Assembly (NCBI RefSeq): GCF_037414475.1
Contig: NZ_CP147913.1
Span: 4,772,001-4,836,000 of the forward strand
DNA from: Myxococcus stipitatus
Lineage (GTDB): Bacteria; Myxococcota; Myxococcia; Myxococcales; Myxococcaceae
Direction: 5' to 3'
DNA length: 64,000 nucleotides
The notes under the pieces were generated by a model. That model was not told where the DNA came from. It saw nothing but the letters and a program-made list of their open reading frames with translations, and did not search any database. A program made the translations under genes and the position numbers. Shown in pieces: positions 1 through 64,000 of this stretch (position 1 is its first letter; the number at the start of each line of letters is the position of its first letter).

Positions 1-711
1 TGGGTTCGCCGGAAGTGGGAACAGTCGCCCACAGAGGAGCTGGACTGGACGGCTTACTTCGACCGGGAGACGCGCAGGCTTCCCGACGAGGTGGTGTGGC
101 GCGAGAAGCTGATTCCGGAGCTGCGCGCGGCGAGACAGCGGCTCGCGGACAGGCCCGAGGGGGCGCTGGTGGACTTCCGGGGCAAGGTGCCGCTGAGCGT
201 GGCGCTGGCCGTGGGCTTCTATTTCTCGGAAGCGGCGGGGTTCCGGTTCCGCTCAGAGCAGGTGACTCGGGGAGAGAACTTCCTCTGGCGCTCGGATGTG
301 GGGGCGTCAGCGGGGCGATTGAAGGTGATTGAGCGCGAGCGGGCCTCGGACGCCAAGGTGCTGCTGGTGATGTTCCAGCTCACGCAGGATGCTCGGGTGG
401 ACCTGGAGCGGTTCGAGGCCGAGCATCCGGGGGCGTATCGCGCGGTGCTTGTCCTGGAGCCGGAAGGTGGGCCTGGGGATGGGGCTGTCACTTCTGCGGG
501 AGATGCGGTCGCGTTCGCTGTTCAGGCTCGCGAGCTGATTCGACGCGCGAGGAGCCGGTATCGCGCTTCGTCGACGCACTTGCTGCTCTATGCACCGTCG
601 ACGTGTTGCTTGTTCCTGGGACAGCGGCTCAACGCGGTGGGCCCGGTGGTGGTTCATGAGCGCACGGTGGATGAACGGTATTCGCCGGTGTTCACGCTTC
701 AGACGGGGTGA
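1..711 (+). CDS. SAVED-domain protein, C-terminal part (5' end outside window)
   Basis: The frame is open from the first base, so only the last 236 residues are present. They look like a SAVED domain: an N-terminal LDWTAYFD block, a central hydrophobic strand with FRGKVPLSVALAVG, and the typical end HLLLYAPSTCCLFLGQRLNA followed by GPVVVHE and YSPVF. SAVED domains (family knowledge) bind cyclic oligonucleotides made by CBASS nucleotidyltransferases or type III Cas10 and switch on a fused N-terminal effector, often an HNH/REase nuclease or protease. The effector part lies left of the window, so its activity is unknown. A fossil CRISPR leader and repeat lie just downstream on the same strand. 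It could belong to CBASS or have served the type III-B locus 10 kb away; the sequence cannot decide. Confidence 0.75.
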   Translation, partial: WVRRKWEQSPTEELDWTAYFDRETRRLPDEVVWREKLIPELRAARQRLADRPEGALVDFRGKVPLSVALAVGFYFSEAAGFRFRSEQVTRGENFLWRSDVGASAGRLKVIERERASDAKVLLVMFQLTQDARVDLERFEAEHPGAYRAVLVLEPEGGPGDGAVTSAGDAVAFAVQARELIRRARSRYRASSTHLLLYAPSTCCLFLGQRLNAVGPVVVHERTVDERYSPVFTLQTG

Positions 712-754
712 GAGGTCGTCTCGGTTGCGGCGGCTCCGTGCTCGGGCCGCGCGG

Positions 755-830
755 GCATGGAGTTGAGCGCTCTTTGATAGGTGAATACTCAGACTTATCG
801 CTCGCCGTGATGCCGAAAGGCGTTGAGCAC
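755..830 (+). CRISPR. Fossil CRISPR: leader fragment plus a single repeat
   Basis: The stretch gttgagcgctctttga followed by taggtgaata matches the block containing ctctttgaca in the leaders of both large arrays. After only a short remainder comes a 34-nt copy of the array repeat (797-830) with one substitution in the loop (ccgaaagg instead of ccggaagg). No second repeat follows. It reads as an array that collapsed by deletion, or a leader-repeat copy left behind. Orientation is the same as the two large arrays. Confidence 0.7.
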
Positions 831-966
831 ATCTCCACTCCGTCGTTGGTCCCGGCCTGGAAGTTCAGTGCCGCGGTCATGTCCGGGGATTGATGCAGGG
901 GTGTTGATGCGGCATGGGCCGCGGCATCCCGATGTCTCGTCAAATTGTCGAATACAGGGGGGACGT

Positions 967-1662
967 ATGTCTGAGGGACGTTGCCGGGCACGGGCTTTGG
1001 CTTGGGTGCTGGGATGGCTGTGCTTGGGATGCAGCTCGCCCAATCCCAATGTCCGCGTGGTGAGGACTTCGGACGGAGTCCTCCGCGTGGATGCGCCTTG
1101 GGTCGGGCCCTACGAGACCATGGAGGAGCTGGCCGAAGACGGATGCGAGAAGGTGACGAGTCAGCCAGGTGCATCGCACGGTGATGCGAACGGCGAGTAC
1201 GGCATGGAGTACTGCGCGCTTCACTACTACTCACCCGAGGACCACGCGTACTACCTGAGCTACCTCTCGAATGTGGGAGGCAACGGGCCGGATGGGATGA
1301 AGTTCTGCGTCGTCCCACGGGCCATCAACGAGCTGAACCGGAAGAGCTACATCCTTCTCGGACCCGCGCACAATCATCCGCACAATCGCGAGTTCTCTCG
1401 GCCGGACACCGGAAAGGGCAGACCTCCGGGCTGGTCTCCGCTCGGAACCTCCCGCGTGTTCGATAGGGAGACCCAGCGCGTCTGGGACCGCGAGTTGCTC
1501 GTGTTCTACAGAGAGCGCGATGGGCGTTGCAGTACCTTCAAGTACAACTACTTTACCCGCCTTGTATATGCTCTGCGGGACGGGGCCTGGGTCGCTATCG
1601 GCAAGGCCGATGGGCAGTACGGACGGGTCACGCTCTTTGGCGGTCAAGAGTGGTTGCCTTGA
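967..1662 (+). CDS. Lipoprotein with JAB/JAMM-like metal motif
   Basis: 231 residues. The ATG at 967 is chosen because it follows a ggggggac ribosome site and starts a lipoprotein signal (hydrophobic ALAWVLGWLCLGC, lipid Cys about residue 22); an upstream in-frame extension lacks these. Residues about 131-147 read LLGPAHNHPHNREFSRPD, an HxHP...SxxD pattern like the zinc site of JAB/MPN (JAMM) peptidases, with spacing close to RadC-type HNHP motifs. The general acid Glu was not securely placed. The 2145-2774 product is a diverged paralogue lacking this motif. The three lipoprotein genes at 967-2774 are closely spaced and probably co-transcribed. Function unknown; peptidase activity is inference. 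Confidence 0.7.
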   Translation: MSEGRCRARALAWVLGWLCLGCSSPNPNVRVVRTSDGVLRVDAPWVGPYETMEELAEDGCEKVTSQPGASHGDANGEYGMEYCALHYYSPEDHAYYLSYLSNVGGNGPDGMKFCVVPRAINELNRKSYILLGPAHNHPHNREFSRPDTGKGRPPGWSPLGTSRVFDRETQRVWDRELLVFYRERDGRCSTFKYNYFTRLVYALRDGAWVAIGKADGQYGRVTLFGGQEWLP

Positions 1663-1685
1663 GTGCGCGAGAAGGGAGGTCTGGA

Positions 1686-2120
1686 ATGAAGCGAGGACTG
1701 TTGACGCCGTGGCTGCCTGCTTTGGTGTGGATGCTGTCGAGTGGCTGCTCTTCCCAGGGCCCCCATCAGCGTGAAAAGGCGGAGCGCGTCCCCGCGGCCG
1801 AGGGAGAGCGCGTGGCGTTTCCCGATTCCTTCACCGGGGCCGTCGAGCTGTCGGGGCCACTGGCCGCCGCGCTTGAGGTCGCCATGAACGAGTTCCTTCC
1901 TCCGGGGGCGAAGGTGAAGCCGCACGGAGGCGGCGAGGCCATCTCGGAGTGCTTGTCCAGGCGGAGCACGTACGACGTGCAGGCCATGGCCTACGGCGAG
2001 GGCCTCTTCTACGTGTCCTTCACTCCTCGCGTCGAGCGATGTGGTTTGTCCGACGAGCTTCTCGACGGTGGCGCGGAGTATGTCATTGACGGCAAGGGAC
2101 GGGTCGTCCGGAGCCGTTAG
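1686..2120 (+). CDS. Small lipoprotein, unknown function
   Basis: 144 residues starting at the ATG at 1686, which follows gggaggtctgga and begins a lipoprotein signal ending LSSGC. The mature part has about 60 residues of low-complexity charged sequence, then a folded segment with two cysteines (ECLSRR and ERCGLSDE) and aromatic strands (LFYVSFTP) ending EYVIDGKGRVVRSR. I do not recognise the family. It sits 23 bp after one JAB-like lipoprotein and 24 bp before its paralogue, so it is likely a partner of that pair at the cell envelope. Confidence 0.6.
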   Translation: MKRGLLTPWLPALVWMLSSGCSSQGPHQREKAERVPAAEGERVAFPDSFTGAVELSGPLAAALEVAMNEFLPPGAKVKPHGGGEAISECLSRRSTYDVQAMAYGEGLFYVSFTPRVERCGLSDELLDGGAEYVIDGKGRVVRSR

Positions 2121-2144
2121 TCCTGTCTTGGGGGGAGTACTTCA

Positions 2145-2774
2145 ATGATTCGATGGATGTTGGTGATACTGGCTTGTGCTGGTGCGGTGGGCTGTGCCTC
2201 CAGTCGTGATGCGCTGAAGATTCGTGTCGTGGATGACCCCAAGGGGCCTGTCCGGTACGAAGGTCCGTTGGCGGGCCCTCATGACAGCATGGAGTCCCTC
2301 GCTGAGGTCGCGTGCGAGCGCATGCTGGAGCAGCCTGCCTCGTCTCACAACGGGCGCTCGTGGGGGTATTGTGCGGTCTTCTTCTCCGCTCCGGATGAAG
2401 AAGGCCGGGAGAAGTGGTTCGTGGGACACGTCGCCGCGCTCCAGGCGGGTGGAGAGGCCTCGGAGCGGTACTGTGTCCTGCCGATAGACCTCGTCGACCC
2501 GAGCCGTACGGAGATGCTCGCCTTGGGTGGTGCGTATGCGTCCCTTCCTGGCCGAAGGGATTGGCATCCCACGCTGTTCCTCAATGAGCGGACGGGCATG
2601 ACGTGGGAGCGGGATGTGCTGGTCTTTTCGCTGGCTTCGCCTGACTCGTGCCGGGTCAGTAGCTATATCGGCTTCAGTCGGGTCGTCACCTCGCTTCGTC
2701 AAGACAGGTTCGTCCCTGTGGGCACGGTCTACAATGGTCGCGGCCGAGTCGAGCAGTTGGCCTCGGCGGACTGA
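2145..2774 (+). CDS. Lipoprotein, motif-less paralogue of the JAB-like lipoprotein
   Basis: 209 residues behind a strong ggggggag site. The signal MIRWMLVILACAGAVGC has an AVGC lipobox. It aligns with the 967-1662 product: GPHDSMESLAEVACERM versus GPYETMEELAEDGCEKV, then a WGYCAVFF block, a YCVLP block, and ERDVLVFS with a terminal VPVGTVYNGRGRV. The region matching HNHP...SxxD is replaced by GRRDWHPTLF, so the metal-binding residues are missing. A catalytically dead paralogue beside a possibly active one suggests an enzyme-regulator or enzyme-protection pairing, but this is inference. Confidence 0.65.
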   Translation: MIRWMLVILACAGAVGCASSRDALKIRVVDDPKGPVRYEGPLAGPHDSMESLAEVACERMLEQPASSHNGRSWGYCAVFFSAPDEEGREKWFVGHVAALQAGGEASERYCVLPIDLVDPSRTEMLALGGAYASLPGRRDWHPTLFLNERTGMTWERDVLVFSLASPDSCRVSSYIGFSRVVTSLRQDRFVPVGTVYNGRGRVEQLASAD

Positions 2775-2941
2775 GGTGAATGGCGAGCTCGGAGTCCCGT
2801 GAGCCGTGCCGCGCCGCGAGGGCTGGATGGGGGCGAGCCGCTGATGGGTGGATGGTTGGGTTCATCGCTGGCAAGCGGGCTGGTGTCCGCGCCCCTTTCT
2901 TCCCCGCCCATCCGAGGGGCGTGTGACTAGATTGCCAGCCG

Positions 2942-5911
2942 ATGCCCCTCGTCTTCTTGCCCGACGTCGAGACGTTATTCCTGTGGGGCCATGAGCCACT
3001 TCCTCGCTCGCTCTTCGCGCTGAATGACCTGGGCACTCGTGCCTCGACCGTGCTCGTCACTCCCGACGGGCCGCGCGAGTGCCTGGGCCGAAGCTTGCCG
3101 CTCGCCGCCACGGTCGAACGGCTCGCGGTGGTGCCCGCTCCTGACGTTGAGATGCTGCCGGGCTCTCTTGCTACCTGGACGCTCGCCAGCAAGCTGGCGC
3201 TGGACCTGCTCGCGCGCGAGCGCGTGGTGCCCACGCTCCTCCGCGTCAAGGACCGCCTGGAGGCACGCTGGGCCGCGGCCCTCTCCGCCTCCGAGGACTC
3301 CATCCGCCTCGTCGCGCTTGCTCGGAGCATGCCCGCCGCCGCGCACGCCGTCCCCGTTCGACTCGGACGCTCTCCTACGGTCTGGGACTCGGAGGCCTTG
3401 CTGCGCGCGTTTCTCGATGCGACCGTCGATGCCTTCGTCCGTGCCGCTCGCGGTGGGCCCACGGCGCCCGTGCGTGCCTCTTCCCGTCGACCGGTGTCCT
3501 GGGACGAGCGCTGGCACGCGGCGCTCACGGGGGCGCACCGCGACTTTGTCCCCGAGGGCTTCGCCGAGCGCTCCGTCGTAGACGAGCTGACGCGATGGAG
3601 TGAGCCCGCGCTCGGCGCCAGGGACCGATTGCGCGCCTGCTTCCGGCTTGAGCTCCCCTCGGCGGACCGCGAGCCCTTCGTGCTGAGCTTCCATCTCCAG
3701 GCCCCCGATGACCCGAGCCTGCTCGTGTCCGCCTCCGACGTCTGGAAGACCCGCGGGCAACGACTGGAGAAGCTTGGCCGCGCCTTCCGCGCTCCCCAGG
3801 AGTCGTTGCTCGAGGCGCTCGGGCGCGCCGCTCGGCTCTTCGCGCCCATTGGCCTCGTGCTCGAGAGCCCTCGTCCACAGGCCCTCCTTCTCGAGCCCGA
3901 GGCCGCGTGGTCGTTCCTTTCCGAGGGTGGGCGAGCGCTCGCAGACGCGGGCTTCGGCGTCATCCTCCCCGGCGAGCTCACCGACACGGGCCGGCGTCGG
4001 CTGCGCTTGCGCATGCGCGTGGGAGCGAGCGCGAAGGCCGCTGGCGTTGTCGAGGGCTCCGCGGGCCTCGGGCTCGATTCACTGCTGCGCGTGGATTGGG
4101 ACGCGGTCCTGGGCGACACGCCCCTGTCCTCCCGAGAACTCGCGCTGCTCGCCGAGCGCAAGGCGCCCCTGGTGCGATTCCGGGGGGAGTGGGTCGCGGT
4201 GGCTCCTCACGAACTCGACGCCATTCAGCGCCACCTGGCCGAGGGGCCCGGGCGCATGGCGGCCAGTGAGGCGGTGCGGGTGGCCCTGCTGGGTGAAATG
4301 CACCGCGGCTCGTTGCCAGTGACGGTCCAGGCCACTGGAGAACTGGAGGCGCGCCTGAGTCAGCTGCGCTCGGGAGGCACCACCGCGCAGGCCGCGCCCC
4401 GCGCCCTTCGCGCCACGCTGCGGCCCTATCAGTCGCGCGGGTTGCACTGGTTGGACACGTTGGCTTCGCTGGGGCTCGGCGCTTGCCTCGCCGACGACAT
4501 GGGCTTGGGCAAGACGGTGCAGGTGCTGGCCTTCTTGCTGCGGCGGCTCGAGCGCGCGCCGCGCGAGTCCCGGCCCACGCTGCTGGTGGCGCCCACGTCC
4601 GTGGTGGGGAATTGGGAGCGTGAGGTGGCACGCTTCGCGCCGCTGTTGCGCCTGACGCCTCATTACGGCGCGGAGCGCGCCCGCACGGTGGGAGAGTTTC
4701 CCCGGGAGCCGGGCTCGCTCGTGCTCACCACCTATGGGCTGTTGCGCCGCGACGCGGAGCTGTTCGCTCGCGTGGACTGGGCCACCGTGGTGCTCGACGA
4801 GGCGCAGAACATCAAGAACGCGGCCTCGGCCACCGCGCGCGCGGCCCGGTCTCTGCGCGCCAGTGAGCGCTTCGCCCTCACCGGTACGCCGGTCGAGAAT
4901 CGCCTCGCGGAGCTGTGGTCCATCCTCGAGTTCGCCAACCCCGGACTGCTCGGGCCCCTGGAGACCTTCCGGCGGGAGCTGGCGCTGCCCATCGAGCGGC
5001 ACGGCAACCCGGAGGCGGCCCAGCGGCTGCGCCGCATCGTCGGCCCGTTCGTCCTTCGCCGCCTCAAGAGCGACCCGGCCATCATCGCGGACCTGCCCGC
5101 GAAGAACGAGATGAAGGTCGTGTGTACGCTCACTCGCGAGCAGGCTTCGCTCTACAAGGCGGTGGTGGACGAGGAGTTGCGGCGCATCGAGGAGTCCGCT
5201 GGCATCGAGCGGCGGGGTCGCGTGCTCGCGCTGCTGCTGTTCACCAAGCAGATTGCGAACCATCCCGCGCAGTACCTAGGTGAGTCGGGGCCTTTGCCGG
5301 GGCGCTCGGGGAAGCTGGCGCGCGTGACGGAGATGCTCGAGGAGGCGCTGGCGGCGGGGGACAAGGCGCTCGTCTTCACCCAGTTCCGGGAGATGGGGGA
5401 CAAGCTGGTGGCGCATCTGTCGGAGCACCTGGGGCACGAGGTGTTGTTCCTGCACGGCGGCACGTCCCGCGCGGCGCGCGATGAGATGGTGCGACGCTTT
5501 CAGGAGGAGCCCCATGGACCGCGTGTCTTCGTGCTGTCCGTCAAGGCAGGCGGCACGGGGTTGAACCTGACGGCCGCGAACCATGTGTTCCATTACGACC
5601 GCTGGTGGAACCCCGCCGTCGAGGACCAGGCCACGGACCGCGCGTACCGCATCGGCCAGTGGCGCGCGGTGCAGGTCCACAAGTTCCTGTGCGCGGGCAC
5701 CGTCGAGGAGAAGATAGATGCGCTGCTCGAGAGGAAGCGTCAGCTGGCGGAGCGCGTCGTGGGGACGGGGGAGAGCTGGGTGACGGAGCTGGATACGGCC
5801 GCGCTGCGGGAGCTGTTCTCGCTGTCTTCGGGGGCCGTCGTGGACGAGGACGAGGTGGCTCCGAGGCGGAAGCCCCGAGGTGGGGCGCGCAGGAAGGAGG
5901 TGGCCTCATGA
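2942..5911 (+). CDS. SNF2-family DEAD/DEAH helicase
   Basis: 989 residues. The N-terminal ~430 residues match the SNF2-associated region (DUF3670 type). The ATPase core follows: Walker A DDMGLGKTVQ near residue 518, Walker B DEAQNIKN near 619, motif III LTGTPVEN, and the C-terminal lobe with HYDRWWNPAVEDQ and DRAYRIGQ near 887. Such proteins are dsDNA translocases. The C-terminal tail is basic (RRKPRGGARRK). The stop overlaps the start of the SWIM protein by 4 bp (ATGA), so the two are translationally coupled and probably form a complex. The start is an ATG without a strong ribosome site. The motor's target is unknown; paired SNF2-SWIM genes are frequent in high-GC bacteria. Confidence 0.92.
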   Translation: MPLVFLPDVETLFLWGHEPLPRSLFALNDLGTRASTVLVTPDGPRECLGRSLPLAATVERLAVVPAPDVEMLPGSLATWTLASKLALDLLARERVVPTLLRVKDRLEARWAAALSASEDSIRLVALARSMPAAAHAVPVRLGRSPTVWDSEALLRAFLDATVDAFVRAARGGPTAPVRASSRRPVSWDERWHAALTGAHRDFVPEGFAERSVVDELTRWSEPALGARDRLRACFRLELPSADREPFVLSFHLQAPDDPSLLVSASDVWKTRGQRLEKLGRAFRAPQESLLEALGRAARLFAPIGLVLESPRPQALLLEPEAAWSFLSEGGRALADAGFGVILPGELTDTGRRRLRLRMRVGASAKAAGVVEGSAGLGLDSLLRVDWDAVLGDTPLSSRELALLAERKAPLVRFRGEWVAVAPHELDAIQRHLAEGPGRMAASEAVRVALLGEMHRGSLPVTVQATGELEARLSQLRSGGTTAQAAPRALRATLRPYQSRGLHWLDTLASLGLGACLADDMGLGKTVQVLAFLLRRLERAPRESRPTLLVAPTSVVGNWEREVARFAPLLRLTPHYGAERARTVGEFPREPGSLVLTTYGLLRRDAELFARVDWATVVLDEAQNIKNAASATARAARSLRASERFALTGTPVENRLAELWSILEFANPGLLGPLETFRRELALPIERHGNPEAAQRLRRIVGPFVLRRLKSDPAIIADLPAKNEMKVVCTLTREQASLYKAVVDEELRRIEESAGIERRGRVLALLLFTKQIANHPAQYLGESGPLPGRSGKLARVTEMLEEALAAGDKALVFTQFREMGDKLVAHLSEHLGHEVLFLHGGTSRAARDEMVRRFQEEPHGPRVFVLSVKAGGTGLNLTAANHVFHYDRWWNPAVEDQATDRAYRIGQWRAVQVHKFLCAGTVEEKIDALLERKRQLAERVVGTGESWVTELDTAALRELFSLSSGAVVDEDEVAPRRKPRGGARRKEVAS

Positions 5912-6861
5912 GCCGCTGGGATGACTGGGGCTGGACGTCCACGCCGAAGCGGCCGCCGCCCGAGCACGGCATCAAGCTGAAGAAGGCGGGGGCTACGTGG
6001 TGGGGGCAGGCCTGGCTGGAGGCTCTCGAGCACGTGTTGGAGGGGGACTCGGGGCGGCTGGCTCGGGGACGGACCTATGCGCGGGCGGGGCGGACGCATG
6101 ACCTGGTCGTGGGGGGAGGCAAGGTCACCGCGAAGGTGACGGGCTCTCGGCCTCGGCCCTATGTCATCTCGCTGAAGCTGGGGCAGTTTGGCGAGAAGGT
6201 CTGGGAGAAGGTTCTCGCGGGGATGGCTCGTCAGGCGCGGTACTCCGCGGAGCTCTTGGCGGGGAGGATGCCCCAGGACATCGACGCGGTGTTCCGCGCG
6301 GCGGGGGTGAGCTTGTTCCCTCGGAGCCGCGAGGACCTGACGACGAGCTGCTCGTGTCCGGACTGGGGAGACCCGTGCAAGCATGTTGCCGCGACGCACT
6401 ATGTGCTGGGCGAGGCGCTGGACGGTGACCCGTTCCTGTTGTTCGAGCTGCGCGGCAAGACGAAGGAGCAGGTGCTGGGGGCCCTGCGGGCCGCGCGCGG
6501 GGGAGAGGCACGGCGCTCCGCGACGCGGCGCGAGGAGACGCGAGGGGCTCTTGCTCGGCCCGAGGTCGCCGGGGTTAAGCCGGGGAAGTTGACCGAGGCG
6601 AGCTATGACCAGCCGCGTGCGCCATTGCCTGTGCTGAGTTTCTCGTTCGATGCGCCGGTGGTGCATGGGGCGGTGCTGCGGCAGTTGGGGGCGCCGGGGT
6701 CGTGGGGAGGGCGGGACTCGCCAGGGGAGGTTCTCGCGCCGCACGTGCGCGCGGCGGCGGAGATGGCGCGACGTATCGCGCTTCAGGAGCCTGGGGAGGT
6801 GGCGGAGGACGCGGGGGTGGAGAGGACTCGGCGGCGCTCGAGGACGCGGGGCGGGCGTTGA
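5908..6861 (+). CDS. SWIM zinc-finger protein
   Basis: 317 residues, starting at the ATG that overlaps the helicase stop. The SWIM motif CSCPDWGDPCKH (CxCx6CxH) lies around residues 149-160 and coordinates zinc. N-terminal to it are a WWGQAWLEALE motif and a small beta domain typical of SWIM proteins paired with SNF2 helicases. The C-terminal ~120 residues are charged and low-complexity. It likely targets the upstream translocase to DNA or protein. The gene ends 150 bp before the left edge of the CRISPR leader; nothing in its coding style differs from its neighbours. Confidence 0.88.
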   Translation: MSRWDDWGWTSTPKRPPPEHGIKLKKAGATWWGQAWLEALEHVLEGDSGRLARGRTYARAGRTHDLVVGGGKVTAKVTGSRPRPYVISLKLGQFGEKVWEKVLAGMARQARYSAELLAGRMPQDIDAVFRAAGVSLFPRSREDLTTSCSCPDWGDPCKHVAATHYVLGEALDGDPFLLFELRGKTKEQVLGALRAARGGEARRSATRREETRGALARPEVAGVKPGKLTEASYDQPRAPLPVLSFSFDAPVVHGAVLRQLGAPGSWGGRDSPGEVLAPHVRAAAEMARRIALQEPGEVAEDAGVERTRRRSRTRGGR

Positions 6862-7011
6862 GCTGGCTCTTCCTTCGTCGTGGTGGAGGGAGTGGGAGAT
6901 GGACTCTCCGCTGATTCTCCTGGGTGACGCGGGAGGTGTCCTTCGTGAGTACCTTGGACGAGGGGATGCGGGGCACGACTGGCTGGTGTCTGGGATTGGA
7001 CTTTCAAGCAC

Positions 7012-7241
7012 CCCCGCGTGGCGGAGGCCTGAGAGGGGATTCGAGGTGAAAGGCCGAGTCCTGGCGCGGGGTTGGGGCTCTTTGACAGGTGAATAGGTGC
7101 TTGAATGGGAAATTGCGCTGGAGTTTCGATGGGTTGCGGGATGTGGGATTCAGAGTGGGGGCGGAGGGAGGCAGGACGGGTGGGGGTGCTTGAAAACAGG
7201 GGGGACAAGATGGCGGAATCGTTCGAGATTCCAGGGCGGCT
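7012..7241 (+). promoter_or_regulatory. Leader of CRISPR array 1
   Basis: About 230 bp directly upstream of the first repeat, homologous along its whole length to the leader of array 2 (20942-21174). Shared elements are a block ctctttgaca at 7078-7087 with a TTGACA -35-like hexamer, two copies of ggtgcttgaa 89 bp apart (7096-7105 and 7185-7194), and an inverted repeat GGAATC...GATTCC (7215-7232) ending exactly 9 bp before repeat 1. This sets transcription left to right. No open reading frame in it is convincing. Confidence 0.8.
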
Positions 7242-8466
7242 CCGCCGCTCGCCGTGATGCCGGAAGGCGTTGAGCACCTGCTGCCCCTCGAGCGCTCCTC
7301 GTTCGAGTACAGCGCCCGCCGCTCGCCGTGATGCCGGAAGGCGTTGAGCACAACTTGGCGGACTCCAGCTCGCGCTGGACATACTCCGCCGCTCGCCGTG
7401 ATGCCGGAAGGCGTTGAGCACAAGTTTTGCTCCTGAAAGTACCGCTCCCACTTTTCCCCCGCCGCTCGCCGTGATGCCGGAAGGCGTTGAGCACTACGGG
7501 CCTTCAACTGGCGAACCCCTTCGACCCTCCACGCCGCCGCTCGCCGTGATGCCGGAAGGCGTTGAGCACGAAATCATCTGACGGAACATGGTTTCTCCTT
7601 TGCCGCCGCTCGCCGTGATGCCGGAAGGCGTTGAGCACGTGATGGGGTTAGTCTGGCAGGCCATGGGCTCTCCTGTCCGCCGCTCGCCGTGATGCCGGAA
7701 GGCGTTGAGCACGCCGCCGTGAGAGTGATAATCCAGCCCAGCACCTCCGCCGCTCGCCGTGATGCCGGAAGGCGTTGAGCACCCGCTGAGTCGCACCTCA
7801 GTCGCTCCACCGCCATCGTCCGCCGCCGCTCGCCGTGATGCCGGAAGGCGTTGAGCACGCGCCACGCACGAATGCGCCGCTGGCCATTACCGTGATCCGC
7901 CGCTCGCCGTGATGCCGGAAGGCGTTGAGCACAGTATTGCTCATGGTTCGACCTCAAATACTGCAACCGCCGCTCGCCGTGATGCCGGAAGGCGTTGAGC
8001 ACAAGTAGCGCCCGCTGGCGTTGTCCGGGGCGTAGCCGCCGCTCGCCGTGATGCCGGAAGGCGTTGAGCACTCATCCGCCCCCGACGCGAGGATGCGGGA
8101 CGCAAGCCGCCGCTCGCCGTGATGCCGGAAGGCGTTGAGCACTCACCACGCACGGAGCGTCGACATGACCGCCCCTAGCCGCCGCTCGCCGTGATGCCGG
8201 AAGGCGTTGAGCACTTTGAGTTGAGATGCCCCTTCTCCGGAAGCCGTCCGGGCCGCCGCTCGCCGTGATGCCGGAAGGCGTTGAGCACGCTTGTTCATCC
8301 AAGCTGTTATCTTATTGAAGACCCGCCGCTCGCCGTGATGCCGGAAGGCGTTGAGCACATGTCTGGCCTGGGCTCGAAGTAGGTGAATAACTGGCCGCCG
8401 CTCGCCGTGATGCCGGAAGGCGTTGAGCACATGATTGGGCGTGATCCGATTCGGTGGACAGGTTGA

Positions 8467-9318
8467 CTATGCCGCTGCCCGTTCGAACTCGGCCGGCGCA
8501 GCATAGCCGATTGCCGAGTGCATGCGTTGCTGGTTGTAGAAGACCTCGATGTAGTCGAACAGCTTTACCTTCGCGGCATTGGGGCTCTCGAAAACCTCTC
8601 CCAACTCATTCTTGAGCGTGCTGAACCAACTCTCCATGGCTGCGTTGTCGTAGCAATTGCCGCGTCGGCTCATGCTGCAGACGATGCCGTGTCGCTCGAG
8701 GACGCGTTGGTAGTCCTCACTCGCGTACGTGCTCCCCTGGTCGGTGTGGTGCAAGAGACCTGCGGCCGGGCATCGACGGCGCAGCGCCATGTCGAGCGCC
8801 TTGAGCGTCAAGTGCCTGTCGTTCACCGCGCTGAGAGCCCAACCCACGACGAAGCGTGAATAGAGGTCGATGATGGCCGCCAGGAAGAGCCTGCCTCCGG
8901 GGATGGACAGCTCCGTGGTGTCTCCCACCCAGCGCTCATTCGCGCGGTGCGCGGTGAACCGCCTGTCGAGCAGATTGCCCGCCACCGGCTGCTGGTGGTC
9001 GCTCATCGTCGTGCCGCGGTAGCGTCGACGCATTCGGCCCACCAACTTCTCCTCGCGCATGAGACGGATGACACGGTTGCGGCCGACGCGGACTCCTTGG
9101 TTGTGCAGGGCACGGTGGATCCGCGGGCTTCCGTAGGTACAGCGGCCCTTCTGGTGGGCCTCATACACCAGCACCTTCAGCCGGGAGTCCTCCCTCTGTC
9201 GCGCACTCTTCGGTCTCCGGCTCCATGCGTAGAAGCCAGAACGCGACACCTCCAGCATGCGGCACAGCCAACTGACGGAGAAGTGGGCCTGCTCCGCACG
9301 GATGAACTCGAACTTCAC
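8467..9318 (-). CDS. IS3-family transposase OrfB (DDE integrase)
   Basis: 283 residues from the GTG at 9318, which overlaps the orfA stop (GTGA); it can also be made as an OrfAB fusion by -1 frameshift at the A7 run. It has the HTH_21 region (CRMLEVSRSGFYAWSRRP, YGSPRIHRAL) and the rve catalytic core: first Asp in WVGDTTEL, second Asp in LLHHTDQGSTY, Glu in NAAMESWFSTLKNEL. All three catalytic residues and full length are present, so the element may still be active. It ends 31 bp inside the left end of the element. Confidence 0.92.
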   Translation of the reverse strand: MKFEFIRAEQAHFSVSWLCRMLEVSRSGFYAWSRRPKSARQREDSRLKVLVYEAHQKGRCTYGSPRIHRALHNQGVRVGRNRVIRLMREEKLVGRMRRRYRGTTMSDHQQPVAGNLLDRRFTAHRANERWVGDTTELSIPGGRLFLAAIIDLYSRFVVGWALSAVNDRHLTLKALDMALRRRCPAAGLLHHTDQGSTYASEDYQRVLERHGIVCSMSRRGNCYDNAAMESWFSTLKNELGEVFESPNAAKVKLFDYIEVFYNQQRMHSAIGYAAPAEFERAAA

Positions 9319-9662
9319 CCGTTCTCCTTCGCGGTGTAGGCCACCCATTTTTTTAGCAGCGTCCGCTCCATTTCCAGCTCGCGCACCTGCTTGCGCAGCT
9401 TCGTGAGCTCCTGCCGCTCCGCACTCGTCAGCGCCCCTGGCTTGCCCTGGCCTTTGTCCGCCCGGGCCTGGTCCACCCACATCCTCAGTGCCGACAGCGT
9501 CAAGTCCAGGTCCCTTGCCACCTGAGACGTCGTCTTTCCTTCCTCCAGCACCAGCCTCACGGCCCCGGCCTTGAACTCCTCCGTGTAGCTACGCCGGGGC
9601 CGTCTCGGCTTCTTCGCTTCCGTCATGTCGGACACCGTACCTGCCTCTTCCTTGGTGTCCAC
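9315..9662 (-). CDS. IS3-family transposase OrfA
   Basis: 115 residues as an open frame. The recognisable part starts at an internal Met (MTEAKKPRRPRRSYTEEFK) and is a helix-turn-helix with KAGAVRLVLEEGKTTSQVAR, followed by a leucine-zipper-like coiled coil (LTKLRKQVRELEMERTLLKK). OrfA binds the inverted repeats. An A7 run (9348-9354 on the complement) lies just before its end, a -1 frameshift site that would make the OrfAB fusion transposase; its TGA also overlaps the GTG of orfB. The extreme N-terminus runs into the terminal repeat and the true start is uncertain. Confidence 0.88.
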   Translation of the reverse strand: MDTKEEAGTVSDMTEAKKPRRPRRSYTEEFKAGAVRLVLEEGKTTSQVARDLDLTLSALRMWVDQARADKGQGKPGALTSAERQELTKLRKQVRELEMERTLLKKWVAYTAKENG

Positions 9663-10147
9663 TGAGGCGGATCACGCCCAGATTGCCGCGATGCTCCCGC
9701 TCCCGCTGGCGACCGCCGCCGCTCGCCGTGATGCCGGAAGGCGTTGAGCACTTGGGTCCATTCTCCTTGTTATGTTGATCGACCAGCCGCCGCTCGCCGT
9801 GATGCCGGAAGGCGTTGAGCACAGTCGCCTTAGCGCTTGACACAGCTTATTGAAAACCGCCGCTCGCCGTGATGCCGGAAGGCGTTGAGCACCCATCTCT
9901 CAGCTCGGGTATCTTAAGCCCTGGAAACCCGCCGCTCGCCGTGATGCCGGAAGGCGTTGAGCACGGGAAGAATCGATGATTACCAACGAGATGCTGGCCG
10001 CCGCCGCTCGCCGTGATGCCGGAAGGCGTTGAGCACTAGAGGACACGCCCCGGGGACTGCTCGATACGCAGCGCAGGCCGCCGCTCGTCGTGGTGCCAGA
10101 AGGCGTTGAGCATGTCTCCTTGAACAAGAACTCGTGCTTTCTGTGGA

Positions 10148-10185
10148 CCGGCGATCACCGTGATGTCGAGAGGCGACTTGGTCAC
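10148..10185 (+). repeat. Decayed 24th repeat of array 1
   Basis: One spacer length (34 nt) after the last clear repeat, the sequence ccggcgatcaccgtgatg continues tcgagaggcg and ends cttggtcac. It aligns with the repeat over its first 28 positions with few mismatches and has a 2-nt insertion near the end. It marks the eroded, leader-distal end of array 1. Confidence 0.65.
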
Positions 10186-10485
10186 CACTCTCCATCAATC
10201 GCCCATTGTCCCACCCAGGGGCGGCAGTCCCCCTGAACTTCCACCGCGAGCCGGACCCCGAAGAAAAAATCACGAGGCCGCGAGGGATGCGCGCGCGATT
10301 GGCGTCTTCACCGGTGGACATGTGGAACGCCGAACCTCTCTTCATCGAACCGGACCCTCCCGCGAGCCTCGGGCCTGGCGCTTCGCCGGCACGAGGTGCC
10401 CGCGTCGTCCATCCCCCTTGGGGGGCATCGGCTTTCCGCGCGCGCTGTCGCTCAATGCCAGTCCAGTCCGAAAGCACTTTCACCC
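10186..10485 (+). other. Non-coding gap between array 1 and the cmr operon
   Basis: About 300 bp between the decayed repeat and the small ORF ahead of cmr1. Open frames cross it (for example from 10206) but their codon-position composition is not that of a gene, and no family is recognisable. It presumably holds the cmr promoter; I could not place a convincing -35/-10 pair. Confidence 0.4.
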
Positions 10486-10596
10486 ATGGGCAACGACGTG
10501 CCCCGCGTCATCTGCACGGCCTTCCACGTGGAGCCGTCGCACGCCGCTGCCCCCATCACTGCCCCGCAACAGCGGGCCGAGGAGGAGTCGAGGTGA
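10486..10596 (+). CDS. Possible 36-aa small ORF just ahead of cmr1
   Basis: ATG at 10486 to TGA at 10594, ending 4 bp before the cmr1 ATG. The product begins MGNDVPRVICTAFHVEPSH and ends RAEEESR. By hand count, G+C is about 70%, 57% and 90% at codon positions 1, 2 and 3, which is the pattern of real genes here; codons upstream of this ATG lose it. No good ribosome site precedes it. It may be a leader peptide coupled to cmr1 (the dev operon of Myxococcus also starts with a small ORF, devI) or the end of a decayed gene. No family recognised. Confidence 0.35.
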   Translation: MGNDVPRVICTAFHVEPSHAAAPITAPQQRAEEESR

Positions 10597-10600
10597 GTCC

Positions 10601-12019
10601 ATGCCATCGCTGAATCTGCCCACGCCACCCAAGGACGCGCCTCCCCGTCTGCGTCTCCCCAGTGGACCGAAGCTGGAGTCGTTCACCCTGGAGCTGAAGA
10701 CCATCACCCCCATCCTGGGCGGCGCGCCTGTCCCGCGTCAGTTGCCCTCCGTGGATGCCATCCGAGCACCCTCCCTGCGAGGCCACCTGCGCTTCTGGTG
10801 GCGTGCCCTGTATGGCCATGCCTATAGCGATGAGACCCGGCTCGACTTCGCGAGGCGTGAACGCAACCTGTGGGGCGGGATGAGCCTGGGCTCGGAGGAG
10901 CCTCGGCGCTCCCAGGTGTCGCTGTGTGTGAGTGGCGTCAGCGACGCGAGCGCAGACCCCGCTTCCATCCATCAGAGCGACCCCTCGTTCTACGCCCTCT
11001 GGCCCACGCGGAATGGCGACGGGGAAGACCCTTCGCCTCGGTGGAAACCTGGCCTCCGGTTCACCCTCGAGGTGCGCGCCCCGGAAGGTGAGCTCATGCA
11101 GGAGGTCCGCAATGCCTTCCGCGCATGGGTGCTCTTCGGTGGTTACGGCTCGCGGACTCGCCGGGGTTGCGGCTCGGTGACGCTGGTCGACCCGCAGGAG
11201 CGCAAGTCGTGGTTGCCCGAGGATGCATCTCGAGCCGAGCTGCGCCGGCTCTTCGGTGACCTGCCTTTCTTGCAACCCGACCTCGCGGGGGCGCCTCGAG
11301 ACCTGCCATTGCTGCGAGGGGCCTGGCTCTACCGTGGCCTCCAGGGCGAGTCCCATCCGCTCGCCAACAACGCCTGGTTGCAGGCGTTGGGCTGGCTGCG
11401 TGAGTTTCGTCAGGGCACCTCGGGCGCCCCCGATGACCGTCCGAGGAACCCGGCCCCGGACGACGACAAGAAGCGGGCGAAGCGCTCCAACTGGCCGGAG
11501 GCGGACAAGATTCGCCACCACGCGAAACCACAGAAAATGAGCGACGGCCCACGCGCCTACCCCGACGAGCATGCGCCTCGCGCGCAGTACTCCCGGAGCC
11601 CCGCGTGGCCTCGAGCGGGCTTCGGATTGCCCATCGTCTTCCACTTCCAGCAAAAGAAGAGAGGCACCGCCAAGGAGTTCTACAAACCCGCCGAGCCCGA
11701 GGGAGTCCAGCTCCAGTGGGCCATGGACTCGGAGAAGGAGCCTCGGGACAGACTGGGCTCTCCGCTCATCGTCAAGGCCATGCCGCTCGCCAATGGGCGC
11801 TTCGAGCCCATCGCGCTGTGGCTGGAGCGTGGCTATCCCAAGGGCGGCAAGGTCGTCATGGTGCAGTCGAGCAGCCTCATCGAGGCGACGCGCGCGGCCT
11901 TCGACACCCTTCGCGCCCGCGACGACCAGCCCCTCTTCAAGCGCTTGCGAGAGACGAAGCCGCTGCGCGACGTGTTCTTCACCTGGCTGAGTGACACGCG
12001 AAAGGCGCGGGAGGCCTAG
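10601..12019 (+). CDS. cmr1: Type III-B CRISPR RAMP protein Cmr1
   Basis: 472 residues from the ATG at 10601, behind the purine-rich gaggaggagtcgagg. The hallmark RAMP start is present: FTLELKTITPILGGA near residue 27, then APSLRGHLRFWWRALYG near residue 58, and a glycine-rich loop FGGYGSRTRRGCGSV near 180. Cmr1 is the RAMP at the 3' end of the crRNA in the Cmr complex and helps engage target RNA. It is first of six cmr genes with gaps of 4 bp or less. There is a charged, probably disordered insert (DDRPRNPAPDDDKKRAKR) mid-protein. Confidence 0.95.
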   Translation: MPSLNLPTPPKDAPPRLRLPSGPKLESFTLELKTITPILGGAPVPRQLPSVDAIRAPSLRGHLRFWWRALYGHAYSDETRLDFARRERNLWGGMSLGSEEPRRSQVSLCVSGVSDASADPASIHQSDPSFYALWPTRNGDGEDPSPRWKPGLRFTLEVRAPEGELMQEVRNAFRAWVLFGGYGSRTRRGCGSVTLVDPQERKSWLPEDASRAELRRLFGDLPFLQPDLAGAPRDLPLLRGAWLYRGLQGESHPLANNAWLQALGWLREFRQGTSGAPDDRPRNPAPDDDKKRAKRSNWPEADKIRHHAKPQKMSDGPRAYPDEHAPRAQYSRSPAWPRAGFGLPIVFHFQQKKRGTAKEFYKPAEPEGVQLQWAMDSEKEPRDRLGSPLIVKAMPLANGRFEPIALWLERGYPKGGKVVMVQSSSLIEATRAAFDTLRARDDQPLFKRLRETKPLRDVFFTWLSDTRKAREA

Positions 12020-12022
12020 CCA

Positions 12023-13867
12023 ATGGCAACTCAATCCCATGTGCTTGTTCTCAAGGTGGGCCCCGTGCAGGGCTTCATCATCCAGTCCCGCCGAACGCGA
12101 GACCTCTGGTTCGGCAGCCACCTGCTCTCCCAGGTGAGTCGCGCGATGGCTCTCTGCCTCAAGGCGTCAGGCGCGGAGCTCATCTTTCCCCATCCGGAGC
12201 AACTCGAGGCTCCGACGACCGCGCCGGAGCGCGGAGACAAAGGGGACGACGACACGCCGAAAGGGTTTCCGAACAAGGTGCTCGCCATCGTGACGGGAGA
12301 CCCTGAGTCCGTGGCGAAAGCAGCGCGCACCGCTGCCAAGAAAGCGCTGCTCGATGCTTGGGCTCTGGTGCGCGGGAAGTGCGAGCACCTGCTCGTCGAG
12401 GGCGCCGACGCCTGGGCCAACGAGCAGCTCGACACCTTCCTGGAGTTTCACGCGGCCTGGGTGCCGCAACAAGGTGAAGCCGGTTACGCGGTGGCGCTCG
12501 AAGAGGCCGAGACGCTCCTGGAGTCACGCCGGGCGCTGCGCGAGTTCACCCCCTGGACTCAGCTGCCTCCCGCCGGAACGCACAAGTCGAGCCTCGATGG
12601 TGGCCGTCCCTCGGTGCTGCGCGGCAAGCGGTCCAAGGGCGGAGAGTGGAAGGGGCTGCGAATCGGCGAGCGCGAGGAGCTGGATGCGCTCGGCTTGCTC
12701 AAGCGGGCCGGGGGAGACCCGGGGCAGTTCGTCCCCGTGCCGAGCATCGGGCTGGCGGCGTGGCTGGAGACGGCGAGCAAGGCGCACAAGCGAGAGCTCT
12801 CCAACCTGCGCGCGGCCTGCTCGGACCGCAAGTTCACGAAGGTCCGTCGGACGGACCTGTCGTGGGTCAACGCGTTCCCCTTCGATGGGCAGGTCCTCCT
12901 TCCCGAGCGGTTGCGTCCCTGCTTCGAGGAATGGAGCGAAGGCGGAGACCGCGAGAACATCCAGCGAGAGGCCGAGCGCTTCCGCGAGGAAGCCGTTCAG
13001 CCGTTGCTCGACGTCATGGGCGTCGCGCCCTATCCCTATGTGGCCTGCCTCTGTGCCGATGGCGACAACATGGGGCAGGCGCTGCGCGAGCTCGCGTTCC
13101 ACGGTGGCATCGAGGCTCATCGGAAGGTCGCCCGTGCGCTCGCGGACTTCACCTCGGAGGCGAAGGTCATCGTTCAGTCCCGGTTCCGGGGGATGCTCGT
13201 CTATGCGGGTGGTGATGACGTGCTCGCCTTCGTGTGTCCTCCGGATGCCGTCGCGTGTGCCCGTGAACTGTCATCCGCCTTTCGACGTCACCTGGCTCCC
13301 GCCATCCAGGGCGTCGTCCAAGAAGCGCCGACGCTCTCGGTGGGGCTCGGAATCGGGCATGTGCTGGAGAGCCTGGGCCAGCTCCTGAATCTGGGGCGGC
13401 AGGCGGAGAAGGCCGCGAAGAACGCGGGCCGCAACGCGCTGGCCATCCTGTTGGCGAAACACGCGGGCCGTGAGCGGCTGTGGGCCTCGAGCTGGGCGAA
13501 CCCCGTCGAGCCCGTGGGGCGGCTCTCACAGGACATGGCGTTGTTGTCCTCCGGTCGTCTGCCCTTGAGCAAGGTGCACGAGGTGGAGGCGATGTCGCGG
13601 CGCTTCGCCGCGGACGTCGCTGCCTCGCACTCGATGGAGCAGGCCGGGGTTCTCGTGGACGAGGTGCGGCGCATCCTGTCGCGAGCCGAAGCGGGGCGGC
13701 AAGAGTCCCCTGTTTCACTCGAGGACGTGGGGCTGGCGAACCTCTCCGACACGGATGGGCGGAAGGCTCACGCGATGCTTCAGGAGTGGGTGTCCCGCGT
13801 GCTCGTGGCGGAGACGCTGGAGCGAGCCGGTCGGACATTGGACCTCAGGAAGGAGGGTGAGGAATGA
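12023..13867 (+). CDS. cmr2: Cas10/Cmr2, GGDD-type palm protein without HD domain
   Basis: 614 residues, much shorter than Cas10 proteins with an N-terminal HD nuclease (often 850-1000). It begins directly with the first palm domain (VGPVQGFIIQSRRTRDLWFG). The second palm has CADGDNMG near residue 345 and the cyclase motif AGGDDVLAF with GGDD near 395-398. By family knowledge, GGDD makes cyclic oligoadenylates from ATP upon target RNA binding, while the HD domain would cut ssDNA. So this complex can probably signal but not degrade DNA through Cas10. No CARF or other ancillary effector lies within the cmr operon. The 3' end overlaps cmr3 by 4 bp. Confidence 0.95.
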   Translation: MATQSHVLVLKVGPVQGFIIQSRRTRDLWFGSHLLSQVSRAMALCLKASGAELIFPHPEQLEAPTTAPERGDKGDDDTPKGFPNKVLAIVTGDPESVAKAARTAAKKALLDAWALVRGKCEHLLVEGADAWANEQLDTFLEFHAAWVPQQGEAGYAVALEEAETLLESRRALREFTPWTQLPPAGTHKSSLDGGRPSVLRGKRSKGGEWKGLRIGEREELDALGLLKRAGGDPGQFVPVPSIGLAAWLETASKAHKRELSNLRAACSDRKFTKVRRTDLSWVNAFPFDGQVLLPERLRPCFEEWSEGGDRENIQREAERFREEAVQPLLDVMGVAPYPYVACLCADGDNMGQALRELAFHGGIEAHRKVARALADFTSEAKVIVQSRFRGMLVYAGGDDVLAFVCPPDAVACARELSSAFRRHLAPAIQGVVQEAPTLSVGLGIGHVLESLGQLLNLGRQAEKAAKNAGRNALAILLAKHAGRERLWASSWANPVEPVGRLSQDMALLSSGRLPLSKVHEVEAMSRRFAADVAASHSMEQAGVLVDEVRRILSRAEAGRQESPVSLEDVGLANLSDTDGRKAHAMLQEWVSRVLVAETLERAGRTLDLRKEGEE

Positions 13868-15084
13868 GCCAGGACTGCTTCGTGCTGCTGCCTCGTGACG
13901 GGTTGTCCGTGAAGGACGGGCGCGGCTGGTACACCAGTGAAGTCGGACGAGGGCACTCCCATCCGTGGCCGTTGCCCACGACGGTGAGAGGCGCGCTGCG
14001 CGCGGCCTGGGGCCAGGACCTCATGACCACTCAGCCCGGCGTGAGGATGACGCCCGCGGAGTGGGAGCAGCGCTCGGCGGGGGTGAAGCTGACGCGCTTC
14101 GTTGCCCTGCGGCGCTTCTTCGCCGAGTCCCCTTTCGAACTCGCTCATCGGATGTGGCCGTTCCCAGCCGATGCGGTGCTGGTGGGGGCCGAGAAAGGCC
14201 CGGTCGGACGGGTGGAGCACCTCCTTCCGCATCGTCCAGCGGCAGGGCGGTCCGCGAGCACCTTGGGTCCCGATGAGGACTCGGCGCGCGAGGGGCTGTG
14301 GCACCCGCGTCGAGTCTCGAGGGGGAAGCCCTCGACGGCACCGCGCTTCTGGTCCGAGGCGGAGATGGTCTGCTGGCTGCTGGGCCACGACGTCGCCGTC
14401 CCTCAAGAGCTCAGTCCCGAGCAGCGCACGGACCTGCACGTGTCCATCGACCCGAGTAGACAGACGGCGGAGGACTCGATGCTGCACTCGCGCCAGGTCG
14501 TGGAGTTGCTGCGACTGGAGCGCGAGGGTGAGAAGGCACCTCGCGCCGTGGAGTGGGCATTGGGGCTGTGCTGCGAGCAGCCGGAACGGGACGCGGTTCG
14601 AGGCTTCCCTTCGGGAGTGCTGGGCCTGGGGGGGCGCAGGCGCCTGACGGACGTGGAGCGTGTGACTCCAGACCTGTTCGCCTGTCCTCCGGAGTTCAAG
14701 CCGAAGGCGTCGAAGGGCCTCCGGCTGGTGTTGGCGACGCCCGCGTGCTTCGCGAGGGGCTGGCTGCCGGATGGCTTCGCACGGGACGCGGGGCTGTACG
14801 TGGGCTCGCTGCCCAAGGTCGCGGGGCCGGTGGTGCTTCGGGCCGCGCTGGTGCCTCGGGCTCAGGACGTGTCCGCGTGGGACATGGTGAAGAAGGAGCC
14901 TCGGCAGACGCGGCGGTGGGTGCCGGCGGGCGCCGTCTATTTCTTCGAGAAGCAGCGCGGTGATGACTTCACCGCGGAAGAGCTGCGCGCGTTGTGGCTG
15001 GCCTCGTGGGGCGGCGGCCATGAGGAAGCGCTCGGGCAGGTGCTGCCCGGTGTCTGGACACCGCCCCCTGCGTCTGGAGCCTGA
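13864..15084 (+). CDS. cmr3: Type III-B CRISPR protein Cmr3
   Basis: 406 residues; ATG overlaps the cmr2 stop (ATGA). N-terminal LLPRDGLSVKDGRGWYTSE and HPWPLPTTVRGALRAAWG match the Cmr3 pattern of a substrate-like first strand followed by P-x-P-T-x-x-GALRA. The C-terminal half holds GFPSGVLGLGGRRRL and a terminal VPAGAVYFFE. Cmr3 caps the 5' handle of the crRNA and contacts Cmr2. Its place between cmr2 and cmr4 is the usual order. Confidence 0.93.
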   Translation: MSQDCFVLLPRDGLSVKDGRGWYTSEVGRGHSHPWPLPTTVRGALRAAWGQDLMTTQPGVRMTPAEWEQRSAGVKLTRFVALRRFFAESPFELAHRMWPFPADAVLVGAEKGPVGRVEHLLPHRPAAGRSASTLGPDEDSAREGLWHPRRVSRGKPSTAPRFWSEAEMVCWLLGHDVAVPQELSPEQRTDLHVSIDPSRQTAEDSMLHSRQVVELLRLEREGEKAPRAVEWALGLCCEQPERDAVRGFPSGVLGLGGRRRLTDVERVTPDLFACPPEFKPKASKGLRLVLATPACFARGWLPDGFARDAGLYVGSLPKVAGPVVLRAALVPRAQDVSAWDMVKKEPRQTRRWVPAGAVYFFEKQRGDDFTAEELRALWLASWGGGHEEALGQVLPGVWTPPPASGA

Positions 15085-15087
15085 GCC

Positions 15088-16023
15088 ATGGAAAGCCGAG
15101 CCTATCTGCTGCAAGCCCTGTCGCCCCTGCACGTGGGGACGGGACAGAGTGTGGGAGTCATCGACCTGCCGCTGATGCGGATGCGCGCCACGGGCATCCC
15201 CATCGTCCCGGGTTCATCGCTCAAGGGCGTGCTGCGTGACTCGCGCAAGCACGACTCGGACAGGGCGCGGAGTGATGCCATCTTCGGACCTCGGCGCGAG
15301 AAGCCGGGCCCCGAGGGGGACCAACCCAGTGAGTACGCGGGGGCGTTGGTGGTGGGGGACGCGCGTCTGCTCGCGCTTCCCGTGCGTGGCTTCGTGGGGA
15401 CGTTCGCCCTGGTGACGTCGCCGTTGTTGCTGGCGCTCGCCCGTCGGGACTGGGGAGGCCGCATGGGCGATGAGGATGTGCCGAAGCCGGTGGCTCCTCT
15501 GGCGAAGTACCAGGCGCGGGTCGCCTCCCTGAAGGACAACGCCTGTCTCTATCGTCACGATGGGCGGCCGCGGGTCTACCTGGAGGACCTGGACCTGGAG
15601 GTGGAGAACCAGGACGACGCCGGGCTCGCCTCCTGGGCCGAGGTGCTCGGTCGCGCGCTTCCCTCCGAGGAGCGCGACATGCTTCTGCGCCGGCTGGTGC
15701 TCGTGGACGACGAGACGATGTCCTTCCTCTGGGAGACGGCGACGCAGGTGGACACCCGCGTGAGCATCAACCCCGAGACGGGCACCGCCGCGCAAGGACA
15801 GCTCTGGACCGAGGAGAGCCTGCCCGCGGAGACGCTGCTGATGGGCGTGATGGCCGCCACGCGGGCCTGGCACCCCGAGCGAAAGCTCGCGGCGAGCGAG
15901 GTGCTCTCCGAGGCCCTGGGAGGGCAGGGGACGATGCTGCAGCTCGGTGGCAAGGCGACGGTGGGGCGTGGCTGGTGCCGCCTCCTGTCCTGGCAGAGCG
16001 GTGGTTCGGAGGGACAGCGATGA
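15088..16023 (+). CDS. cmr4: Type III-B CRISPR RAMP protein Cmr4 (target-RNA nuclease backbone)
   Basis: 311 residues. The RAMP start LLQALSPLHVGTGQSVGVID places an Asp at residue 26, the position of the catalytic Asp that cuts target RNA every 6 nt in characterised Cmr4 (family knowledge). GIPIVPGSSLKGVLRD is the RAMP helix motif, and KATVGRGWCRLL the C-terminal glycine loop. Cmr4 subunits form the backbone along the crRNA. It follows cmr3 by 3 bp, and its TGA overlaps the cmr5 ATG. All key residues are present. Confidence 0.95.
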   Translation: MESRAYLLQALSPLHVGTGQSVGVIDLPLMRMRATGIPIVPGSSLKGVLRDSRKHDSDRARSDAIFGPRREKPGPEGDQPSEYAGALVVGDARLLALPVRGFVGTFALVTSPLLLALARRDWGGRMGDEDVPKPVAPLAKYQARVASLKDNACLYRHDGRPRVYLEDLDLEVENQDDAGLASWAEVLGRALPSEERDMLLRRLVLVDDETMSFLWETATQVDTRVSINPETGTAAQGQLWTEESLPAETLLMGVMAATRAWHPERKLAASEVLSEALGGQGTMLQLGGKATVGRGWCRLLSWQSGGSEGQR

Positions 16024-16442
16024 ACGGCCAGACGCGAGAGCAGCTGCGGGCGCTCCGTGCGTATCAATGTGTGAGGGCTGTTCCAACGGGACTCCGCGCG
16101 GACTACAAGCCGCGCGTGCATGGACTGGGGGCCTCGGTCCTCCGGGATGGGTTGGCGGCGGCCTTGGCGTTCCTGGAGCGGGAGAAGAAAGCGGATGAGC
16201 GGGAGCCGCTGGGGACGAACGCCGCGAAGTGGCTATTGAACGACTTGGCGAAGTCGCTCGAGAGCGCACCCCTCCCTGAGTTGAACCGGCGGCTGACCAC
16301 GATGTCCCTGCCTGATGCCGTGCGGGAGCTGAAGCTGGAGGAATACATGCTGGCCACGCGCGAGACGCTGCGGCTGTTGGTGTGGTTCCGCCGTGCCGTG
16401 CAGGCCACGTTCAAGGACTCGGAGGCGACTCGTGCGCCATGA
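16020..16442 (+). CDS. cmr5: Type III-B CRISPR small subunit Cmr5
   Basis: 140 residues from the ATG overlapping the cmr4 stop; mostly predicted helix, with MNGQTREQLRALRAYQCV at the start and LGASVLRDGLAAALAFLERE in the middle, as in the alpha-helical Cmr5 small subunit. It stacks along the Cmr4 filament and holds the target RNA. Its end overlaps the likely GTG start of cmr6 by about 11 bp. Confidence 0.9.
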   Translation: MNGQTREQLRALRAYQCVRAVPTGLRADYKPRVHGLGASVLRDGLAAALAFLEREKKADEREPLGTNAAKWLLNDLAKSLESAPLPELNRRLTTMSLPDAVRELKLEEYMLATRETLRLLVWFRRAVQATFKDSEATRAP

Positions 16443-17511
16443 CCTGAGAGGAATTTGGCAGACGCTCGAGGAGGGCCCCGACCACGCGGGCCTGGCCCAT
16501 GAGCGCTATGCGCCTGAGAAGGACGACCTCGAGGAGAAGAAATCCCCTTGGCGCAAGTGGTTGCAGTGGATGGAGGATGCTCGCGTCCCACGGGACTACG
16601 CGGTCGCCTTTGCCCGCTGGCGTGAGTCTCTTCGTCAGTGGCACACCGCCTCCGTCACGGTGCGAGCGGCGAGCCGTCTTCTCGTGGGCCATGGGAATGC
16701 CTCGCCCACGGAGGTGGGCCTGACGCTACATCACACGTGGGGGGTACCAGTGATTCCGGGCTCGTCGTTGAAGGGCGTACTCGCGGCCTACTTGCGCGCG
16801 TCCTTCGAGCCCTCGGAGGTGGAGGTCGCGTGTCGCAGACTGTTCGGTGTCCCGGGCGACAGGCTCACGGGGCAGGGAGCATGCAGGGGAGAGGTCATCT
16901 TTCACGATGCGCTCTGGGTGGCGTCTCCGGTCAAGGATGATGCGAAGACTCCGCTGATGCTGGCGCGCGACGTGCTGACCGTACACCAGAAGACCTGGTA
17001 CGGCGGCGCCAAGGCGTGGCCGAACGACTACGACTCTCCGAACCCCGTGGCCTTCCTGTCGGTCCGGCCCGAGGGGCGCTTCCTCCTGGCGCTGAGCGTG
17101 GCCCCTGGCGCGGATGCGGAGTCCATCGAGTTGCTTCGGTGGGCCGCGAACCGGCTCTGTGAGGCTTTGCGTTTGTGTGGTGTGGGGGGAAAGACGTCCG
17201 CCGGTTATGGACGGCTGATTCCCGAGGGCGAGGTGGTGGTTGGTGCGGCTCGCGCGATGTCCCGGCCGTCGCCGGTGCGGGATGAATTCAAGGTGTGGTT
17301 GGAGGCGCGGCGCGAGGCGAAGACGGGGCAGCGCGAGGTGCTCAACGAATTCGAGTCAGATTGGCTGGGGCGATTGTCCGCGCTTCCTCACGAGGTGCGC
17401 GCGGAATGTGCAGAGGCGGTGCGCTCGTTGGTGAAGAAGAACCCCAAGCTTCAGGTGCGACGAGATGAGCTGCTCGCGAGACTGCTCGCCCCCTCTTCGG
17501 GCAATCACTGA
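16432..17511 (+). CDS. cmr6: Type III-B CRISPR RAMP protein Cmr6
   Basis: 359 residues with the start set at GTG 16432; an in-frame ATG at 16393 lies deep inside cmr5 and has no ribosome site. RAMP features: HTWGVPVIPGSSLKGVLAAY near residue 100, CRGEVIFHDALW, and the C-terminal GGKTSAGYGRLIPEG loop. Cmr6 sits with Cmr1 at the 3' end of the crRNA. The C-terminal ~80 residues are a charged helical tail. It is the last cmr gene; a 274-bp gap separates it from cas6. Confidence 0.93.
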   Translation: MRHDLRGIWQTLEEGPDHAGLAHERYAPEKDDLEEKKSPWRKWLQWMEDARVPRDYAVAFARWRESLRQWHTASVTVRAASRLLVGHGNASPTEVGLTLHHTWGVPVIPGSSLKGVLAAYLRASFEPSEVEVACRRLFGVPGDRLTGQGACRGEVIFHDALWVASPVKDDAKTPLMLARDVLTVHQKTWYGGAKAWPNDYDSPNPVAFLSVRPEGRFLLALSVAPGADAESIELLRWAANRLCEALRLCGVGGKTSAGYGRLIPEGEVVVGAARAMSRPSPVRDEFKVWLEARREAKTGQREVLNEFESDWLGRLSALPHEVRAECAEAVRSLVKKNPKLQVRRDELLARLLAPSSGNH

Positions 17512-17785
17512 GGGGGCGAGGAATCATCGGGGGGCCCGGAGCGGAGGGCGTCAAGGAGCGCCGCTTTTGCTGCGTCCGGGTCGGAGGTTGCTTCACAATC
17601 CCGTGTCGGTCCACGAACTGATTGGGTGATGTCGAGACCCAGGGCCTGAACAACAAGAGGTCCCAGGGCAGTATGGCCTGCCTTGGTGACGCATGACCTG
17701 GCCGTGGGGCTGGCATCCATGAGGTAAAGCCGTAATCGCAGGGAACACGCGTCGCGGCGGCCGCCGCGATGATTCGAGGGTGAAA
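17512..17785 (+). other. Intergenic region between cmr6 and cas6
   Basis: Probably the junction between the cmr operon and the dev-type cas operon, so it should carry the cas6 promoter. A 71-codon open frame on the minus strand (17505-17720) crosses it and stays open further upstream (DACSLRLYL), so it could be the tail of a decayed gene, but no family is recognised. No devI-like small protein was found. Confidence 0.35.
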
Positions 17786-18415
17786 ATGTCTGTGATTGAC
17801 CTTGTCTTCCCCGCGCGTGGCGGCGGGGTTCCGCTGGACCATGGCTACGTCCTGTTCTCCGCGCTTTCTCACCGGCTCCCGGGATTGCATGAGCGCAAGG
17901 ACGTCGGAATCTTCAACCTGCGCGGCACCCAGGCCCGTGGGAAGGCGCTCCACGTGGGACACGGGACGCTGCGCATCCGTTGCCCAACGGAGGCCCTACC
18001 GCTGTTCCTGCCCCTCAACGGCGCGGCCCTCGCCGTCTCCGATGGAGAGGTCACCCTGGGGGCTCCCCGGGTCTTCACGTTGGAGGCACCTGTGTCGCTG
18101 TCCTCGCGGCTCGTCACCTTCAAGCACGCCATCGACGATGCGACGTTCCGTGCTTCCGTGAAGAGGGCCCTCGCGGAGTTGGACTGCGAGGGGACGGTAC
18201 ACGTTGGGCGTAGGCGCGTGCTGGCCATCGCGGGGAAGAAGGTCATCGGGTATGCCCTGACGCTGAGCCAGCTGTCGGCGCGCTCGTCCCTGCGCATCCA
18301 GGAGTACGGGCTCGGTGGGCGGCGTCACATGGGCTGTGGGCTCTTTCTTCCCACGCGCCTGCGGATGGCGACAGGGCCGCGGATGAACGACGCGCAGGTG
18401 GAGTGCTTCGCGTGA
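17786..18415 (+). CDS. cas6: Cas6 crRNA endoribonuclease, Cmx6/MYXAN type
   Basis: 209 residues. ATG 17786 is preferred over GTG 17780 because gaggg lies 5 bp upstream. The protein starts with a ferredoxin-like first strand (SVIDLVFPARGGG, then LDHGYVLFSALS) and ends with the Cas6 glycine-rich loop YGLGGRRHMGCGLF near residues 174-187. Small size and sequence style fit the MYXAN-type Cas6 found first in Myxococcus dev operons. It cuts the array transcripts within the shared repeat and must supply crRNAs to the Cmr complex, as no other Cas6 is seen. Its stop overlaps the cas3 remnant start (GTGA). Confidence 0.85.
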   Translation: MSVIDLVFPARGGGVPLDHGYVLFSALSHRLPGLHERKDVGIFNLRGTQARGKALHVGHGTLRIRCPTEALPLFLPLNGAALAVSDGEVTLGAPRVFTLEAPVSLSSRLVTFKHAIDDATFRASVKRALAELDCEGTVHVGRRRVLAIAGKKVIGYALTLSQLSARSSLRIQEYGLGGRRHMGCGLFLPTRLRMATGPRMNDAQVECFA

Positions 18416-18750
18416 ACCCCCCCTCCCGCCTCCTCGCCAAGAGCGTGCGGGCGGGAGTCGCGCCCGTGTCGCTCGAGGCGCATCTGCTAGATACCGAGGC
18501 CGCCGCCGTCGCCCTGTTCGCGGGCGAGCGGCGACTGGCTCGCAACTTCCGTCGATTCTTTCGAGTGGCCCCTGAGGATTTGGAGCGTTTCGTGCTCCAT
18601 CTGAGGCTGGCGTGCCTCTTCCACGACCTGGGCAAGGCCAACGCCGACTTCCTCCTGGCGGTTCAGGCGCGGCACTCCGTCCTCCAAACGTTGCGCCATG
18701 AGCACCTCTCCGCGACCGCGAGGATTCAAGCCGCACTCGGCGCGAGCTGA
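18412..18750 (+). pseudogene. cas3: Truncated Cas3: HD-domain fragment only
   Basis: A GTG-initiated frame overlapping cas6 by 4 bp encodes 112 residues that match the N-terminal HD nuclease of Cas3: LEAHLLDTEAAA near the start, LACLFHDLGKAN (metal His-Asp) mid-way, and LRHEHLS. Homology stops about residue 103; the frame ends shortly after and the rest of the HD domain and the whole helicase are absent. With no helicase it cannot act as Cas3. The fragment keeps its start and coupling, so a short protein may still be made. Confidence 0.85.
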
Positions 18751-18963
18751 TGGCCCCGCTGGAAGTGCCGACGCTCGAGCCACCCGAGTCCGCGTGGAAC
18801 TGGACACCCTGGTCTCCGGATTCGCGGGCGGGCGTGGTGAAGACAAATCATTGAGTGTGTTTGGGTTGAGAGCTGCCGTGGGAGTCGTGAATCTGGAAGT
18901 GCTCTCGCTTCTGCCGAGTTTGTTTTGCGCTAGGGCGGGAGCCTTTCATTGGGGGCCAGTTCC
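18751..18963 (+). other. Deletion junction between the cas3 remnant and cas4-cas1
   Basis: In the dev-type order this 213-bp interval should contain the rest of cas3 plus the Cascade genes cas8 (devT), cas7 (devR) and cas5 (devS). It contains none of them. One frame from the ATG at 18750 to the TGA at 18852 gives 34 residues with VPTLEPPESAWNWTPW and ends GVVKTNH, which looks like the C-terminus of a lost gene. The stretch after 18855 is less GC-rich and may hold a promoter for cas4-cas1. Confidence 0.5.
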
Positions 18964-20625
18964 ATGAGTCCTGAAACCACGAATCCGCGGCCTGCGGTGG
19001 TTGAGCCGACCCTGCGTGTCCATTCGTTGCATGCGCTCGCGTACTGCGAGCGGTTGTTCTACTTGGAGGAGGTCGAAGAGGTGAGGGTGGCGGATGCCTC
19101 CATCTTCGCGGGCAGGCGCCTGCACGCGCGGTTGGAGCAGGAGGGCGAACGGGTGGAAATGGAGGTCTCCAGCGAAGGGCTGGGGCTTCACGGCAAGGTG
19201 GATGCCGTGCGCGAGCGCGCGGGGACCTTGGTGGTTCACGAGCACAAGCGGGGGCGGCACGCGTCTGGAGCGGAGGGGGTGGAGGCTTGGCCGGGAGATC
19301 GGCTTCAGGTTGGGGCCTATGCGCTGCTGGTGGAGGAGCGCTTTCCGGGGGCGGCGGTGGAATGCAGGGTTCGCTATCACCAGACGGAGACGACCGTCTG
19401 CTTTCCATTGGACGAGCGGCTCAGGCGAGACGTGGTGGCGGCGGTTGCTCGGGCTCGGCTCTTGCGTTCTTCGGGAGTGCGCCCTCCCGTGACGACGGAG
19501 GAGCGAAGGTGTGCTCGCTGCTCTCTAGCGCCGGTGTGTCTGCCGGAAGAGGAGCGGATGGGGAGTGGCGCGGAGCGGCCTCGGTTGTTTCCGGAGGACG
19601 ATGTCCGGCAGGTGCTGCATGTGACCACGGCGGGGAGTCGGGTGGGACGGGCCTCCGATGAGTTGGTGGTGACGCCGCCGGAGGGGGAGGGTGAGCCTGT
19701 GCGGCTACCCGTGCGGATGGTGTCCGCGCTGGTCTCGCATGGGGCGGTGCAGGTCAGCTCCCAGGTGCTGGCGCTCTGCGTGGAGCAGGATGTGGGCGTG
19801 CACTGGTTCACTTCGGGAGGCCGCTACCTGGGTGGACTCGGAGGGGGCTCAGGGAACGTGCAGCGGCGGCTGCGCCAGTTCGAGGCCTTGCGGCAGGAGG
19901 CTGTGTGCCTGGGGCTGGCTCGGCGGCTGGTGTCCGCGAAGCTGGAGGGGCAGCTTCGGTTCCTGTTGCGAGCTTCTCGTGGGGATGCCGAGGCGCGCGA
20001 GGTGGTGGGGTCGGCGGTGCGTGACTTGCGCGCGCTGTTGCCGGGTTGTTCGGAGGCGGTGTCACTGGAGGTGCTGCGCGGCTTGGAGGGGGCCGGCGCC
20101 GCGCGCTACTTCGGGGCGCTGCCGTATTTGCTAGGGGACGAGGTGGACCCGCGGTTGCGCTTCGATGGGCGGAATCGTCGTCCTCCTCGAGACAGATTCA
20201 ATGCGGTGCTTGGATTTCTCTACGGGTTGGTGCACCGCGAGGTGGAAGCGGCGATTCGTTCGGTGGGGCTGGATGTGGCGTTTGGGTTTTATCACCAGCC
20301 GAGGAGTTCGGCGGGGCCGCTTGGACTGGATGTGATGGAGCAGTTCCGTGTGCCCTTGGCGGACATGCCGCTGGTGGCGTCGTTGAACCGTCGAACGTGG
20401 GACGCGGAGGCGGACTTCGAGGTGACGTCCGAGCACGTGTGGCTCAGCAAGACGGGGCGTGCGAAGGCGATTGAGCTGTATGAGCGGCGGAAGCGGGAGA
20501 CTTGGAAGCACAACGTCCTGGGGTACTCGCTCAGCTATGCGCGCCTGGTGGAGTTGGAGGTGCGGCTCTTGGAGAAGGAGTGGACGGGGACACTGGGGTT
20601 GTTCGCGACGTTCCGTCTGAGGTGA
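18964..20625 (+). CDS. cas4-cas1: Cas4-Cas1 fusion (adaptation integrase with PAM-processing nuclease)
   Basis: 553 residues from ATG 18964; a TTG 15 bp upstream is also possible. The Cas4 part (about 1-200) has the PD-(D/E)xK core, Asp in GKVDAV and E-x-K in VVHEHKRG near 93-95, and four cluster cysteines: one in YCER near 27 and three in CARCSLAPVC near 183-192. The Cas1 part begins LHVTTAGSRVG and has the metal ligands: Glu in HREVEAAI, His in FYHQPR near 443, Glu in VMEQFR near 459. Fusions of this kind select PAM-proximal ends during spacer capture. It looks intact, 3 bp before cas2. Confidence 0.95.
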   Translation: MSPETTNPRPAVVEPTLRVHSLHALAYCERLFYLEEVEEVRVADASIFAGRRLHARLEQEGERVEMEVSSEGLGLHGKVDAVRERAGTLVVHEHKRGRHASGAEGVEAWPGDRLQVGAYALLVEERFPGAAVECRVRYHQTETTVCFPLDERLRRDVVAAVARARLLRSSGVRPPVTTEERRCARCSLAPVCLPEEERMGSGAERPRLFPEDDVRQVLHVTTAGSRVGRASDELVVTPPEGEGEPVRLPVRMVSALVSHGAVQVSSQVLALCVEQDVGVHWFTSGGRYLGGLGGGSGNVQRRLRQFEALRQEAVCLGLARRLVSAKLEGQLRFLLRASRGDAEAREVVGSAVRDLRALLPGCSEAVSLEVLRGLEGAGAARYFGALPYLLGDEVDPRLRFDGRNRRPPRDRFNAVLGFLYGLVHREVEAAIRSVGLDVAFGFYHQPRSSAGPLGLDVMEQFRVPLADMPLVASLNRRTWDAEADFEVTSEHVWLSKTGRAKAIELYERRKRETWKHNVLGYSLSYARLVELEVRLLEKEWTGTLGLFATFRLR

Positions 20626-20628
20626 GCC

Positions 20629-20922
20629 ATGGCCGAGCCGAGACGATGGTATTTGATTACCTATGACATCCGGGACCCGAAGCGCTGGCGCAAGGTGTAT
20701 GCGCTGTTGAAGGGGTATGGGGAGTGGTTGCAGCTCTCCGTGTTCCGGTGCCTGTTGACGGATCGGGACCGGGAGCAGCTCCGGTGGGAACTGTCGCGGC
20801 GGATGGACCCCGTGGATACCTTGCTGGTGATTGGGTTGTGTGGTGGATGCGTGGAGCGGGTGCGGGCTATCAACCCCGGGGAGGACTGGCCGGAGGAGCC
20901 ACCGCCGTTCCGTGTGCTGTGA
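20629..20922 (+). CDS. cas2: Cas2 adaptation protein
   Basis: 97 residues, normal length. The first strand [18 protein letters not shown] carries the conserved Asp, followed by [13 protein letters not shown] and the second ferredoxin half with [12 protein letters not shown]. It bridges two Cas1 dimers in the spacer integrase. It ends 19 bp before the array 2 leader, the usual arrangement. Confidence 0.95.
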
Positions 20923-20941
20923 AATGCTGGAAATTCATGCA

Positions 20942-21174
20942 CCTGCGCGTGGCGGAGCGGGGAGTGGCGGGAAAGGGGTGAAAAGCTGAGTCCTTGCGCG
21001 GGGTTGAGTGCTCTTTGACATGTGAATAGGTGCTTGAATGGTGAAAACCCGTGGAGTTCCCGAGGGTTGGAGGATGTGGGAGGCGGAGCCGGAGGTCGTT
21101 GTCCGCAAGAGAGGGGAGGTGCTTGAAAAGAGGGGAGGTAACCTGCCGGAATCCCTGTGGGATTCGGGTGGGCT
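20942..21174 (+). promoter_or_regulatory. Leader of CRISPR array 2
   Basis: Homologous to the array 1 leader. It has the TTTGACA block at 21014-21020, two ggtgcttgaa copies at 21029 and 21118 (again 89 bp apart), and an inverted repeat GGAATCC...GGGATTC (21148-21165) ending 9 bp before the first repeat. TTGACA is the best -35 candidate; no clear -10 hexamer is visible. It lies next to cas2, so it is the likely site of new spacer insertion. Confidence 0.82.
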
Positions 21175-22650
21175 CCGTCGCTCGCCGTGATGCCGGGAGG
21201 CGTTGAGCACGTGATGCGTTGATGAGACAGACTCTACAGAATCTGCTCCGTCGCTCGCCGTGATGCCGGGAGGCGTTGAGCACGCATTACCTGACTTCTT
21301 CCCATCTTTCGTGAACAGCCGTCGCTCGCCGTGATGCCGGGAGGCGTTGAGCACTGGAGGTTGGTCTCCGCGATGACCGGCATGGTGGCCTCCGTCGCTC
21401 GCCGTGATGCCGGGAGACGTTGAGCACCTGCTTCGGGTTGGACTTGTACACCGCGAGCTTGATCCGTCGCTCGCCGTGATGCCGGGAGGCGTTGAGCACG
21501 TGCGCGTACGTGGACACCTTGCTCGAGACGGCGCCGTCGCTCGCCGTGATGCCGGGAGGCGTTGAGCACAAGCAGGTCCGAGGAGACACCAAGGTCAACC
21601 TGAACCGTCGCTCGCCGTGATGCCGGAAGGCGTTGAGCACAAGACCTTGGTCTTCTCGAAGAACACACCCCTCACCCGTCGCTCGCCGTGATGCCGGAAG
21701 GCGTTGAGCACGCAGTCCTCTCGAAGGAGTGAGAACCTGTCGACGAAGCCGTCGCTCGCCGTGATGCCGGAAGGCGTTGAGCACAGCGGCGCCTCTCATT
21801 CGACGCTGGCTCGCGCTCCATCCGTCGCTCGCCGTGATGCCGGAAGGCGTTGAGCACCCAGGCACGCCGAGCGCCCATACGACGTAATCGCCGCGGCCGT
21901 CGCTCGCCGTGATGCCGGAAGGCGTTGAGCACTTGGCCGTTCCGGACATGGGCATGACGGCTACTTCGGCAACCGTCGCTCGCCGTGATGCCGGAAGGCG
22001 TTGAGCACATTCCAAGCCCAGCGCCGAGCCCTGCGCGCGTCTTCCGTCGCTCGCCGTGATGCCGGAAGGCGTTGAGCACCCGTCGGCGCCGCACGAAGCA
22101 AGTCTCAGGTGAGCTTGTCCGTCGCTCGCCGTGATGCCGGAAGGCGTTGAGCACCGGGAAAGGTTGTCGTGGTTGATGGTGAGCATGGCCGTCGCTCGCC
22201 GTGATGCCGGAAGGCGTTGAGCACAGAGCTTTATTGCACTTAATCTGGTCCGGGAAGGGCCGTCGCTCGCCGTGATGCCGGAAGGCGTTGAGCACAAGCT
22301 TGATTCCGGAAGATTCAAAAATCTTCCGGATTCCGTCGCTCGCCGTGATGCCGGAAGGCGTTGAGCACTAGGACAAAGTGGGGGAATCTGCGTTTGAACG
22401 CGCCGTCGCTCGCCGTGATGCCGGAAGGCGTTGAGCACCCTTCTCTCCGAGCGCGGCCCCTAGGGTGTTGCGACCGTCGCTCGCCGTGATGCCGGAAGGC
22501 GTTGAGCACGAAGTCCGGGTGGACGTCACACATGCTTCCCGTCCCGTCGCTCGCCGTGATGCCGGAAGGCGTTGAGCACTGCACGGGGTTCATCCCCAGG
22601 ACTTCACTGACCTTCCGTCGCTCGCCGTGATGCCGGAAGGCGTTGAGCAC

Positions 22651-22788
22651 GTTTCTCCTAAGTAGGTAGCCAGAAGTTCGGAGACAAATTCGGGCTGGAT
22701 GGACAGATTCCTGCTCATGCGACCGGTGAGGAGTCCTGCCGAGCTTGGGCTGACAGCATCCGACAGACGTCGGCTGGAGCGGGCGTTG
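22651..22788 (+). other. Unexplained 138-bp segment between repeat 21 and the IS in array 2
   Basis: An intact spacer would be 33-40 nt, so this left flank is about 100 bp too long, and the right flank (24048-24076) is 29 nt. No decayed repeat can be aligned securely. One minus-strand frame gives plausible residues (RMSRNLSIQPEFVSELLATY). It may be a scrap of another insertion or a rearrangement accompanying the IS. Confidence 0.5.
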
Positions 22789-22835
22789 TGAGCCTCCCCG
22801 GGTTTTGTGGACACCGGAGATGAGGTGACCGAAGG

Positions 22836-23144
22836 ATGTCCACGACGATGCCGAGACGCGAGCGCAGGAAGTACACGCCAGAGTTCAAAGCCCGGGCTGT
22901 GAAGATGGTGCTGGAAGAGGGCAAGTCCCGGGCGCAGGTGGCCAAGGACCTGGACCTGACTCGCAGCGTGCTGGAGACCTGGGTGAGGCAGTCCCGAACG
23001 GACGCGGGCCAGGGGCCGTCCGGGGCGCTGACGACGGGTGAGAAGGAGGAACTCGCCCAGTTGCGCCGCGAGGTGCGCCAGCTGCGGATGGAGCGGGAGA
23101 TACTAAAAAACGCGGCGGCCTTCTTCGCCAAGGAGAGCACGTGA
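22836..23144 (+). CDS. IS3-family transposase OrfA
   Basis: 102 residues: basic start, HTH segment YTPEFKARAVKMVLEEGKSR with QVAKDLDLTRSVLETWV, then a heptad coiled coil (LAQLRREVRQLRMEREILK). Near the end lies the slippery heptamer A-AAA-AAC (23105-23111), the classical -1 frameshift site that makes OrfAB. The TGA overlaps the orfB GTG. Confidence 0.9.
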   Translation: MSTTMPRRERRKYTPEFKARAVKMVLEEGKSRAQVAKDLDLTRSVLETWVRQSRTDAGQGPSGALTTGEKEELAQLRREVRQLRMEREILKNAAAFFAKEST

Positions 23145-24016
23145 GGTTCACGGCCATCCAGGAGGAGAAGGCGAACTACCCGGTGGCGATGCTGTGCCGT
23201 GTGCTGGAGGTGTCCCGGGCGGGCTACTACGCCTGGGAGGGACGTGAAGTGTCGGCACGCCAGAAGGCCAATGCGGCGCTGGTGGAGCGAATCCGGCAGG
23301 TGCATCAGGGCAGCCGCCGCACCTATGGCAGCCCACGCGTCCAGGCCGAGCTGAAGGCCCAGGGGCAGCCCGTGGGCCGGCACCGCGTGGCCCGGCTCAT
23401 GCGCGAGGCAGGGCTACGCGCTCGTCGACGCAGACGGTTCGTGCACACCACGGACTCCAAGCACGGCCTCCCGGTGGCGCCCAACGTGCTGGCTCGCGAC
23501 TTCAATCCACCAAGGCCCGACCGGAAGTGGGCGACGGACATCACGTACGTGCCCACGCGCGAGGGCTGGCTCTACCTGGCAGTGGTGCTGGACCTCTTCA
23601 GTCGGCGCGTCATCGGGTGGGCCATGGACCGCTGCATCGACCGGCACCTGGTGCTTTCGGCTCTCGACATGGCGCTCAAAAGTCGCTGTCCCCCAGCGGG
23701 ACTGCTGCACCATTCGGATAGGGGCAGCCAATACGCCAGTGAGGACTACCAGCGAGTGCTGGCCGCCCGCGGCATCCGGTGCAGCATGAGCCGCAAGGGC
23801 AACTGCTGGGACAACGCCGTGGTGGAGAGCTTCTTCTCCACGCTGAAGACAGAGCTGGTGCACGAAGCGGACTTCTCGACGCGCGAGGCGGCGAAGGGTG
23901 GCTTGTTCGAGTTCATCGAGGTGTTCTACAACCGCAAGCGGCGGCACTCCTCACTCGGCTACGTCAGTCCCGCCGAGTTCGAGAAGACCGCCTCGCAGGT
24001 GCCGCTGGCTGCTTAA
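23141..24016 (+). CDS. IS3-family transposase OrfB (DDE integrase)
   Basis: 291 residues from GTG 23141, overlapping the orfA stop. HTH_21 part: CRVLEVSRAGYYAWEGR and YGSPRVQAEL. Catalytic core: Asp in WATDITYVPT, Asp in LLHHSDRGSQY, Glu in NAVVESFFSTLKTEL, followed by the conserved FYNRKRRHSSLGYVSP. All catalytic residues are present and length is normal, so it is potentially active. Confidence 0.93.
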   Translation: MRFTAIQEEKANYPVAMLCRVLEVSRAGYYAWEGREVSARQKANAALVERIRQVHQGSRRTYGSPRVQAELKAQGQPVGRHRVARLMREAGLRARRRRRFVHTTDSKHGLPVAPNVLARDFNPPRPDRKWATDITYVPTREGWLYLAVVLDLFSRRVIGWAMDRCIDRHLVLSALDMALKSRCPPAGLLHHSDRGSQYASEDYQRVLAARGIRCSMSRKGNCWDNAVVESFFSTLKTELVHEADFSTREAAKGGLFEFIEVFYNRKRRHSSLGYVSPAEFEKTASQVPLAA

Positions 24017-25139
24017 CCCACCTGTCCACAGAACCCGGGCAAGCTCAAGGGGCCATCAGGGAAAACCATCCGGCTCCCGTCGCTCGCCGTGATGCCGGAA
24101 GGCGTTGAGCACCGGCGTTGCGTGCGCACCGTCAACCACACTAAGGAGGGGACCGTCGCTCGCCGTGATGCCGGAAGGCGTTGAGCACTACAGGGTGATT
24201 TGTTGGGAGTCGTCGTCAGTCGGCCCCGTCGCTCGCCGTGATGCCGGAAGGCGTTGAGCACTGGACGCCCAGTTTGTGCGGGACCTCCAAGGGTCCGTCG
24301 CTCGCCGTGATGCCGGAAGGCGTTGAGCACGTCGCGGAGGGTGGTGGGCGCGACACGAGCACTCTGACCGTCGCTCGCCGTGATGCCGGAAGGCGTTGAG
24401 CACTTGGTCTTGATGGCCTTGCGAATCTCCGCGAGGCGCCCGTCGCTCGCCGTGATGCCGGAAGGCGTTGAGCACCCATGACGAGCGAACGTGTTGAGAT
24501 TCATTCGCGCAAACCTTCGCTCGCCGTGATGCGGGAAGGCGTTGAGCACACGAAGCCGAAGATGGGCTTGTAGTTGACGAGAACCGTCGCTCGCCGTGAT
24601 GCCGGAAGGCGTTGAGCACAGCGGCTGCCAGCCGTCAGCAGCGAGCCGCTTCCGCTGTCGCTCGCCGAGATGCCGGAAGGCGTTGAGCACTACAGGTCCG
24701 TGTCCGACTTGAACGCCTCGCACGCCGTCGTTCGCCGTGATGCCGGAAGGCGTTGAGCACCAGGCGCCACGAGCGGCATGTTGCAGGCCCCCACCCGTCG
24801 TTCGCCGAGATGCCGGAAGGCGTTGAGCACGAGGAGCGGCGCGATTCGGTACGCCCAGCTCCTGGAACCGTCGCTCGCCGAGATGCCGGAAGGCGTTGAG
24901 CACTACGTCGTCCAGATGGTGTTTCCGGCCATGATGAGCCGTCGCTCGCCGTGATGCCGGAAGGCGTTGAGCACGTCATGCCCGTGTACGGGAGGCCCTT
25001 GTTATCGGCCGTCGCTCGCCGTGATGCCGGAAGGCGTTGAGCACGCGAGACTTCACATGGCACAATGATGCGCCTCGCCGTCGCTCGCAGTGGTTCCGGG
25101 AGGCGTTGAGCACCACGCGAACTCCGCCAACTTCTCTGA

Positions 25140-25280
25140 ACCTGGACCCGCCTCCAAGCGGCTGTGCGCACCTGTAGAACCACGGAGACCTGTCGCGTCC
25201 GGTTGTTGAATGAACTCGCGAAGATCGCCGACGAGTTGCTTTCACCGGGCACGGAGTTGCGCGGCTTCATCGTGAAGTAG
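25140..25280 (+). pseudogene. 3' fragment of an AHH-type nuclease toxin gene
   Basis: The frame ending at TAG 25278 is open back only to 25140 and encodes about 46 residues: RLQAAVRTCRTTETCRVRLL then NELAKIADELLSPGTELRGF. This resembles the C-terminal end of AHH-domain (HNH-like) toxins of myxobacteria, which finish in a two-Cys segment and an L..E-L-K-x-IA-x-EL-x-x-PG-x-x-L helix. The catalytic AHH motif itself is missing, replaced by the CRISPR trailer 26 bp upstream. It directly precedes an Imm11 gene, its expected partner. Confidence 0.6.
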
Positions 25281-25289
25281 GAGGGCAGG

Positions 25290-25877
25290 GTGGAACGGAA
25301 CTTCTATTGGGTGAACATCGCGGATGTGCCTCAGTGGTACCTCTCGACACCTGTGCCCGCCTCTGGCGGAACGTTCGAGGAGCCGTGGATGTTCGGAGAG
25401 GGGACCTCCCTTCCGGACCCTGGGCCCACCAAGGTTCGGGTGCGAGGCCCAGGCCAGAAACGCTCCTTTGTGTTTGCGGGCGTCGAGCGCACGCCCATCG
25501 TCAACGAAGCCGTCGCGAACGTTTTCAGGGCACTCGCTCCCGACGACGTTCAACTGTTTCCGGTGTCGGTCGAGTCGGCGTCCGAGCCGTACTTCATTGT
25601 CAATGCACGCAAGCTCATTGATTGCATTGATGAAGCCAGATGCCGGGAGATTCAGCACTACGCTGATGCCGACCCCTTCCCTGAATACGCAGGGCAGTTC
25701 CGGTGGATTCAGGGCCTGCGCATCGACCCCGCGAAGACCGAGGGCGCGCATGTCTTGAGGCCCATGAAGTTCAAGACCGCGTTCATTGTCTCGGAGGCGG
25801 TCAAGATTGCGCTCGAAGGGGCAGGAAATCTTGGGGTGTCGTTCGAGCGTGTGACCGAACCTCACGAACTCCACTGA
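25290..25877 (+). CDS. Imm11/DUF1629-family immunity protein
   Basis: 195 residues from a GTG behind a strong aggagg site. Features of the Imm11 (DUF1629) family: PIVNEAVANVF and DDVQLFPVSVE in the first half, YFIVNARKLIDCIDE, then LRIDPAKTEGAHVLRPMKFK with a terminal SEAVKIALEGAGNLGVSFE helix. Such proteins neutralise a toxin encoded just upstream. Here the toxin is only a fragment, so this is an orphan immunity gene, intact by sequence. It lies between the end of array 2 and a fossil repeat. Confidence 0.75.
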   Translation: MERNFYWVNIADVPQWYLSTPVPASGGTFEEPWMFGEGTSLPDPGPTKVRVRGPGQKRSFVFAGVERTPIVNEAVANVFRALAPDDVQLFPVSVESASEPYFIVNARKLIDCIDEARCREIQHYADADPFPEYAGQFRWIQGLRIDPAKTEGAHVLRPMKFKTAFIVSEAVKIALEGAGNLGVSFERVTEPHELH

Positions 25878-25883
25878 CGGTCG

Positions 25884-25919
25884 ACGTTTCTCGCCGTGCC
25901 GCCCTCGGGCGTTGAGCAC
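25884..25919 (+). repeat. Fossil CRISPR repeat beyond the immunity gene
   Basis: A 36-nt stretch starting acgtttctcgccgtg and ending gcgttgagcac matches the array 2 repeat at 27 of 36 positions without gaps, including the last 12. It begins 6 bp after the Imm11 stop. It implies that the toxin-immunity pair came to lie within, or split, the old end of the array. Confidence 0.6.
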
Positions 25920-26210
25920 AGCACTGCCTGGTCCTCGAGGTCCTCCCTCGAACCACCGTCTTCCCAATCGCAATCCCTGCCGCGATTGGCAACGCTTGCC
26001 TCCATTTCCACCTCAGTCCCGGCAACCCTTGCCATTCCCTCACGTCCCGGCCCTCTGCGGGGCCGCTGGCACTCGGGTTGCTCTGCCCGGGCTCGCTCCG
26101 TCACTCGGGGCCGCATGGTGCGGCATCCAGGCTCGGAGCCCCCTCGGCCATGCTTGGCGGACTGTCGCTTCGCTCGCGCATGGCTGTCTTTGAAAGGACC
26201 GGGTTTCTCC

Positions 26211-27056
26211 ATGCACTCACCCTCTTGGCCCTCCGTGCGCAACCTCCTCTTCGCCCTCCCGCTCGCCACCTTCACCGTCGCCTGTGGTGGCGAAGGCATC
26301 GAGCCCGACTCTCCGCAGGCAGCGTCCCCCGCCGTCACCGATGAGGCCATCGGCCAGACCGCGCAACAGATCACTGTTGAAGCCCCTCATACGTGGCGCA
26401 CCAACCAGCCCGAATCCATTTACGCGTCCCTCGGCTCCTCCACCAACCGCACCTGCTTCCTCTCCGCCCTCGGCGGCAACCTCCAACCTGCCCCTGGCAG
26501 CCTCGAGTGGGGTATGGCCGGTGCCCTCATGTACGCGGGCGAGTGGAAGGTCTTCGTCAGCCAGACCTTCAACACCGCCCTGTCCACCACCGTCCAGTGC
26601 GTCACCACCGCCGCCAACCGCACCGCCGAGGTCGTCTGGTACAACGGCCAGGCCGCCAAGCTCCTCGGCGCCGTGACGGCCGACCGCCGCTGCTTCCTCA
26701 CTCGGATCGAGGGCGCCGGGGGCTTCGACTCCACCTCCGACTACGTCCGCGTCTGGAATGACGGCCTCAACTGGTACCTCGGCGGTGACCTCGCCGACGA
26801 GGGCGGCGCCCGCGCCATGTGCGTCGACATCCCCGAGGACCATGGCAGCTGGGGCTGGAGCACCGGCGCGAGCGACAAGACCGTCAGCCTCGCCTACAAC
26901 CCCGGCGGCATCGCCTGCTTCCTCCACAGCCTCGGTGGCAACTTCAACCAGAACAACTACGGGGACGGCGTGAGCGTCGACTACAACGCCGGCACTCGCA
27001 CCTGGGAGATGAACGTCTCCCCGTACAAGCGCGGCGGGGCCAGCTGCGTCAAGTAA
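26211..27056 (+). CDS. Cysteine-rich lipoprotein with three internal repeats
   Basis: 281 residues. Start at ATG 26211, giving a lipoprotein signal with NLLFALPLATFTVAC. The mature protein holds three related modules of about 60-70 residues, each opening CFL (CFLSALGGN, CFLTRIEGA, CFLHSLGGN), containing a V-x-W or W-x-x-N core, and closing CV (VQCVTT, AMCVDI, ASCVK). Each module thus brings two cysteines, suggesting one disulphide each on the outer-membrane surface. I do not recognise the family or a catalytic motif; repeated beta modules suggest binding. A hairpin terminator follows, and a decayed tandem copy lies next to it. Confidence 0.75.
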   Translation: MHSPSWPSVRNLLFALPLATFTVACGGEGIEPDSPQAASPAVTDEAIGQTAQQITVEAPHTWRTNQPESIYASLGSSTNRTCFLSALGGNLQPAPGSLEWGMAGALMYAGEWKVFVSQTFNTALSTTVQCVTTAANRTAEVVWYNGQAAKLLGAVTADRRCFLTRIEGAGGFDSTSDYVRVWNDGLNWYLGGDLADEGGARAMCVDIPEDHGSWGWSTGASDKTVSLAYNPGGIACFLHSLGGNFNQNNYGDGVSVDYNAGTRTWEMNVSPYKRGGASCVK

Positions 27057-27073
27057 TCCCTTTCAACCCAAGA

Positions 27074-27100
27074 CCTGGGCTCGTCTTTCGCGGGCCCAGG
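27074..27100 (+). terminator. Hairpin terminator of the first lipoprotein unit
   Basis: CCTGGGCTCG, loop tcttt, CGCGGGCCCAGG; 18 bp after the stop codon. There is no long U-tract (cccctctccc follows), so termination strength is uncertain. The same hairpin recurs after the duplicated copy. Confidence 0.6.
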
Positions 27101-27357
27101 CCCCTCTCCCAGACACCTTTCACCGCATTCAAAAGCGCAAGCCCTGCCCCGACCGGCAACCCTTGCCTCCCCATTCACGGCAATTCTTGCCTTTCCCCCA
27201 CGGCCCCTCCCTCTGTGGGGCCACTGGCATTCGGGTTGCTCTACCCGGGCTCACTCCGTGACTCGGACCCGCATGGTGCGGTGTCCCGGCTCGGCCATGC
27301 TCGGCGTGCTGCCGCTTCGCTCGCGCATGGCTGTCATTGAAAGAACCGGGTCTCTCC

Positions 27358-28170
27358 TTGCACTCCTCCGTGCGCAACCTCCTGTTCGCCCTCCCGCTCG
27401 CCACCTTCACCGCCGCCTGTGGCGGTGAGGCCCTCGAGTCCGACGTTCCTCTCCGATGAGGCGGTCGGCCAGTCCGAGCAGCAGGTCACCCTCCACGGCC
27501 CGTACACGTGGCGCACCGACCAGAACGGTTACATCTCCACGTCCATCGGCACCGCCACCAACCGCACCTGCTTCCTCACGGGAGTGGTCGGCAACCTCCA
27601 ACCGCCCACGGGTAGCAGCACCTGGGGCAGCACCGGTACGTTCGTCTTCGCGGGCGACTGGTACATCTTCGTCAACCACAACTTCAGCAAGTGGCTGGGC
27701 ACCACCGTCGAGTGCGTGACCACCGCCACCAACAGGACCGCGGAGTTCACCTGGTACAAGGACCAGCCCGCCAAGCTCCTCGGCGCCGTGACGGCCAACC
27801 GCCGCTGCTTCCTCACCATGATTGAGACCGCCGGCGCCTTTGACTCCACCTCAGAGTATGTCCGCGTCTGGAATGACGGCCTCAACTGGTACCTCGGTGG
27901 CAACCTCGCCAGCGCGGGCGGCGGTCGCGCCATGTGCGTCGACATCCCCGAGGACCACGGCGGCTGGCAGTGGATCTCCGGCTCCGTCGGCATGAGCCAG
28001 AACCTCGCCTTGACCCGGGTGGCATCGGCTGCTTCCTCTCCGGCCTCGGCGGCCGCTTCAACCAGGACAGCGCCACGGATGGCTTGACCGTCGACTACAA
28101 CGCCGGCACCCGCACCTGGGAGATGACGCTCTCCCCCGCCAAGCGCGGCTGGGCCAACTGCGTCAAGTAA
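27358..28170 (+). pseudogene. Frameshifted second copy of the cysteine-rich lipoprotein gene
   Basis: Homologous to the 26211-27056 product along its length. The signal part (VRNLLFALPLATFTAACGG) starts with TTG where the intact copy has ATG and runs to a stop near 27460. The body (SDEAVGQSEQQVTL to GSVGMSQNLAL) is in the next frame. A second one-base deletion near 28010-28015 shifts the end (GGIGCFLSGLGG to WANCVK) into a third segment. All three modules and cysteines remain readable, so decay is recent. It cannot make a full protein unless the sequence contains errors. Confidence 0.85.
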
Positions 28171-28188
28171 TCCCTTTCACATCCACGC

Positions 28189-28217
28189 CCTGGGCTCGCG
28201 TCTACAGCGGGCCCAGG
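28189..28217. terminator. Hairpin terminator between converging genes
   Basis: CCTGGGCTCGCG, loop, CGGGCCCAGG. It is the second copy of the hairpin at 27074 and overlaps the stop codon of the converging esterase gene, so it may serve both strands. Confidence 0.55.
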
Positions 28218-29131
28218 TCTCTTCCCCAGATATCTCTCACCGCGCCCAGGTCGTCGAATCCACACCCCGACGCCCCCGCGATGACCGTCTCCACCAACGG
28301 AAACGAATACCCCTGGTACGCCGCGATGCTCGCCCGGATCTCCGCCAACGCCGGGTCCCTGTCTCCATACACATAGAACAACCGCGTCGAGCCCCGCTGC
28401 TCCGGCCGGCTGCCGTCCCACTCCAACGTCCCACTCCACGACACCGCCCCGCCACACCCCAACGCATGGATGCCTCGGAACCGGTTCCCATACCGCGGTA
28501 AGAAACTCGCCGTCAGGAACACCGAGCCCCCCGCTGAACCGCCGAACAAGATGGGCTCGTTCACGATGTCCCATCGCTTGCGGAGAGTGTCGATGACCTC
28601 CGCCAGCGCACTCGCGTTCTCTCCCGCGAGGTCTCGGTCCGTCTCCGTCGGTGTCCCCGCGCACGTCGTCAACGACGGCCTCGTCCACCACGCACACCGG
28701 TTGGGCGCCAACGCCGACACGTAGAGCGTCTCGTTCACGTACGCCCACGGCGCATGAACACGCGGCGCTTCGTCCCTCGTGTGCGCCCGTGCTCCGTCCC
28801 CGTGCAGATAGATGGCCAGCCGCACCGGGTTCGGAACAATCCCTCCGCGTGGCTCGACAATCTTCAGCTCCACCCCCGCCACCCGCGCCACACAGTACGC
28901 ATACGTCTGGCTGCCCGACGTCACCGTCCCCGTGCTGTCACACGGCAACTTCCCCGCACCTCCCGAGCTCGTCGACGACCCTCCATCCGTGCCCGCATCG
29001 ACTCCACCGTCGACTCCCGCATCCGTGCCTGCGTCCACCCCTCCATCTGGTGGAACACTGGGAGGCACCGGGTCCTCGGAGCACGCGGCGAGCGACACCA
29101 CGAGCACGGCTGCAATGAGTCGTCGGTCCAT
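28202..29131 (-). CDS. Lipoprotein alpha/beta-hydrolase (esterase/depolymerase-like)
   Basis: 309 residues. Signal MDRRLIAAVLVVSLAAC gives a lipid-anchored start, followed by a Gly/Asp/Thr linker (PPDGGVDAGTDAG...) common in myxobacterial surface proteins. The catalytic domain has an oxyanion strand RLAIYLHGDGA, the nucleophile elbow FGGSAGGS, and a terminal GASGCGFDD. An acid is likely in YGDRDPAL. Resembles secreted carboxylesterases and polyhydroxybutyrate depolymerases; substrate unknown. It is divergent from the amidase gene. Confidence 0.75.
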   Translation of the reverse strand: MDRRLIAAVLVVSLAACSEDPVPPSVPPDGGVDAGTDAGVDGGVDAGTDGGSSTSSGGAGKLPCDSTGTVTSGSQTYAYCVARVAGVELKIVEPRGGIVPNPVRLAIYLHGDGARAHTRDEAPRVHAPWAYVNETLYVSALAPNRCAWWTRPSLTTCAGTPTETDRDLAGENASALAEVIDTLRKRWDIVNEPILFGGSAGGSVFLTASFLPRYGNRFRGIHALGCGGAVSWSGTLEWDGSRPEQRGSTRLFYVYGDRDPALAEIRASIAAYQGYSFPLVETVIAGASGCGFDDLGAVRDIWGRDLGPL

Positions 29132-29291
29132 GGCTTGCCTCCAACGCCAATGCCCAAGGCCTGTCTCCGAAGGCTACCGCGCCCCTTCGCGCTCCAGCTC
29201 CGCGGGGCCCGAGGCCCTGTTGAACACTCTCCAGATGACGTCGCTGCAATGTCACATCCACGGTGATGCTCGCGGCGCCGCAACGATTGAT

Positions 29292-29351
29292 GGGTGAATC
29301 ACCCGCCCTCTTTCTTTCGGAGAAAGAGCAACTCACGAAAAGAGGAGGGCG
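29292..29351. promoter_or_regulatory. Nested hairpins in the esterase-amidase divergent region
   Basis: A dyad GGGTGaatCACCC (29292-29304), then a perfect 8-bp hairpin CTCTTTCT-ttcgg-AGAAAGAG (29308-29328) enclosed by CGCCCTC...GAGGGCG (29304-29351). It ends 39 bp before the amidase ATG. It could be a 5'-UTR structure or an operator pair. The rest of the 259-bp divergent gap (29132-29390) shows no gene. Confidence 0.45.
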
Positions 29352-29390
29352 ATAACCCAGCAAGTCGTTTGCTCGCCCTGGAGGCTCTCC

Positions 29391-30152
29391 ATGGTCGCCC
29401 CCCTTCAGCGGTCCAGTCAGAACACGCTCGTGCGCCCGCTCTCGTCCGAGGAGCCGCGCCCGCAGCCCAAGCCCACTCCCGGCTTCACGCCCCGGCCGGA
29501 CACCTTCGAGCCCTCGCAGGCTCAGGCCACGCCGTCGCCCCGCCCAGGCCCGTCACCCACGGCGCCTCGGCCTCCCGCGCCGCTGACGCCCGTGTCGATG
29601 GACCCGACCAACCCCACGCCGGCCATGGTCGTCCGCCCCTCGGAGAACTTCAATGACAGGCCCAACGGCGTCCAGAGCATCGACTCCATCGTCCTGCACC
29701 ACACCGCGGACCCCTCGGATTCGAGCAGCCTGGAGACACTGACCGGCAAGCCCGAGTCCTTCATGGGCTGGCTCAAGGACAAGTACAAGAAGCTCACCGG
29801 GAGCGGCGACGTCAGCTCGCACTACGTCATCGGCAAGGACGGCACCATCTACCAGCTCGTCGCCGACGAGAAGCGCGCGTGGCACGCAGGTGAAGGCTCA
29901 CTGCCCGGCAAGCCCGGGGATGTGAACGACCGCTCGATTGGCATTGAAATCGTCAACGAGGGCGACGGGAAGGACGGCTACACCGAGGCTCAATACAAGG
30001 CGCTCGAGCAGCTCGTCCCCTATCTGTCCAAGCGCTACAACATCCCCAGCGAGAACCTGGTCGGCCACAAGGAGGTCTCCGAAAGGAAGCACGACCCCTC
30101 GCCCAACTTCGACTTCGACCGCATCCGCCGCGCCAATGACTCCTGGCGCTGA
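29391..30152 (+). CDS. N-acetylmuramoyl-L-alanine amidase (Amidase_2)
   Basis: 253 residues, start behind a good ggagg site. The first ~80 residues are Pro-rich and disordered with no obvious signal peptide. The amidase domain starts SIDSIVLHHTADPSDSS (first zinc His), continues SSHYVIGKDGTIYQLV, AWHAGEG (second His region), RSIGIEIVNEG and ends VGHKEVSERKHDPSP with the last zinc His and a Lys/Asp pair. It cleaves the amide bond between muramic acid and the stem peptide. Export route is not evident, so it could be intracellular recycling, lysis or delivery by another secretion system. Confidence 0.88.
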   Translation: MVAPLQRSSQNTLVRPLSSEEPRPQPKPTPGFTPRPDTFEPSQAQATPSPRPGPSPTAPRPPAPLTPVSMDPTNPTPAMVVRPSENFNDRPNGVQSIDSIVLHHTADPSDSSSLETLTGKPESFMGWLKDKYKKLTGSGDVSSHYVIGKDGTIYQLVADEKRAWHAGEGSLPGKPGDVNDRSIGIEIVNEGDGKDGYTEAQYKALEQLVPYLSKRYNIPSENLVGHKEVSERKHDPSPNFDFDRIRRANDSWR

Positions 30153-30218
30153 GCCGGACCTCCCGGGCCCGAGGCGAACCTCGTCACCCCGGCCCGAGTC
30201 ACCCGCGTGTCCTCGCGC

Positions 30219-30872
30219 TCACAACCCCGTCGCCGCCACCTCGCTCCACAGACTGTCTCCCTCGAGCACCGTGTTCAGCGGGGCCCGCTTCTCGGCCACG
30301 CGCAGCAGCACCGCGGCGAGCTGGTCGATGTGGATGGGGCGCAGCCCTCCCAGCAGCGGCAGCTTCGCCAGCATCCCCAGCAGCGCGGGCGGCTGGTGAT
30401 ACTCCCCCTCGAACGCGGGCGGACGCACCACCGTCCAGGCGATTCCGCTCTCGCGCACCAGCCGCTCCGCCTCCGCCTTCGCCTTCAGGTACTCACCCAC
30501 CGGCCGCCCCGCGCCCATCGAGCTCAGCAGCACGATGTGGTCCACACCCACGCGCTTCGCCGCCTCCACGAGCTGCCGCGTCGTGCCGATATCACTCGAC
30601 TCGTACGTGTCTCCCGCCGCGAAGCGCTTGCGCATCGTCCCGATGAGTTGAAGCACCGTCGTGCTCCCTTTCATCGCCTCCGCGAGCGGCTCGCCACTGG
30701 CCAGCTCCACCACCGCCTTGCGTGGCCAGCTCTTCGCGGGCTCCGTCTCCGCGCTCTTGGGCCGCACATGCGCAATCAACGGCACGTCTCGCGCCAGGGC
30801 CTGTTTCACCACGTTGCGCCCTGTCGCCCCCGTGGCTCCGGCGACGAAGAGAAGGCGGGATGGCTGCGTCAT
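30219..30872 (-). CDS. NAD(P)-binding epimerase-like protein (NmrA/atypical SDR)
   Basis: 217 residues from the Met of MTQPSRLLFVAGATGATG; an upstream in-frame extension is not supported. Rossmann motif GATGATG binds NAD(P). Then STTVLQLIGTM, VLLSSMGAG near the active-site region, YLKAKAEAE in place of the YxxxK, and TVVRPPAFEG. It belongs to the NmrA/YwnB-type atypical SDRs, which act as redox sensors or small-molecule reductases. Substrate unknown. It is transcribed towards the amidase gene (67-bp gap). Confidence 0.82.
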   Translation of the reverse strand: MTQPSRLLFVAGATGATGRNVVKQALARDVPLIAHVRPKSAETEPAKSWPRKAVVELASGEPLAEAMKGSTTVLQLIGTMRKRFAAGDTYESSDIGTTRQLVEAAKRVGVDHIVLLSSMGAGRPVGEYLKAKAEAERLVRESGIAWTVVRPPAFEGEYHQPPALLGMLAKLPLLGGLRPIHIDQLAAVLLRVAEKRAPLNTVLEGDSLWSEVAATGL

Positions 30873-31060
30873 GCGGGAAGCTCCCTCGGGACAGATGAGG
30901 GGCCTCTCTTCAGCACACCCGCGCGGGCCTGCCCAGTCCGCTCCCTGGGTGCAACGCGAGGACTGCTTCAACACCGGGACAGATGTTCACGGGAGGATGC
31001 CGCACGTCACCTCGATTCTCGCAACCAGGTGGGTGCGAATCCCGCGGCCCTGGGGCTACC

Positions 31061-31615
31061 ATGACGCGCGACTTGGACACCCACGAGCCTCTCGTCTTCC
31101 CCCAGAGTTTCGAAGGACTCCTCCGCGCGCTGGGAGACCAGCTCGATGAGCGCTGCGTGGGCCGGCTCAAGCAGGTTGGCGTCGACGTGAAGGGGAAGCT
31201 CGCTCCCGCCTACCCCTTGGAGGTGTGGCTGGGCGCGCTCAAGGTGGCCGCCGATACCCTGGCCCCCCAGCTCCCCCTCGAAGAGGGCGCCGCCGTCGTG
31301 GGCCGCCGCTTCGTCGAGGGCTTCGGCGCCACCCTCATCGGCGGCGCGCTGCTCACCTCCGTGCGACTGTTGGGTCCTGAACGGATGTTGGCTCGCATGA
31401 CGCGCAACCTACGCACCGGCACCAACTACCTGGAGGCCACGCTGGAGGCCCAGGGGCCCGGGCGTTATGTGCTCACCTGCCGGCCCGTGGTGGTGGCGGG
31501 GTTCTATGTAGGACTCTTCCTCGCGGGGCTGGAGGCCAGCGGCGCTCGTCACCCCTCCGTGCAGGTCGTTCGTCGGGCGGGCGAGGAAGCCGTGTACGAC
31601 ATCGCCTGGACCTGA
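31061..31615 (+). CDS. DUF2378 (Mxa_TIGR02265-type) protein
   Basis: 184 residues from ATG 31061. The pattern LVFPQSFEGLLRALG, LAPAYPLEVW, AAVVGRRFVEGFGATLIGGAL and MTRNLRTGTNYLEATLE is that of the DUF2378 family, which is expanded in myxobacteria. It shares architecture with heme-NO-binding-like proteins, but no function is established. A stand-alone copy with no fused partner. It is followed at 38 bp by the ExoD-like gene and could be co-transcribed with it. Confidence 0.8.
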   Translation: MTRDLDTHEPLVFPQSFEGLLRALGDQLDERCVGRLKQVGVDVKGKLAPAYPLEVWLGALKVAADTLAPQLPLEEGAAVVGRRFVEGFGATLIGGALLTSVRLLGPERMLARMTRNLRTGTNYLEATLEAQGPGRYVLTCRPVVVAGFYVGLFLAGLEASGARHPSVQVVRRAGEEAVYDIAWT

Positions 31616-31653
31616 GCGCGACGCACCGGGCCGTGGTAGTCAACGCCACGCCC

Positions 31654-32313
31654 ATGTCCACACCGTCGCCCTCCGTGTCCTCCACGCCGCTGCCCGAGTC
31701 CCAGTCCCAGCTGTCCACCACGCTGCGCGACCTGGCCGCCCGGCTGCCCGAGTCCCTCACCGTGCGCGAGCTGATGCAGGCGTGTGGCGAGCAGGGCCTG
31801 CTCCTCTTCTGCTGCATCCTCACCTTTCCGTTCCTCCTGCCCGTGTCGATTCCGGGCGTCTCCACGGTGTTCGGCGCGCTCATCGTCCTCATCGGCGTGG
31901 GGGTGATGCTCAACCGGGGGCCCTGGCTGCCGCGGAAGATGATGGAGAAGACGCTGTCGCGCACCTCGCTGCTGCCCGCGCTGGAGAAGGGCGCCAGCGT
32001 GTTCGCCAAGGTGGACCGGCTGAGCAAGCCCCGGCTGCTCGCGCTCACCCACGGCACCAGCACCAACCGCTTCAACGGCTTCATGTTGTTCGTCGCGGGC
32101 GTGCTGTTGATGGCGCCGTTCGGTCTGGTGCCCTTCAGCAACACCCTGCCGGCGCTGGCCGCGCTGTTCTTCGCCATCGGCATCCTCCAGCGCGACGGCT
32201 ACGCCATCCTCATGGGGCACGGGATGACGGTGGGGACCATGGCCTACTTCGGTGTGCTCATCTTCGGAGCCATCCAGGGCGGCAAGGGGCTGGTGGGTCT
32301 CATCGGCCGCTGA
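31654..32313 (+). CDS. ExoD-like exopolysaccharide synthesis membrane protein
   Basis: 219 residues from ATG 31654; a GTG at 31633 is an alternative. After a polar N-terminus (LRDLAARLPESLTVRELM) come membrane segments: LLLFCCILTFPFLLPVSIPGV with VFGALIVLIGVGVML, then FMLFVAGVLLMAPFGLVPFS, ALAALFFAIGILQRD and a last segment near FGVLIFGAIQGG. This is the ExoD (PF06055) pattern. ExoD is linked to exopolysaccharide production in rhizobia, but its biochemical role is unknown. Confidence 0.82.
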   Translation: MSTPSPSVSSTPLPESQSQLSTTLRDLAARLPESLTVRELMQACGEQGLLLFCCILTFPFLLPVSIPGVSTVFGALIVLIGVGVMLNRGPWLPRKMMEKTLSRTSLLPALEKGASVFAKVDRLSKPRLLALTHGTSTNRFNGFMLFVAGVLLMAPFGLVPFSNTLPALAALFFAIGILQRDGYAILMGHGMTVGTMAYFGVLIFGAIQGGKGLVGLIGR

Positions 32314-32449
32314 ACACTCCGGACGGCGCCCCTGTCAATCCAGTGGGCACCGGGTGCCGGGTGTGTAACAACCCGTGTATCACCGGGGAAAGCCGTCCCC
32401 CGGATGGCTTGAATCTTCGTTATCATCCCCAGCGGGCGGCCCCCCGCAC

Positions 32450-35992
<3,543 letters not shown>

Positions 35993-36084
35993 CGAGGCGG
36001 GTGCCTCGCGAGGGCCGTGGAGTCCCTCACGCTCATGCGGGGCGTGGCGCCCCGTGTCCCGAGTGGCAGTGCTACAACACCCGG

Positions 36085-36969
36085 GTGCCTGGCGGATTGA
36101 GAGTGGGGGATGTCGCGCTGCTGGCCTGCCCGGCCTGTGGTGGAACCTTGGTGTTCCATGGCCAGGAGGACGAGGGCTGCGTGGCCTGGGGCCGGCTTCG
36201 CTGTGGCGGCTGCGCGGAGGCCTGGCCCGTGAAACGCGGCCTCGCGCGTCTGTTCCGTGAAGACGCGGTGCGCGGCACCGACCGCCTGATGCGTGTCATC
36301 TACGACGGCCTGCCCGCGCTCCATGACCCGCTGACCTCCGTGCTCACGCCGCTGCTTCAGTTCGTCTCCGAAGCGAAGATGCGCGCGGCCTACCTGCGCC
36401 GGATGGAGCTGGACTCCCTGCGTCCCACTCCCGACGGCACACCCTTGCGTGTCCTCGAGGTCGGCGTCGGCGCGGGCGCGAACCTTCCACTCATCCGCCG
36501 CGAGCTCGTCTCCGGACAAGAGGTCGAGGTCTGGGGCGTGGACCTGAGCGAGGGAATGTTGAGCCGCTGCCAGGCCCGGCTCCGCAAGGGGAGCTATCCC
36601 GGCGTGCGCCTGATGATGGCGGATGGGCACTCGCTGCCGTTCCCCTCGGGCATGTTCGACCGCGTGCTCAGCGTAGGCGGCATCGGCGCGTATCGCGACC
36701 CGGCCGCGGGTCTGCGGGAGCTGGCTCGCGTGGCGAAACCCAACACACCCGTGGTCGTCGTCGACGAGCAGCTCGACGAGGCTCGCCGGCCCTCGCTCCT
36801 CCAGCGTGCCGCGTTCCGCGCGATAACCTTCTACACCCGCGACGCGCACTGCCCCCGGGAGCTCCTCCCCACCCGCGCCGCCGACGTGCTCGAAGAGCAG
36901 GTGTCCACGTTCTTCTACTGCCTGCGCTTCCGGATGCCGGACGCCCAGGCCACATCCATCACGGGTTGA
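36085..36969 (+). CDS. Zinc-ribbon SAM-dependent methyltransferase
   Basis: About 294 residues if started at GTG 36085; GTG 36103 is equally possible and neither has a strong ribosome site. A Trm112-like zinc ribbon opens the protein (LLACPACGGTL, LRCGGCAEAW). The class I methyltransferase follows: motif I LEVGVGAGANL, motif II VWGVDLSEGML, MADGHSLPFPSGMFDRVL with LSVGGIGAY. It resembles UbiE/RebM-type small-molecule C- or O-methyltransferases. Substrate unknown. Its 3' end overlaps the converging SDR gene by 11 bp. Confidence 0.82.
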   Translation: MPGGLRVGDVALLACPACGGTLVFHGQEDEGCVAWGRLRCGGCAEAWPVKRGLARLFREDAVRGTDRLMRVIYDGLPALHDPLTSVLTPLLQFVSEAKMRAAYLRRMELDSLRPTPDGTPLRVLEVGVGAGANLPLIRRELVSGQEVEVWGVDLSEGMLSRCQARLRKGSYPGVRLMMADGHSLPFPSGMFDRVLSVGGIGAYRDPAAGLRELARVAKPNTPVVVVDEQLDEARRPSLLQRAAFRAITFYTRDAHCPRELLPTRAADVLEEQVSTFFYCLRFRMPDAQATSITG

Positions 36970-37795
36970 GCACCAGGTCCAACAAGCGCAGCGTCATGCC
37001 TCCCGTGTAGTCGATGGTCGCGCCGTTGAACCAACCGGCCTCCTCACCGCACAGCACCCCCACGAAGCGCGCCACCTCCTCCACCGTGCACATGCGCCCC
37101 GCGGGGTTCATGCGCGCATGTGCATCCTCCAGCCGCTCCAGCGCCTCCGGTGTGTAGACGTGCTTCAGCGCGGGCGTCATCACCGTGCCGAACTTGAGCA
37201 GGTTCACCCGGTGCCCCAGCCCACCCAGTTCGATGGCCAGATAGCGCACGTACATCTCCAGCGCCGCCTTCGACGCGCTGATGAGCCCGGTGTTCGACAG
37301 GTGCGTCTCCTTCAGCGTGTTCTGCAATCCCAGCAGCCGCGCCTCCGGCGCCAACATGTCCGAGGCCACGAGCGCCTGCGTCCAATACACGAACGAGTGC
37401 GCCATCGTGTCGAATGTCCTGCGCACCCGCCTCGCGTGGAGCCGGTCCTCGCCATCCGACAGGAAGCGCCCCACCGACGCGCCCGCAATCGAATGCACGA
37501 ACAGCTTCACCGAACGCGGCCCCGCCACCTCGCGCAGGGCCTGCATGCCGGCCTCCGCGGACTCGGGCGTGGACGCATCCGCCTGCCACATCCGCACGCG
37601 GCGCCCCGCCTCCTTCGTCAGCCGCTCCACCTGCGCGGCGTTGTCCAGATAGCGTCCCCGGTGCACGCCAAACACATTCAGCCCGGGCTTGCTCGCCACC
37701 GCGTGGGCAATCGCCGCGCCCGTACCCGATGAGGCCCCGAGGATGAGCGCCCACTGTCGCTCTCCCGTGCCCCGTTCCGCCCCCGAGTCGCTCAT
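36959..37795 (-). CDS. Enoyl-reductase-like short-chain dehydrogenase
   Basis: 278 residues from the Met of MSDSGAERG. NAD(P) motif ALILGASSGTGAAIA; KLFVHSIAGASVGRF near the Ser position; a large insert (RRTFDTMAHSFVYWTQALV) resembling FabI/enoyl-ACP-reductase-like SDRs; then GLISASKAALEMYVRYLAIEL with Lys, and NLLKFGTVMTPAL. It ends with the usual IDYTGGM. Last gene of a four-gene lipid operon (22 bp after the acyltransferase). Likely reduces an acyl chain or keto-acyl product made by its neighbours; this is inference from context. Confidence 0.8.
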   Translation of the reverse strand: MSDSGAERGTGERQWALILGASSGTGAAIAHAVASKPGLNVFGVHRGRYLDNAAQVERLTKEAGRRVRMWQADASTPESAEAGMQALREVAGPRSVKLFVHSIAGASVGRFLSDGEDRLHARRVRRTFDTMAHSFVYWTQALVASDMLAPEARLLGLQNTLKETHLSNTGLISASKAALEMYVRYLAIELGGLGHRVNLLKFGTVMTPALKHVYTPEALERLEDAHARMNPAGRMCTVEEVARFVGVLCGEEAGWFNGATIDYTGGMTLRLLDLVLNP

Positions 37796-37817
37796 CTGCC
37801 TTCCCTGTCCGTGGCCT

Positions 37818-38576
37818 TCATGCCATCGACTCGGGCCGCGGTTCGCGTGCCCGGTCCAGCAGTGCCTGCACGGCGCCTGCCACTTCCCGGTGTGCTCCCA
37901 ACAGCGCCTCCCGGTCATCCGCGTCGAAGTCCGGCGCCAGATGCCGCGTCAGCGGCTCTCCCACCCACTGCGTCATCTTCACCGGAAACGGCAGCGAGAA
38001 GGGCCACACCCCCGTGGCGCCCACGCCCAGCCAGAGCGGCAGCCGCGCGGGCATCCCCACGCGCCGTCCCAGGGCATACCCGTCGTTGAACCCCAGATAT
38101 GCATCGTCCATCCCGCGGCCCCCCACCGGAACGATGGGCAGCCGATAGCGTATCGCCAGGCGCAGGTAGCCCAGCCGCTCTCCCCAGCTCACTTCATAAC
38201 GATGCCGAAAACTCCTGCATCCCTCGCGCGTGCCGCCCGGCTGCACCAGCACGTGCTCGCCGCGCTCCACCGCCTCCGCCAGCCGAGGGTCATCTCCCGT
38301 CACGAAGCCCAGCCCCTCCGCCACCGCGCGCATCCCCGGGAGATGGTCGAACGCGCCGTGCGCCACGCCGTGCGGCAGGTATCCCAGTTGCTCATGCAAC
38401 GTCACGGTCAGCATGCACAGGTCCACCGCGAGGGGCCGCCCGTGGTAGCCCACGATGAGCTTCGCGCCTGGACGCAGCAGCGGCTCCAGGTTCACCACCT
38501 CGTAGCGATGGTAGCGGCGCAGCAGACCGAAGAGGCCCAGCCATGCGGTGAGGGGCAGGCCGCTTGTACCCATCAT
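37818..38576 (-). CDS. Glycerophosphate-type acyltransferase
   Basis: 252 residues, ATG overlapping the stop of the KAS III-like gene (ATGATG; gggagg just upstream). PlsC-like layout: hydrophobic start LTAWLGLFGLL, then KLIVGYHGRPLAVDLCMLTV in which H-x(4)-D replaces the standard NHxxxxD block, LPHGVAHGAFDHLP, VLVQPGGTREGCR (the substrate EGTR-like block as GGTREG) and LPIVPVGGRGMDD. It probably transfers an acyl group to a lipid acceptor at the membrane. Confidence 0.8.
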   Translation of the reverse strand: MMGTSGLPLTAWLGLFGLLRRYHRYEVVNLEPLLRPGAKLIVGYHGRPLAVDLCMLTVTLHEQLGYLPHGVAHGAFDHLPGMRAVAEGLGFVTGDDPRLAEAVERGEHVLVQPGGTREGCRSFRHRYEVSWGERLGYLRLAIRYRLPIVPVGGRGMDDAYLGFNDGYALGRRVGMPARLPLWLGVGATGVWPFSLPFPVKMTQWVGEPLTRHLAPDFDADDREALLGAHREVAGAVQALLDRAREPRPESMA

Positions 38577-39541
38577 CCTCCCACCCGGTACAGCACCGCG
38601 CCATGTGCCACGCCCGCGCCCACGCCCACCATCAGGATGCGGTCCCCGGCCTTGACGGGCCGCGTGCGCAGCAGCCGGTCCAACGCCGTGGGCAACGACG
38701 CGGAGCCCACGCTGCCCACCGTGTCCACCACCCGCACGCCTCGCTCGGCGCGCATGCCCAGCGCGTCCATCACCGCGTCCAACATCCGCCCGTTGGGTTG
38801 ATGCGTCAGCACCCACTCCACCTCGCTCAAGGCCACCTGCGCCTCGGCCAGCACCGAGTGCGCCGCGCGCATCAGCGCCTCCAGCGCCACGCGCGTCATC
38901 GCCTTGTTGGGCGTCAGGAAGCGCATCCGCTCCGGCTTCCCCGTCGCGTGCGGGTTCTCCAGCACCACGTCTGGCGGCAGCGTGCCGTCATTGCCCAGGG
39001 ACACCCCCAACACCCCTTCACCCGGACGCGCGGCCCCCAGCACCGCCGCCGCGGCCGCGTCTCCCAGCACCAGGTAGGGCCGAGGGTCCTCCGGCGTCGT
39101 CGTGCGAGACAGCAGCTCCACCGAGACGATTCCCACCGGGCCCAGCCCCGTCGCCACCGAGCGCGCCGCCACGTCGAACGCGCTCAAGAAGCCCATGCAC
39201 GCGTTGCTCAGGTCCATGGCGTCGCAGCTTCCCGCGAGCCCCAGCGCCGCGGCCACCCGGTTCGCGGTGGCCGGCGTGGTGACGTCTCCGCCCATGGAGG
39301 AGACGCAAATGATGCGCCTCAGCGCCCGAGCCTCCAGGCCCGCCGCATCCAGTGCGCCCCGCAGCGCCTGGGCCGCGACATCCGCCGTCTTCATCTCCGG
39401 CGGCGCGAAGTGGCGCGTGAGGATGCCCGTCTTGCTCAGCACCTCGTGGGCGTCCCGGCCCACGCGTGCACAGAGCGCCTCGGTCGTCACGGAGGGGCCC
39501 GGCTGAAGGCTCGCCGTCCCCAGGATTCGCACGGGAATCAT
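38573..39541 (-). CDS. Beta-ketoacyl-ACP synthase III-like enzyme, active-site Asn replaced by Ser
   Basis: 322 residues from MIPVRILGTAS. Thiolase fold of FabH type: Cys nucleophile in LSNACMGF (Cys115), His in LTHQPNG (His248). The third catalytic position, Asn in the family's GNTSAAS motif, falls in TVGSVGSAS, giving Ser278. FabH needs this Asn for malonyl decarboxylation, so the enzyme may instead transfer or hydrolyse acyl groups, like divergent KAS III acyltransferases. The start overlaps the patatin stop by 4 bp, and its stop overlaps the acyltransferase start. Confidence 0.82.
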   Translation of the reverse strand: MIPVRILGTASLQPGPSVTTEALCARVGRDAHEVLSKTGILTRHFAPPEMKTADVAAQALRGALDAAGLEARALRRIICVSSMGGDVTTPATANRVAAALGLAGSCDAMDLSNACMGFLSAFDVAARSVATGLGPVGIVSVELLSRTTTPEDPRPYLVLGDAAAAAVLGAARPGEGVLGVSLGNDGTLPPDVVLENPHATGKPERMRFLTPNKAMTRVALEALMRAAHSVLAEAQVALSEVEWVLTHQPNGRMLDAVMDALGMRAERGVRVVDTVGSVGSASLPTALDRLLRTRPVKAGDRILMVGVGAGVAHGAVLYRVGG

Positions 39542-41469
39542 GCGGCCTGCTGTCCTCCGCAACGCCTCCCATGGGGGCCGCAGTGCACGCGCATCTGCTC
39601 CCAGTGCCCGTGCAGCTCCGCGAGCTTCCACGCCAACGCTTCATCCGAGGCCGCGCGCTCCAGGATGTCGCGCGCCTTGGTGAACTCCATGGCCGTTCTC
39701 AGCGGCGTGTCCGCTGACTGGATGTCGTAGCTCACGTCCGCCATCAAGCTCTCCGCGTCACCGCTGCGGTGCAAGAGCAACACACCGCTGGCGACCAGGT
39801 CCAGGGCCCTGGAGACGGGATTGAGCCCCGCCAGGAACCGCCCCATGCGCGACTCCGGCGTCCAGGCGGACTCGCGCAGCCCGAAGGGAAAGATGTTGCT
39901 GGAGAAGACCAGGTCCGCTCCCGCGCTCACCAACACGCTCGCGGGCACCATGCTGGTGAAGGCGCCATCCACATACCGTGCGGGGGGAACCAGGGTGGGC
40001 GCCCACAGGCCCGGCGCGGAGCCGCTGGCGCGCACGCCTCGGGCCACGGGGCCTCGCTCCAACGCCACGCACTCTCCGTTCGTCAGGTCCGTCGCCACCG
40101 GCAGGAAGCGGATGGGCAGCTCCTCCAGCCGCACGTCCCCCAAATCACGGGACACCAGATGCTCGAACGAATACGTGGTGAGCACGGCCGCCATCGCCGC
40201 CAGCGAGAGCTGATGGCTCATCGCGCGCTCCTCCAGGCGGTGCAGTCCCTCCAGCCCGCTGCGTCCCTCCAGCGCGGTGCCGCAGAAGTAGGCCCCCACC
40301 AGCGAGCCCATGCTGGAGCTGCTGATGAAGTCCACCGGCACGCGGTGCTCTATCAACCAGCGCAGGATGTGCACATGGTAGAAACCCCATACGCCTCCAC
40401 CGCTGAGCGCCAGCCCCACGCGCCGGTGGGTGATGGCCCGCGCCCACCGGGACATCGCGTCGCGCTCCGCGGGGCACAACCCCACCTCCATCAACGGACG
40501 CGCGTCCACCTCCAGCGCCTCCAGCCGCGTCGGATTCAATCGCAGCCGGCACGGAGGCAACACCCGCGAGCTCACGAGCGGCCCGTCATGCGGCCGTCCC
40601 TCCAGAGGGCTGTCCCGCGGCGGCCGCCTGGGGTCGATGACCACCGTGGGCAACACGCGGCCGTCTCCCTCGTCGGGTGCTCGCGCGTCCTCCGGGTGCG
40701 CGACGAGGACCACGTGCTTGTCCACCAGCGGCTCGTCCTCCGGTGTCTCGCAGCCGTCGAGGAAGACGTAGTGCGGGTCATGCTTCTGCGTGAGCTCGCG
40801 CAGCCGGGCCAGGGTGAGCTGTCCGGGAGCGCCGGACCCATCCGCCGCCACCGTGGCGCGCAGCACGCCGTCCGCGCCCTTCACGGGCAGCTCGGAGGAG
40901 CCGGGCTCGGAGGTGCGCACCAGCAACACCCGGTCCTTGAAGTCGTGCGTGATGACCTTGGCCACCAACTCGATGAGCCGTGACAGGGGCATGCCCTGCA
41001 CCTGGCTGGAGAACGTCACCACCTCCACCTGCGGCAGCGGGTCCTCCCGCCGAGGCGGCGCCGCGTGGACGAGCAGCCGCTTGAGGTCCTGTCTCAACCC
41101 CGCGCTCGCCTGCACGAGCGTCCACACGTCGTCGCGCGGAAAGAACAGCCCCTTGCACGCCGTCGTCGCGCGCGCCGTGACGGAGTATCGCCCGCCCATC
41201 AAGGCCTCGAAGCCCAGGGGGGTGCCCGGTCTCAAGGTGAGCAGTGATTCGCCATCTCGAAGCGCCTCCAGCTCTCCCTCCAGCAGGAGGAAGAAGCCGT
41301 GTGCTTCTTGTCCTTCCTCACACAACACCGTGTCCTGAGCCCAGGTGACATCCCAGGCCACGTCCAACAACTGGAGGAGGACGGTGTTGCTGGTGTGCCG
41401 CAATGCGGGAGCGCGTTTGAGCGCGTACAGCCGACGACGCTGGACGTCGAGGGGCATGGAACGGGCCAT
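39538..41469 (-). CDS. Patatin-like phospholipase with N-terminal cyclic-nucleotide-binding domain
   Basis: 643 residues. The N-terminus (about 20-140) is a cNMP-binding beta-roll: DTVLCEEGQEAHGFFLLLEGE, RPGTPLGFEALMGG. A middle Rossmann-like segment (DRVLLVRTSEPG) matches bacterial NTE-like proteins. The patatin domain begins LALSGGGVWGFYHVHIL near residue 351, has the nucleophile in SSSSMGSLVGAYF (usually GxSxG, here S-x-S-x-G), and the dyad Asp in YVDGAF. It hydrolyses lipid ester bonds, perhaps under control of a nucleotide ligand. First gene of the overlapping lipid operon; its end overlaps the KAS III start. Confidence 0.88.
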   Translation of the reverse strand: MARSMPLDVQRRRLYALKRAPALRHTSNTVLLQLLDVAWDVTWAQDTVLCEEGQEAHGFFLLLEGELEALRDGESLLTLRPGTPLGFEALMGGRYSVTARATTACKGLFFPRDDVWTLVQASAGLRQDLKRLLVHAAPPRREDPLPQVEVVTFSSQVQGMPLSRLIELVAKVITHDFKDRVLLVRTSEPGSSELPVKGADGVLRATVAADGSGAPGQLTLARLRELTQKHDPHYVFLDGCETPEDEPLVDKHVVLVAHPEDARAPDEGDGRVLPTVVIDPRRPPRDSPLEGRPHDGPLVSSRVLPPCRLRLNPTRLEALEVDARPLMEVGLCPAERDAMSRWARAITHRRVGLALSGGGVWGFYHVHILRWLIEHRVPVDFISSSSMGSLVGAYFCGTALEGRSGLEGLHRLEERAMSHQLSLAAMAAVLTTYSFEHLVSRDLGDVRLEELPIRFLPVATDLTNGECVALERGPVARGVRASGSAPGLWAPTLVPPARYVDGAFTSMVPASVLVSAGADLVFSSNIFPFGLRESAWTPESRMGRFLAGLNPVSRALDLVASGVLLLHRSGDAESLMADVSYDIQSADTPLRTAMEFTKARDILERAASDEALAWKLAELHGHWEQMRVHCGPHGRRCGGQQAA

Positions 41470-41535
41470 GAAACGCGGGAGGATAGCGAACCCTCCGGCG
41501 CCGGATATGGGGTCGTATCAGCCCCGCCAATAAAC

Positions 41536-44500
41536 TCAGGCGGGCTGCGGCCGAGGAGGCTCACCACCGGGAGGAGGCGCGCCTCCACCACCGGGCCGGG
41601 CGTGCTCGTGGCGCTTGAGGATTCGGGAGCGCGCCGCTTCCACCACCGCGTACAGCACGGGGATGAAGATGAGATTGACGAACGTGGACAGCAACATCCC
41701 GCCGAAGACGGTGGTGCCCAGGGACTTGCGGGCCGCCGCTCCCGCGCCCGAGGCAATCACCAGCGGAATCACGCCCATGAGGAACGCGAAGGACGTCATC
41801 AGGATGGGGCGCAGGCGCGTGCGGGCTGCCTCGACGGCGCTTTCCATCACGCTGTAACCCTCGTGACGCAGTTGTTCCGCGAACTCCACGATGAGGATGG
41901 CGTTCTTGCTGGAGAGGCCCACGAGCATCACCAGCCCCACCTGGCAGAAGACGTCGTTCTGCAGGCCGCGCAGGTTCTGGAACCCGAGCGCCCCCAGCAT
42001 GGCCACCGGCACTCCGAGCAGGATGACGAACGGCAGCGCGAAGCTCTCATACTGCGCGGAGAGGACCAGGAACACGAAGATGATGCCCAGCGCGAAGATG
42101 AGCAGCACCTTGCCGCCGGCCTCCTGCTGCTCGAGCGACAGGCCCGTCCACTCGTAGGTGTAGCCCTCCGGCAGCACCTCCTGCGCCGCGGCCGCCATCG
42201 CCTCCAGGGCCTGACCGCTGCTGACGCCGGGCGCCGCCTGCCCGTTCACCTCCGCGGAGCGATACAGGTTGTAGTGCTGGATGTTCTGCGCGCTGGTGAC
42301 GGGCACCACCCGGACCAGGGATTCCAGCGGGACCATGTCTCCACCCACCGTGCGCACGTAGAGCGCGCTGACGTCCTTGGGCTGGCTCCGGAACGGCATG
42401 GCCGCCTGGACGAACACCCGGTACACGCGGTTGGCGAATGTGAAGTCGTTGACATATTGGCTGCCCAGGTAGACCTGGAGCGTGGAGAACAGCGACTCCA
42501 TGGGCACGCCCAGCGACAGCGCCTTCTCCCGGTCCACCTCCACGTCGAGCAGCGGCGTGTTGGCGGTGTAGGAAGAGAAGACGCCTCGCAGCAGCGGGTT
42601 CTGGTTGGCCTTGCCCACCAGCGCCTCCGTGGTCTGCGCGATTTGCGCCAGGGTGCGGGTGCCCTGCTGGTCCTCGAGCACGAACTCGAAGCCGCCCACG
42701 CTGCCCACGCCGCGGATGGCTGGAGGTTGGAAGGGCAGCACGCGCGCGCCGCCGATGGCGAGCAGCGGGCCTCGCAGCCGCTCGATGAGCCCCGCCACGC
42801 TGTGCTCGTGGCCCTTGCGGTCACCCCATGGGCGCAGGTTGGCGAAGAGCACGCCGTAGTTGGCGCCGGTGCCCAACAGCGAGAAGCCGCCGACCGTGAA
42901 GATTTCAGTCACCTCCTCCTGTTGCCGGAGCACGGCCTCCGTCTGGAGCAACACCCGGCGCGTGTAGTCCAGCGACGTGCCCTCCGGGCCCTGCACCGCG
43001 ACGATGATGTAGCCCTGGTCCTCGTCCGGGATGAAGCCCGAAGGCGTGACCCGGTACACCCATATCGTCGCGAGCAGACACAGGCCGAAGACAACCACCA
43101 CCGGCCACTTCAGCGGGCCGATGAGCCTCCGGAGCAGGTGGCCATAGCCGTCGCGGAAGCGGTCCATGCCTCGGTCGAACTGGCGGAAGACCTTCCACTT
43201 CTGGCCCTCGTGCGGACGCAGGAGCCGCGCGCACAGGGCGGGCGACAGCGTCAGCGCGACGAGCGCGGAGAGGCTGATGGAGAAGGCGAGGGTGAGGGCG
43301 AACTGGCGGTAGATGGCGCCGGTGGTGCCGGGGAAGAAGGACACCGGGACGAACACCGCGGAGAGCACCAGGGCGATGGCCACCACGGCGCCGGCCACCT
43401 GGCGCATGCCTCGCTGCGTGGCCTCGCGCGGCGCGAAGCCTTCCTCCATGGTGCGCTCCACGTTCTCGATGACGACGATGGCGTCGTCCACCACCAGGCC
43501 CGTGGCCAGCGTGAGGCCGAAGAGCGTGAGGGTGTTGAGCGAGAAGCCGAACGCGTTGACGAAGAGGAAGGTGCCAATCAGTGACACCGGCAACGTGGTG
43601 GCGACCACCAGCACGCTGCGCCAGCCGTGCAGGAAGACGAAGATGACCAGCACCACCAGGAGGATGGCCTCGCCCAGGGTGCGCAGCACCTCCTCGATGG
43701 AGGAGCGCACCGCCACGGTGGTGTCGAAGGCGTCCTGGTACTTCACGCCCGGGGGGAAGCTCTTCTGCAGCCGGTCCAGCTCCTTGATGACGCCGTTGCG
43801 CACGTCCAGCGCGTTGGAGCCCGGCAGCTGGAAGATGCCCAGGCCCACGGCCTCCTTGCCGTTGAAGCGGAGCAGCTGCGCGTAGTTCTCCGCGCCCAAT
43901 TCCACCCGGCCCACGTCCCGGATGCGCACCAGCGAGCCGTCGTGCCCCCGCTGCACGACGATGGCGCCGAACTCCTCCGCCGTGACGAGCTGGCTCTGCA
44001 CCCGCAAGGTGAACAGGTAGTTCTGCCCCTTGGGCGCGGGCTCCTGGCCCACCTGACCGGCGCCCACCTGGACGTTCTGCCCCTGGAGCGCCGCCACCAC
44101 GTCCGCCGCCGTCAGCTTGCGCCGCGCCAGCTCCGTGGGGTTGAGCCACAGCCGCATCGCGAAGCGCCGCTCACCGAAGATGGTGACGTTGCCCACGCCC
44201 TTCACGCGCAGGAGCGCGTCGCGGATGTAGACGTCCGCGTAGTTGCTCAGGAAGCCCGTGTCGTAGTGGTCGCTCTCGGAGAAGAGGCCAAAGGCCATGA
44301 GCAGCTGCGTCTGGGCCTTGGTGATGGTGATGCCCAGGGCGTTGACGGCGGCGGGCAGCTGCGCGGACGCGGTGGCCACGCGGTTCTGCACATCCACCGC
44401 CGCGATGTCCAAGTCCCGTCCCTGGTCGAAGGTGACGGTGATGGTGCTCACGCCCGTGTTGCTGCTGGTGGAGGAGATGTAGCGCATCCCCTGCACACCG

Positions 44501-44712
44501 TTGAGCTGGCGCTCCAACACCGTGGTGACGGCGCTCTCCACCGTCTCCGCGGACGCGCCGATGTACGTGGCCGTCACCTGCACCTCGGGCAGGGACAGGT
44601 CTGGGTACTGCTCAATGGGGAGCGAGGGGATGCTGATGGCCCCCGCCAGCGTGATGATGATGGACAGCACGCTGGCGAAGATGAGCCGGCGGATGAAGAA
44701 GTCCGTGAACAT
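41536..44712 (-). CDS. RND multidrug efflux permease (HAE1/AcrB type)
   Basis: 1058 residues, normal for AcrB-type pumps. Start MFTDFFIRRLIFASVLSII; porter domain with DLSLPEVQVTATYIGAS; TM4 proton-relay Asp pair in ATGLVVDDAIVVIENV; HAE motif GTTGAIYRQFALTLAFSISL; C-terminal MLVGLSSKNAILIVEFA. It exports hydrophobic compounds from periplasm/inner membrane using the proton gradient. The gene follows the membrane fusion protein by 9 bp and ends with a Pro/Gly-rich cytoplasmic tail. Confidence 0.95.
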   Translation of the reverse strand: MFTDFFIRRLIFASVLSIIITLAGAISIPSLPIEQYPDLSLPEVQVTATYIGASAETVESAVTTVLERQLNGVQGMRYISSTSSNTGVSTITVTFDQGRDLDIAAVDVQNRVATASAQLPAAVNALGITITKAQTQLLMAFGLFSESDHYDTGFLSNYADVYIRDALLRVKGVGNVTIFGERRFAMRLWLNPTELARRKLTAADVVAALQGQNVQVGAGQVGQEPAPKGQNYLFTLRVQSQLVTAEEFGAIVVQRGHDGSLVRIRDVGRVELGAENYAQLLRFNGKEAVGLGIFQLPGSNALDVRNGVIKELDRLQKSFPPGVKYQDAFDTTVAVRSSIEEVLRTLGEAILLVVLVIFVFLHGWRSVLVVATTLPVSLIGTFLFVNAFGFSLNTLTLFGLTLATGLVVDDAIVVIENVERTMEEGFAPREATQRGMRQVAGAVVAIALVLSAVFVPVSFFPGTTGAIYRQFALTLAFSISLSALVALTLSPALCARLLRPHEGQKWKVFRQFDRGMDRFRDGYGHLLRRLIGPLKWPVVVVFGLCLLATIWVYRVTPSGFIPDEDQGYIIVAVQGPEGTSLDYTRRVLLQTEAVLRQQEEVTEIFTVGGFSLLGTGANYGVLFANLRPWGDRKGHEHSVAGLIERLRGPLLAIGGARVLPFQPPAIRGVGSVGGFEFVLEDQQGTRTLAQIAQTTEALVGKANQNPLLRGVFSSYTANTPLLDVEVDREKALSLGVPMESLFSTLQVYLGSQYVNDFTFANRVYRVFVQAAMPFRSQPKDVSALYVRTVGGDMVPLESLVRVVPVTSAQNIQHYNLYRSAEVNGQAAPGVSSGQALEAMAAAAQEVLPEGYTYEWTGLSLEQQEAGGKVLLIFALGIIFVFLVLSAQYESFALPFVILLGVPVAMLGALGFQNLRGLQNDVFCQVGLVMLVGLSSKNAILIVEFAEQLRHEGYSVMESAVEAARTRLRPILMTSFAFLMGVIPLVIASGAGAAARKSLGTTVFGGMLLSTFVNLIFIPVLYAVVEAARSRILKRHEHARPGGGGAPPPGGEPPRPQPA

Positions 44713-44721
44713 GCCGTCCCC

Positions 44722-45861
44722 TCACTGCCCCGCGTCGGCGGCGCCGCCCACGCCCTGGCCCTGTGGGGGCTTGGCGGGCATGGGCTTGATGGGCTGGCCA
44801 TCGCGCAGCAACTGCAGCCCGCTCACCACCACCTGCGTGCCCGCGTCGGCGCCGCCCGTCACCTCGTAGTCATTGCCCGTCACCTCTCCCACGGACAAGG
44901 GCGCGCGCCGGGCCACGGTGCCTCCGTCCACGCTGGCCACCTCGTACACGAAGGACTGACCGCTGATTTGCGTCACCGCGACGGTGGGCACGGTGAGCGC
45001 CTCGCGGACGTCGTACACCACGCGCGTGCGCACCAGCTCCCCGGCGCGCAGCCCTTGCTTGTTCTCGAAGGCCGCCCGTACCTCCACCAACTGCGTCGTC
45101 GAGCTGGGAACCGAGGCCACGAAGAAGACGGGCGCGGACACCACGACCTTGCCCTCTTCGTTCAGCACCTCCACGGGCGTCTTGCCAATCTGGATGGCGC
45201 GCGCGCGGTCCACCGGCACCTGCACGGAAACCTCCAGGATGTTGGCCTGGTCCAACGTGGTGAGCTCCGTCTGCGGCGTCACGTAGTCACCCACCTTCAC
45301 CGGGAAGTCCCCCACCCTCCCCGCGAAGGGCGCGCTCACCTCGTAGAAGCCGAGCTGCACGCGCTGCGACTGGATTTGCGCTTCGATGGCGCGGGCGCTC
45401 GCGTCCGCCTGCCTCGCCTGCGCGACGGCCTGCTCATAGTCCTGGCGGCTCTGGAGTCCTTCCTTGAGGAGCTGCGCGCTTCGCTCCTGGGTGCGCCGGG
45501 CGAACTCGCGCTGCGCCAGCGCGGAGGCCCGCTGCGCCTGTGTGGCGCGCAGTCCCGCGGCTTCCCGGCGTGGGTCCACCACCAGGAGGATTTCCTGGTC
45601 CTTCACCCACGTGCCGGGCCGCACGGGAATCGCCTGGATGTAACCGGCCACCTGGGGATACATGACGATGCTGGTGCGCGAGATGAGCGTGCCCACGTAG
45701 TTGGCCGCGTCCTGCACCTCTCCGGGCGCCAGGGAGATGACTTGCACGGGCAGGGCCATGCCCGCGCCGGCCTGGCCTCCCTGGGGGCCCTCCGCTTTCT
45801 TGCAGCCCATCAGCGTCAAGGCCACCGCACACGCGGTGCCCACCGTCCTCACCAGTCGCAT
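44722..45861 (-). CDS. RND efflux periplasmic adaptor (lipoprotein, AcrA type)
   Basis: 379 residues. Lipoprotein signal MRLVRTVGTACAVALTLMGC. Lipoyl halves VAGYIQAIPVRPGTWVKDQE and FAGRVGDFPVKVGDYV flank a coiled-coil hairpin (ATQAQRASALAQREFARR). Beta-barrel and membrane-proximal domains follow. It links the inner-membrane pump to the outer-membrane channel. Its start overlaps the end of the TolC-like gene by 13 bp. Confidence 0.93.
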   Translation of the reverse strand: MRLVRTVGTACAVALTLMGCKKAEGPQGGQAGAGMALPVQVISLAPGEVQDAANYVGTLISRTSIVMYPQVAGYIQAIPVRPGTWVKDQEILLVVDPRREAAGLRATQAQRASALAQREFARRTQERSAQLLKEGLQSRQDYEQAVAQARQADASARAIEAQIQSQRVQLGFYEVSAPFAGRVGDFPVKVGDYVTPQTELTTLDQANILEVSVQVPVDRARAIQIGKTPVEVLNEEGKVVVSAPVFFVASVPSSTTQLVEVRAAFENKQGLRAGELVRTRVVYDVREALTVPTVAVTQISGQSFVYEVASVDGGTVARRAPLSVGEVTGNDYEVTGGADAGTQVVVSGLQLLRDGQPIKPMPAKPPQGQGVGGAADAGQ

Positions 45862-47447
45862 GCCGCCTCCGCCAGGAATGCCTCGACCTTGGCCCGCTCG
45901 AGCTGAAACTCCCGCACCACCAGCGCCAGCTCCGCCTGCCGCAGCGCCGCCGCGGTCTGGATGAGCTCCAGGCTGGTGCCGGTGCCCACCTCGAAGCTGC
46001 GCCGGGTCAGCCGGTCGTTCTCCTCGGCCAGCTTCTGCTCCCGCGAGGAGATGTCTCGCGAATGCTGCGCCACCTTCACCCCGCGCCGCGCCTGCACCAC
46101 CTCGATGGTGGCCGAGCGCTCCAGCGCCAGCGACTGCTGCCGCGCCGTGGTCGCCTGCGCTCGCGATTGCCGGAGCAACCCTTCGCGTACGCCGCCGTCC
46201 CAGAAGGGCAGGTTCAGCGTGGCGCCGATGTTCCAGAAGGGCACGTTCACCGCGTCCTCCTTCACGGTGAGGGCCACGGTGGTGCTGCTCAGCGAAATCG
46301 AAGGCACGTACTGCGCCTTCACGGAGGCGATTTGCCGCTCGGCGACGGTGACTTGCGAGCGCGCCGCGGCCAGGTCCGAACGCCCCTCCAGGTTCTCCAG
46401 CGGATGACAGTCCTTCTTCGCCCGTTGCATCATCGACTCCACGCTCACCCCGGGCGCGAGCCCCACCGCTTCCGGTGTCCCCAGCGCCAGCCCCAGGGAC
46501 TCGCGTGCCTTGCGCAGTTCCTCATCGCCTATGACGACCAGCGCCCGCGCCGTCTCCGCGTCCTGCTGCACCCGCACCACGTCCAGCCGCGTGCCCGCGC
46601 CCAGCTCCAACCTCCGCTGCGCGAGGGCGAGCCGCTCCAGCGCCGAGCGCAGGTTGACGCGGTTGACGTCGGCCAGCCGCTCCTGTGCGGCCACCGTGAC
46701 CAGGGCCCGGGCGAGCGAGAGGCTCAGCTGGCGGCGCGTCTCCGCCAGGGACAACGTCGCGGTGTGCTGGGCCTCGCGCGCCACGCGCAGCGTCGTGATG
46801 GCCTGATAGTCGAAGAGCGCCACGGAGGCCGTGAGCAGTCCCGCGACGGGCGGCTTGGTGGGCGTCGGGACGTTGGCCTCACCGGGCAGGGGATTGTCGG
46901 TCTGGAAACCCGTCGTCCCGCCGGTGAGGCCGCCACCGCCGCCGCTGCCTCCGCCGAAGAAGAGCGCCGTGTTGTTGGTGTCCAGGATGTTCAACTGCGT
47001 GAGCACGGTGCCGTTGACGCTGGGCAACAGCCCCGCCAGCGCGATGCGCGCCTGTCCTCCTGCGGACTCCACCTGCGCGCGCGCCGTGCCCAGGTCGGTG
47101 GAGCGCTGGCGCACCAGGTCCAGGGCTTCATCCCAGGTGTGCATCTGGATGGGCGCGGGCGGCATCGGGGTCAGCATCGGGTCGGAGACCTCGGGCGTGG
47201 GAGGCTCGGTCGGGGTGGGGCCATCGGCGCCTTCCGCGGGCTGTCCCTGGGCCTTGGCCCCGGCGTCACTCGAGCCCTGGGTGGCTTGCGCCTTGCGGAT
47301 GGTGGGCTTGCCGCGGGCCCGGGCCGCGGGCGTCGCGGTGCCGGAGCCCCGCTGCCGCGCGGTCGCGCGAGGCCCGGCCTGGGCGAGCAACACCTCGGGC
47401 TCTGGGCCGAGGTGTGAGAGCAGGAGGGCAAGCAGCAGGGCGTTCAT
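45849..47447 (-). CDS. TolC-like outer-membrane efflux channel
   Basis: 532 residues; a signal peptide (MNALLLALLLSHLGPEPEVLLA) and a ~90-residue Ala/Pro/Thr-rich stretch precede the channel fold. Two OEP repeats are visible: ALDLVRQRSTDLGTARAQVE in the first and ARSQVTVAERQIASVKAQYV with SLSSTTVAL in the second, ending FEVGTGTSLELIQTAAALRQ, the classical OEP pattern. First gene of the tripartite pump operon. A hairpin (47508-47526) separates it from the cytochrome gene upstream, so it has its own promoter in 47448-47507. Confidence 0.9.
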   Translation of the reverse strand: MNALLLALLLSHLGPEPEVLLAQAGPRATARQRGSGTATPAARARGKPTIRKAQATQGSSDAGAKAQGQPAEGADGPTPTEPPTPEVSDPMLTPMPPAPIQMHTWDEALDLVRQRSTDLGTARAQVESAGGQARIALAGLLPSVNGTVLTQLNILDTNNTALFFGGGSGGGGGLTGGTTGFQTDNPLPGEANVPTPTKPPVAGLLTASVALFDYQAITTLRVAREAQHTATLSLAETRRQLSLSLARALVTVAAQERLADVNRVNLRSALERLALAQRRLELGAGTRLDVVRVQQDAETARALVVIGDEELRKARESLGLALGTPEAVGLAPGVSVESMMQRAKKDCHPLENLEGRSDLAAARSQVTVAERQIASVKAQYVPSISLSSTTVALTVKEDAVNVPFWNIGATLNLPFWDGGVREGLLRQSRAQATTARQQSLALERSATIEVVQARRGVKVAQHSRDISSREQKLAEENDRLTRRSFEVGTGTSLELIQTAAALRQAELALVVREFQLERAKVEAFLAEAACDW

Positions 47448-47507
47448 AGCGGGTGCCCTGAGGTAGGGGAGTCACCCGATACCGGCCACGTACCCTGGGG
47501 CGAGGGC

Positions 47508-47526
47508 GCGTCTGTTGGACAGACGC
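47508..47526 (-). terminator. Hairpin after the multihaem cytochrome gene
   Basis: Perfect stem GCGTCTG-ttgga-CAGACGC, 44 bp past the cytochrome stop. No long U-tract. It lies between two same-strand genes, so it fits a terminator for the cytochrome transcript. Confidence 0.5.
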
Positions 47527-47570
47527 GGCGCCCACCTGCTCAACAGTGGATGGACCACCGGGAGGGCGTA

Positions 47571-49607
47571 TCAGCGGCCCTGTTTGAGCATGGACAGACG
47601 CTGGCGGACCGCGCGGCTCTGCGGCTCGAAGCGCAGCGCTTCCGACAGACGCTCCTGGCCCTGCGCCACGTTCCCCTGGACGACGAGAATGTCGGCCAGC
47701 CGGATGAGCGCGTCGACGTTGTAGGGTTGGAGGTCCAGCGCGCGCTCGTACTCGCGCGCCGCGGTGACCAGGTCCTTGCGACGCACGGCCAGTTGCGCCA
47801 GCAGGATGTGCGGTTGGACCAGCCCGGACGTCTCCGGCTGAGCGGCGAGCTGCTCCAGCGCCCAGACGCCCCGCGCATCTCCCAGGCTCGCGAGCGTCAG
47901 CGCGGAGGCCTGGCGCACCCACAGCGAGCCGTCCTGGAGCAGCGGCGCGAGGTCCTCGCTGGCGTCCTTGCCTCCGCCCGCGATGCCCAGGGACTCGATG
48001 AGGTCCAGGCGCAGCCCGCTGTCCTGGGTGCCCTTGAGCGCGGTGTGCAGGACTGTCACCGCCTCGCGCTTGTGGCGCTGGGCGAGCAGCCTGGCCGCGG
48101 CGCCGCGCAGCGACGGCACCTCCTTCGCGTCCGCGAGCACGGCCTCCAACGCGGGGCGGCTGGTGCTCGCTGTCTTCTCGTCGAAGGCCTCCGCCAAGCG
48201 CAGACGCCGCTCCTGCCGCTTCACGGCCTTGGGCCACCACTTCGCCAGGGCCTGGGTCATGGCCTCCGGCGTCTGCTTCGTGTGACAGGTGTTGCAGGCA
48301 TTGGGGATGCCATGGCGCGTGGTGTTCTGGGGCGCGGGCACATCCATCGCGTGGTCCGCGAACGTGTCCAGCACCCCGGAGACGACGGGGGGCATGTGGC
48401 AGGCCACGCAGTCCTGCGCCTCGCGCGCGCTGTGCCGCGTATGGCGCGAGCCCGCGGCGAAGAGGTCCGCGTGGCACTGATGGCACGTGGCCGAGCCCGC
48501 GGAGACGTTGGCCGAGGGCTGGGTGGGGAGCGGCAGCTCGTTGGGCGCCTGCGCGTCGTGCGGCGCGGTGTGACAGGTGAGGCAGGTGGCGCCGCCCTGT
48601 GAATGGCAGCGGGACTGGAGGAGGGCCTGGTACTCGAAGCTGGAGGTGCTGGGGCGTCCGTCGGTGAAGTAGTCGCCGGAGCGCTCGGTGCCGACGAAGA
48701 GGACGATGGGTTGGTAGAAGTCCTCGTAGCGCTGGCCAGGCTGGAAGCGGTGCGCGCCATCCAGGATGGGGAAGAGGGGACGGCGCGGGCCGTGGCACTG
48801 CGCGCAGACCGCGAAGCCGAGCTCCGCGGAGAGCTTCGAGGGCTGGATGATGTCCTTGGGGTCCTGCGTGTCCGCGTGCTTCGCGCCGGGGCCATGGCAG
48901 CTCTCACACGCGACGCCCGCGTCGGTGAAGCGCGTGGACCACGCGCGCGTGGCGCGGTCGTAACGCGCGTCGAGCCCGGTGACGTGACAGTCCAGACACG
49001 CGTGCTGGGCGCTGCGGCGGAAGTTGGCCCAGAAGAAGGGATGCTCGGGCGTGAGCGCGCCCTGCTTCGTCTCCGAGTAGTCCACCCACTCGCCCTTGCC
49101 GGTGACGTGGAAGTAGACGGGCAGCACCTGCCAGCGGCCATCGGACAACACGGTGACGGGGTCCTGCATCCGCTTGCCGCCCACCACCCACCGCACCGGG
49201 AACTCCGCGAGCTGACCGTCCGCGCCCTTGGTGCGCATGAAGTGGCTCTCACCCTCGCGGCGCATCCACGCCTCGCTGGAATCCCCCTTGAAGTGCGTCT
49301 GTTGCTGGTAGTCGCCCACCACGAACTCGGGCGTCGCGGGAGACAGGGCCCGCGCGTGCCAGTCCTTGCTCCAGCCCGCGTGCTGCTCTTCGTGGCACTC
49401 GCCGCACGCCTTGGCGCCGACCTGGGAGGCGCGCAGCGGCGATGCCGTCTGCTTCACGGGAGGCGGCGTGGCCTTGGGCGCGGGCGTGGCGGCCACGGGC
49501 GGTGGCGGCTCCGCGCTCTTCGCGCGCAGCGCGAGGGTGACTCCCGCGGCCGTGCCAAGCAGTGCGAAGAAGACCAGGGCGAGCAGGGCAGGGCGGACGG
49601 GGCGCAT
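47571..49607 (-). CDS. Eight-haem cytochrome c with HEAT/TPR-like C-terminus
   Basis: 678 residues from the Met of MRPVRPALLALVFFALLG, a signal or anchor segment; a longer frame lacks support. Eight CxxCH haem sites are visible in order: CGECH, CLDCH, CESCH, CAQCH, CLTCH, CHQCH, CVACH, CNTCH, all in the first ~440 residues. The C-terminal ~230 residues are helical repeats (VLHTALKGTQDSGLRLDLIE, then TPR-like DLQPYNVDALIRLADI). This domain combination occurs in periplasmic electron-transfer or nitrite/tetrathionate-type octahaem proteins, but no catalytic signature is assignable. No partner redox gene adjoins it. Confidence 0.88.
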   Translation of the reverse strand: MRPVRPALLALVFFALLGTAAGVTLALRAKSAEPPPPVAATPAPKATPPPVKQTASPLRASQVGAKACGECHEEQHAGWSKDWHARALSPATPEFVVGDYQQQTHFKGDSSEAWMRREGESHFMRTKGADGQLAEFPVRWVVGGKRMQDPVTVLSDGRWQVLPVYFHVTGKGEWVDYSETKQGALTPEHPFFWANFRRSAQHACLDCHVTGLDARYDRATRAWSTRFTDAGVACESCHGPGAKHADTQDPKDIIQPSKLSAELGFAVCAQCHGPRRPLFPILDGAHRFQPGQRYEDFYQPIVLFVGTERSGDYFTDGRPSTSSFEYQALLQSRCHSQGGATCLTCHTAPHDAQAPNELPLPTQPSANVSAGSATCHQCHADLFAAGSRHTRHSAREAQDCVACHMPPVVSGVLDTFADHAMDVPAPQNTTRHGIPNACNTCHTKQTPEAMTQALAKWWPKAVKRQERRLRLAEAFDEKTASTSRPALEAVLADAKEVPSLRGAAARLLAQRHKREAVTVLHTALKGTQDSGLRLDLIESLGIAGGGKDASEDLAPLLQDGSLWVRQASALTLASLGDARGVWALEQLAAQPETSGLVQPHILLAQLAVRRKDLVTAAREYERALDLQPYNVDALIRLADILVVQGNVAQGQERLSEALRFEPQSRAVRQRLSMLKQGR

Positions 49608-49661
49608 GTCGGAAGTCCCTCGATGCTGCCCGTCACGCCCTGTCGTGACAAGCATGGTTCA

Positions 49662-49692
49662 CCAGGATGACTGTTTGTGACGGTCATCCTGG
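49662..49692 (-). terminator. Hairpin terminator after the secreted Cys-rich protein
   Basis: CCAGGATGAC and GTCATCCTGG form a perfect 10-bp stem around an 11-nt loop, 25 bp past the stop of the 49717-50730 gene. It lies just before the start region of the cytochrome gene. Confidence 0.65.
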
Positions 49693-49716
49693 GTTGGGTG
49701 CGAGGCGGGGTTCACC

Positions 49717-50730
49717 TCACTCCTTGGGGCCGTAGAACGACGGCGGACCGGCGAGCCACACGGTGGTGCCCTGGGTCCGCTCGAGCAGCTCCTCCACCAG
49801 CCTGCCCCAGTCCTCGGAGGGGCCGATGGGCTCCACGCTGGAGGGGATGAAGCCCAGGAACTGGTTCGGGGCCACGGCCACCACGACGGCGGAAGGCGCA
49901 CGAGGGCCCTCGCCCTGGGGGATGCCCATCATGCCCAGGGGCCGCCACTTCAGGCTCAGGGCGTTGTAGCGAAGCGGCGCGCACGCCGTCTCCGCGATGA
50001 GGCGCGCCTCCTCCTCCTTGCTCGCGCAGGCCTGGATGCTGTCCCCCAGCTTCACGTCCTCGAGCGGGCACGCCTGCTGGACGGAGTAACCACACGAGCC
50101 CAGGGGCCTGGGTGAGCCTTCCTGGCTCCAGAACGCTTGCGCGAAGGCCGCCGAATCCGTCGGGTCCTCCCAGCGAGGGGCCTCCTTGCCGGGCTCGTAC
50201 CAGAGCCAGGGCACCTGGGTCTGCTCGACGAGCCACGCTCCCAACTTCTCCTTCTCCGTCAGGGGCCCCACGACTTCCCCCGTGCGCGGGACGAAGCCCA
50301 CGTAGCCCTCCTGTCCTCCCGGAATGAGCGTGCCCGCGCCCTCGAGCGACACGCCCTTGCCCGAGGCGCCCACGGGGCTGAGCACCGACCCGCCGCCGCC
50401 GAACCCGCCGTTGTCCCGCTCGGCCCGCATGCAGAGTGTCATGCAGGTGTTCTCGGCCTCCTTCTCCGCCATGGCCTGGCTCTCGTTGGAGCAGCCGTCG
50501 ACCGTGTTGAACGACACGTTGTGGGCCCACTTGCAGGTACAGCTCCGCGACGCCTTGTACTTGCAGAGGCCCTCGAACTCCTTGGGCGGCCCGCGATAGT
50601 CGAAGTACCCGTAGCCAATCATGCCTGGCTTGTGGGCCAGGGCAGGGGTGCTCCAGGTGACGAGGCCCAGGAGCGCGACGAAGACGAGCGAAGACACCTG
50701 CGACAGGACCTGGGTCCGGTGCGGTTGCAT
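49717..50730 (-). CDS. Secreted protein with internal duplication, unknown function
   Basis: 337 residues from the Met of MQPHRTQVLSQ, preceded by ggaggt at ideal spacing; a longer frame exists upstream but lacks a ribosome site. Signal peptide: VFVALLGLVTWSTPALA. The mature protein contains two similar halves: a Cys-rich segment (CTCKWAHNV..., NTCMTLC versus SCGYSVQQAC..., IQACASKEEEARLIAETAC) followed by a GFVP/GFIP segment with VVGPLTEKEKLGAWLVEQTQ versus PIGPSEDWGRLVEELLERTQ. I do not recognise the family. Likely periplasmic or extracellular with disulphides. Confidence 0.7.
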   Translation of the reverse strand: MQPHRTQVLSQVSSLVFVALLGLVTWSTPALAHKPGMIGYGYFDYRGPPKEFEGLCKYKASRSCTCKWAHNVSFNTVDGCSNESQAMAEKEAENTCMTLCMRAERDNGGFGGGGSVLSPVGASGKGVSLEGAGTLIPGGQEGYVGFVPRTGEVVGPLTEKEKLGAWLVEQTQVPWLWYEPGKEAPRWEDPTDSAAFAQAFWSQEGSPRPLGSCGYSVQQACPLEDVKLGDSIQACASKEEEARLIAETACAPLRYNALSLKWRPLGMMGIPQGEGPRAPSAVVVAVAPNQFLGFIPSSVEPIGPSEDWGRLVEELLERTQGTTVWLAGPPSFYGPKE

Positions 50731-50875
50731 GAGAGACCTCCGTGATGAGATTGCAATCGCACCCTGGCTGTTATTGCGTGTATTCACAATGGGTGTTGTG
50801 TGACTTCACTTTTTGTAGCGGTTCATGTCACAAGTGGGGTTGACCCTGGAGCACCCCGAGAGGAGGCTGGTGGCG

Positions 50876-52102
50876 ATGCTCAAGCTCCAATGGCTCCAGG
50901 TTCACCAGTTCCGCACCGTGAGGCCCGGTACGAGGCTGTCGTTCAGCCCGTCCTTCAACGTCCTCGTCGGCTTCAACGGCACGGGGAAGACGCTGCTGTT
51001 GGACCTGGTCGCCGCGGTGGCCAGCTCGGACTTCACGGCGCTGGCCGAGGAGCCGTTCGACTTGGAGTACGCGCTGGCCGCGGACACGGGGCGCATCACC
51101 GTGCGGGTCCGCAACGTGCCGGGCACGGGGCTCTCCATGGACATCGTCGTCGCGCCGCGCGACATGGCCTGGCCCCTGGTCATCCGGCGCGAGGGGCTCC
51201 AGGTCACCGTCTCACGTCAGGATGATGCGTCGCTGGTGGTGCAGGAGCGCATCGCCCCGGAGGTCGCCGGCCGGCTGTGGCTGGTGCTCATGTCGGGCGG
51301 CATCGCCTGGGTGGAGAAGACGGGAGAGGGCACCGCCACCGTCGAGCCGCTGCTGGCCATGGCCCGCGAGGTGTCCGCGCTGGCCGGGCTGAGCCGCTTC
51401 GACGAGGGCCTGGCGTACTTCGAGCAGCTCTACCGGGTGGAGCTGCGGCTCTCGAGGCGCGCGGAGGGCGTGCTCGCCACGGGCACGGGCCTGGCCTCGG
51501 AGGCGCTGCTGGATGGGCTGCGGCGGCTGGCGGCCTCGCAGTGGGGCGGCGCGCGCTACGTCGTCCCGTCCGACTCCGTCCCCTTCCTGCGCGACACCGC
51601 GCGGCTGTTGGGCTTCGCCGCCGCGGAGGCCAGCCTCGTGCCGGTGGAGGCGCCGCTCGAGGGGAAGTACGAGGCGCTGACGCTGGGGGGCCTGGAGCTG
51701 GACTTCGTGGGCTCGGATGGGACGCGGGTCTCCGCGCGTCAGCTGGGCCACGGACAGAAGCGCCTGCTCGCGCTCCAGCACTACCTGTCGCGCGCGCGGG
51801 CGGTGGTGGTCGCCGACGAGGTGGCCCACTCGCTCCATCCCCGGCTGGTGCGGGCCACCCTGGAGCCCTTGGGGGCCCGGCAGAGCTTCCTCACCAGCCA
51901 GAGCCCCGTCCTGCTCGACGTGCTCACCTTCACGTCCGCCGAGCACGTGCGCGAGAGCCTGGTGTGGTGCAGGCGCGATGAGGGCTCGGGCGTGCTCATC
52001 TGGGAGGACCCCTCCCCAGAGGCCGCCGAGCGTCTGTTCGCCGCCAATACGCAGACGCCTGGACAGCTGGGGGCCCTGCTCCAAGCGCAAGGCCTTTGGT
52101 AA
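50876..52102 (+). CDS. AAA-family ATPase (SMC/OLD-like, no TOPRIM)
   Basis: 408 residues from ATG 50876, behind gagaggagg; an in-frame ATG at 50825 is an alternative. Walker A in VGFNGTGKTLLLDL, signature-like LGHGQKRLLALQHYL, Walker B VVVADEVAHSLHPRLV, then SFLTSQSPVLLDVL. This is an AAA_21/ABC-like ATPase without a TOPRIM nuclease domain. Related ATPases occur alone or in defence pairs (for example with HNH or REase partners), but the next gene is a hydrolase with its own promoter region, so no partner is evident. Confidence 0.8.
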   Translation: MLKLQWLQVHQFRTVRPGTRLSFSPSFNVLVGFNGTGKTLLLDLVAAVASSDFTALAEEPFDLEYALAADTGRITVRVRNVPGTGLSMDIVVAPRDMAWPLVIRREGLQVTVSRQDDASLVVQERIAPEVAGRLWLVLMSGGIAWVEKTGEGTATVEPLLAMAREVSALAGLSRFDEGLAYFEQLYRVELRLSRRAEGVLATGTGLASEALLDGLRRLAASQWGGARYVVPSDSVPFLRDTARLLGFAAAEASLVPVEAPLEGKYEALTLGGLELDFVGSDGTRVSARQLGHGQKRLLALQHYLSRARAVVVADEVAHSLHPRLVRATLEPLGARQSFLTSQSPVLLDVLTFTSAEHVRESLVWCRRDEGSGVLIWEDPSPEAAERLFAANTQTPGQLGALLQAQGLW

Positions 52103-52167
52103 TCCCGGGACTCACACCCGGCGGTGTGCGTCCGCGAGTCGACAGCTCGCGCGCTGTGTCACGACTG

Positions 52168-52199
52168 TTGTCATGCCGCGTCACGAGGTGACCTATCCT
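52168..52199 (+). promoter_or_regulatory. Possible promoter with dyad upstream of the hydrolase gene
   Basis: TTGTCA (52168-52173) and TATCCT (52194-52199) are 20 bp apart, with a perfect dyad GTCAC-gag-GTGAC (52180-52192) between them. A long spacer carrying a dyad is typical of MerR-type promoters, but this rests on hexamer matching only. It is 25 bp upstream of the ATG at 52224. Confidence 0.3.
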
Positions 52200-52223
52200 G
52201 CTGTCCGTGGGAGGGGAACCGCC

Positions 52224-53060
52224 ATGCCGATGTTGTCCGTGAATGGAACCGAGCTGCACTACGAGGACTCCGAAGGCCCGGGGGAGCCCATCCTCTTCAG
52301 CCATGGCCTGCTATGGAGTTCGCGCCTGTTCGACCCGCAGGTGGACGCGCTGAGAGGCCGCTACCGGTGCATCGCGTATGACCACCGGGGGCAGGGGCGC
52401 AGCGCGGTGCCCGAGGTGAACGCCATCGACATGGAGACGCTGTACCTGGACACGGTGGGCTTGATTGAGAAGCTCGGCGCGCGGCCGTGTCACTTCGTCG
52501 GCCTGTCCATGGGGGGCTTCATCGGGATGCGCATCGCGGCGCGGCGGCCGGAGCTCCTGCGCTCGCTCTGTCTGTTGGAGACCTCCCCGGACCCGGAGCC
52601 GCTGGTCAACGTGCCGCGCTACATGCTGCTCAACTTCATCGCGCGACTGGCGGGGCTGCGGCCGGTGGTGGACCCGGTGATGCGCATCATGTTCGGGCGC
52701 ACGTTCCTCACGGACCCGAACCGCGAGGAGGAGCGGTCGCTCTGGAAGGCGCGGCTGTTGGAGAACCGCCGGGACATCTGGCGCGCCGTCAACGGCGTCA
52801 TCCGCCGCAACACGGTGGCGCACGAGGTCCCCAACATCCGCGTGCCCACGCTCGTCGTCGTGGGGGAGGAGGACGTGGCCACCGTCCCGGCGAAGGCGGA
52901 GCGGCTCCACCAGCTCATCCCGGGCTCGCGGCTGGTGCGGCTGCCTCGCGCGGGGCACTCGTCGTCGGTGGAGGAGCCGTCGCTCGTCAACGCCGCGCTG
53001 GGCTCCTTCCTGGAGTCGCTGAGCCACACGCCCGTGTCTCCTCGGGCGGGGTTGGGGTGA
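52224..53060 (+). CDS. Alpha/beta-hydrolase (3-oxoadipate enol-lactonase-like)
   Basis: 278 residues from ATG 52224 after ggagggg. Oxyanion HG motif ILFSHGLLWSS, CIAYDHRGQGRS, nucleophile elbow FVGLSMGGFIGMR (Ser), acid Asp in VVVGEEDVAT, and catalytic His in LPRAGHSSSVEEPS. Full catalytic triad. Family includes lactonases, esterases and haloperoxidase-like enzymes; substrate unknown. Single gene with a terminator after it. Confidence 0.88.
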   Translation: MPMLSVNGTELHYEDSEGPGEPILFSHGLLWSSRLFDPQVDALRGRYRCIAYDHRGQGRSAVPEVNAIDMETLYLDTVGLIEKLGARPCHFVGLSMGGFIGMRIAARRPELLRSLCLLETSPDPEPLVNVPRYMLLNFIARLAGLRPVVDPVMRIMFGRTFLTDPNREEERSLWKARLLENRRDIWRAVNGVIRRNTVAHEVPNIRVPTLVVVGEEDVATVPAKAERLHQLIPGSRLVRLPRAGHSSSVEEPSLVNAALGSFLESLSHTPVSPRAGLG

Positions 53061-53110
53061 GGCCCGCCCGGCGGCTCACCGGCTGGAACGCGCGGCTCAC
53101 CGACGCCTGA

Positions 53111-53132
53111 GGGGCCTTCACAGAGAGGCCCC
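53111..53132 (+). terminator. Hairpin terminator after the hydrolase gene
   Basis: GGGGCCT-tcacagag-AGGCCCC, perfect 7-bp GC-rich stem, 50 bp past the hydrolase stop and 36 bp before the next start codon. No U-tract. Confidence 0.5.
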
Positions 53133-53167
53133 GGAGGCGGGCGGGGGATTCGGGAATCCTCCCGCTC

Positions 53168-54862
53168 ATGCGACTTCCCCAATCCCTCCTGCTGGTGGCC
53201 CTCGTCGCGCAGTGGGCCTTTCCAGGAAGCATCGCCCGTGCCCAGACGGCAAGCGGCCCACGGGCCTCGCGCCATTCACGGGTCGACGCCGTCTTCGCGG
53301 CCTGGAATGGCAAGTCCACTCCGGGCTGCGCGGTGGGAATCTCCCGCAACGGAGTCACGGACCACGCGCGGGGCTACGGCCTGGCGAGCCTGGAGGACAA
53401 CGTCCCCCTCACGCCGCGGTCCGTCTTCCATCTGGCCTCCATCAGCAAGCAGTTCATCGCGTTCTCCATCGGGCTGCTGGCGCAGGACGGCAAGCTGTCG
53501 CTGGATGACGACATCCGTCAGCACGTGCCGGAGTTGCCCGCGTTCGGAAAGCGCATCTCGCTCGCGCACCTGATGCACCACACCAGCGGGGTGCGCGAGC
53601 AGGGCCAGTTGCTGAGCCTGGCGGGCTGGCGCGGCGAGGACATGACCCTCGAGGCGGACAACCTGGACATCCTGACGCGGCAGCGCGGCGTGAACTTCGA
53701 GCCGGGCTCGGAGGTCCTCTACAGCAATGCCGCGTACGCGCTGCTGGCCATCACCTTGCAACGAGTGTCCGGCAAGTCGCCGCGGGCGTTCGCCGAGGAG
53801 CGGCTCTTCAAACCGCTCGGGATGGGCGACACCCAGTTCCAGGAGGGCCACGGCGCGGTCATCCCCCGGCGGGCCATCGGATACTTCCCTCGCGAGGGGG
53901 GCTGGCGAATCAGCATGCCGCACTCCGATGGCTCCGCCACTGTGCTCAGCTCGGTGGGGGACCTGCTGAAGTGGGAGCAGAACCTGCTCGACGGACGCGT
54001 CGGTGGGCCCGCGCTCGTGGCGCTGATGCAGACATCCGGCAAGCTGAACGACGGCACCGTGACAGGCTATGGCGGCGGCTTGTTCCTCACGGAGCATCGC
54101 GGCCTGCGCACGGTGCGGCACGACGGCATGATGGCCGGGTTCCGAACGGAGGCGGTCCTCTTCCCCGACCAGCGGCTGGCCATCGTCGTGCTGTGCAACA
54201 GCGGCTCGATTTCCGCCACGGACCTCACGTGGAAGGTGGCCGAGGTGTATCTGGGGAATCTCCTGAAGGACACGATGCCGCCCGCCGTCGCGCTGCCGGA
54301 GGCGGAGCTGCCGGCGCTCGCTGGCGCCTACTGGAGTCCGTTGACGGACGAGGTGGTGCGGCTGGAGGTCAAGGACGGAGCGCTGCGCGAGGTCGGTGGG
54401 TCCACGGCCTTCGTCCACATCGGAGGGGGCGCGTTCCGCCCGGGTGAGTCGACCCATGTCTGGCGCTTCGCGCCGCCGAAGCCTCAGGCGCCCCGCGAGC
54501 TGAGCATCCGAGATTCCTGGCCCACGACGCGGGACTTCATCCGCGTCGACGCGCCCATGCCGACGAGCGCGGCCCTGCAAGCGTTCGCCGGTCAGTACCG
54601 CAGCGAGGAGGTGGGCATGAGCTACGCGGTGCGCGTCGTGGAGGGAAAGTTGACCGTGAGCTGGCCTCGCCGGGGCGAGGTCTCTCTCGAGCCCGTGGGT
54701 GGGGACCGGTTCATCGGCTCGCTCGGAGCGGTGAGCTTCACTCGGGCGGCCTCGGGGGGCGTCGATGGGATGCTGATCAGCAGCCGGCGCCTGCGTCGCT
54801 TCCGCGCGGAGCGGGTGGAGGCGCCACGGCCGGGGCCCGCCGTGGGACAGCCGGGCCACTAG
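53168..54862 (+). CDS. Class C beta-lactamase-like serine hydrolase, secreted
   Basis: 564 residues. Signal peptide MRLPQSLLLVALVAQWAF ending ARAQ. The beta-lactamase fold has the nucleophile SxxK in LASISKQFIAFS, the YxN motif in VLYSNAAYALL, LMHHTSGVREQG, and a third motif region near LRTVRHDGMMAGF. A C-terminal beta domain (from ~370) resembles DUF3471. Such enzymes are usually D,D-peptidases or esterases rather than true beta-lactamases. Whether it gives resistance cannot be told. Convergent with the SWIM/HEAT gene, 14 bp apart. Confidence 0.88.
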   Translation: MRLPQSLLLVALVAQWAFPGSIARAQTASGPRASRHSRVDAVFAAWNGKSTPGCAVGISRNGVTDHARGYGLASLEDNVPLTPRSVFHLASISKQFIAFSIGLLAQDGKLSLDDDIRQHVPELPAFGKRISLAHLMHHTSGVREQGQLLSLAGWRGEDMTLEADNLDILTRQRGVNFEPGSEVLYSNAAYALLAITLQRVSGKSPRAFAEERLFKPLGMGDTQFQEGHGAVIPRRAIGYFPREGGWRISMPHSDGSATVLSSVGDLLKWEQNLLDGRVGGPALVALMQTSGKLNDGTVTGYGGGLFLTEHRGLRTVRHDGMMAGFRTEAVLFPDQRLAIVVLCNSGSISATDLTWKVAEVYLGNLLKDTMPPAVALPEAELPALAGAYWSPLTDEVVRLEVKDGALREVGGSTAFVHIGGGAFRPGESTHVWRFAPPKPQAPRELSIRDSWPTTRDFIRVDAPMPTSAALQAFAGQYRSEEVGMSYAVRVVEGKLTVSWPRRGEVSLEPVGGDRFIGSLGAVSFTRAASGGVDGMLISSRRLRRFRAERVEAPRPGPAVGQPGH

Positions 54863-54876
54863 CCGGGTTCAACGCG

Positions 54877-57762
54877 CTACGACGCCTTGACCCCCAGCAC
54901 CTTCTTGATGGCGCGGACCAACTGCTTGTCCTTGGCCGCGTCGGGAATGTCGAGCAGCGCCGCCGCCACGACCTTCCCGGCCCCGTGCAGGTTGTCCGCC
55001 GCGAGCTTGAGATAGGTCGTGAAGAGGGCGAGCCGCTCGGACTTGTCCCGCGCTGTCTCGATGTGGGCGAGCAGCACCTTCGTGAGCGCCTCGCGCGGCC
55101 AGGTCCGGAACAGCGCGCGCAGGGCCTCGCGCCCCAGGACGTCCGGGTTCGTCTCCGCCAGTCGCACGGCGGGCTCCATCATGGCCAGCCCGAAGGCGCG
55201 CAGGGACTCGGCCACGAGGCCCGGCTTCCATCCGGCGACGAACGCCGCCAGCAGGGCCTGTGCGCCTCGCACATCCCCCAGCACGCCGAGCGCGTAGATG
55301 GCGGCCTTGGCGTCGGTCTCGCTCTGCGTCTCCACGCGGTGAAGGTAGCGGTCCAGCATCTCCGCGTCCCCCAGCCAGGCCAGCGCCATGGCCGCGCGGT
55401 GCCGCACCTCGTACGAAGGGTCTCCGTAGAACACCTGCCGCAGCGCGGGCCACGCCTGCGTGAGGCCCAGCGACTCGAGCTCGTTCACCGCGCCCATCCG
55501 CCCATCCCGCGTGGGCTCCGTCAGGGCTTGCTGGATGAAGGGGCGCAGCCGCTCTTCTCGCTCCCGGCTCAGCGCCGCCACGGCCTCCGGGCCCTTCTCC
55601 CGCGCCTGCACGTCATTGAGCGTCTCACGCGCGAAGAGCCGCAGGCCGGCGTCATGGCCCTTGCGGGTCAGCCCACCCAGGAGGGCCCGCGCATCATATC
55701 CACCCAATTGCCCCAGTATCTGGATGGCGGTGCGCCGCACCATGCGGCTGTGGTGCTCGGACAGGGCCTGCTTCACCACCTCCAACACCTGCTCTCGCGG
55801 ACGGCGGGCCACGGCTCGCGCGATGAAGCCGCTGGCCATGCCGTCGCTCCAGGCGGGGTACAGCGACTCCAGCAGGACATCGTCGTCCAGCGTTTCGTAA
55901 TAACGCGAGATGTGCGCGGCGGCTTCGTGGCGCGTCAGCTCTCCGTGCACCCGCTTCTGGAGGGCCTCGGCCGGAGTCAGGGGCTCTTGGGGGATGCGCA
56001 CGTGGATGCTGGGATGGGTGGCCACGGGCGTCAGCGCCTCGCCCTCCACTTGCACGGCCCCCGCGAGACGGACCAGGGCGATGCCCAGCACCTGGTACAC
56101 CTTGATGAAGTCCTCCAGCCGCTCCGCCGCGTCGGGCCGCTGCGCCAGCGTCTCCAAGAGCACCGCGGGCTTCTCCAGCCCCAGCTCCTTGAGCCGCGCC
56201 ACCAGGGGCTCCACCGCGCGCGGAGACACCGCGGACAGGCCCTGGGAGAACTTGTCCGCCAGCTCGTCGCGCACCTCGGCCAGGGCGATGGCGGCGCGGG
56301 AGGCTCCCGCGTCCCGGGCCGCGTCCGCCCAGCCCGTGCGCGACGAGGACGAGGCGCCGACCGCCACCGCGCGCCTGCGCCCGCGCCGCGAGGTCTCCTC
56401 CATCTCCAGTCGGGACAGTCCCCGCAGCCGCAAGCCCTCGGCGGTCTCCACCACCACGGCCAGGGGGAACAGCGTGGGCAGCGCGGCCTCCAGCCCCATG
56501 TCGCCCAACACCACCTTGAGCGTCGCGCCCTCCAGCGCGGCGGAGAGGGGCTCGTCGAGCTGCTCATCCGCGGGAAGGAACAGGCCCCGGCCCTCCGAGT
56601 CCACGAGCTGTGAGCGCCTGCCGCTGGCAAGCAGCGTCTGCGCCCGCAGCGCCACCGGCAGCCGCTCCGGCGCGAACACGTCCTTGCGGTGCTCTTGGAA
56701 CGCGGAGAGCGCGGCCCCCACATCCGGAAGTGACTTCTCCACGAGCCGCAGCAGCGCCGCTTCGTCGAGAGGGTCCCGCTGCATCCCCGTGTCCAGGTCC
56801 AGCCGGAAGGGCGCGAAGCCCGGATACTGGCCACCCTGGACCTTCTTCAGGACCTCCCCCGAGTGGCTCCGCTTGGCCTCCACGTTCTTGAGGAAGGCGG
56901 GGATGATCTGCTTCTCCGCGTAGTGCTTGCCGGACTCGAGCTCCACGAAGCGGCTCTCGCGGACGACGAAGTTGTCGGGCGTGACACGCGCGGAGAACGC
57001 GTACTCCAGCAGCGTCAGCCCCTCGACGGGCGCGCGGTCCTTCTTCGTCCACGTCTTGCCGATGAGCTCCTCGACGTAGCGGTCCTCGAGCGCCTCGCCG
57101 CCCAGGTGCTTCTCCACCTTGCGCGTGGTGAGGAGCATGTCCGCCACCAGGTCGGTGAAGGCGGGAGGCTCGAACTCACCCTGGCGCTCGGCGGCCTTCT
57201 CCAAGAGGTCCGCCACCTCCACCGCGCTGGCCGCGAGCCGCCGCAGCCCGTTGGCGCGCAGCGTCTCCCCCAGGGCGCGCACCTGGCCGGCGCGGTCCTC
57301 GGAGAGGGACATCACCCCCGACAGCCCCAGCTCCCGCACCAGCGTGGAGACCTGGGCCACGCCCGCCTTCATCAGGTCCGCGGTCTCCGTCTTGCCCTTC
57401 TTCACGCTCTTCTTGGCGGGGCCTCCCGCGCCCGCGGGGGGCGCGTCGGCGGTGACGAAGGACTCCGGCGCGCGAGCCCACGCCACCAGCAGCGCCGCCG
57501 CGTGCTTGCAGAAGGGGCGCGAGCGCGCGGCCATGCACGAGCACCGCCCCTTCACCTCGCGGCCTTCTCCGAACACCAGCGACACCTTGTAGGGCGTCGC
57601 GCCGGAGCCGAGCGCATCCGCGAACAGCCGGTTCTCGAAGCGCGACAAGTGGGTGATGTGCTTGTCGTCGAAGATGCGCGCGCCCTTGGACAGCTCATCG
57701 CGGTCGCTGATGACTTCCGTCAAGGAGCTCATCGCGGGAGACACCTTTCGCACCTCAGCCAT
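54877..57762 (-). CDS. SWIM zinc finger / HEAT-repeat scaffold protein
   Basis: 961 residues. An N-terminal beta region and the SWIM motif CSCMAARSRPFCKH lie around residues 75-88. A long helical middle section follows, and the C-terminal ~350 residues are HEAT-like repeats (MVRRTAIQILGQLGGYDARA, YEVRHRAAMALAWLGDAEM). Last gene of an operon with MoxR, DUF5682 and VWA; its start overlaps the VWA gene by 8 bp. In predicted MoxR-VWA conflict systems, SWIM proteins are thought to recognise the target. Biochemical role unknown. Confidence 0.85.
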   Translation of the reverse strand: MAEVRKVSPAMSSLTEVISDRDELSKGARIFDDKHITHLSRFENRLFADALGSGATPYKVSLVFGEGREVKGRCSCMAARSRPFCKHAAALLVAWARAPESFVTADAPPAGAGGPAKKSVKKGKTETADLMKAGVAQVSTLVRELGLSGVMSLSEDRAGQVRALGETLRANGLRRLAASAVEVADLLEKAAERQGEFEPPAFTDLVADMLLTTRKVEKHLGGEALEDRYVEELIGKTWTKKDRAPVEGLTLLEYAFSARVTPDNFVVRESRFVELESGKHYAEKQIIPAFLKNVEAKRSHSGEVLKKVQGGQYPGFAPFRLDLDTGMQRDPLDEAALLRLVEKSLPDVGAALSAFQEHRKDVFAPERLPVALRAQTLLASGRRSQLVDSEGRGLFLPADEQLDEPLSAALEGATLKVVLGDMGLEAALPTLFPLAVVVETAEGLRLRGLSRLEMEETSRRGRRRAVAVGASSSSRTGWADAARDAGASRAAIALAEVRDELADKFSQGLSAVSPRAVEPLVARLKELGLEKPAVLLETLAQRPDAAERLEDFIKVYQVLGIALVRLAGAVQVEGEALTPVATHPSIHVRIPQEPLTPAEALQKRVHGELTRHEAAAHISRYYETLDDDVLLESLYPAWSDGMASGFIARAVARRPREQVLEVVKQALSEHHSRMVRRTAIQILGQLGGYDARALLGGLTRKGHDAGLRLFARETLNDVQAREKGPEAVAALSREREERLRPFIQQALTEPTRDGRMGAVNELESLGLTQAWPALRQVFYGDPSYEVRHRAAMALAWLGDAEMLDRYLHRVETQSETDAKAAIYALGVLGDVRGAQALLAAFVAGWKPGLVAESLRAFGLAMMEPAVRLAETNPDVLGREALRALFRTWPREALTKVLLAHIETARDKSERLALFTTYLKLAADNLHGAGKVVAAALLDIPDAAKDKQLVRAIKKVLGVKAS

Positions 57763-58966
57763 GGTGCAGCTCCTTCTCGGTGGACAGCAGCGGCGTCAGG
57801 TCCTGGTTGCGCATCACTCGCTCCACCACGTCCACCAGCTTGCGCGGCGTGCACCCGAAGCACGGGATGCCCATCGCGGTGAGCTCCTTCGCCATGGCCT
57901 GGTCGTAGGAAGGCTTTCCCCCATCCGACAGCGCCAGCAGGCACAGCACCTTCGCGCGCGAGTCCACGAGCTGCCGCAGCCGCGCCAACAGCTCCTGCGC
58001 GTTGCCGCCCTCATAGAGGTCGGTGATGAGCAGGAAGAGTGTCTTCTCCGGCCGTTGCACATGGTTCGCCTGCGCGTAGGCCACCGCCCGGTTGATGTCG
58101 GTGCCGCCGCCGAGCTGCGTGGAGAAGAGCACCTCCACCGGGTCCGACAGGAGGGGCGTCATGTCCACCACCTCGGTGTCGAACAGGACCAGCCGCGTGC
58201 GCAGCACGTCCAGCGACGCGAAGATGGCGGCCATGACGGAGCTGTAGACCACGCTCTCCGCCATGGAGCCGGACTGGTCCACCACCAGCGTCACGTCCCA
58301 CTCGTGGCGCCGCCGCTGGTTGGGCCAGAAGTAGAAGCGCTCGGGCACCAGGCGCTTGTTCTCCGCGTCCCAGCCCTTGAGGTTGTGTCGAATCGTGCGC
58401 TTCCAGTCGATGTTGCGCGCGATGGGCAGCGGGCTCGTCCTGTCCCGGCGCAGGGCGCCGAAGACCGCCGTGCGGACGGTGGACTCTAGCTTCTTGCGCA
58501 GCTCGTCCACCACCTCGCGCACAATCGTCCGGGCCAGCGACTTGGCTTCGTCCGGGATGAGCCCGCGCGCGCTCACCAGCGTCGTCACCAGCTCCACGTT
58601 CTTCTCGAGGAAGGGCAGCGTCTCCGGCTCGAACAGGAGCTGCGTGAGGCCCTTCTTCTCGATGGCGTCCTTCTGGACGAGCGCAATCACATCATCGCGG
58701 AAGAAGCTGCGCAGCGCCCCCAGCCACTCGGGGATGTAGGGCTTGGAGCCCTCGCGCCCTCCGCTCCGCTCGCCGTAGACGAACGAGAGCGCGTCATCCA
58801 GCGGCTCGAGCTCCCCGTCCTTCAGGCCCACCGAGCCCGCGGACGCGGCCAGCGAGCGCAGCGAGGGACACGCCCCCGTCTTCTCCGCGGTGGGGCCCAG
58901 CGCCAGCCGCCAACGCAAGAGCGCGTCGCGGTCCTTCTCCGCCAGATTCTTGGGGTCCACGCTCAT
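57755..58966 (-). CDS. VWA-domain protein
   Basis: 403 residues from MSVDPKNLAEKD. The N-terminal half is helical; the VWA domain has a complete MIDAS: DQSGSM in VTLVVDQSGSMAES, Thr/Asp in LGGGTDINRAV, and an Asp-bearing loop in FLLITDLYEGG. VWA proteins partner MoxR ATPases, which remodel targets held by the metal site. The start overlaps the DUF5682 stop by 4 bp. Confidence 0.9.
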   Translation of the reverse strand: MSVDPKNLAEKDRDALLRWRLALGPTAEKTGACPSLRSLAASAGSVGLKDGELEPLDDALSFVYGERSGGREGSKPYIPEWLGALRSFFRDDVIALVQKDAIEKKGLTQLLFEPETLPFLEKNVELVTTLVSARGLIPDEAKSLARTIVREVVDELRKKLESTVRTAVFGALRRDRTSPLPIARNIDWKRTIRHNLKGWDAENKRLVPERFYFWPNQRRRHEWDVTLVVDQSGSMAESVVYSSVMAAIFASLDVLRTRLVLFDTEVVDMTPLLSDPVEVLFSTQLGGGTDINRAVAYAQANHVQRPEKTLFLLITDLYEGGNAQELLARLRQLVDSRAKVLCLLALSDGGKPSYDQAMAKELTAMGIPCFGCTPRKLVDVVERVMRNQDLTPLLSTEKELHHG

Positions 58967-61266
58967 AGCAGGTCATCCAGGTCATCGAGCGCCTTGCCCA
59001 GCTCGGCGCTCATGTCCTTGAGCTTTTCCTTGTCCTTTTCCTCGAGCACCGTCTTCACCGCGCGGCCCTGTTCTCCGAGCCGCCGCACGGCCACGATGTT
59101 CTCCATGAGGTAGCGCCGCTCGGTGTGACCGAGCACGCCCAGTGCCCTCCTCAATACCGGAAGGGTCTGACGGAAGAGCTCGGGGTCGATGCCCACGAGG
59201 AACTCATCCAGCGCCTTCACCACGTCGCGGTTCTTCACGAGCACCAGCGCGTTGACCCGCAGGAAGCCCTCCAGCCACGACGCGCTCACTTCCGGCTCCA
59301 CCGCGAGCGACAGCCGCAGCCCGACCTCCTTCGCGACCTCCTCCTCGGTGAGTTCTTGAGACAGATACAGCAGGCCCGTGGCCAGTCCGGAGGCGGAGGG
59401 ATGCACGGTGGTGCCGTGCATCAGGTCCTTGGCCGCGGCGAGCCACCCGGCCTTGTCCGCGAGCGGCTGCGCCAGCGCCACCTCGTGCAACGTCCGCAGC
59501 GCATCCATCACCGCGGGCACGGCTTCGGGCGAACAAGCGCAGGCCTCGTTCACCCGCAGCAGCGCGCGGGAGAAGGTCTTCTGGCAGAGCACGGCCACGG
59601 CCTCGTCGCCCATCGCCGTATGCGCACGCGAGGTGCCATACGCGACCAGCCCGGACAACGCCCGCGCCGCCGAGGCGAGCGAGGGCAGGTCCGCGTCCGT
59701 GGAGGCATGGGCATCACACGCGCGCAGCGCGGCGGCCAGCGTCTGCGAGCAGCCGGTAATCACAGACTCCAGCAGCACCTCCGCGGCGCCGCCGGTGGTC
59801 CTCGCCGCGAGCAATTGCTCCTGGAGGACATGCGTCGTCACGGCCTCCAGCGAGTCCCCCAGGATGATTTTCTCCACCAGCGCCACGTCGGTGGACGGCG
59901 TCCACTGGGCCTGCCACGACTCCCGCACCCGCGTGAGCGCGGCCTGCGCGCCCGCCTCCTTGGGAGTGGCCTTCTGCTGCGCGGTGCCCGCCAGGGTGGC
60001 GTAGGGGATGCCCGTCACCCGCAGCCGGTGCAGGAACACCGAGGAGCCCACCTCCACCTCGTTGCTCAACCGCAGCGTGAAGGTCTCCGGGCTGTCGGTG
60101 CGCGGCAACTGGCGCGAGTCCACCTCTCGCCAGAACTCCGCCTGGAGCGAGTTCTTTCCAATGCGGCTGGCCACCCGGCCCACCTGATGGCCCACCACGC
60201 TCTTCCACAGGAAGGAGTCGACGTGGGTCGCATCCCCGCGGCACAGCGTGGCGATGGTGGCCTCGCGCAGTTCGTCCAGTCCCGGCGCGCTCTTCTCGCG
60301 CAGGTCCGAGAGGGTCACCGCGAGCCGGTAGGCCTCCAGCACGTCGGACAGCGAGGCGGTGAAGCCGCGCATGCGCAGGTGTCCGGCGAAGTCGATGAGC
60401 ACCTCCAGCGTCGCGCGCCGGAAGTCACACTTCGCCTCGTGGGCCTTCTGGTAGAAGTGCGGCGCGCGGTTGCCCGCGCCGTACCCGAGCTGCTCGGACA
60501 GGCGGGGAAAGCTGTACGGAATCACCGTCACCGCGCAGGGCACGGCCGCTGGAAGCCGGGCCTCCAGCGTGGCCTCGACGTCCTTCGCGATGAAGGCCGC
60601 CACGTGGGCCGCGCCCGCCACTACGGCGACCTTCTCCGGAGCCACCCCGCTGGCCAGCACCTCCAGCACCTGACGCGCCATGAAGGCATCACGCCAGCGG
60701 TGAGCGTCCTGACGAGGACCGGCGTTGAGCACGTCCGCCCACGCGAGCAGCACGTCGCGGAAGCCCTCGGGCGTCCAGTCCGGCGCCTCGAACAGCGCCT
60801 CCCACAGCTCCTCGAAGGAGCGATAGCCCCGCTCACGCGCGAACCGCTCCGAGACGGGCTCCTCTTCGTCGGGAACGGACGATGTCTCCTGCCCCTCGGA
60901 CTCCAAGGGAGGCGCCGCGTCCCGCCGGTCCATGGCGAGGCTGACGCCCGCGGGGATGTCGATGAAGAGTGCGCGGGCGGAGTGGGCCTGGGCCCAGCGC
61001 AGCGCCGCGTACTCGGGCGAGTACTCCGCGAAGGGCCACAGCGCGGAGCCCGGCGTGTCATCCGTGCGATAGCCGAGCAGGGCGATGGGAGGCCGGGTGT
61101 CCGCGTCGCACAGGACGTCCACGAGCGCGGAGGCATCGCAGGGGCCCTCGATGAGCACGACCTCCGGCTTCACGCGCTCCAGCCAGCGTCCGAGCACCGC
61201 CGTGGTGCGCGGCGAGTGGTGGCGCACCGGGAACAGGTGCACCCGGGTGAGCAGGTCCAGGTCCAT
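58963..61266 (-). CDS. DUF5682 family protein
   Basis: 767 residues. The Met at 61266 is chosen because its ATG shares a base with the MoxR stop (TGATG); the open frame continues 15 codons further upstream. The N-terminus HLFPVRHHSPRTTAVLG and PEVVLIEGPCDAS with ALLGYR resemble the TIKI/ChaN/TraB-like enzyme fold (His-rich first strand, E-G-P), and VAVVAGAAHVAAF a later core strand. The rest is long and helical. DUF5682 is found in operons with MoxR, VWA and SWIM proteins; a hydrolytic or peptidase-like activity is suspected, not shown. Confidence 0.85.
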   Translation of the reverse strand: MDLDLLTRVHLFPVRHHSPRTTAVLGRWLERVKPEVVLIEGPCDASALVDVLCDADTRPPIALLGYRTDDTPGSALWPFAEYSPEYAALRWAQAHSARALFIDIPAGVSLAMDRRDAAPPLESEGQETSSVPDEEEPVSERFARERGYRSFEELWEALFEAPDWTPEGFRDVLLAWADVLNAGPRQDAHRWRDAFMARQVLEVLASGVAPEKVAVVAGAAHVAAFIAKDVEATLEARLPAAVPCAVTVIPYSFPRLSEQLGYGAGNRAPHFYQKAHEAKCDFRRATLEVLIDFAGHLRMRGFTASLSDVLEAYRLAVTLSDLREKSAPGLDELREATIATLCRGDATHVDSFLWKSVVGHQVGRVASRIGKNSLQAEFWREVDSRQLPRTDSPETFTLRLSNEVEVGSSVFLHRLRVTGIPYATLAGTAQQKATPKEAGAQAALTRVRESWQAQWTPSTDVALVEKIILGDSLEAVTTHVLQEQLLAARTTGGAAEVLLESVITGCSQTLAAALRACDAHASTDADLPSLASAARALSGLVAYGTSRAHTAMGDEAVAVLCQKTFSRALLRVNEACACSPEAVPAVMDALRTLHEVALAQPLADKAGWLAAAKDLMHGTTVHPSASGLATGLLYLSQELTEEEVAKEVGLRLSLAVEPEVSASWLEGFLRVNALVLVKNRDVVKALDEFLVGIDPELFRQTLPVLRRALGVLGHTERRYLMENIVAVRRLGEQGRAVKTVLEEKDKEKLKDMSAELGKALDDLDDLL

Positions 61267-62351
61267 CAGCCCCTCAAGAGCTTCTTGCTCGCGGAGTACA
61301 GCTCCTTCCACGCGCCGGTGCGGCCCTTGGCCACCGTCTCCATGTACTCGCGCAGGGCCTTCACGTCGTCCTCCTGCTCCTTCACCACCGCGCCCACCAG
61401 CGAGGCGGCCAGCTCCTGGGGCGTCACCTTCCCGCCGCCGAACTGCTGCGCGAGGATGGAGCTGTTGAACAACACGCTGATGGCCTCGGCGGTGGAGAGC
61501 ACCGCGCCCGGCGTGCGGACCTTCGTCTTGCCGTCCTTCGTCACACCCTGGCGCAGCTCCTGGAAGAGCGTGAGCAGCATGCGGGACAGCTCCTCGGTCG
61601 GCGGGACACCGACTTGATAGTCATTGCGCAGCTCCGCCTCGCGCTTCGTCACGATTTGGATTTCCTGCTCCAGGTCGTCCACCACCGGGACGGTGACGAA
61701 GTTGAAGCGGCGCTTGAGGGCGGCGCTCATCTCGTTGACGCCGCGGTCTCGTGTGTTGGCGGTGGCGATGAGGTTGAAGCCGCGCTGCGCGCTCACCACT
61801 TCGCCCAGCTCCGGAATGGAGACCTGCTTCTCCGAGAGGATGGAGATGAGCGCGTCCTGAATCTCCGGCGAGGTGCGCGTCACCTCCTCGAAGCGGGCGA
61901 ACTTGCCGCCGCGCATCGCGCGCAGCACGGGGGATGGAACCAGGGCCTCGGGCGTGGGGCCCTTGGCGAGCAGCAGCGCGTAGTTCCACGAGTACTTGAG
62001 GTGGTCCTCGCTGGTGCCGGCGGTGCCCTGGACGATGAGCGCGGAGGTGCCGCTGATGGCGGCGGAGAGATGTTCGGACAGCCAGCTCTTCGCGGTGCCC
62101 GGCTCACCCACGAGCATCAGCGCCCGGTCCGAGGCGAGGGTGGCGATGCACACCTGGATGAGCCCCTTGTCACCCACGTACTTGGGCGTGATGGGAACGC
62201 CGCCCACGGGCTTGGCGCTCCCGAGGATGTAGGTCTCGACGGCGCGAGGCGAGAGCGCCCACCCGGGAGGGCGGGGCTTGTCGTCATGCGCGGTGAGGGC
62301 GTCCAGCTCGGTCTTGAACTTCGCTTCGGCGGGCAGTCGGATGTCCGGCAT
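61266..62351 (-). CDS. MoxR-type AAA+ ATPase
   Basis: 361 residues. Walker A VGEPGTAKSWLSEHL, Walker B-region FARFEEVTRTSPEIQDALIS, sensor 1 NLIATANTRDRGVNEM, arginine finger region SAALKRRFNFV, and a C-terminal lid. MoxR ATPases assemble or remodel complexes with a VWA partner. First gene of a four-gene coupled operon; promoter expected in 62352-62482, which holds no other gene. Confidence 0.92.
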   Translation of the reverse strand: MPDIRLPAEAKFKTELDALTAHDDKPRPPGWALSPRAVETYILGSAKPVGGVPITPKYVGDKGLIQVCIATLASDRALMLVGEPGTAKSWLSEHLSAAISGTSALIVQGTAGTSEDHLKYSWNYALLLAKGPTPEALVPSPVLRAMRGGKFARFEEVTRTSPEIQDALISILSEKQVSIPELGEVVSAQRGFNLIATANTRDRGVNEMSAALKRRFNFVTVPVVDDLEQEIQIVTKREAELRNDYQVGVPPTEELSRMLLTLFQELRQGVTKDGKTKVRTPGAVLSTAEAISVLFNSSILAQQFGGGKVTPQELAASLVGAVVKEQEDDVKALREYMETVAKGRTGAWKELYSASKKLLRG

Positions 62352-62482
62352 GCGTGAAAGCTAGCAGCATGGACTGACACGCGGCGATTCAGGGGGTTGT
62401 CTTGCTTACCCCGAGGCGGCCCACCTCCGAGGGGGGCTCGTCGGGGTCCTCGCGCCCCGTGAATGATGCGGGTTCTTCCGGC

Positions 62483-62953
62483 TCACTCCGCGCACGGAAA
62501 CGCGGTGTCCAGCTTCTTGCTGTCCTTGATGCCAGGGCCGGTCAGCGTCGCCACCACCTTCACGGTGGAGGAGCACTCGTAGGGCATCAGGAAGGGGACC
62601 TGGAGGACGCCGCTCTGTGGAAGCGCGTGCAGCTCACGCGTCTGGGTCACCTTCCACGCGCGCTGCTCTCCCGCTTCGGACTCCTCCTTGGGCGCGCTCA
62701 CCACGACCTTGAGCTTCATGGGCTTGTTGCCATTGAAGTCGCCCTTCACCTGCACCAGGAACACGGCATCCACGAAGCTGCCGTAGGGGTCCTCGGCCTC
62801 CTCCAGTTTGACGATGGCGGCCTTGGTCTGGTCGAACACGCGCAGCTCGATGTCTCCCAGCGAAACGCTCGACTTGCCCGCGCTCACCGCCGCGGTGGAC
62901 AGCAACAGGACAGCGCCCGACAGCCACCCGCGCAGCTTCGTCGACGACGACAT
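62483..62953 (-). CDS. Small secreted protein, unknown function
   Basis: 156 residues from ATG 62953, preceded by ggaggt; the longer upstream frame has no support. Signal peptide LRGWLSGAVLLLSTAAVSA. The mature part is a beta-rich domain (LGDIELRVFDQTKAAIVKL, DAVFLVQVKGDFNGNKPMKL) with two Cys at the end (PYECSST, AFPCAE). Family not recognised. Divergent from the quinone oxidoreductase gene. Confidence 0.7.
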   Translation of the reverse strand: MSSSTKLRGWLSGAVLLLSTAAVSAGKSSVSLGDIELRVFDQTKAAIVKLEEAEDPYGSFVDAVFLVQVKGDFNGNKPMKLKVVVSAPKEESEAGEQRAWKVTQTRELHALPQSGVLQVPFLMPYECSSTVKVVATLTGPGIKDSKKLDTAFPCAE

Positions 62954-63143
62954 CGCGACCTCCCGTGCCTTCGGTTGTCTGGCGACTGTATTCCAGGCCT
63001 CCCTCTTCCGTGCAGGGGCGGCGACCGTGAGGGCGGGCCCTGGCCTGGCCCTCTTCGCGTCCTCTTGCGCCGCTTCCGCTCGTGGACAGCGTGCGGAGGA
63101 ACCCTGTCCGCCGCGGGGGACCTGCGCCCGCGAGGAGTCACCC

Positions 63144-64000
63144 ATGAAGACCTCGATTCCTTCCCAGATGAAGGCCATCGCCATCGACCGGTTTGGTGGT
63201 CCCGAACTGCTCGGGATGAAGACGCTCCCCGTGCCTCCGTTGGGGCGCGATGAGGTGCTCATCAAGGTCGAGACGGCGGGCATCGGCCAGTGGGACCCCG
63301 AGGAGCGCGAAGGGGGAATGGAGGGACTCAAGCCGGGCAAGTCGACCTTCCCCTACGTGCTCGGGTCGGATGGCGCGGGCACCATCGTGGCCGTGGGGGA
63401 GGGCGTGAAGAACTTCAAGGAGGGCGACAAGGTCTACGCCGCGGGCTTCCTCAACTCGAAGGGGGGCTTCTACGCGGAATACGCCTGCGTGAGGGCGGTG
63501 GACACCTCGCCGATTCCCAAGGGCCTGAGCGCGGAGCAGGCGGGAGTGCTGGCGGCGGACGGCATCACCGCCCTGCAAGGCGTGGAGGACACGCTCAAGG
63601 TCGGCAAGGGCACGAACCTCCTGGTGTACGGCGCCAGCGGCGGCGTGGGTCACCTGGCGGTGCAGTTGGCCAAGAGGTTGGGCGCGAGAGTCCTCGCGGT
63701 GGTCTCTGGCGAGGATGGCGTGGAGCTAGGCAAGAAGATTGGCGCGGACAAGGTGGTGAATGGCCGCGCGGATGACGTGGTGAAGGCGTCCCGGGAGTTC
63801 GCACCCGATGGGCTCGACGCGGCCCTGGTGCTCGCCGGGGGAGAGAAGACGGACCAGGTGCTCGCGACGGTGAAGAAGGGCGGGCACATCGCCTTCCCCA
63901 ATGGCGTCGAGCCCGCGCCCAAGGGCCCCGAGGGCGTCAAGGTGAGCGCCTACAATGGCGAGCCGAATCCCCGCGCGCTGAGCCGGCTCAACGGGCTCAT
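63144..64000 (+). CDS. NADPH:quinone oxidoreductase / zinc-type alcohol dehydrogenase (3' end outside window)
   Basis: ATG 63144 in MKTSIPSQMKAIAIDRFGG; open to the window edge, 285 residues present. Medium-chain dehydrogenase features: EVLIKVETAGIGQWDP (no zinc-Cys where alcohol dehydrogenases have one, typical of quinone reductases), VLGSDGAGTIVAVGEG, and the NADPH-binding Rossmann turn LLVYGASGGVGHLAVQLA. It uses NADPH to reduce quinones or enones. The remaining ~40-60 residues lie beyond the window. Confidence 0.88.
   Translation, partial: MKTSIPSQMKAIAIDRFGGPELLGMKTLPVPPLGRDEVLIKVETAGIGQWDPEEREGGMEGLKPGKSTFPYVLGSDGAGTIVAVGEGVKNFKEGDKVYAAGFLNSKGGFYAEYACVRAVDTSPIPKGLSAEQAGVLAADGITALQGVEDTLKVGKGTNLLVYGASGGVGHLAVQLAKRLGARVLAVVSGEDGVELGKKIGADKVVNGRADDVVKASREFAPDGLDAALVLAGGEKTDQVLATVKKGGHIAFPNGVEPAPKGPEGVKVSAYNGEPNPRALSRLNGL

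Follow-up and report, generated by a model that had tools for sequence, protein, structure and literature searches.

In the 64,000-nucleotide stretch of Myxococcus stipitatus DNA analysed here (the window), a type III-B cmr gene set lies directly upstream of the remains of a type I MxI-B locus that has lost its effector genes. Taken as a whole, the explanation that we regard as probably correct is that an ancestral composite locus, in which III-B cmr1–6 would have been joined directly to an MxI-B system of the Cmx8 kind (cas6-cas3-cas8-cas7-cas5-cas4/1-cas2), lost the type I effector through a single deletion, leaving a remnant that would provide processing and adaptation for Cmr. Judged by comparison with the closest intact relative found (G070), the lost Cascade is of the Cmx8 kind and not devT/devR/devS. 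What is new here is the recurrence of Cascade loss at MxI-B loci joined to Cmr.

On the forward strand, the window contains cas6, a fragment of cas3 carrying part of the HD domain, a 213-bp gap, a fused cas4-cas1, cas2, a leader and an array, and all of the components listed in the preliminary description were found where it had placed them. The cas6 gene (Cmx6, MYXAN type; 17786..18415, with the ATG at 17786 and the stop at 18415; TIGR02807, E 2e-64) is the only MYXAN-type cas6 in the genome. In the profile search, this gene and the MYXAN-type cas4-cas1 fusion (18964..20625; TIGR03983, E 8.5e-165) exceeded the curated cut-offs for cas6_cmx6 and the Cas4-fused cas1_MYXAN, respectively, and cas2 follows at 20629..20922 (PF09827, E 1e-18). 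The cas3 fragment (18403..18750; Pfam Cas3_HD, E 9.8e-8), which still begins within the 3′ end of cas6, is a 115-aa ORF consisting of 104 codons from the start of the HD domain and 11 out-of-frame codons from a cas5 relic. This relic (18715..18854, forward strand) lies in a different frame from the cas3 fragment and, when translated, corresponds to the C-terminal end of G070 Cas5. The gap is present at 18751–18963 but it is not empty, as the 3′ end of cas5 (the last ~46 codons) extends to 18854, and the relic occupies about half of it.

The type III-B Cmr complex described as adjacent was found upstream of cas6 and on the same strand. It includes cmr1 (10160..12019; Pfam RAMPs, E 4e-21, and TIGR01894; the limits are those of the ORF and the true start is probably later), cmr2/cas10 (12023..13867; TIGR02577, E 1e-57), in which the GGDD palm motif of Cas10 was read in the sequence, cmr3 (13864..15084; PF09700, E 3e-37, below the NCBIfam cut-off and above that of Pfam), cmr4 (15088..16023; TIGR02580, E 1e-60), cmr5 (15975..16442; PF09701, E 6e-21) and cmr6 (16393..17511; TIGR01898, E 2e-33), with the starts of the last two uncertain. 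SAVED proteins encoded upstream of cmr were considered as a type III signalling effector and were read instead as CBASS, because a nucleotide cyclase gene adjoins them.

The G070 locus is orthologous to that in the window, with synteny on both flanks in the window genome (G000), G061 and G070, and both ends of the deletion could be mapped against it, as had been proposed. Using blastn, positions 17738–18714 of the window aligned with 9349–10326 of the reversed G070 locus (L062) at 87%, and positions 18714–21283 with 15539–18098 at 86%. The blastn blocks, the junction alignment and the length place the junction at 18714, where 5,213 bp of G070 are absent with a 1-bp overlap, nothing is inserted, and cas3 codon 104 directly abuts the final ~46 codons of cas5. 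The proposal of a single internal deletion that took out the cas3 helicase together with every Cascade gene holds for cas3 beyond codon 104, for cas8 and cas7 in full and for cas5 except its 3′ end, which survives. With the cas3 helicase and the cas8-cas7-cas5 effector lost to this extent, DNA interference by this type I MxI-B system must be gone.

We give practically no weight to the reverse reading, in which the window retains an ancestral Cascade-free state and the Cascade was inserted in G070. Adaptation modules in which no effector is detected do exist, for example a cas4-cas1-cas2 set in another lineage (L081) with no Cascade or Cmr detected within the fetched stretch. However, a Cascade-free ancestor, which the preliminary description had named as the case that would tell against it, is contradicted by the relics of cas3 and cas5 that flank the scar in the correct order, by the different pieces of these two genes retained in G061 and G055, and by the detection of all four of cas3, cas8, cas7 and cas5 in 61 of the 64 related loci with room upstream (58/60 outside the family). 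An artefact of assembly or culture in one genome is also very improbable. The assembly alone was examined, with one genome per species, but this is a single-contig genome of 10.31 Mb, the relics flanking the junction have diverged, and the same segment is deleted differently in three other genomes.

Over its 104 cas3-derived residues, the cas3 fragment shares 89% identity with G070 Cas3, and its Ka/Ks in this comparison (0.19) lies inside the range of the cmr genes. Because it does not show relaxed constraint, the window deletion may be recent and the retained genes perhaps have not yet decayed. The low Ka/Ks and the preserved overlap with cas6 would also suit a working small protein with a new role, but the fragment matches only positions 2–85 of the 207 in the Cas3_HD profile, i.e. 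the start of the HD domain, and it ends in out-of-frame codons. Its counterparts are also inconsistent (~41 codons in G061, ~267 codons in G055 and none detected in G037), and such a role is highly unlikely.

The locus had previously been labelled dev-type, with the loss of devTRS linked to sporulation. G070 carries Cmx8 (TIGR04413) and not DevT (TIGR03485/6), the Cmx8 model matched only G070 among the six genomes searched, and the Cas7 of G070 shares about 32–35% identity with the DevR-type Cas7 of dev loci. The suggested genome-wide search for relatives of devTRS or cas8-7-5 found no match to the Cmx8, Cas5/DevS, DevT or DevR-family models anywhere in the window genome; the positive genomes were matched, including G076, the control for the DevT, DevR-family and DevS models. 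No devT, devR or devS lies between cas3 and cas4-cas1, where the relic is of a cas5 like that in G070. The genome also holds a type I-C locus, which has a different repeat. The dev-type label is therefore not supported, and as the lost Cascade appears to be of the Cmx8 kind, nothing supports a developmental role.

The window includes two arrays on the forward strand, whose repeats are near-identical and whose leaders are homologous. The leader of the upstream array (6997..7241), which shares 74.6% identity across 228 bp with the one that follows cas2, precedes 17 repeats (7242..8430), an interruption on the reverse strand (8431..9715) that encodes an IS3-type transposase with rve and HTH_21 domains in the ORF at 8467–9480, and six further repeats (9716..10113), the last degenerate. 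The downstream leader (20923..21174) follows cas2 and precedes 21 copies of a 36-bp repeat (21175..22650), a second IS3-like element on the forward strand (22651..24076; ORFs 22836–23144 and 23141–24016; 65.5% identical to the first over 1,163 bp) and another 15 repeats, several degenerate (24077..25113). The six leader-nearest repeats of the downstream array carry a common one-base variant, one of them being further changed, and the confinement of this variant to the leader end suggests recent spacer additions, without dating them. The five genomes compared have 291 distinct spacers in all, and no stretch of 16 bases on the same strand recurs in the spacers of two genomes, so the timing of spacer gain relative to the deletion is undated.

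Both parts of the downstream array were searched against 50,697 phage records using blastn, and the hits were weak, with no credible protospacer among them (best E 0.09). Comparing the first part of this array with the whole window genome, with 40 of 65 candidates scored, gave a single weak match beyond the arrays, 41 nt long at 83%, that runs from a spacer into the neighbouring repeat. Self-targeting as the cause of the deletions was set aside, as only short matches were among the matches listed.

Cascade loss was found at three further loci, each with a different deletion and each retaining cas6 and cas1-cas2 with cmr1–6 just upstream. In G061, a 4,942-bp deletion with 6-bp microhomology extends from cas3 codon ~41 to cas5 codon 39. 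Because it overlaps the window deletion and is not nested with it, the G061 deletion is, on its endpoints, independent of that in the window. A cas6 tree grouped G000 with G070, and not G061 with G070, with weak support (86/68), which leaves the breakpoint evidence untouched. In G055 (Myxococcus dinghuensis), cas3 up to codon ~267 is fused to cas5 from ~77, while in G037 nothing was recognised between cas6 and cas4, and that cas4 is without roughly the first 110 codons.

Seventeen genomes of the family exceeded the cas1_MYXAN cut-off, and G074 was excluded from the counts as its contigs break inside the locus. Cascade was lost in four of the five loci in which Cmr is joined directly to MxI-B, compared with 0/11 MxI-B loci of the same family that have no Cmr junction (Fisher p 0.0027), though these loci are not phylogenetically independent; when only the Cmx8-type loci of the family were counted, the figures were 4/5 and 0/3 (p 0.14). 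It is possible that this reflects a convergent takeover, in which selection would repeatedly remove the type I effector in place wherever Cmr and a type I system become joined and their repeats are interchangeable, a generalization that we hold tentatively and whose chances we put a little short of even. Read in this way, the four separate deletions among five such loci would leave cas6 and cas1-cas2 as the processing and memory unit of Cmr.

In the mechanism that we favour, Cas6 would still cleave the transcripts of both arrays, Cmr would take up the crRNAs and attack complementary transcripts, and Cas4/1-Cas2 would still insert spacers at both leaders, so that the remnant would supply Cmr with processing and adaptation. 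Once shared crRNAs were usable by Cmr, the type I effector may have become dispensable or costly, with cas6 and cas1-cas2 remaining useful. That cas6 and cas4-cas1-cas2 now process and update the arrays for Cmr is the most likely role for them, plausible but unproven. The window has open cas1 and cas2 genes with their presumed catalytic residues, a leader and an array, and Ka/Ks relative to G070 is 0.09 for cas4-cas1, 0.02 for cas2 and 0.10 for cas6. The Cas1 residues that we take to be the active site are kept in all four deleted loci and those of Cas4 in three of the four, including the window, in the alignments. The arrays beyond cas2 are long in all four (36 repeats in the window, 64 in G061, 63 in G055 and 31 in G037). 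For cas4-cas1, Ka/Ks between G061 and G070 (0.32) is above the value for the window; relaxed selection in G061 was considered and set aside, as the branches were alike (5N:7S deleted versus 7N:6S intact) and the numbers too small.

A serious rival, albeit an unlikely one in our assessment, is neutral decay seen part-way, in which MxI-B is being lost at random, effector first, and cas6, cas4-cas1 and cas2 persist only through shortness of time, doing nothing for Cmr or serving it accidentally. In Myxococcus, III-B and MxI-B have been described as being lost independently of each other, probably by a stochastic process (PMC11237760). The window and G061 deletions also look young, because the cas3 fragment is constrained like the cmr genes and the G061 cas5 relic survives in two pieces with 93% and 98% identity to G070 Cas5, and several relatives have Cmr with cas6 and no MYXAN-type cas1 detected within the 20 kb fetched. 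Against this, cas1, cas2, the conserved part of cas6 and cmr1–6 are still detectable at all four loci, and random deletions should strike these genes as well, though the search was seeded on cas6 and cas1 and is therefore biased toward loci retaining both. The far more diverged G055 and G037, whose deletions are of unspecified age, likewise keep cas1 and cas2 open and conserved.

Type III systems in general often lack their own adaptation genes. Recombination of CRISPR modules is known, but the way in which a type III effector comes to have a type I adaptation module can, in our judgement, seldom be seen under way. In this case, one orthologous site in close relatives carries both an ancestor-like form and deleted forms, with readable scars, and two more distant relatives show a similar outcome. 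The intact and deleted strains form a set in which it could be tested whether Cascade becomes costly, redundant or an anti-CRISPR target once Cmr shares its crRNAs. In Myxococcus, MxI-B and III-B adjoin, their similar repeats are likely used by both, and III-B in DK1622 has been inferred to use this type of array; myxobacterial III-B often has no adaptation genes of its own (Hu et al. 2024, PMC11237760).

Among known systems, the closest is the Cmx8 kind of MxI-B (I-MYXAN) in G070, which shares orthologous cmr1–6, cas6, cas4-cas1 and cas2, the array layout and the flanks; the window differs in the absence of cas3 past codon 104, cas8, cas7 and most of cas5, and in its unshared spacers. The dev operon (cas6-cas3-devT-devR-devS-cas4/1-cas2) has the same ancestral gene order, and cas4-cas1 of eight dev-type loci is 81–83% identical to that in the window. 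However, its DevT (TIGR03485/6) is unlike Cmx8, and the DevT, DevR-family and DevS models are unmatched in the window genome, which sets the window locus apart from the developmental operon. In the dev-carrying G076, G060 and G067, III-B cmr1–6 are also followed by a MYXAN-type cas6, with similar repeats beyond. In these genomes cas4-cas1 was not detected in the Cmr stretch but lies in a dev-type locus of its own, the cas6 of which is 18–30 kb distant, whereas in the window cas4-cas1 comes directly after cas6 at the Cmr locus. A comparable modular pairing of effector and adaptation genes is described in the review by Koonin and Makarova (PMC6452270) for type III loci recombining with a range of adaptation modules. 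Unlike those, the pairing in the window reflects the in-place loss of the type I effector beside it, and the scar can still be read.

Two leader-array units flank a cas operon in the window, all on the + strand. The upstream CRISPR array (7242-10113), broken up by an IS3-type element, is followed by cmr1 to cmr6 (10160-17511), encoding a type III-B effector, then by cas6 (17786-18415), a cas3 fragment of 115 aa (18403-18750) and, across a gap of 213 bp, a cas4-cas1 fusion (18964-20625). After cas2 (20629-20922) come a leader and the downstream array (21175-25113), which is broken up by a second IS3-like element. These two elements (8431-9715 and 22651-24076) share 65% identity, and interruptions of 1.3-1.4 kb that do not match them were also seen in one array each of the relatives G061 and G070. 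All 58 matches to the repeat core in the 10.31-Mb genome (32-base core, up to 3 mismatches) lie inside the window. The sole further Pfam Cas1 match in the genome belongs to a type I-C locus (cas3, cas5c, cas8c, cas7, cas4, cas1), whose repeat is different. The only MYXAN-type cas6 in this genome is the window copy. A single variant repeat copy (795-830) is located at a distance from the arrays, after the SAVED gene. Upstream of the CRISPR locus is a CBASS-like set in which a SMODS nucleotide cyclase is accompanied by two SAVED proteins, one of them a SAVED-peptidase M48 effector (window 91-711 and, just ahead of the window, L073 16389-19220), as well as a large SNF2-type helicase gene (2942-5911, 989 aa) resembling the ZorD/DpdE defence helicases, the end of which is overlapped by a SWIM zinc-finger ORF (5605-6861). 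Two related stretches about 1.1 kb apart, with pieces 74-89% identical, were found at 26143-28179, and the two ORFs scanned there had no Pfam match.

The genome G070, which consists of one contig of 10,350,586 bp and is taken as M. stipitatus DSM 14675, carries an intact orthologue of the locus in the order cmr1-6, cas6, cas3 (read as 779 aa), cas8 of the Cmx8 type, cas7, cas5, cas4-cas1, cas2 and array. In an alignment to the reversed G070 locus stretch (L062), window positions 17738-18714 correspond to 9349-10326 and 18714-21283 to 15539-18098, a deletion of 5,213 bp in the window with a 1-bp overlap at the junction. Both ends could thus be mapped, the left to codon 104 of cas3 and the right to a point inside cas5, of which the final ~46 codons remain out of frame, so that about half of the 213-bp gap, together with the end of the cas3-fragment ORF, is a cas5 relic. 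The flanks on both sides are syntenic in the window genome, G061 and G070, indicating that the change took place in situ.

The preliminary description had proposed a dev-type operon with an internal deletion. The deletion and its cas3 and cas5 relics bear out the second part, but the G070 effector is Cmx8 (TIGR04413, E 1e-199) and not DevT. Its Cas7 is only ~32-35% identical to that of dev loci and its Cas5 only just passed the DevS model. Dev-type loci have DevT (TIGR03485/TIGR03486, models run on the dev-type locus L041) in place of Cmx8, and all eight match the DevT, DevR and DevS of L041 along most of their length. The Cascade lost from the window was probably of the Cmx8 kind, an assignment that rests on the match of the surviving cas3 and cas5 pieces to G070. 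Searches of the window genome with the Cmx8, Cas5/DevS, DevT and DevR-family models, each positive in at least one of five other genomes searched, gave no matches, so no devTRS genes were found elsewhere in it and the suggested developmental meaning of the loss is unsupported.

Loss of the effector is not confined to the window. The cas1_MYXAN cut-off was passed by 17 of the 96 genomes in the GTDB family, and 16 remained when G074, where contig ends break the locus, was left out. Eight loci are dev-type, four are Cmx8-type with all four effector genes detected (G070, G032, G042 and G088) and four lack the effector (G000, the window genome, and G061, G055 and G037). Two of the Cmx8-type loci are rearranged, with cas4-cas1 and an array preceding cas6 in G032 and the effector genes inverted in G042. 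The four losses are unlike each other. In G000 the deletion runs from cas3 codon 104 to cas5 codon ~198, and in G061 from cas3 codon ~41 to cas5 codon 39, a loss of 4,942 bp when compared with G070. The G061 junction shows 6 bp of microhomology, and the G061 cas5 relic is frameshifted. The deletions of G000 and G061 overlap and neither is nested in the other. In G055 (Myxococcus dinghuensis), a cas3 remnant that ends at codon ~267 and seems to lack an internal piece near the Walker A region is joined to cas5 from codon ~77. G037 has no recognised gene between cas6 and cas4, and its cas4 lacks roughly the first 110 codons. Because the relics differ among the four loci, we count four separate events. 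The cas4-cas1 tree places G061 next to the intact G070 as its sister (99/94), in agreement with the flank identities; in the cas6 tree G070 pairs with G000 instead, with weak support (86/68). Scored by the deleted state alone, the loci need three changes on the cas4-cas1 tree, and a result as good was reached in 124 of 500 shuffles.

G070 and the four deleted loci all have cmr6 as the gene immediately 5' of cas6, in the same orientation and no more than 1 kb from it. Within the family, the effector was lost from four of the five Cmr-joined loci and from none of the 11 others (Fisher p 0.0027, for loci that are not phylogenetically independent); for Cmx8-type loci alone the counts are 4/5 and 0/3 (p 0.14). 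A wider survey covered the best 80 of 199 cas4-cas1 relatives, including four family members, and scored effector genes by tblastn detection, which reflects presence and not gene integrity. Among these 80, cas3, cas8, cas7 and cas5 were all detectable in 61 of the 64 loci with at least 7.6 kb upstream, and in 58 of 60 outside the family. The exceptions were L077, which is none other than the M. dinghuensis locus and which alone among the 80 had a detected cmr gene, L111, with only cas7 and cas5 detected, and L081, where cas4-cas1-cas2 has housekeeping genes upstream. The L081 genes (9989-11937, MYXAN-type) are in an Entotheonella genome downstream of serS, purB and purQ, and neither Cascade nor Cmr was detected within the fetched stretch. 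Fused cas4-cas1 loci with devT-like or Cmx8-like effectors were seen in Planctomycetota, Cyanobacteria and others (L079-L154, many phyla), in contrast to the description of MxI-B as myxobacteria-specific in PMC11237760.

The reading frames of Cas1 and Cas2 are uninterrupted in every one of the four deleted genomes. On alignment to the Cas4/1 structure 7mi4, the Cas1 residues that we take to be catalytic are conserved in all four and the Cas4 residues in three. Between the window and G070, Ka/Ks is 0.09 for cas4-cas1, 0.02 for cas2 and 0.10 for cas6. The value for the cas3 fragment is 0.19, a constraint equal to that on the cmr genes, and the window deletion may therefore be young. For cas4-cas1 of G061 and G070 it is 0.32, from few changes distributed over both branches. 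The two window arrays have homologous leaders (74.6% identity across 228 bp), so spacers could be added to both by a single adaptation module. In the downstream array, repeats near the leader are uniform or carry a common variant found there, and degeneration affects several of the distal ones, a pattern that fits an array that was growing at the leader, either before or after the deletion. No spacers are shared among the five genomes, and searches with the spacers of the downstream array gave no credible phage match.

The remnant most likely works with Cmr as a processing and adaptation unit. Cas6 would process transcripts of both arrays, Cmr would use the crRNAs against transcripts, and Cas4/1-Cas2 would insert new spacers. 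This fits with the use of this array type by III-B inferred by Hu et al. (PMC11237760), who find MxI-B next to III-B in Myxococcus, with similar repeats that both probably use, and who also report short-homology deletions following MxI-B self-targeting. The 1-bp and 6-bp junctions of G000 and G061 are compatible with end joining, and no self-targeting spacer was found in the portion searched.

Among the papers listed in the literature searches, none was seen to deal with effector-only loss from composite MxI-B/III-B loci or with its recurrence. Module shuffling and stand-alone modules are already known (PMC6452270), and Hu et al. describe the loss of whole systems. Set beside these, the chief interest of the finding is the recurrence of effector loss.
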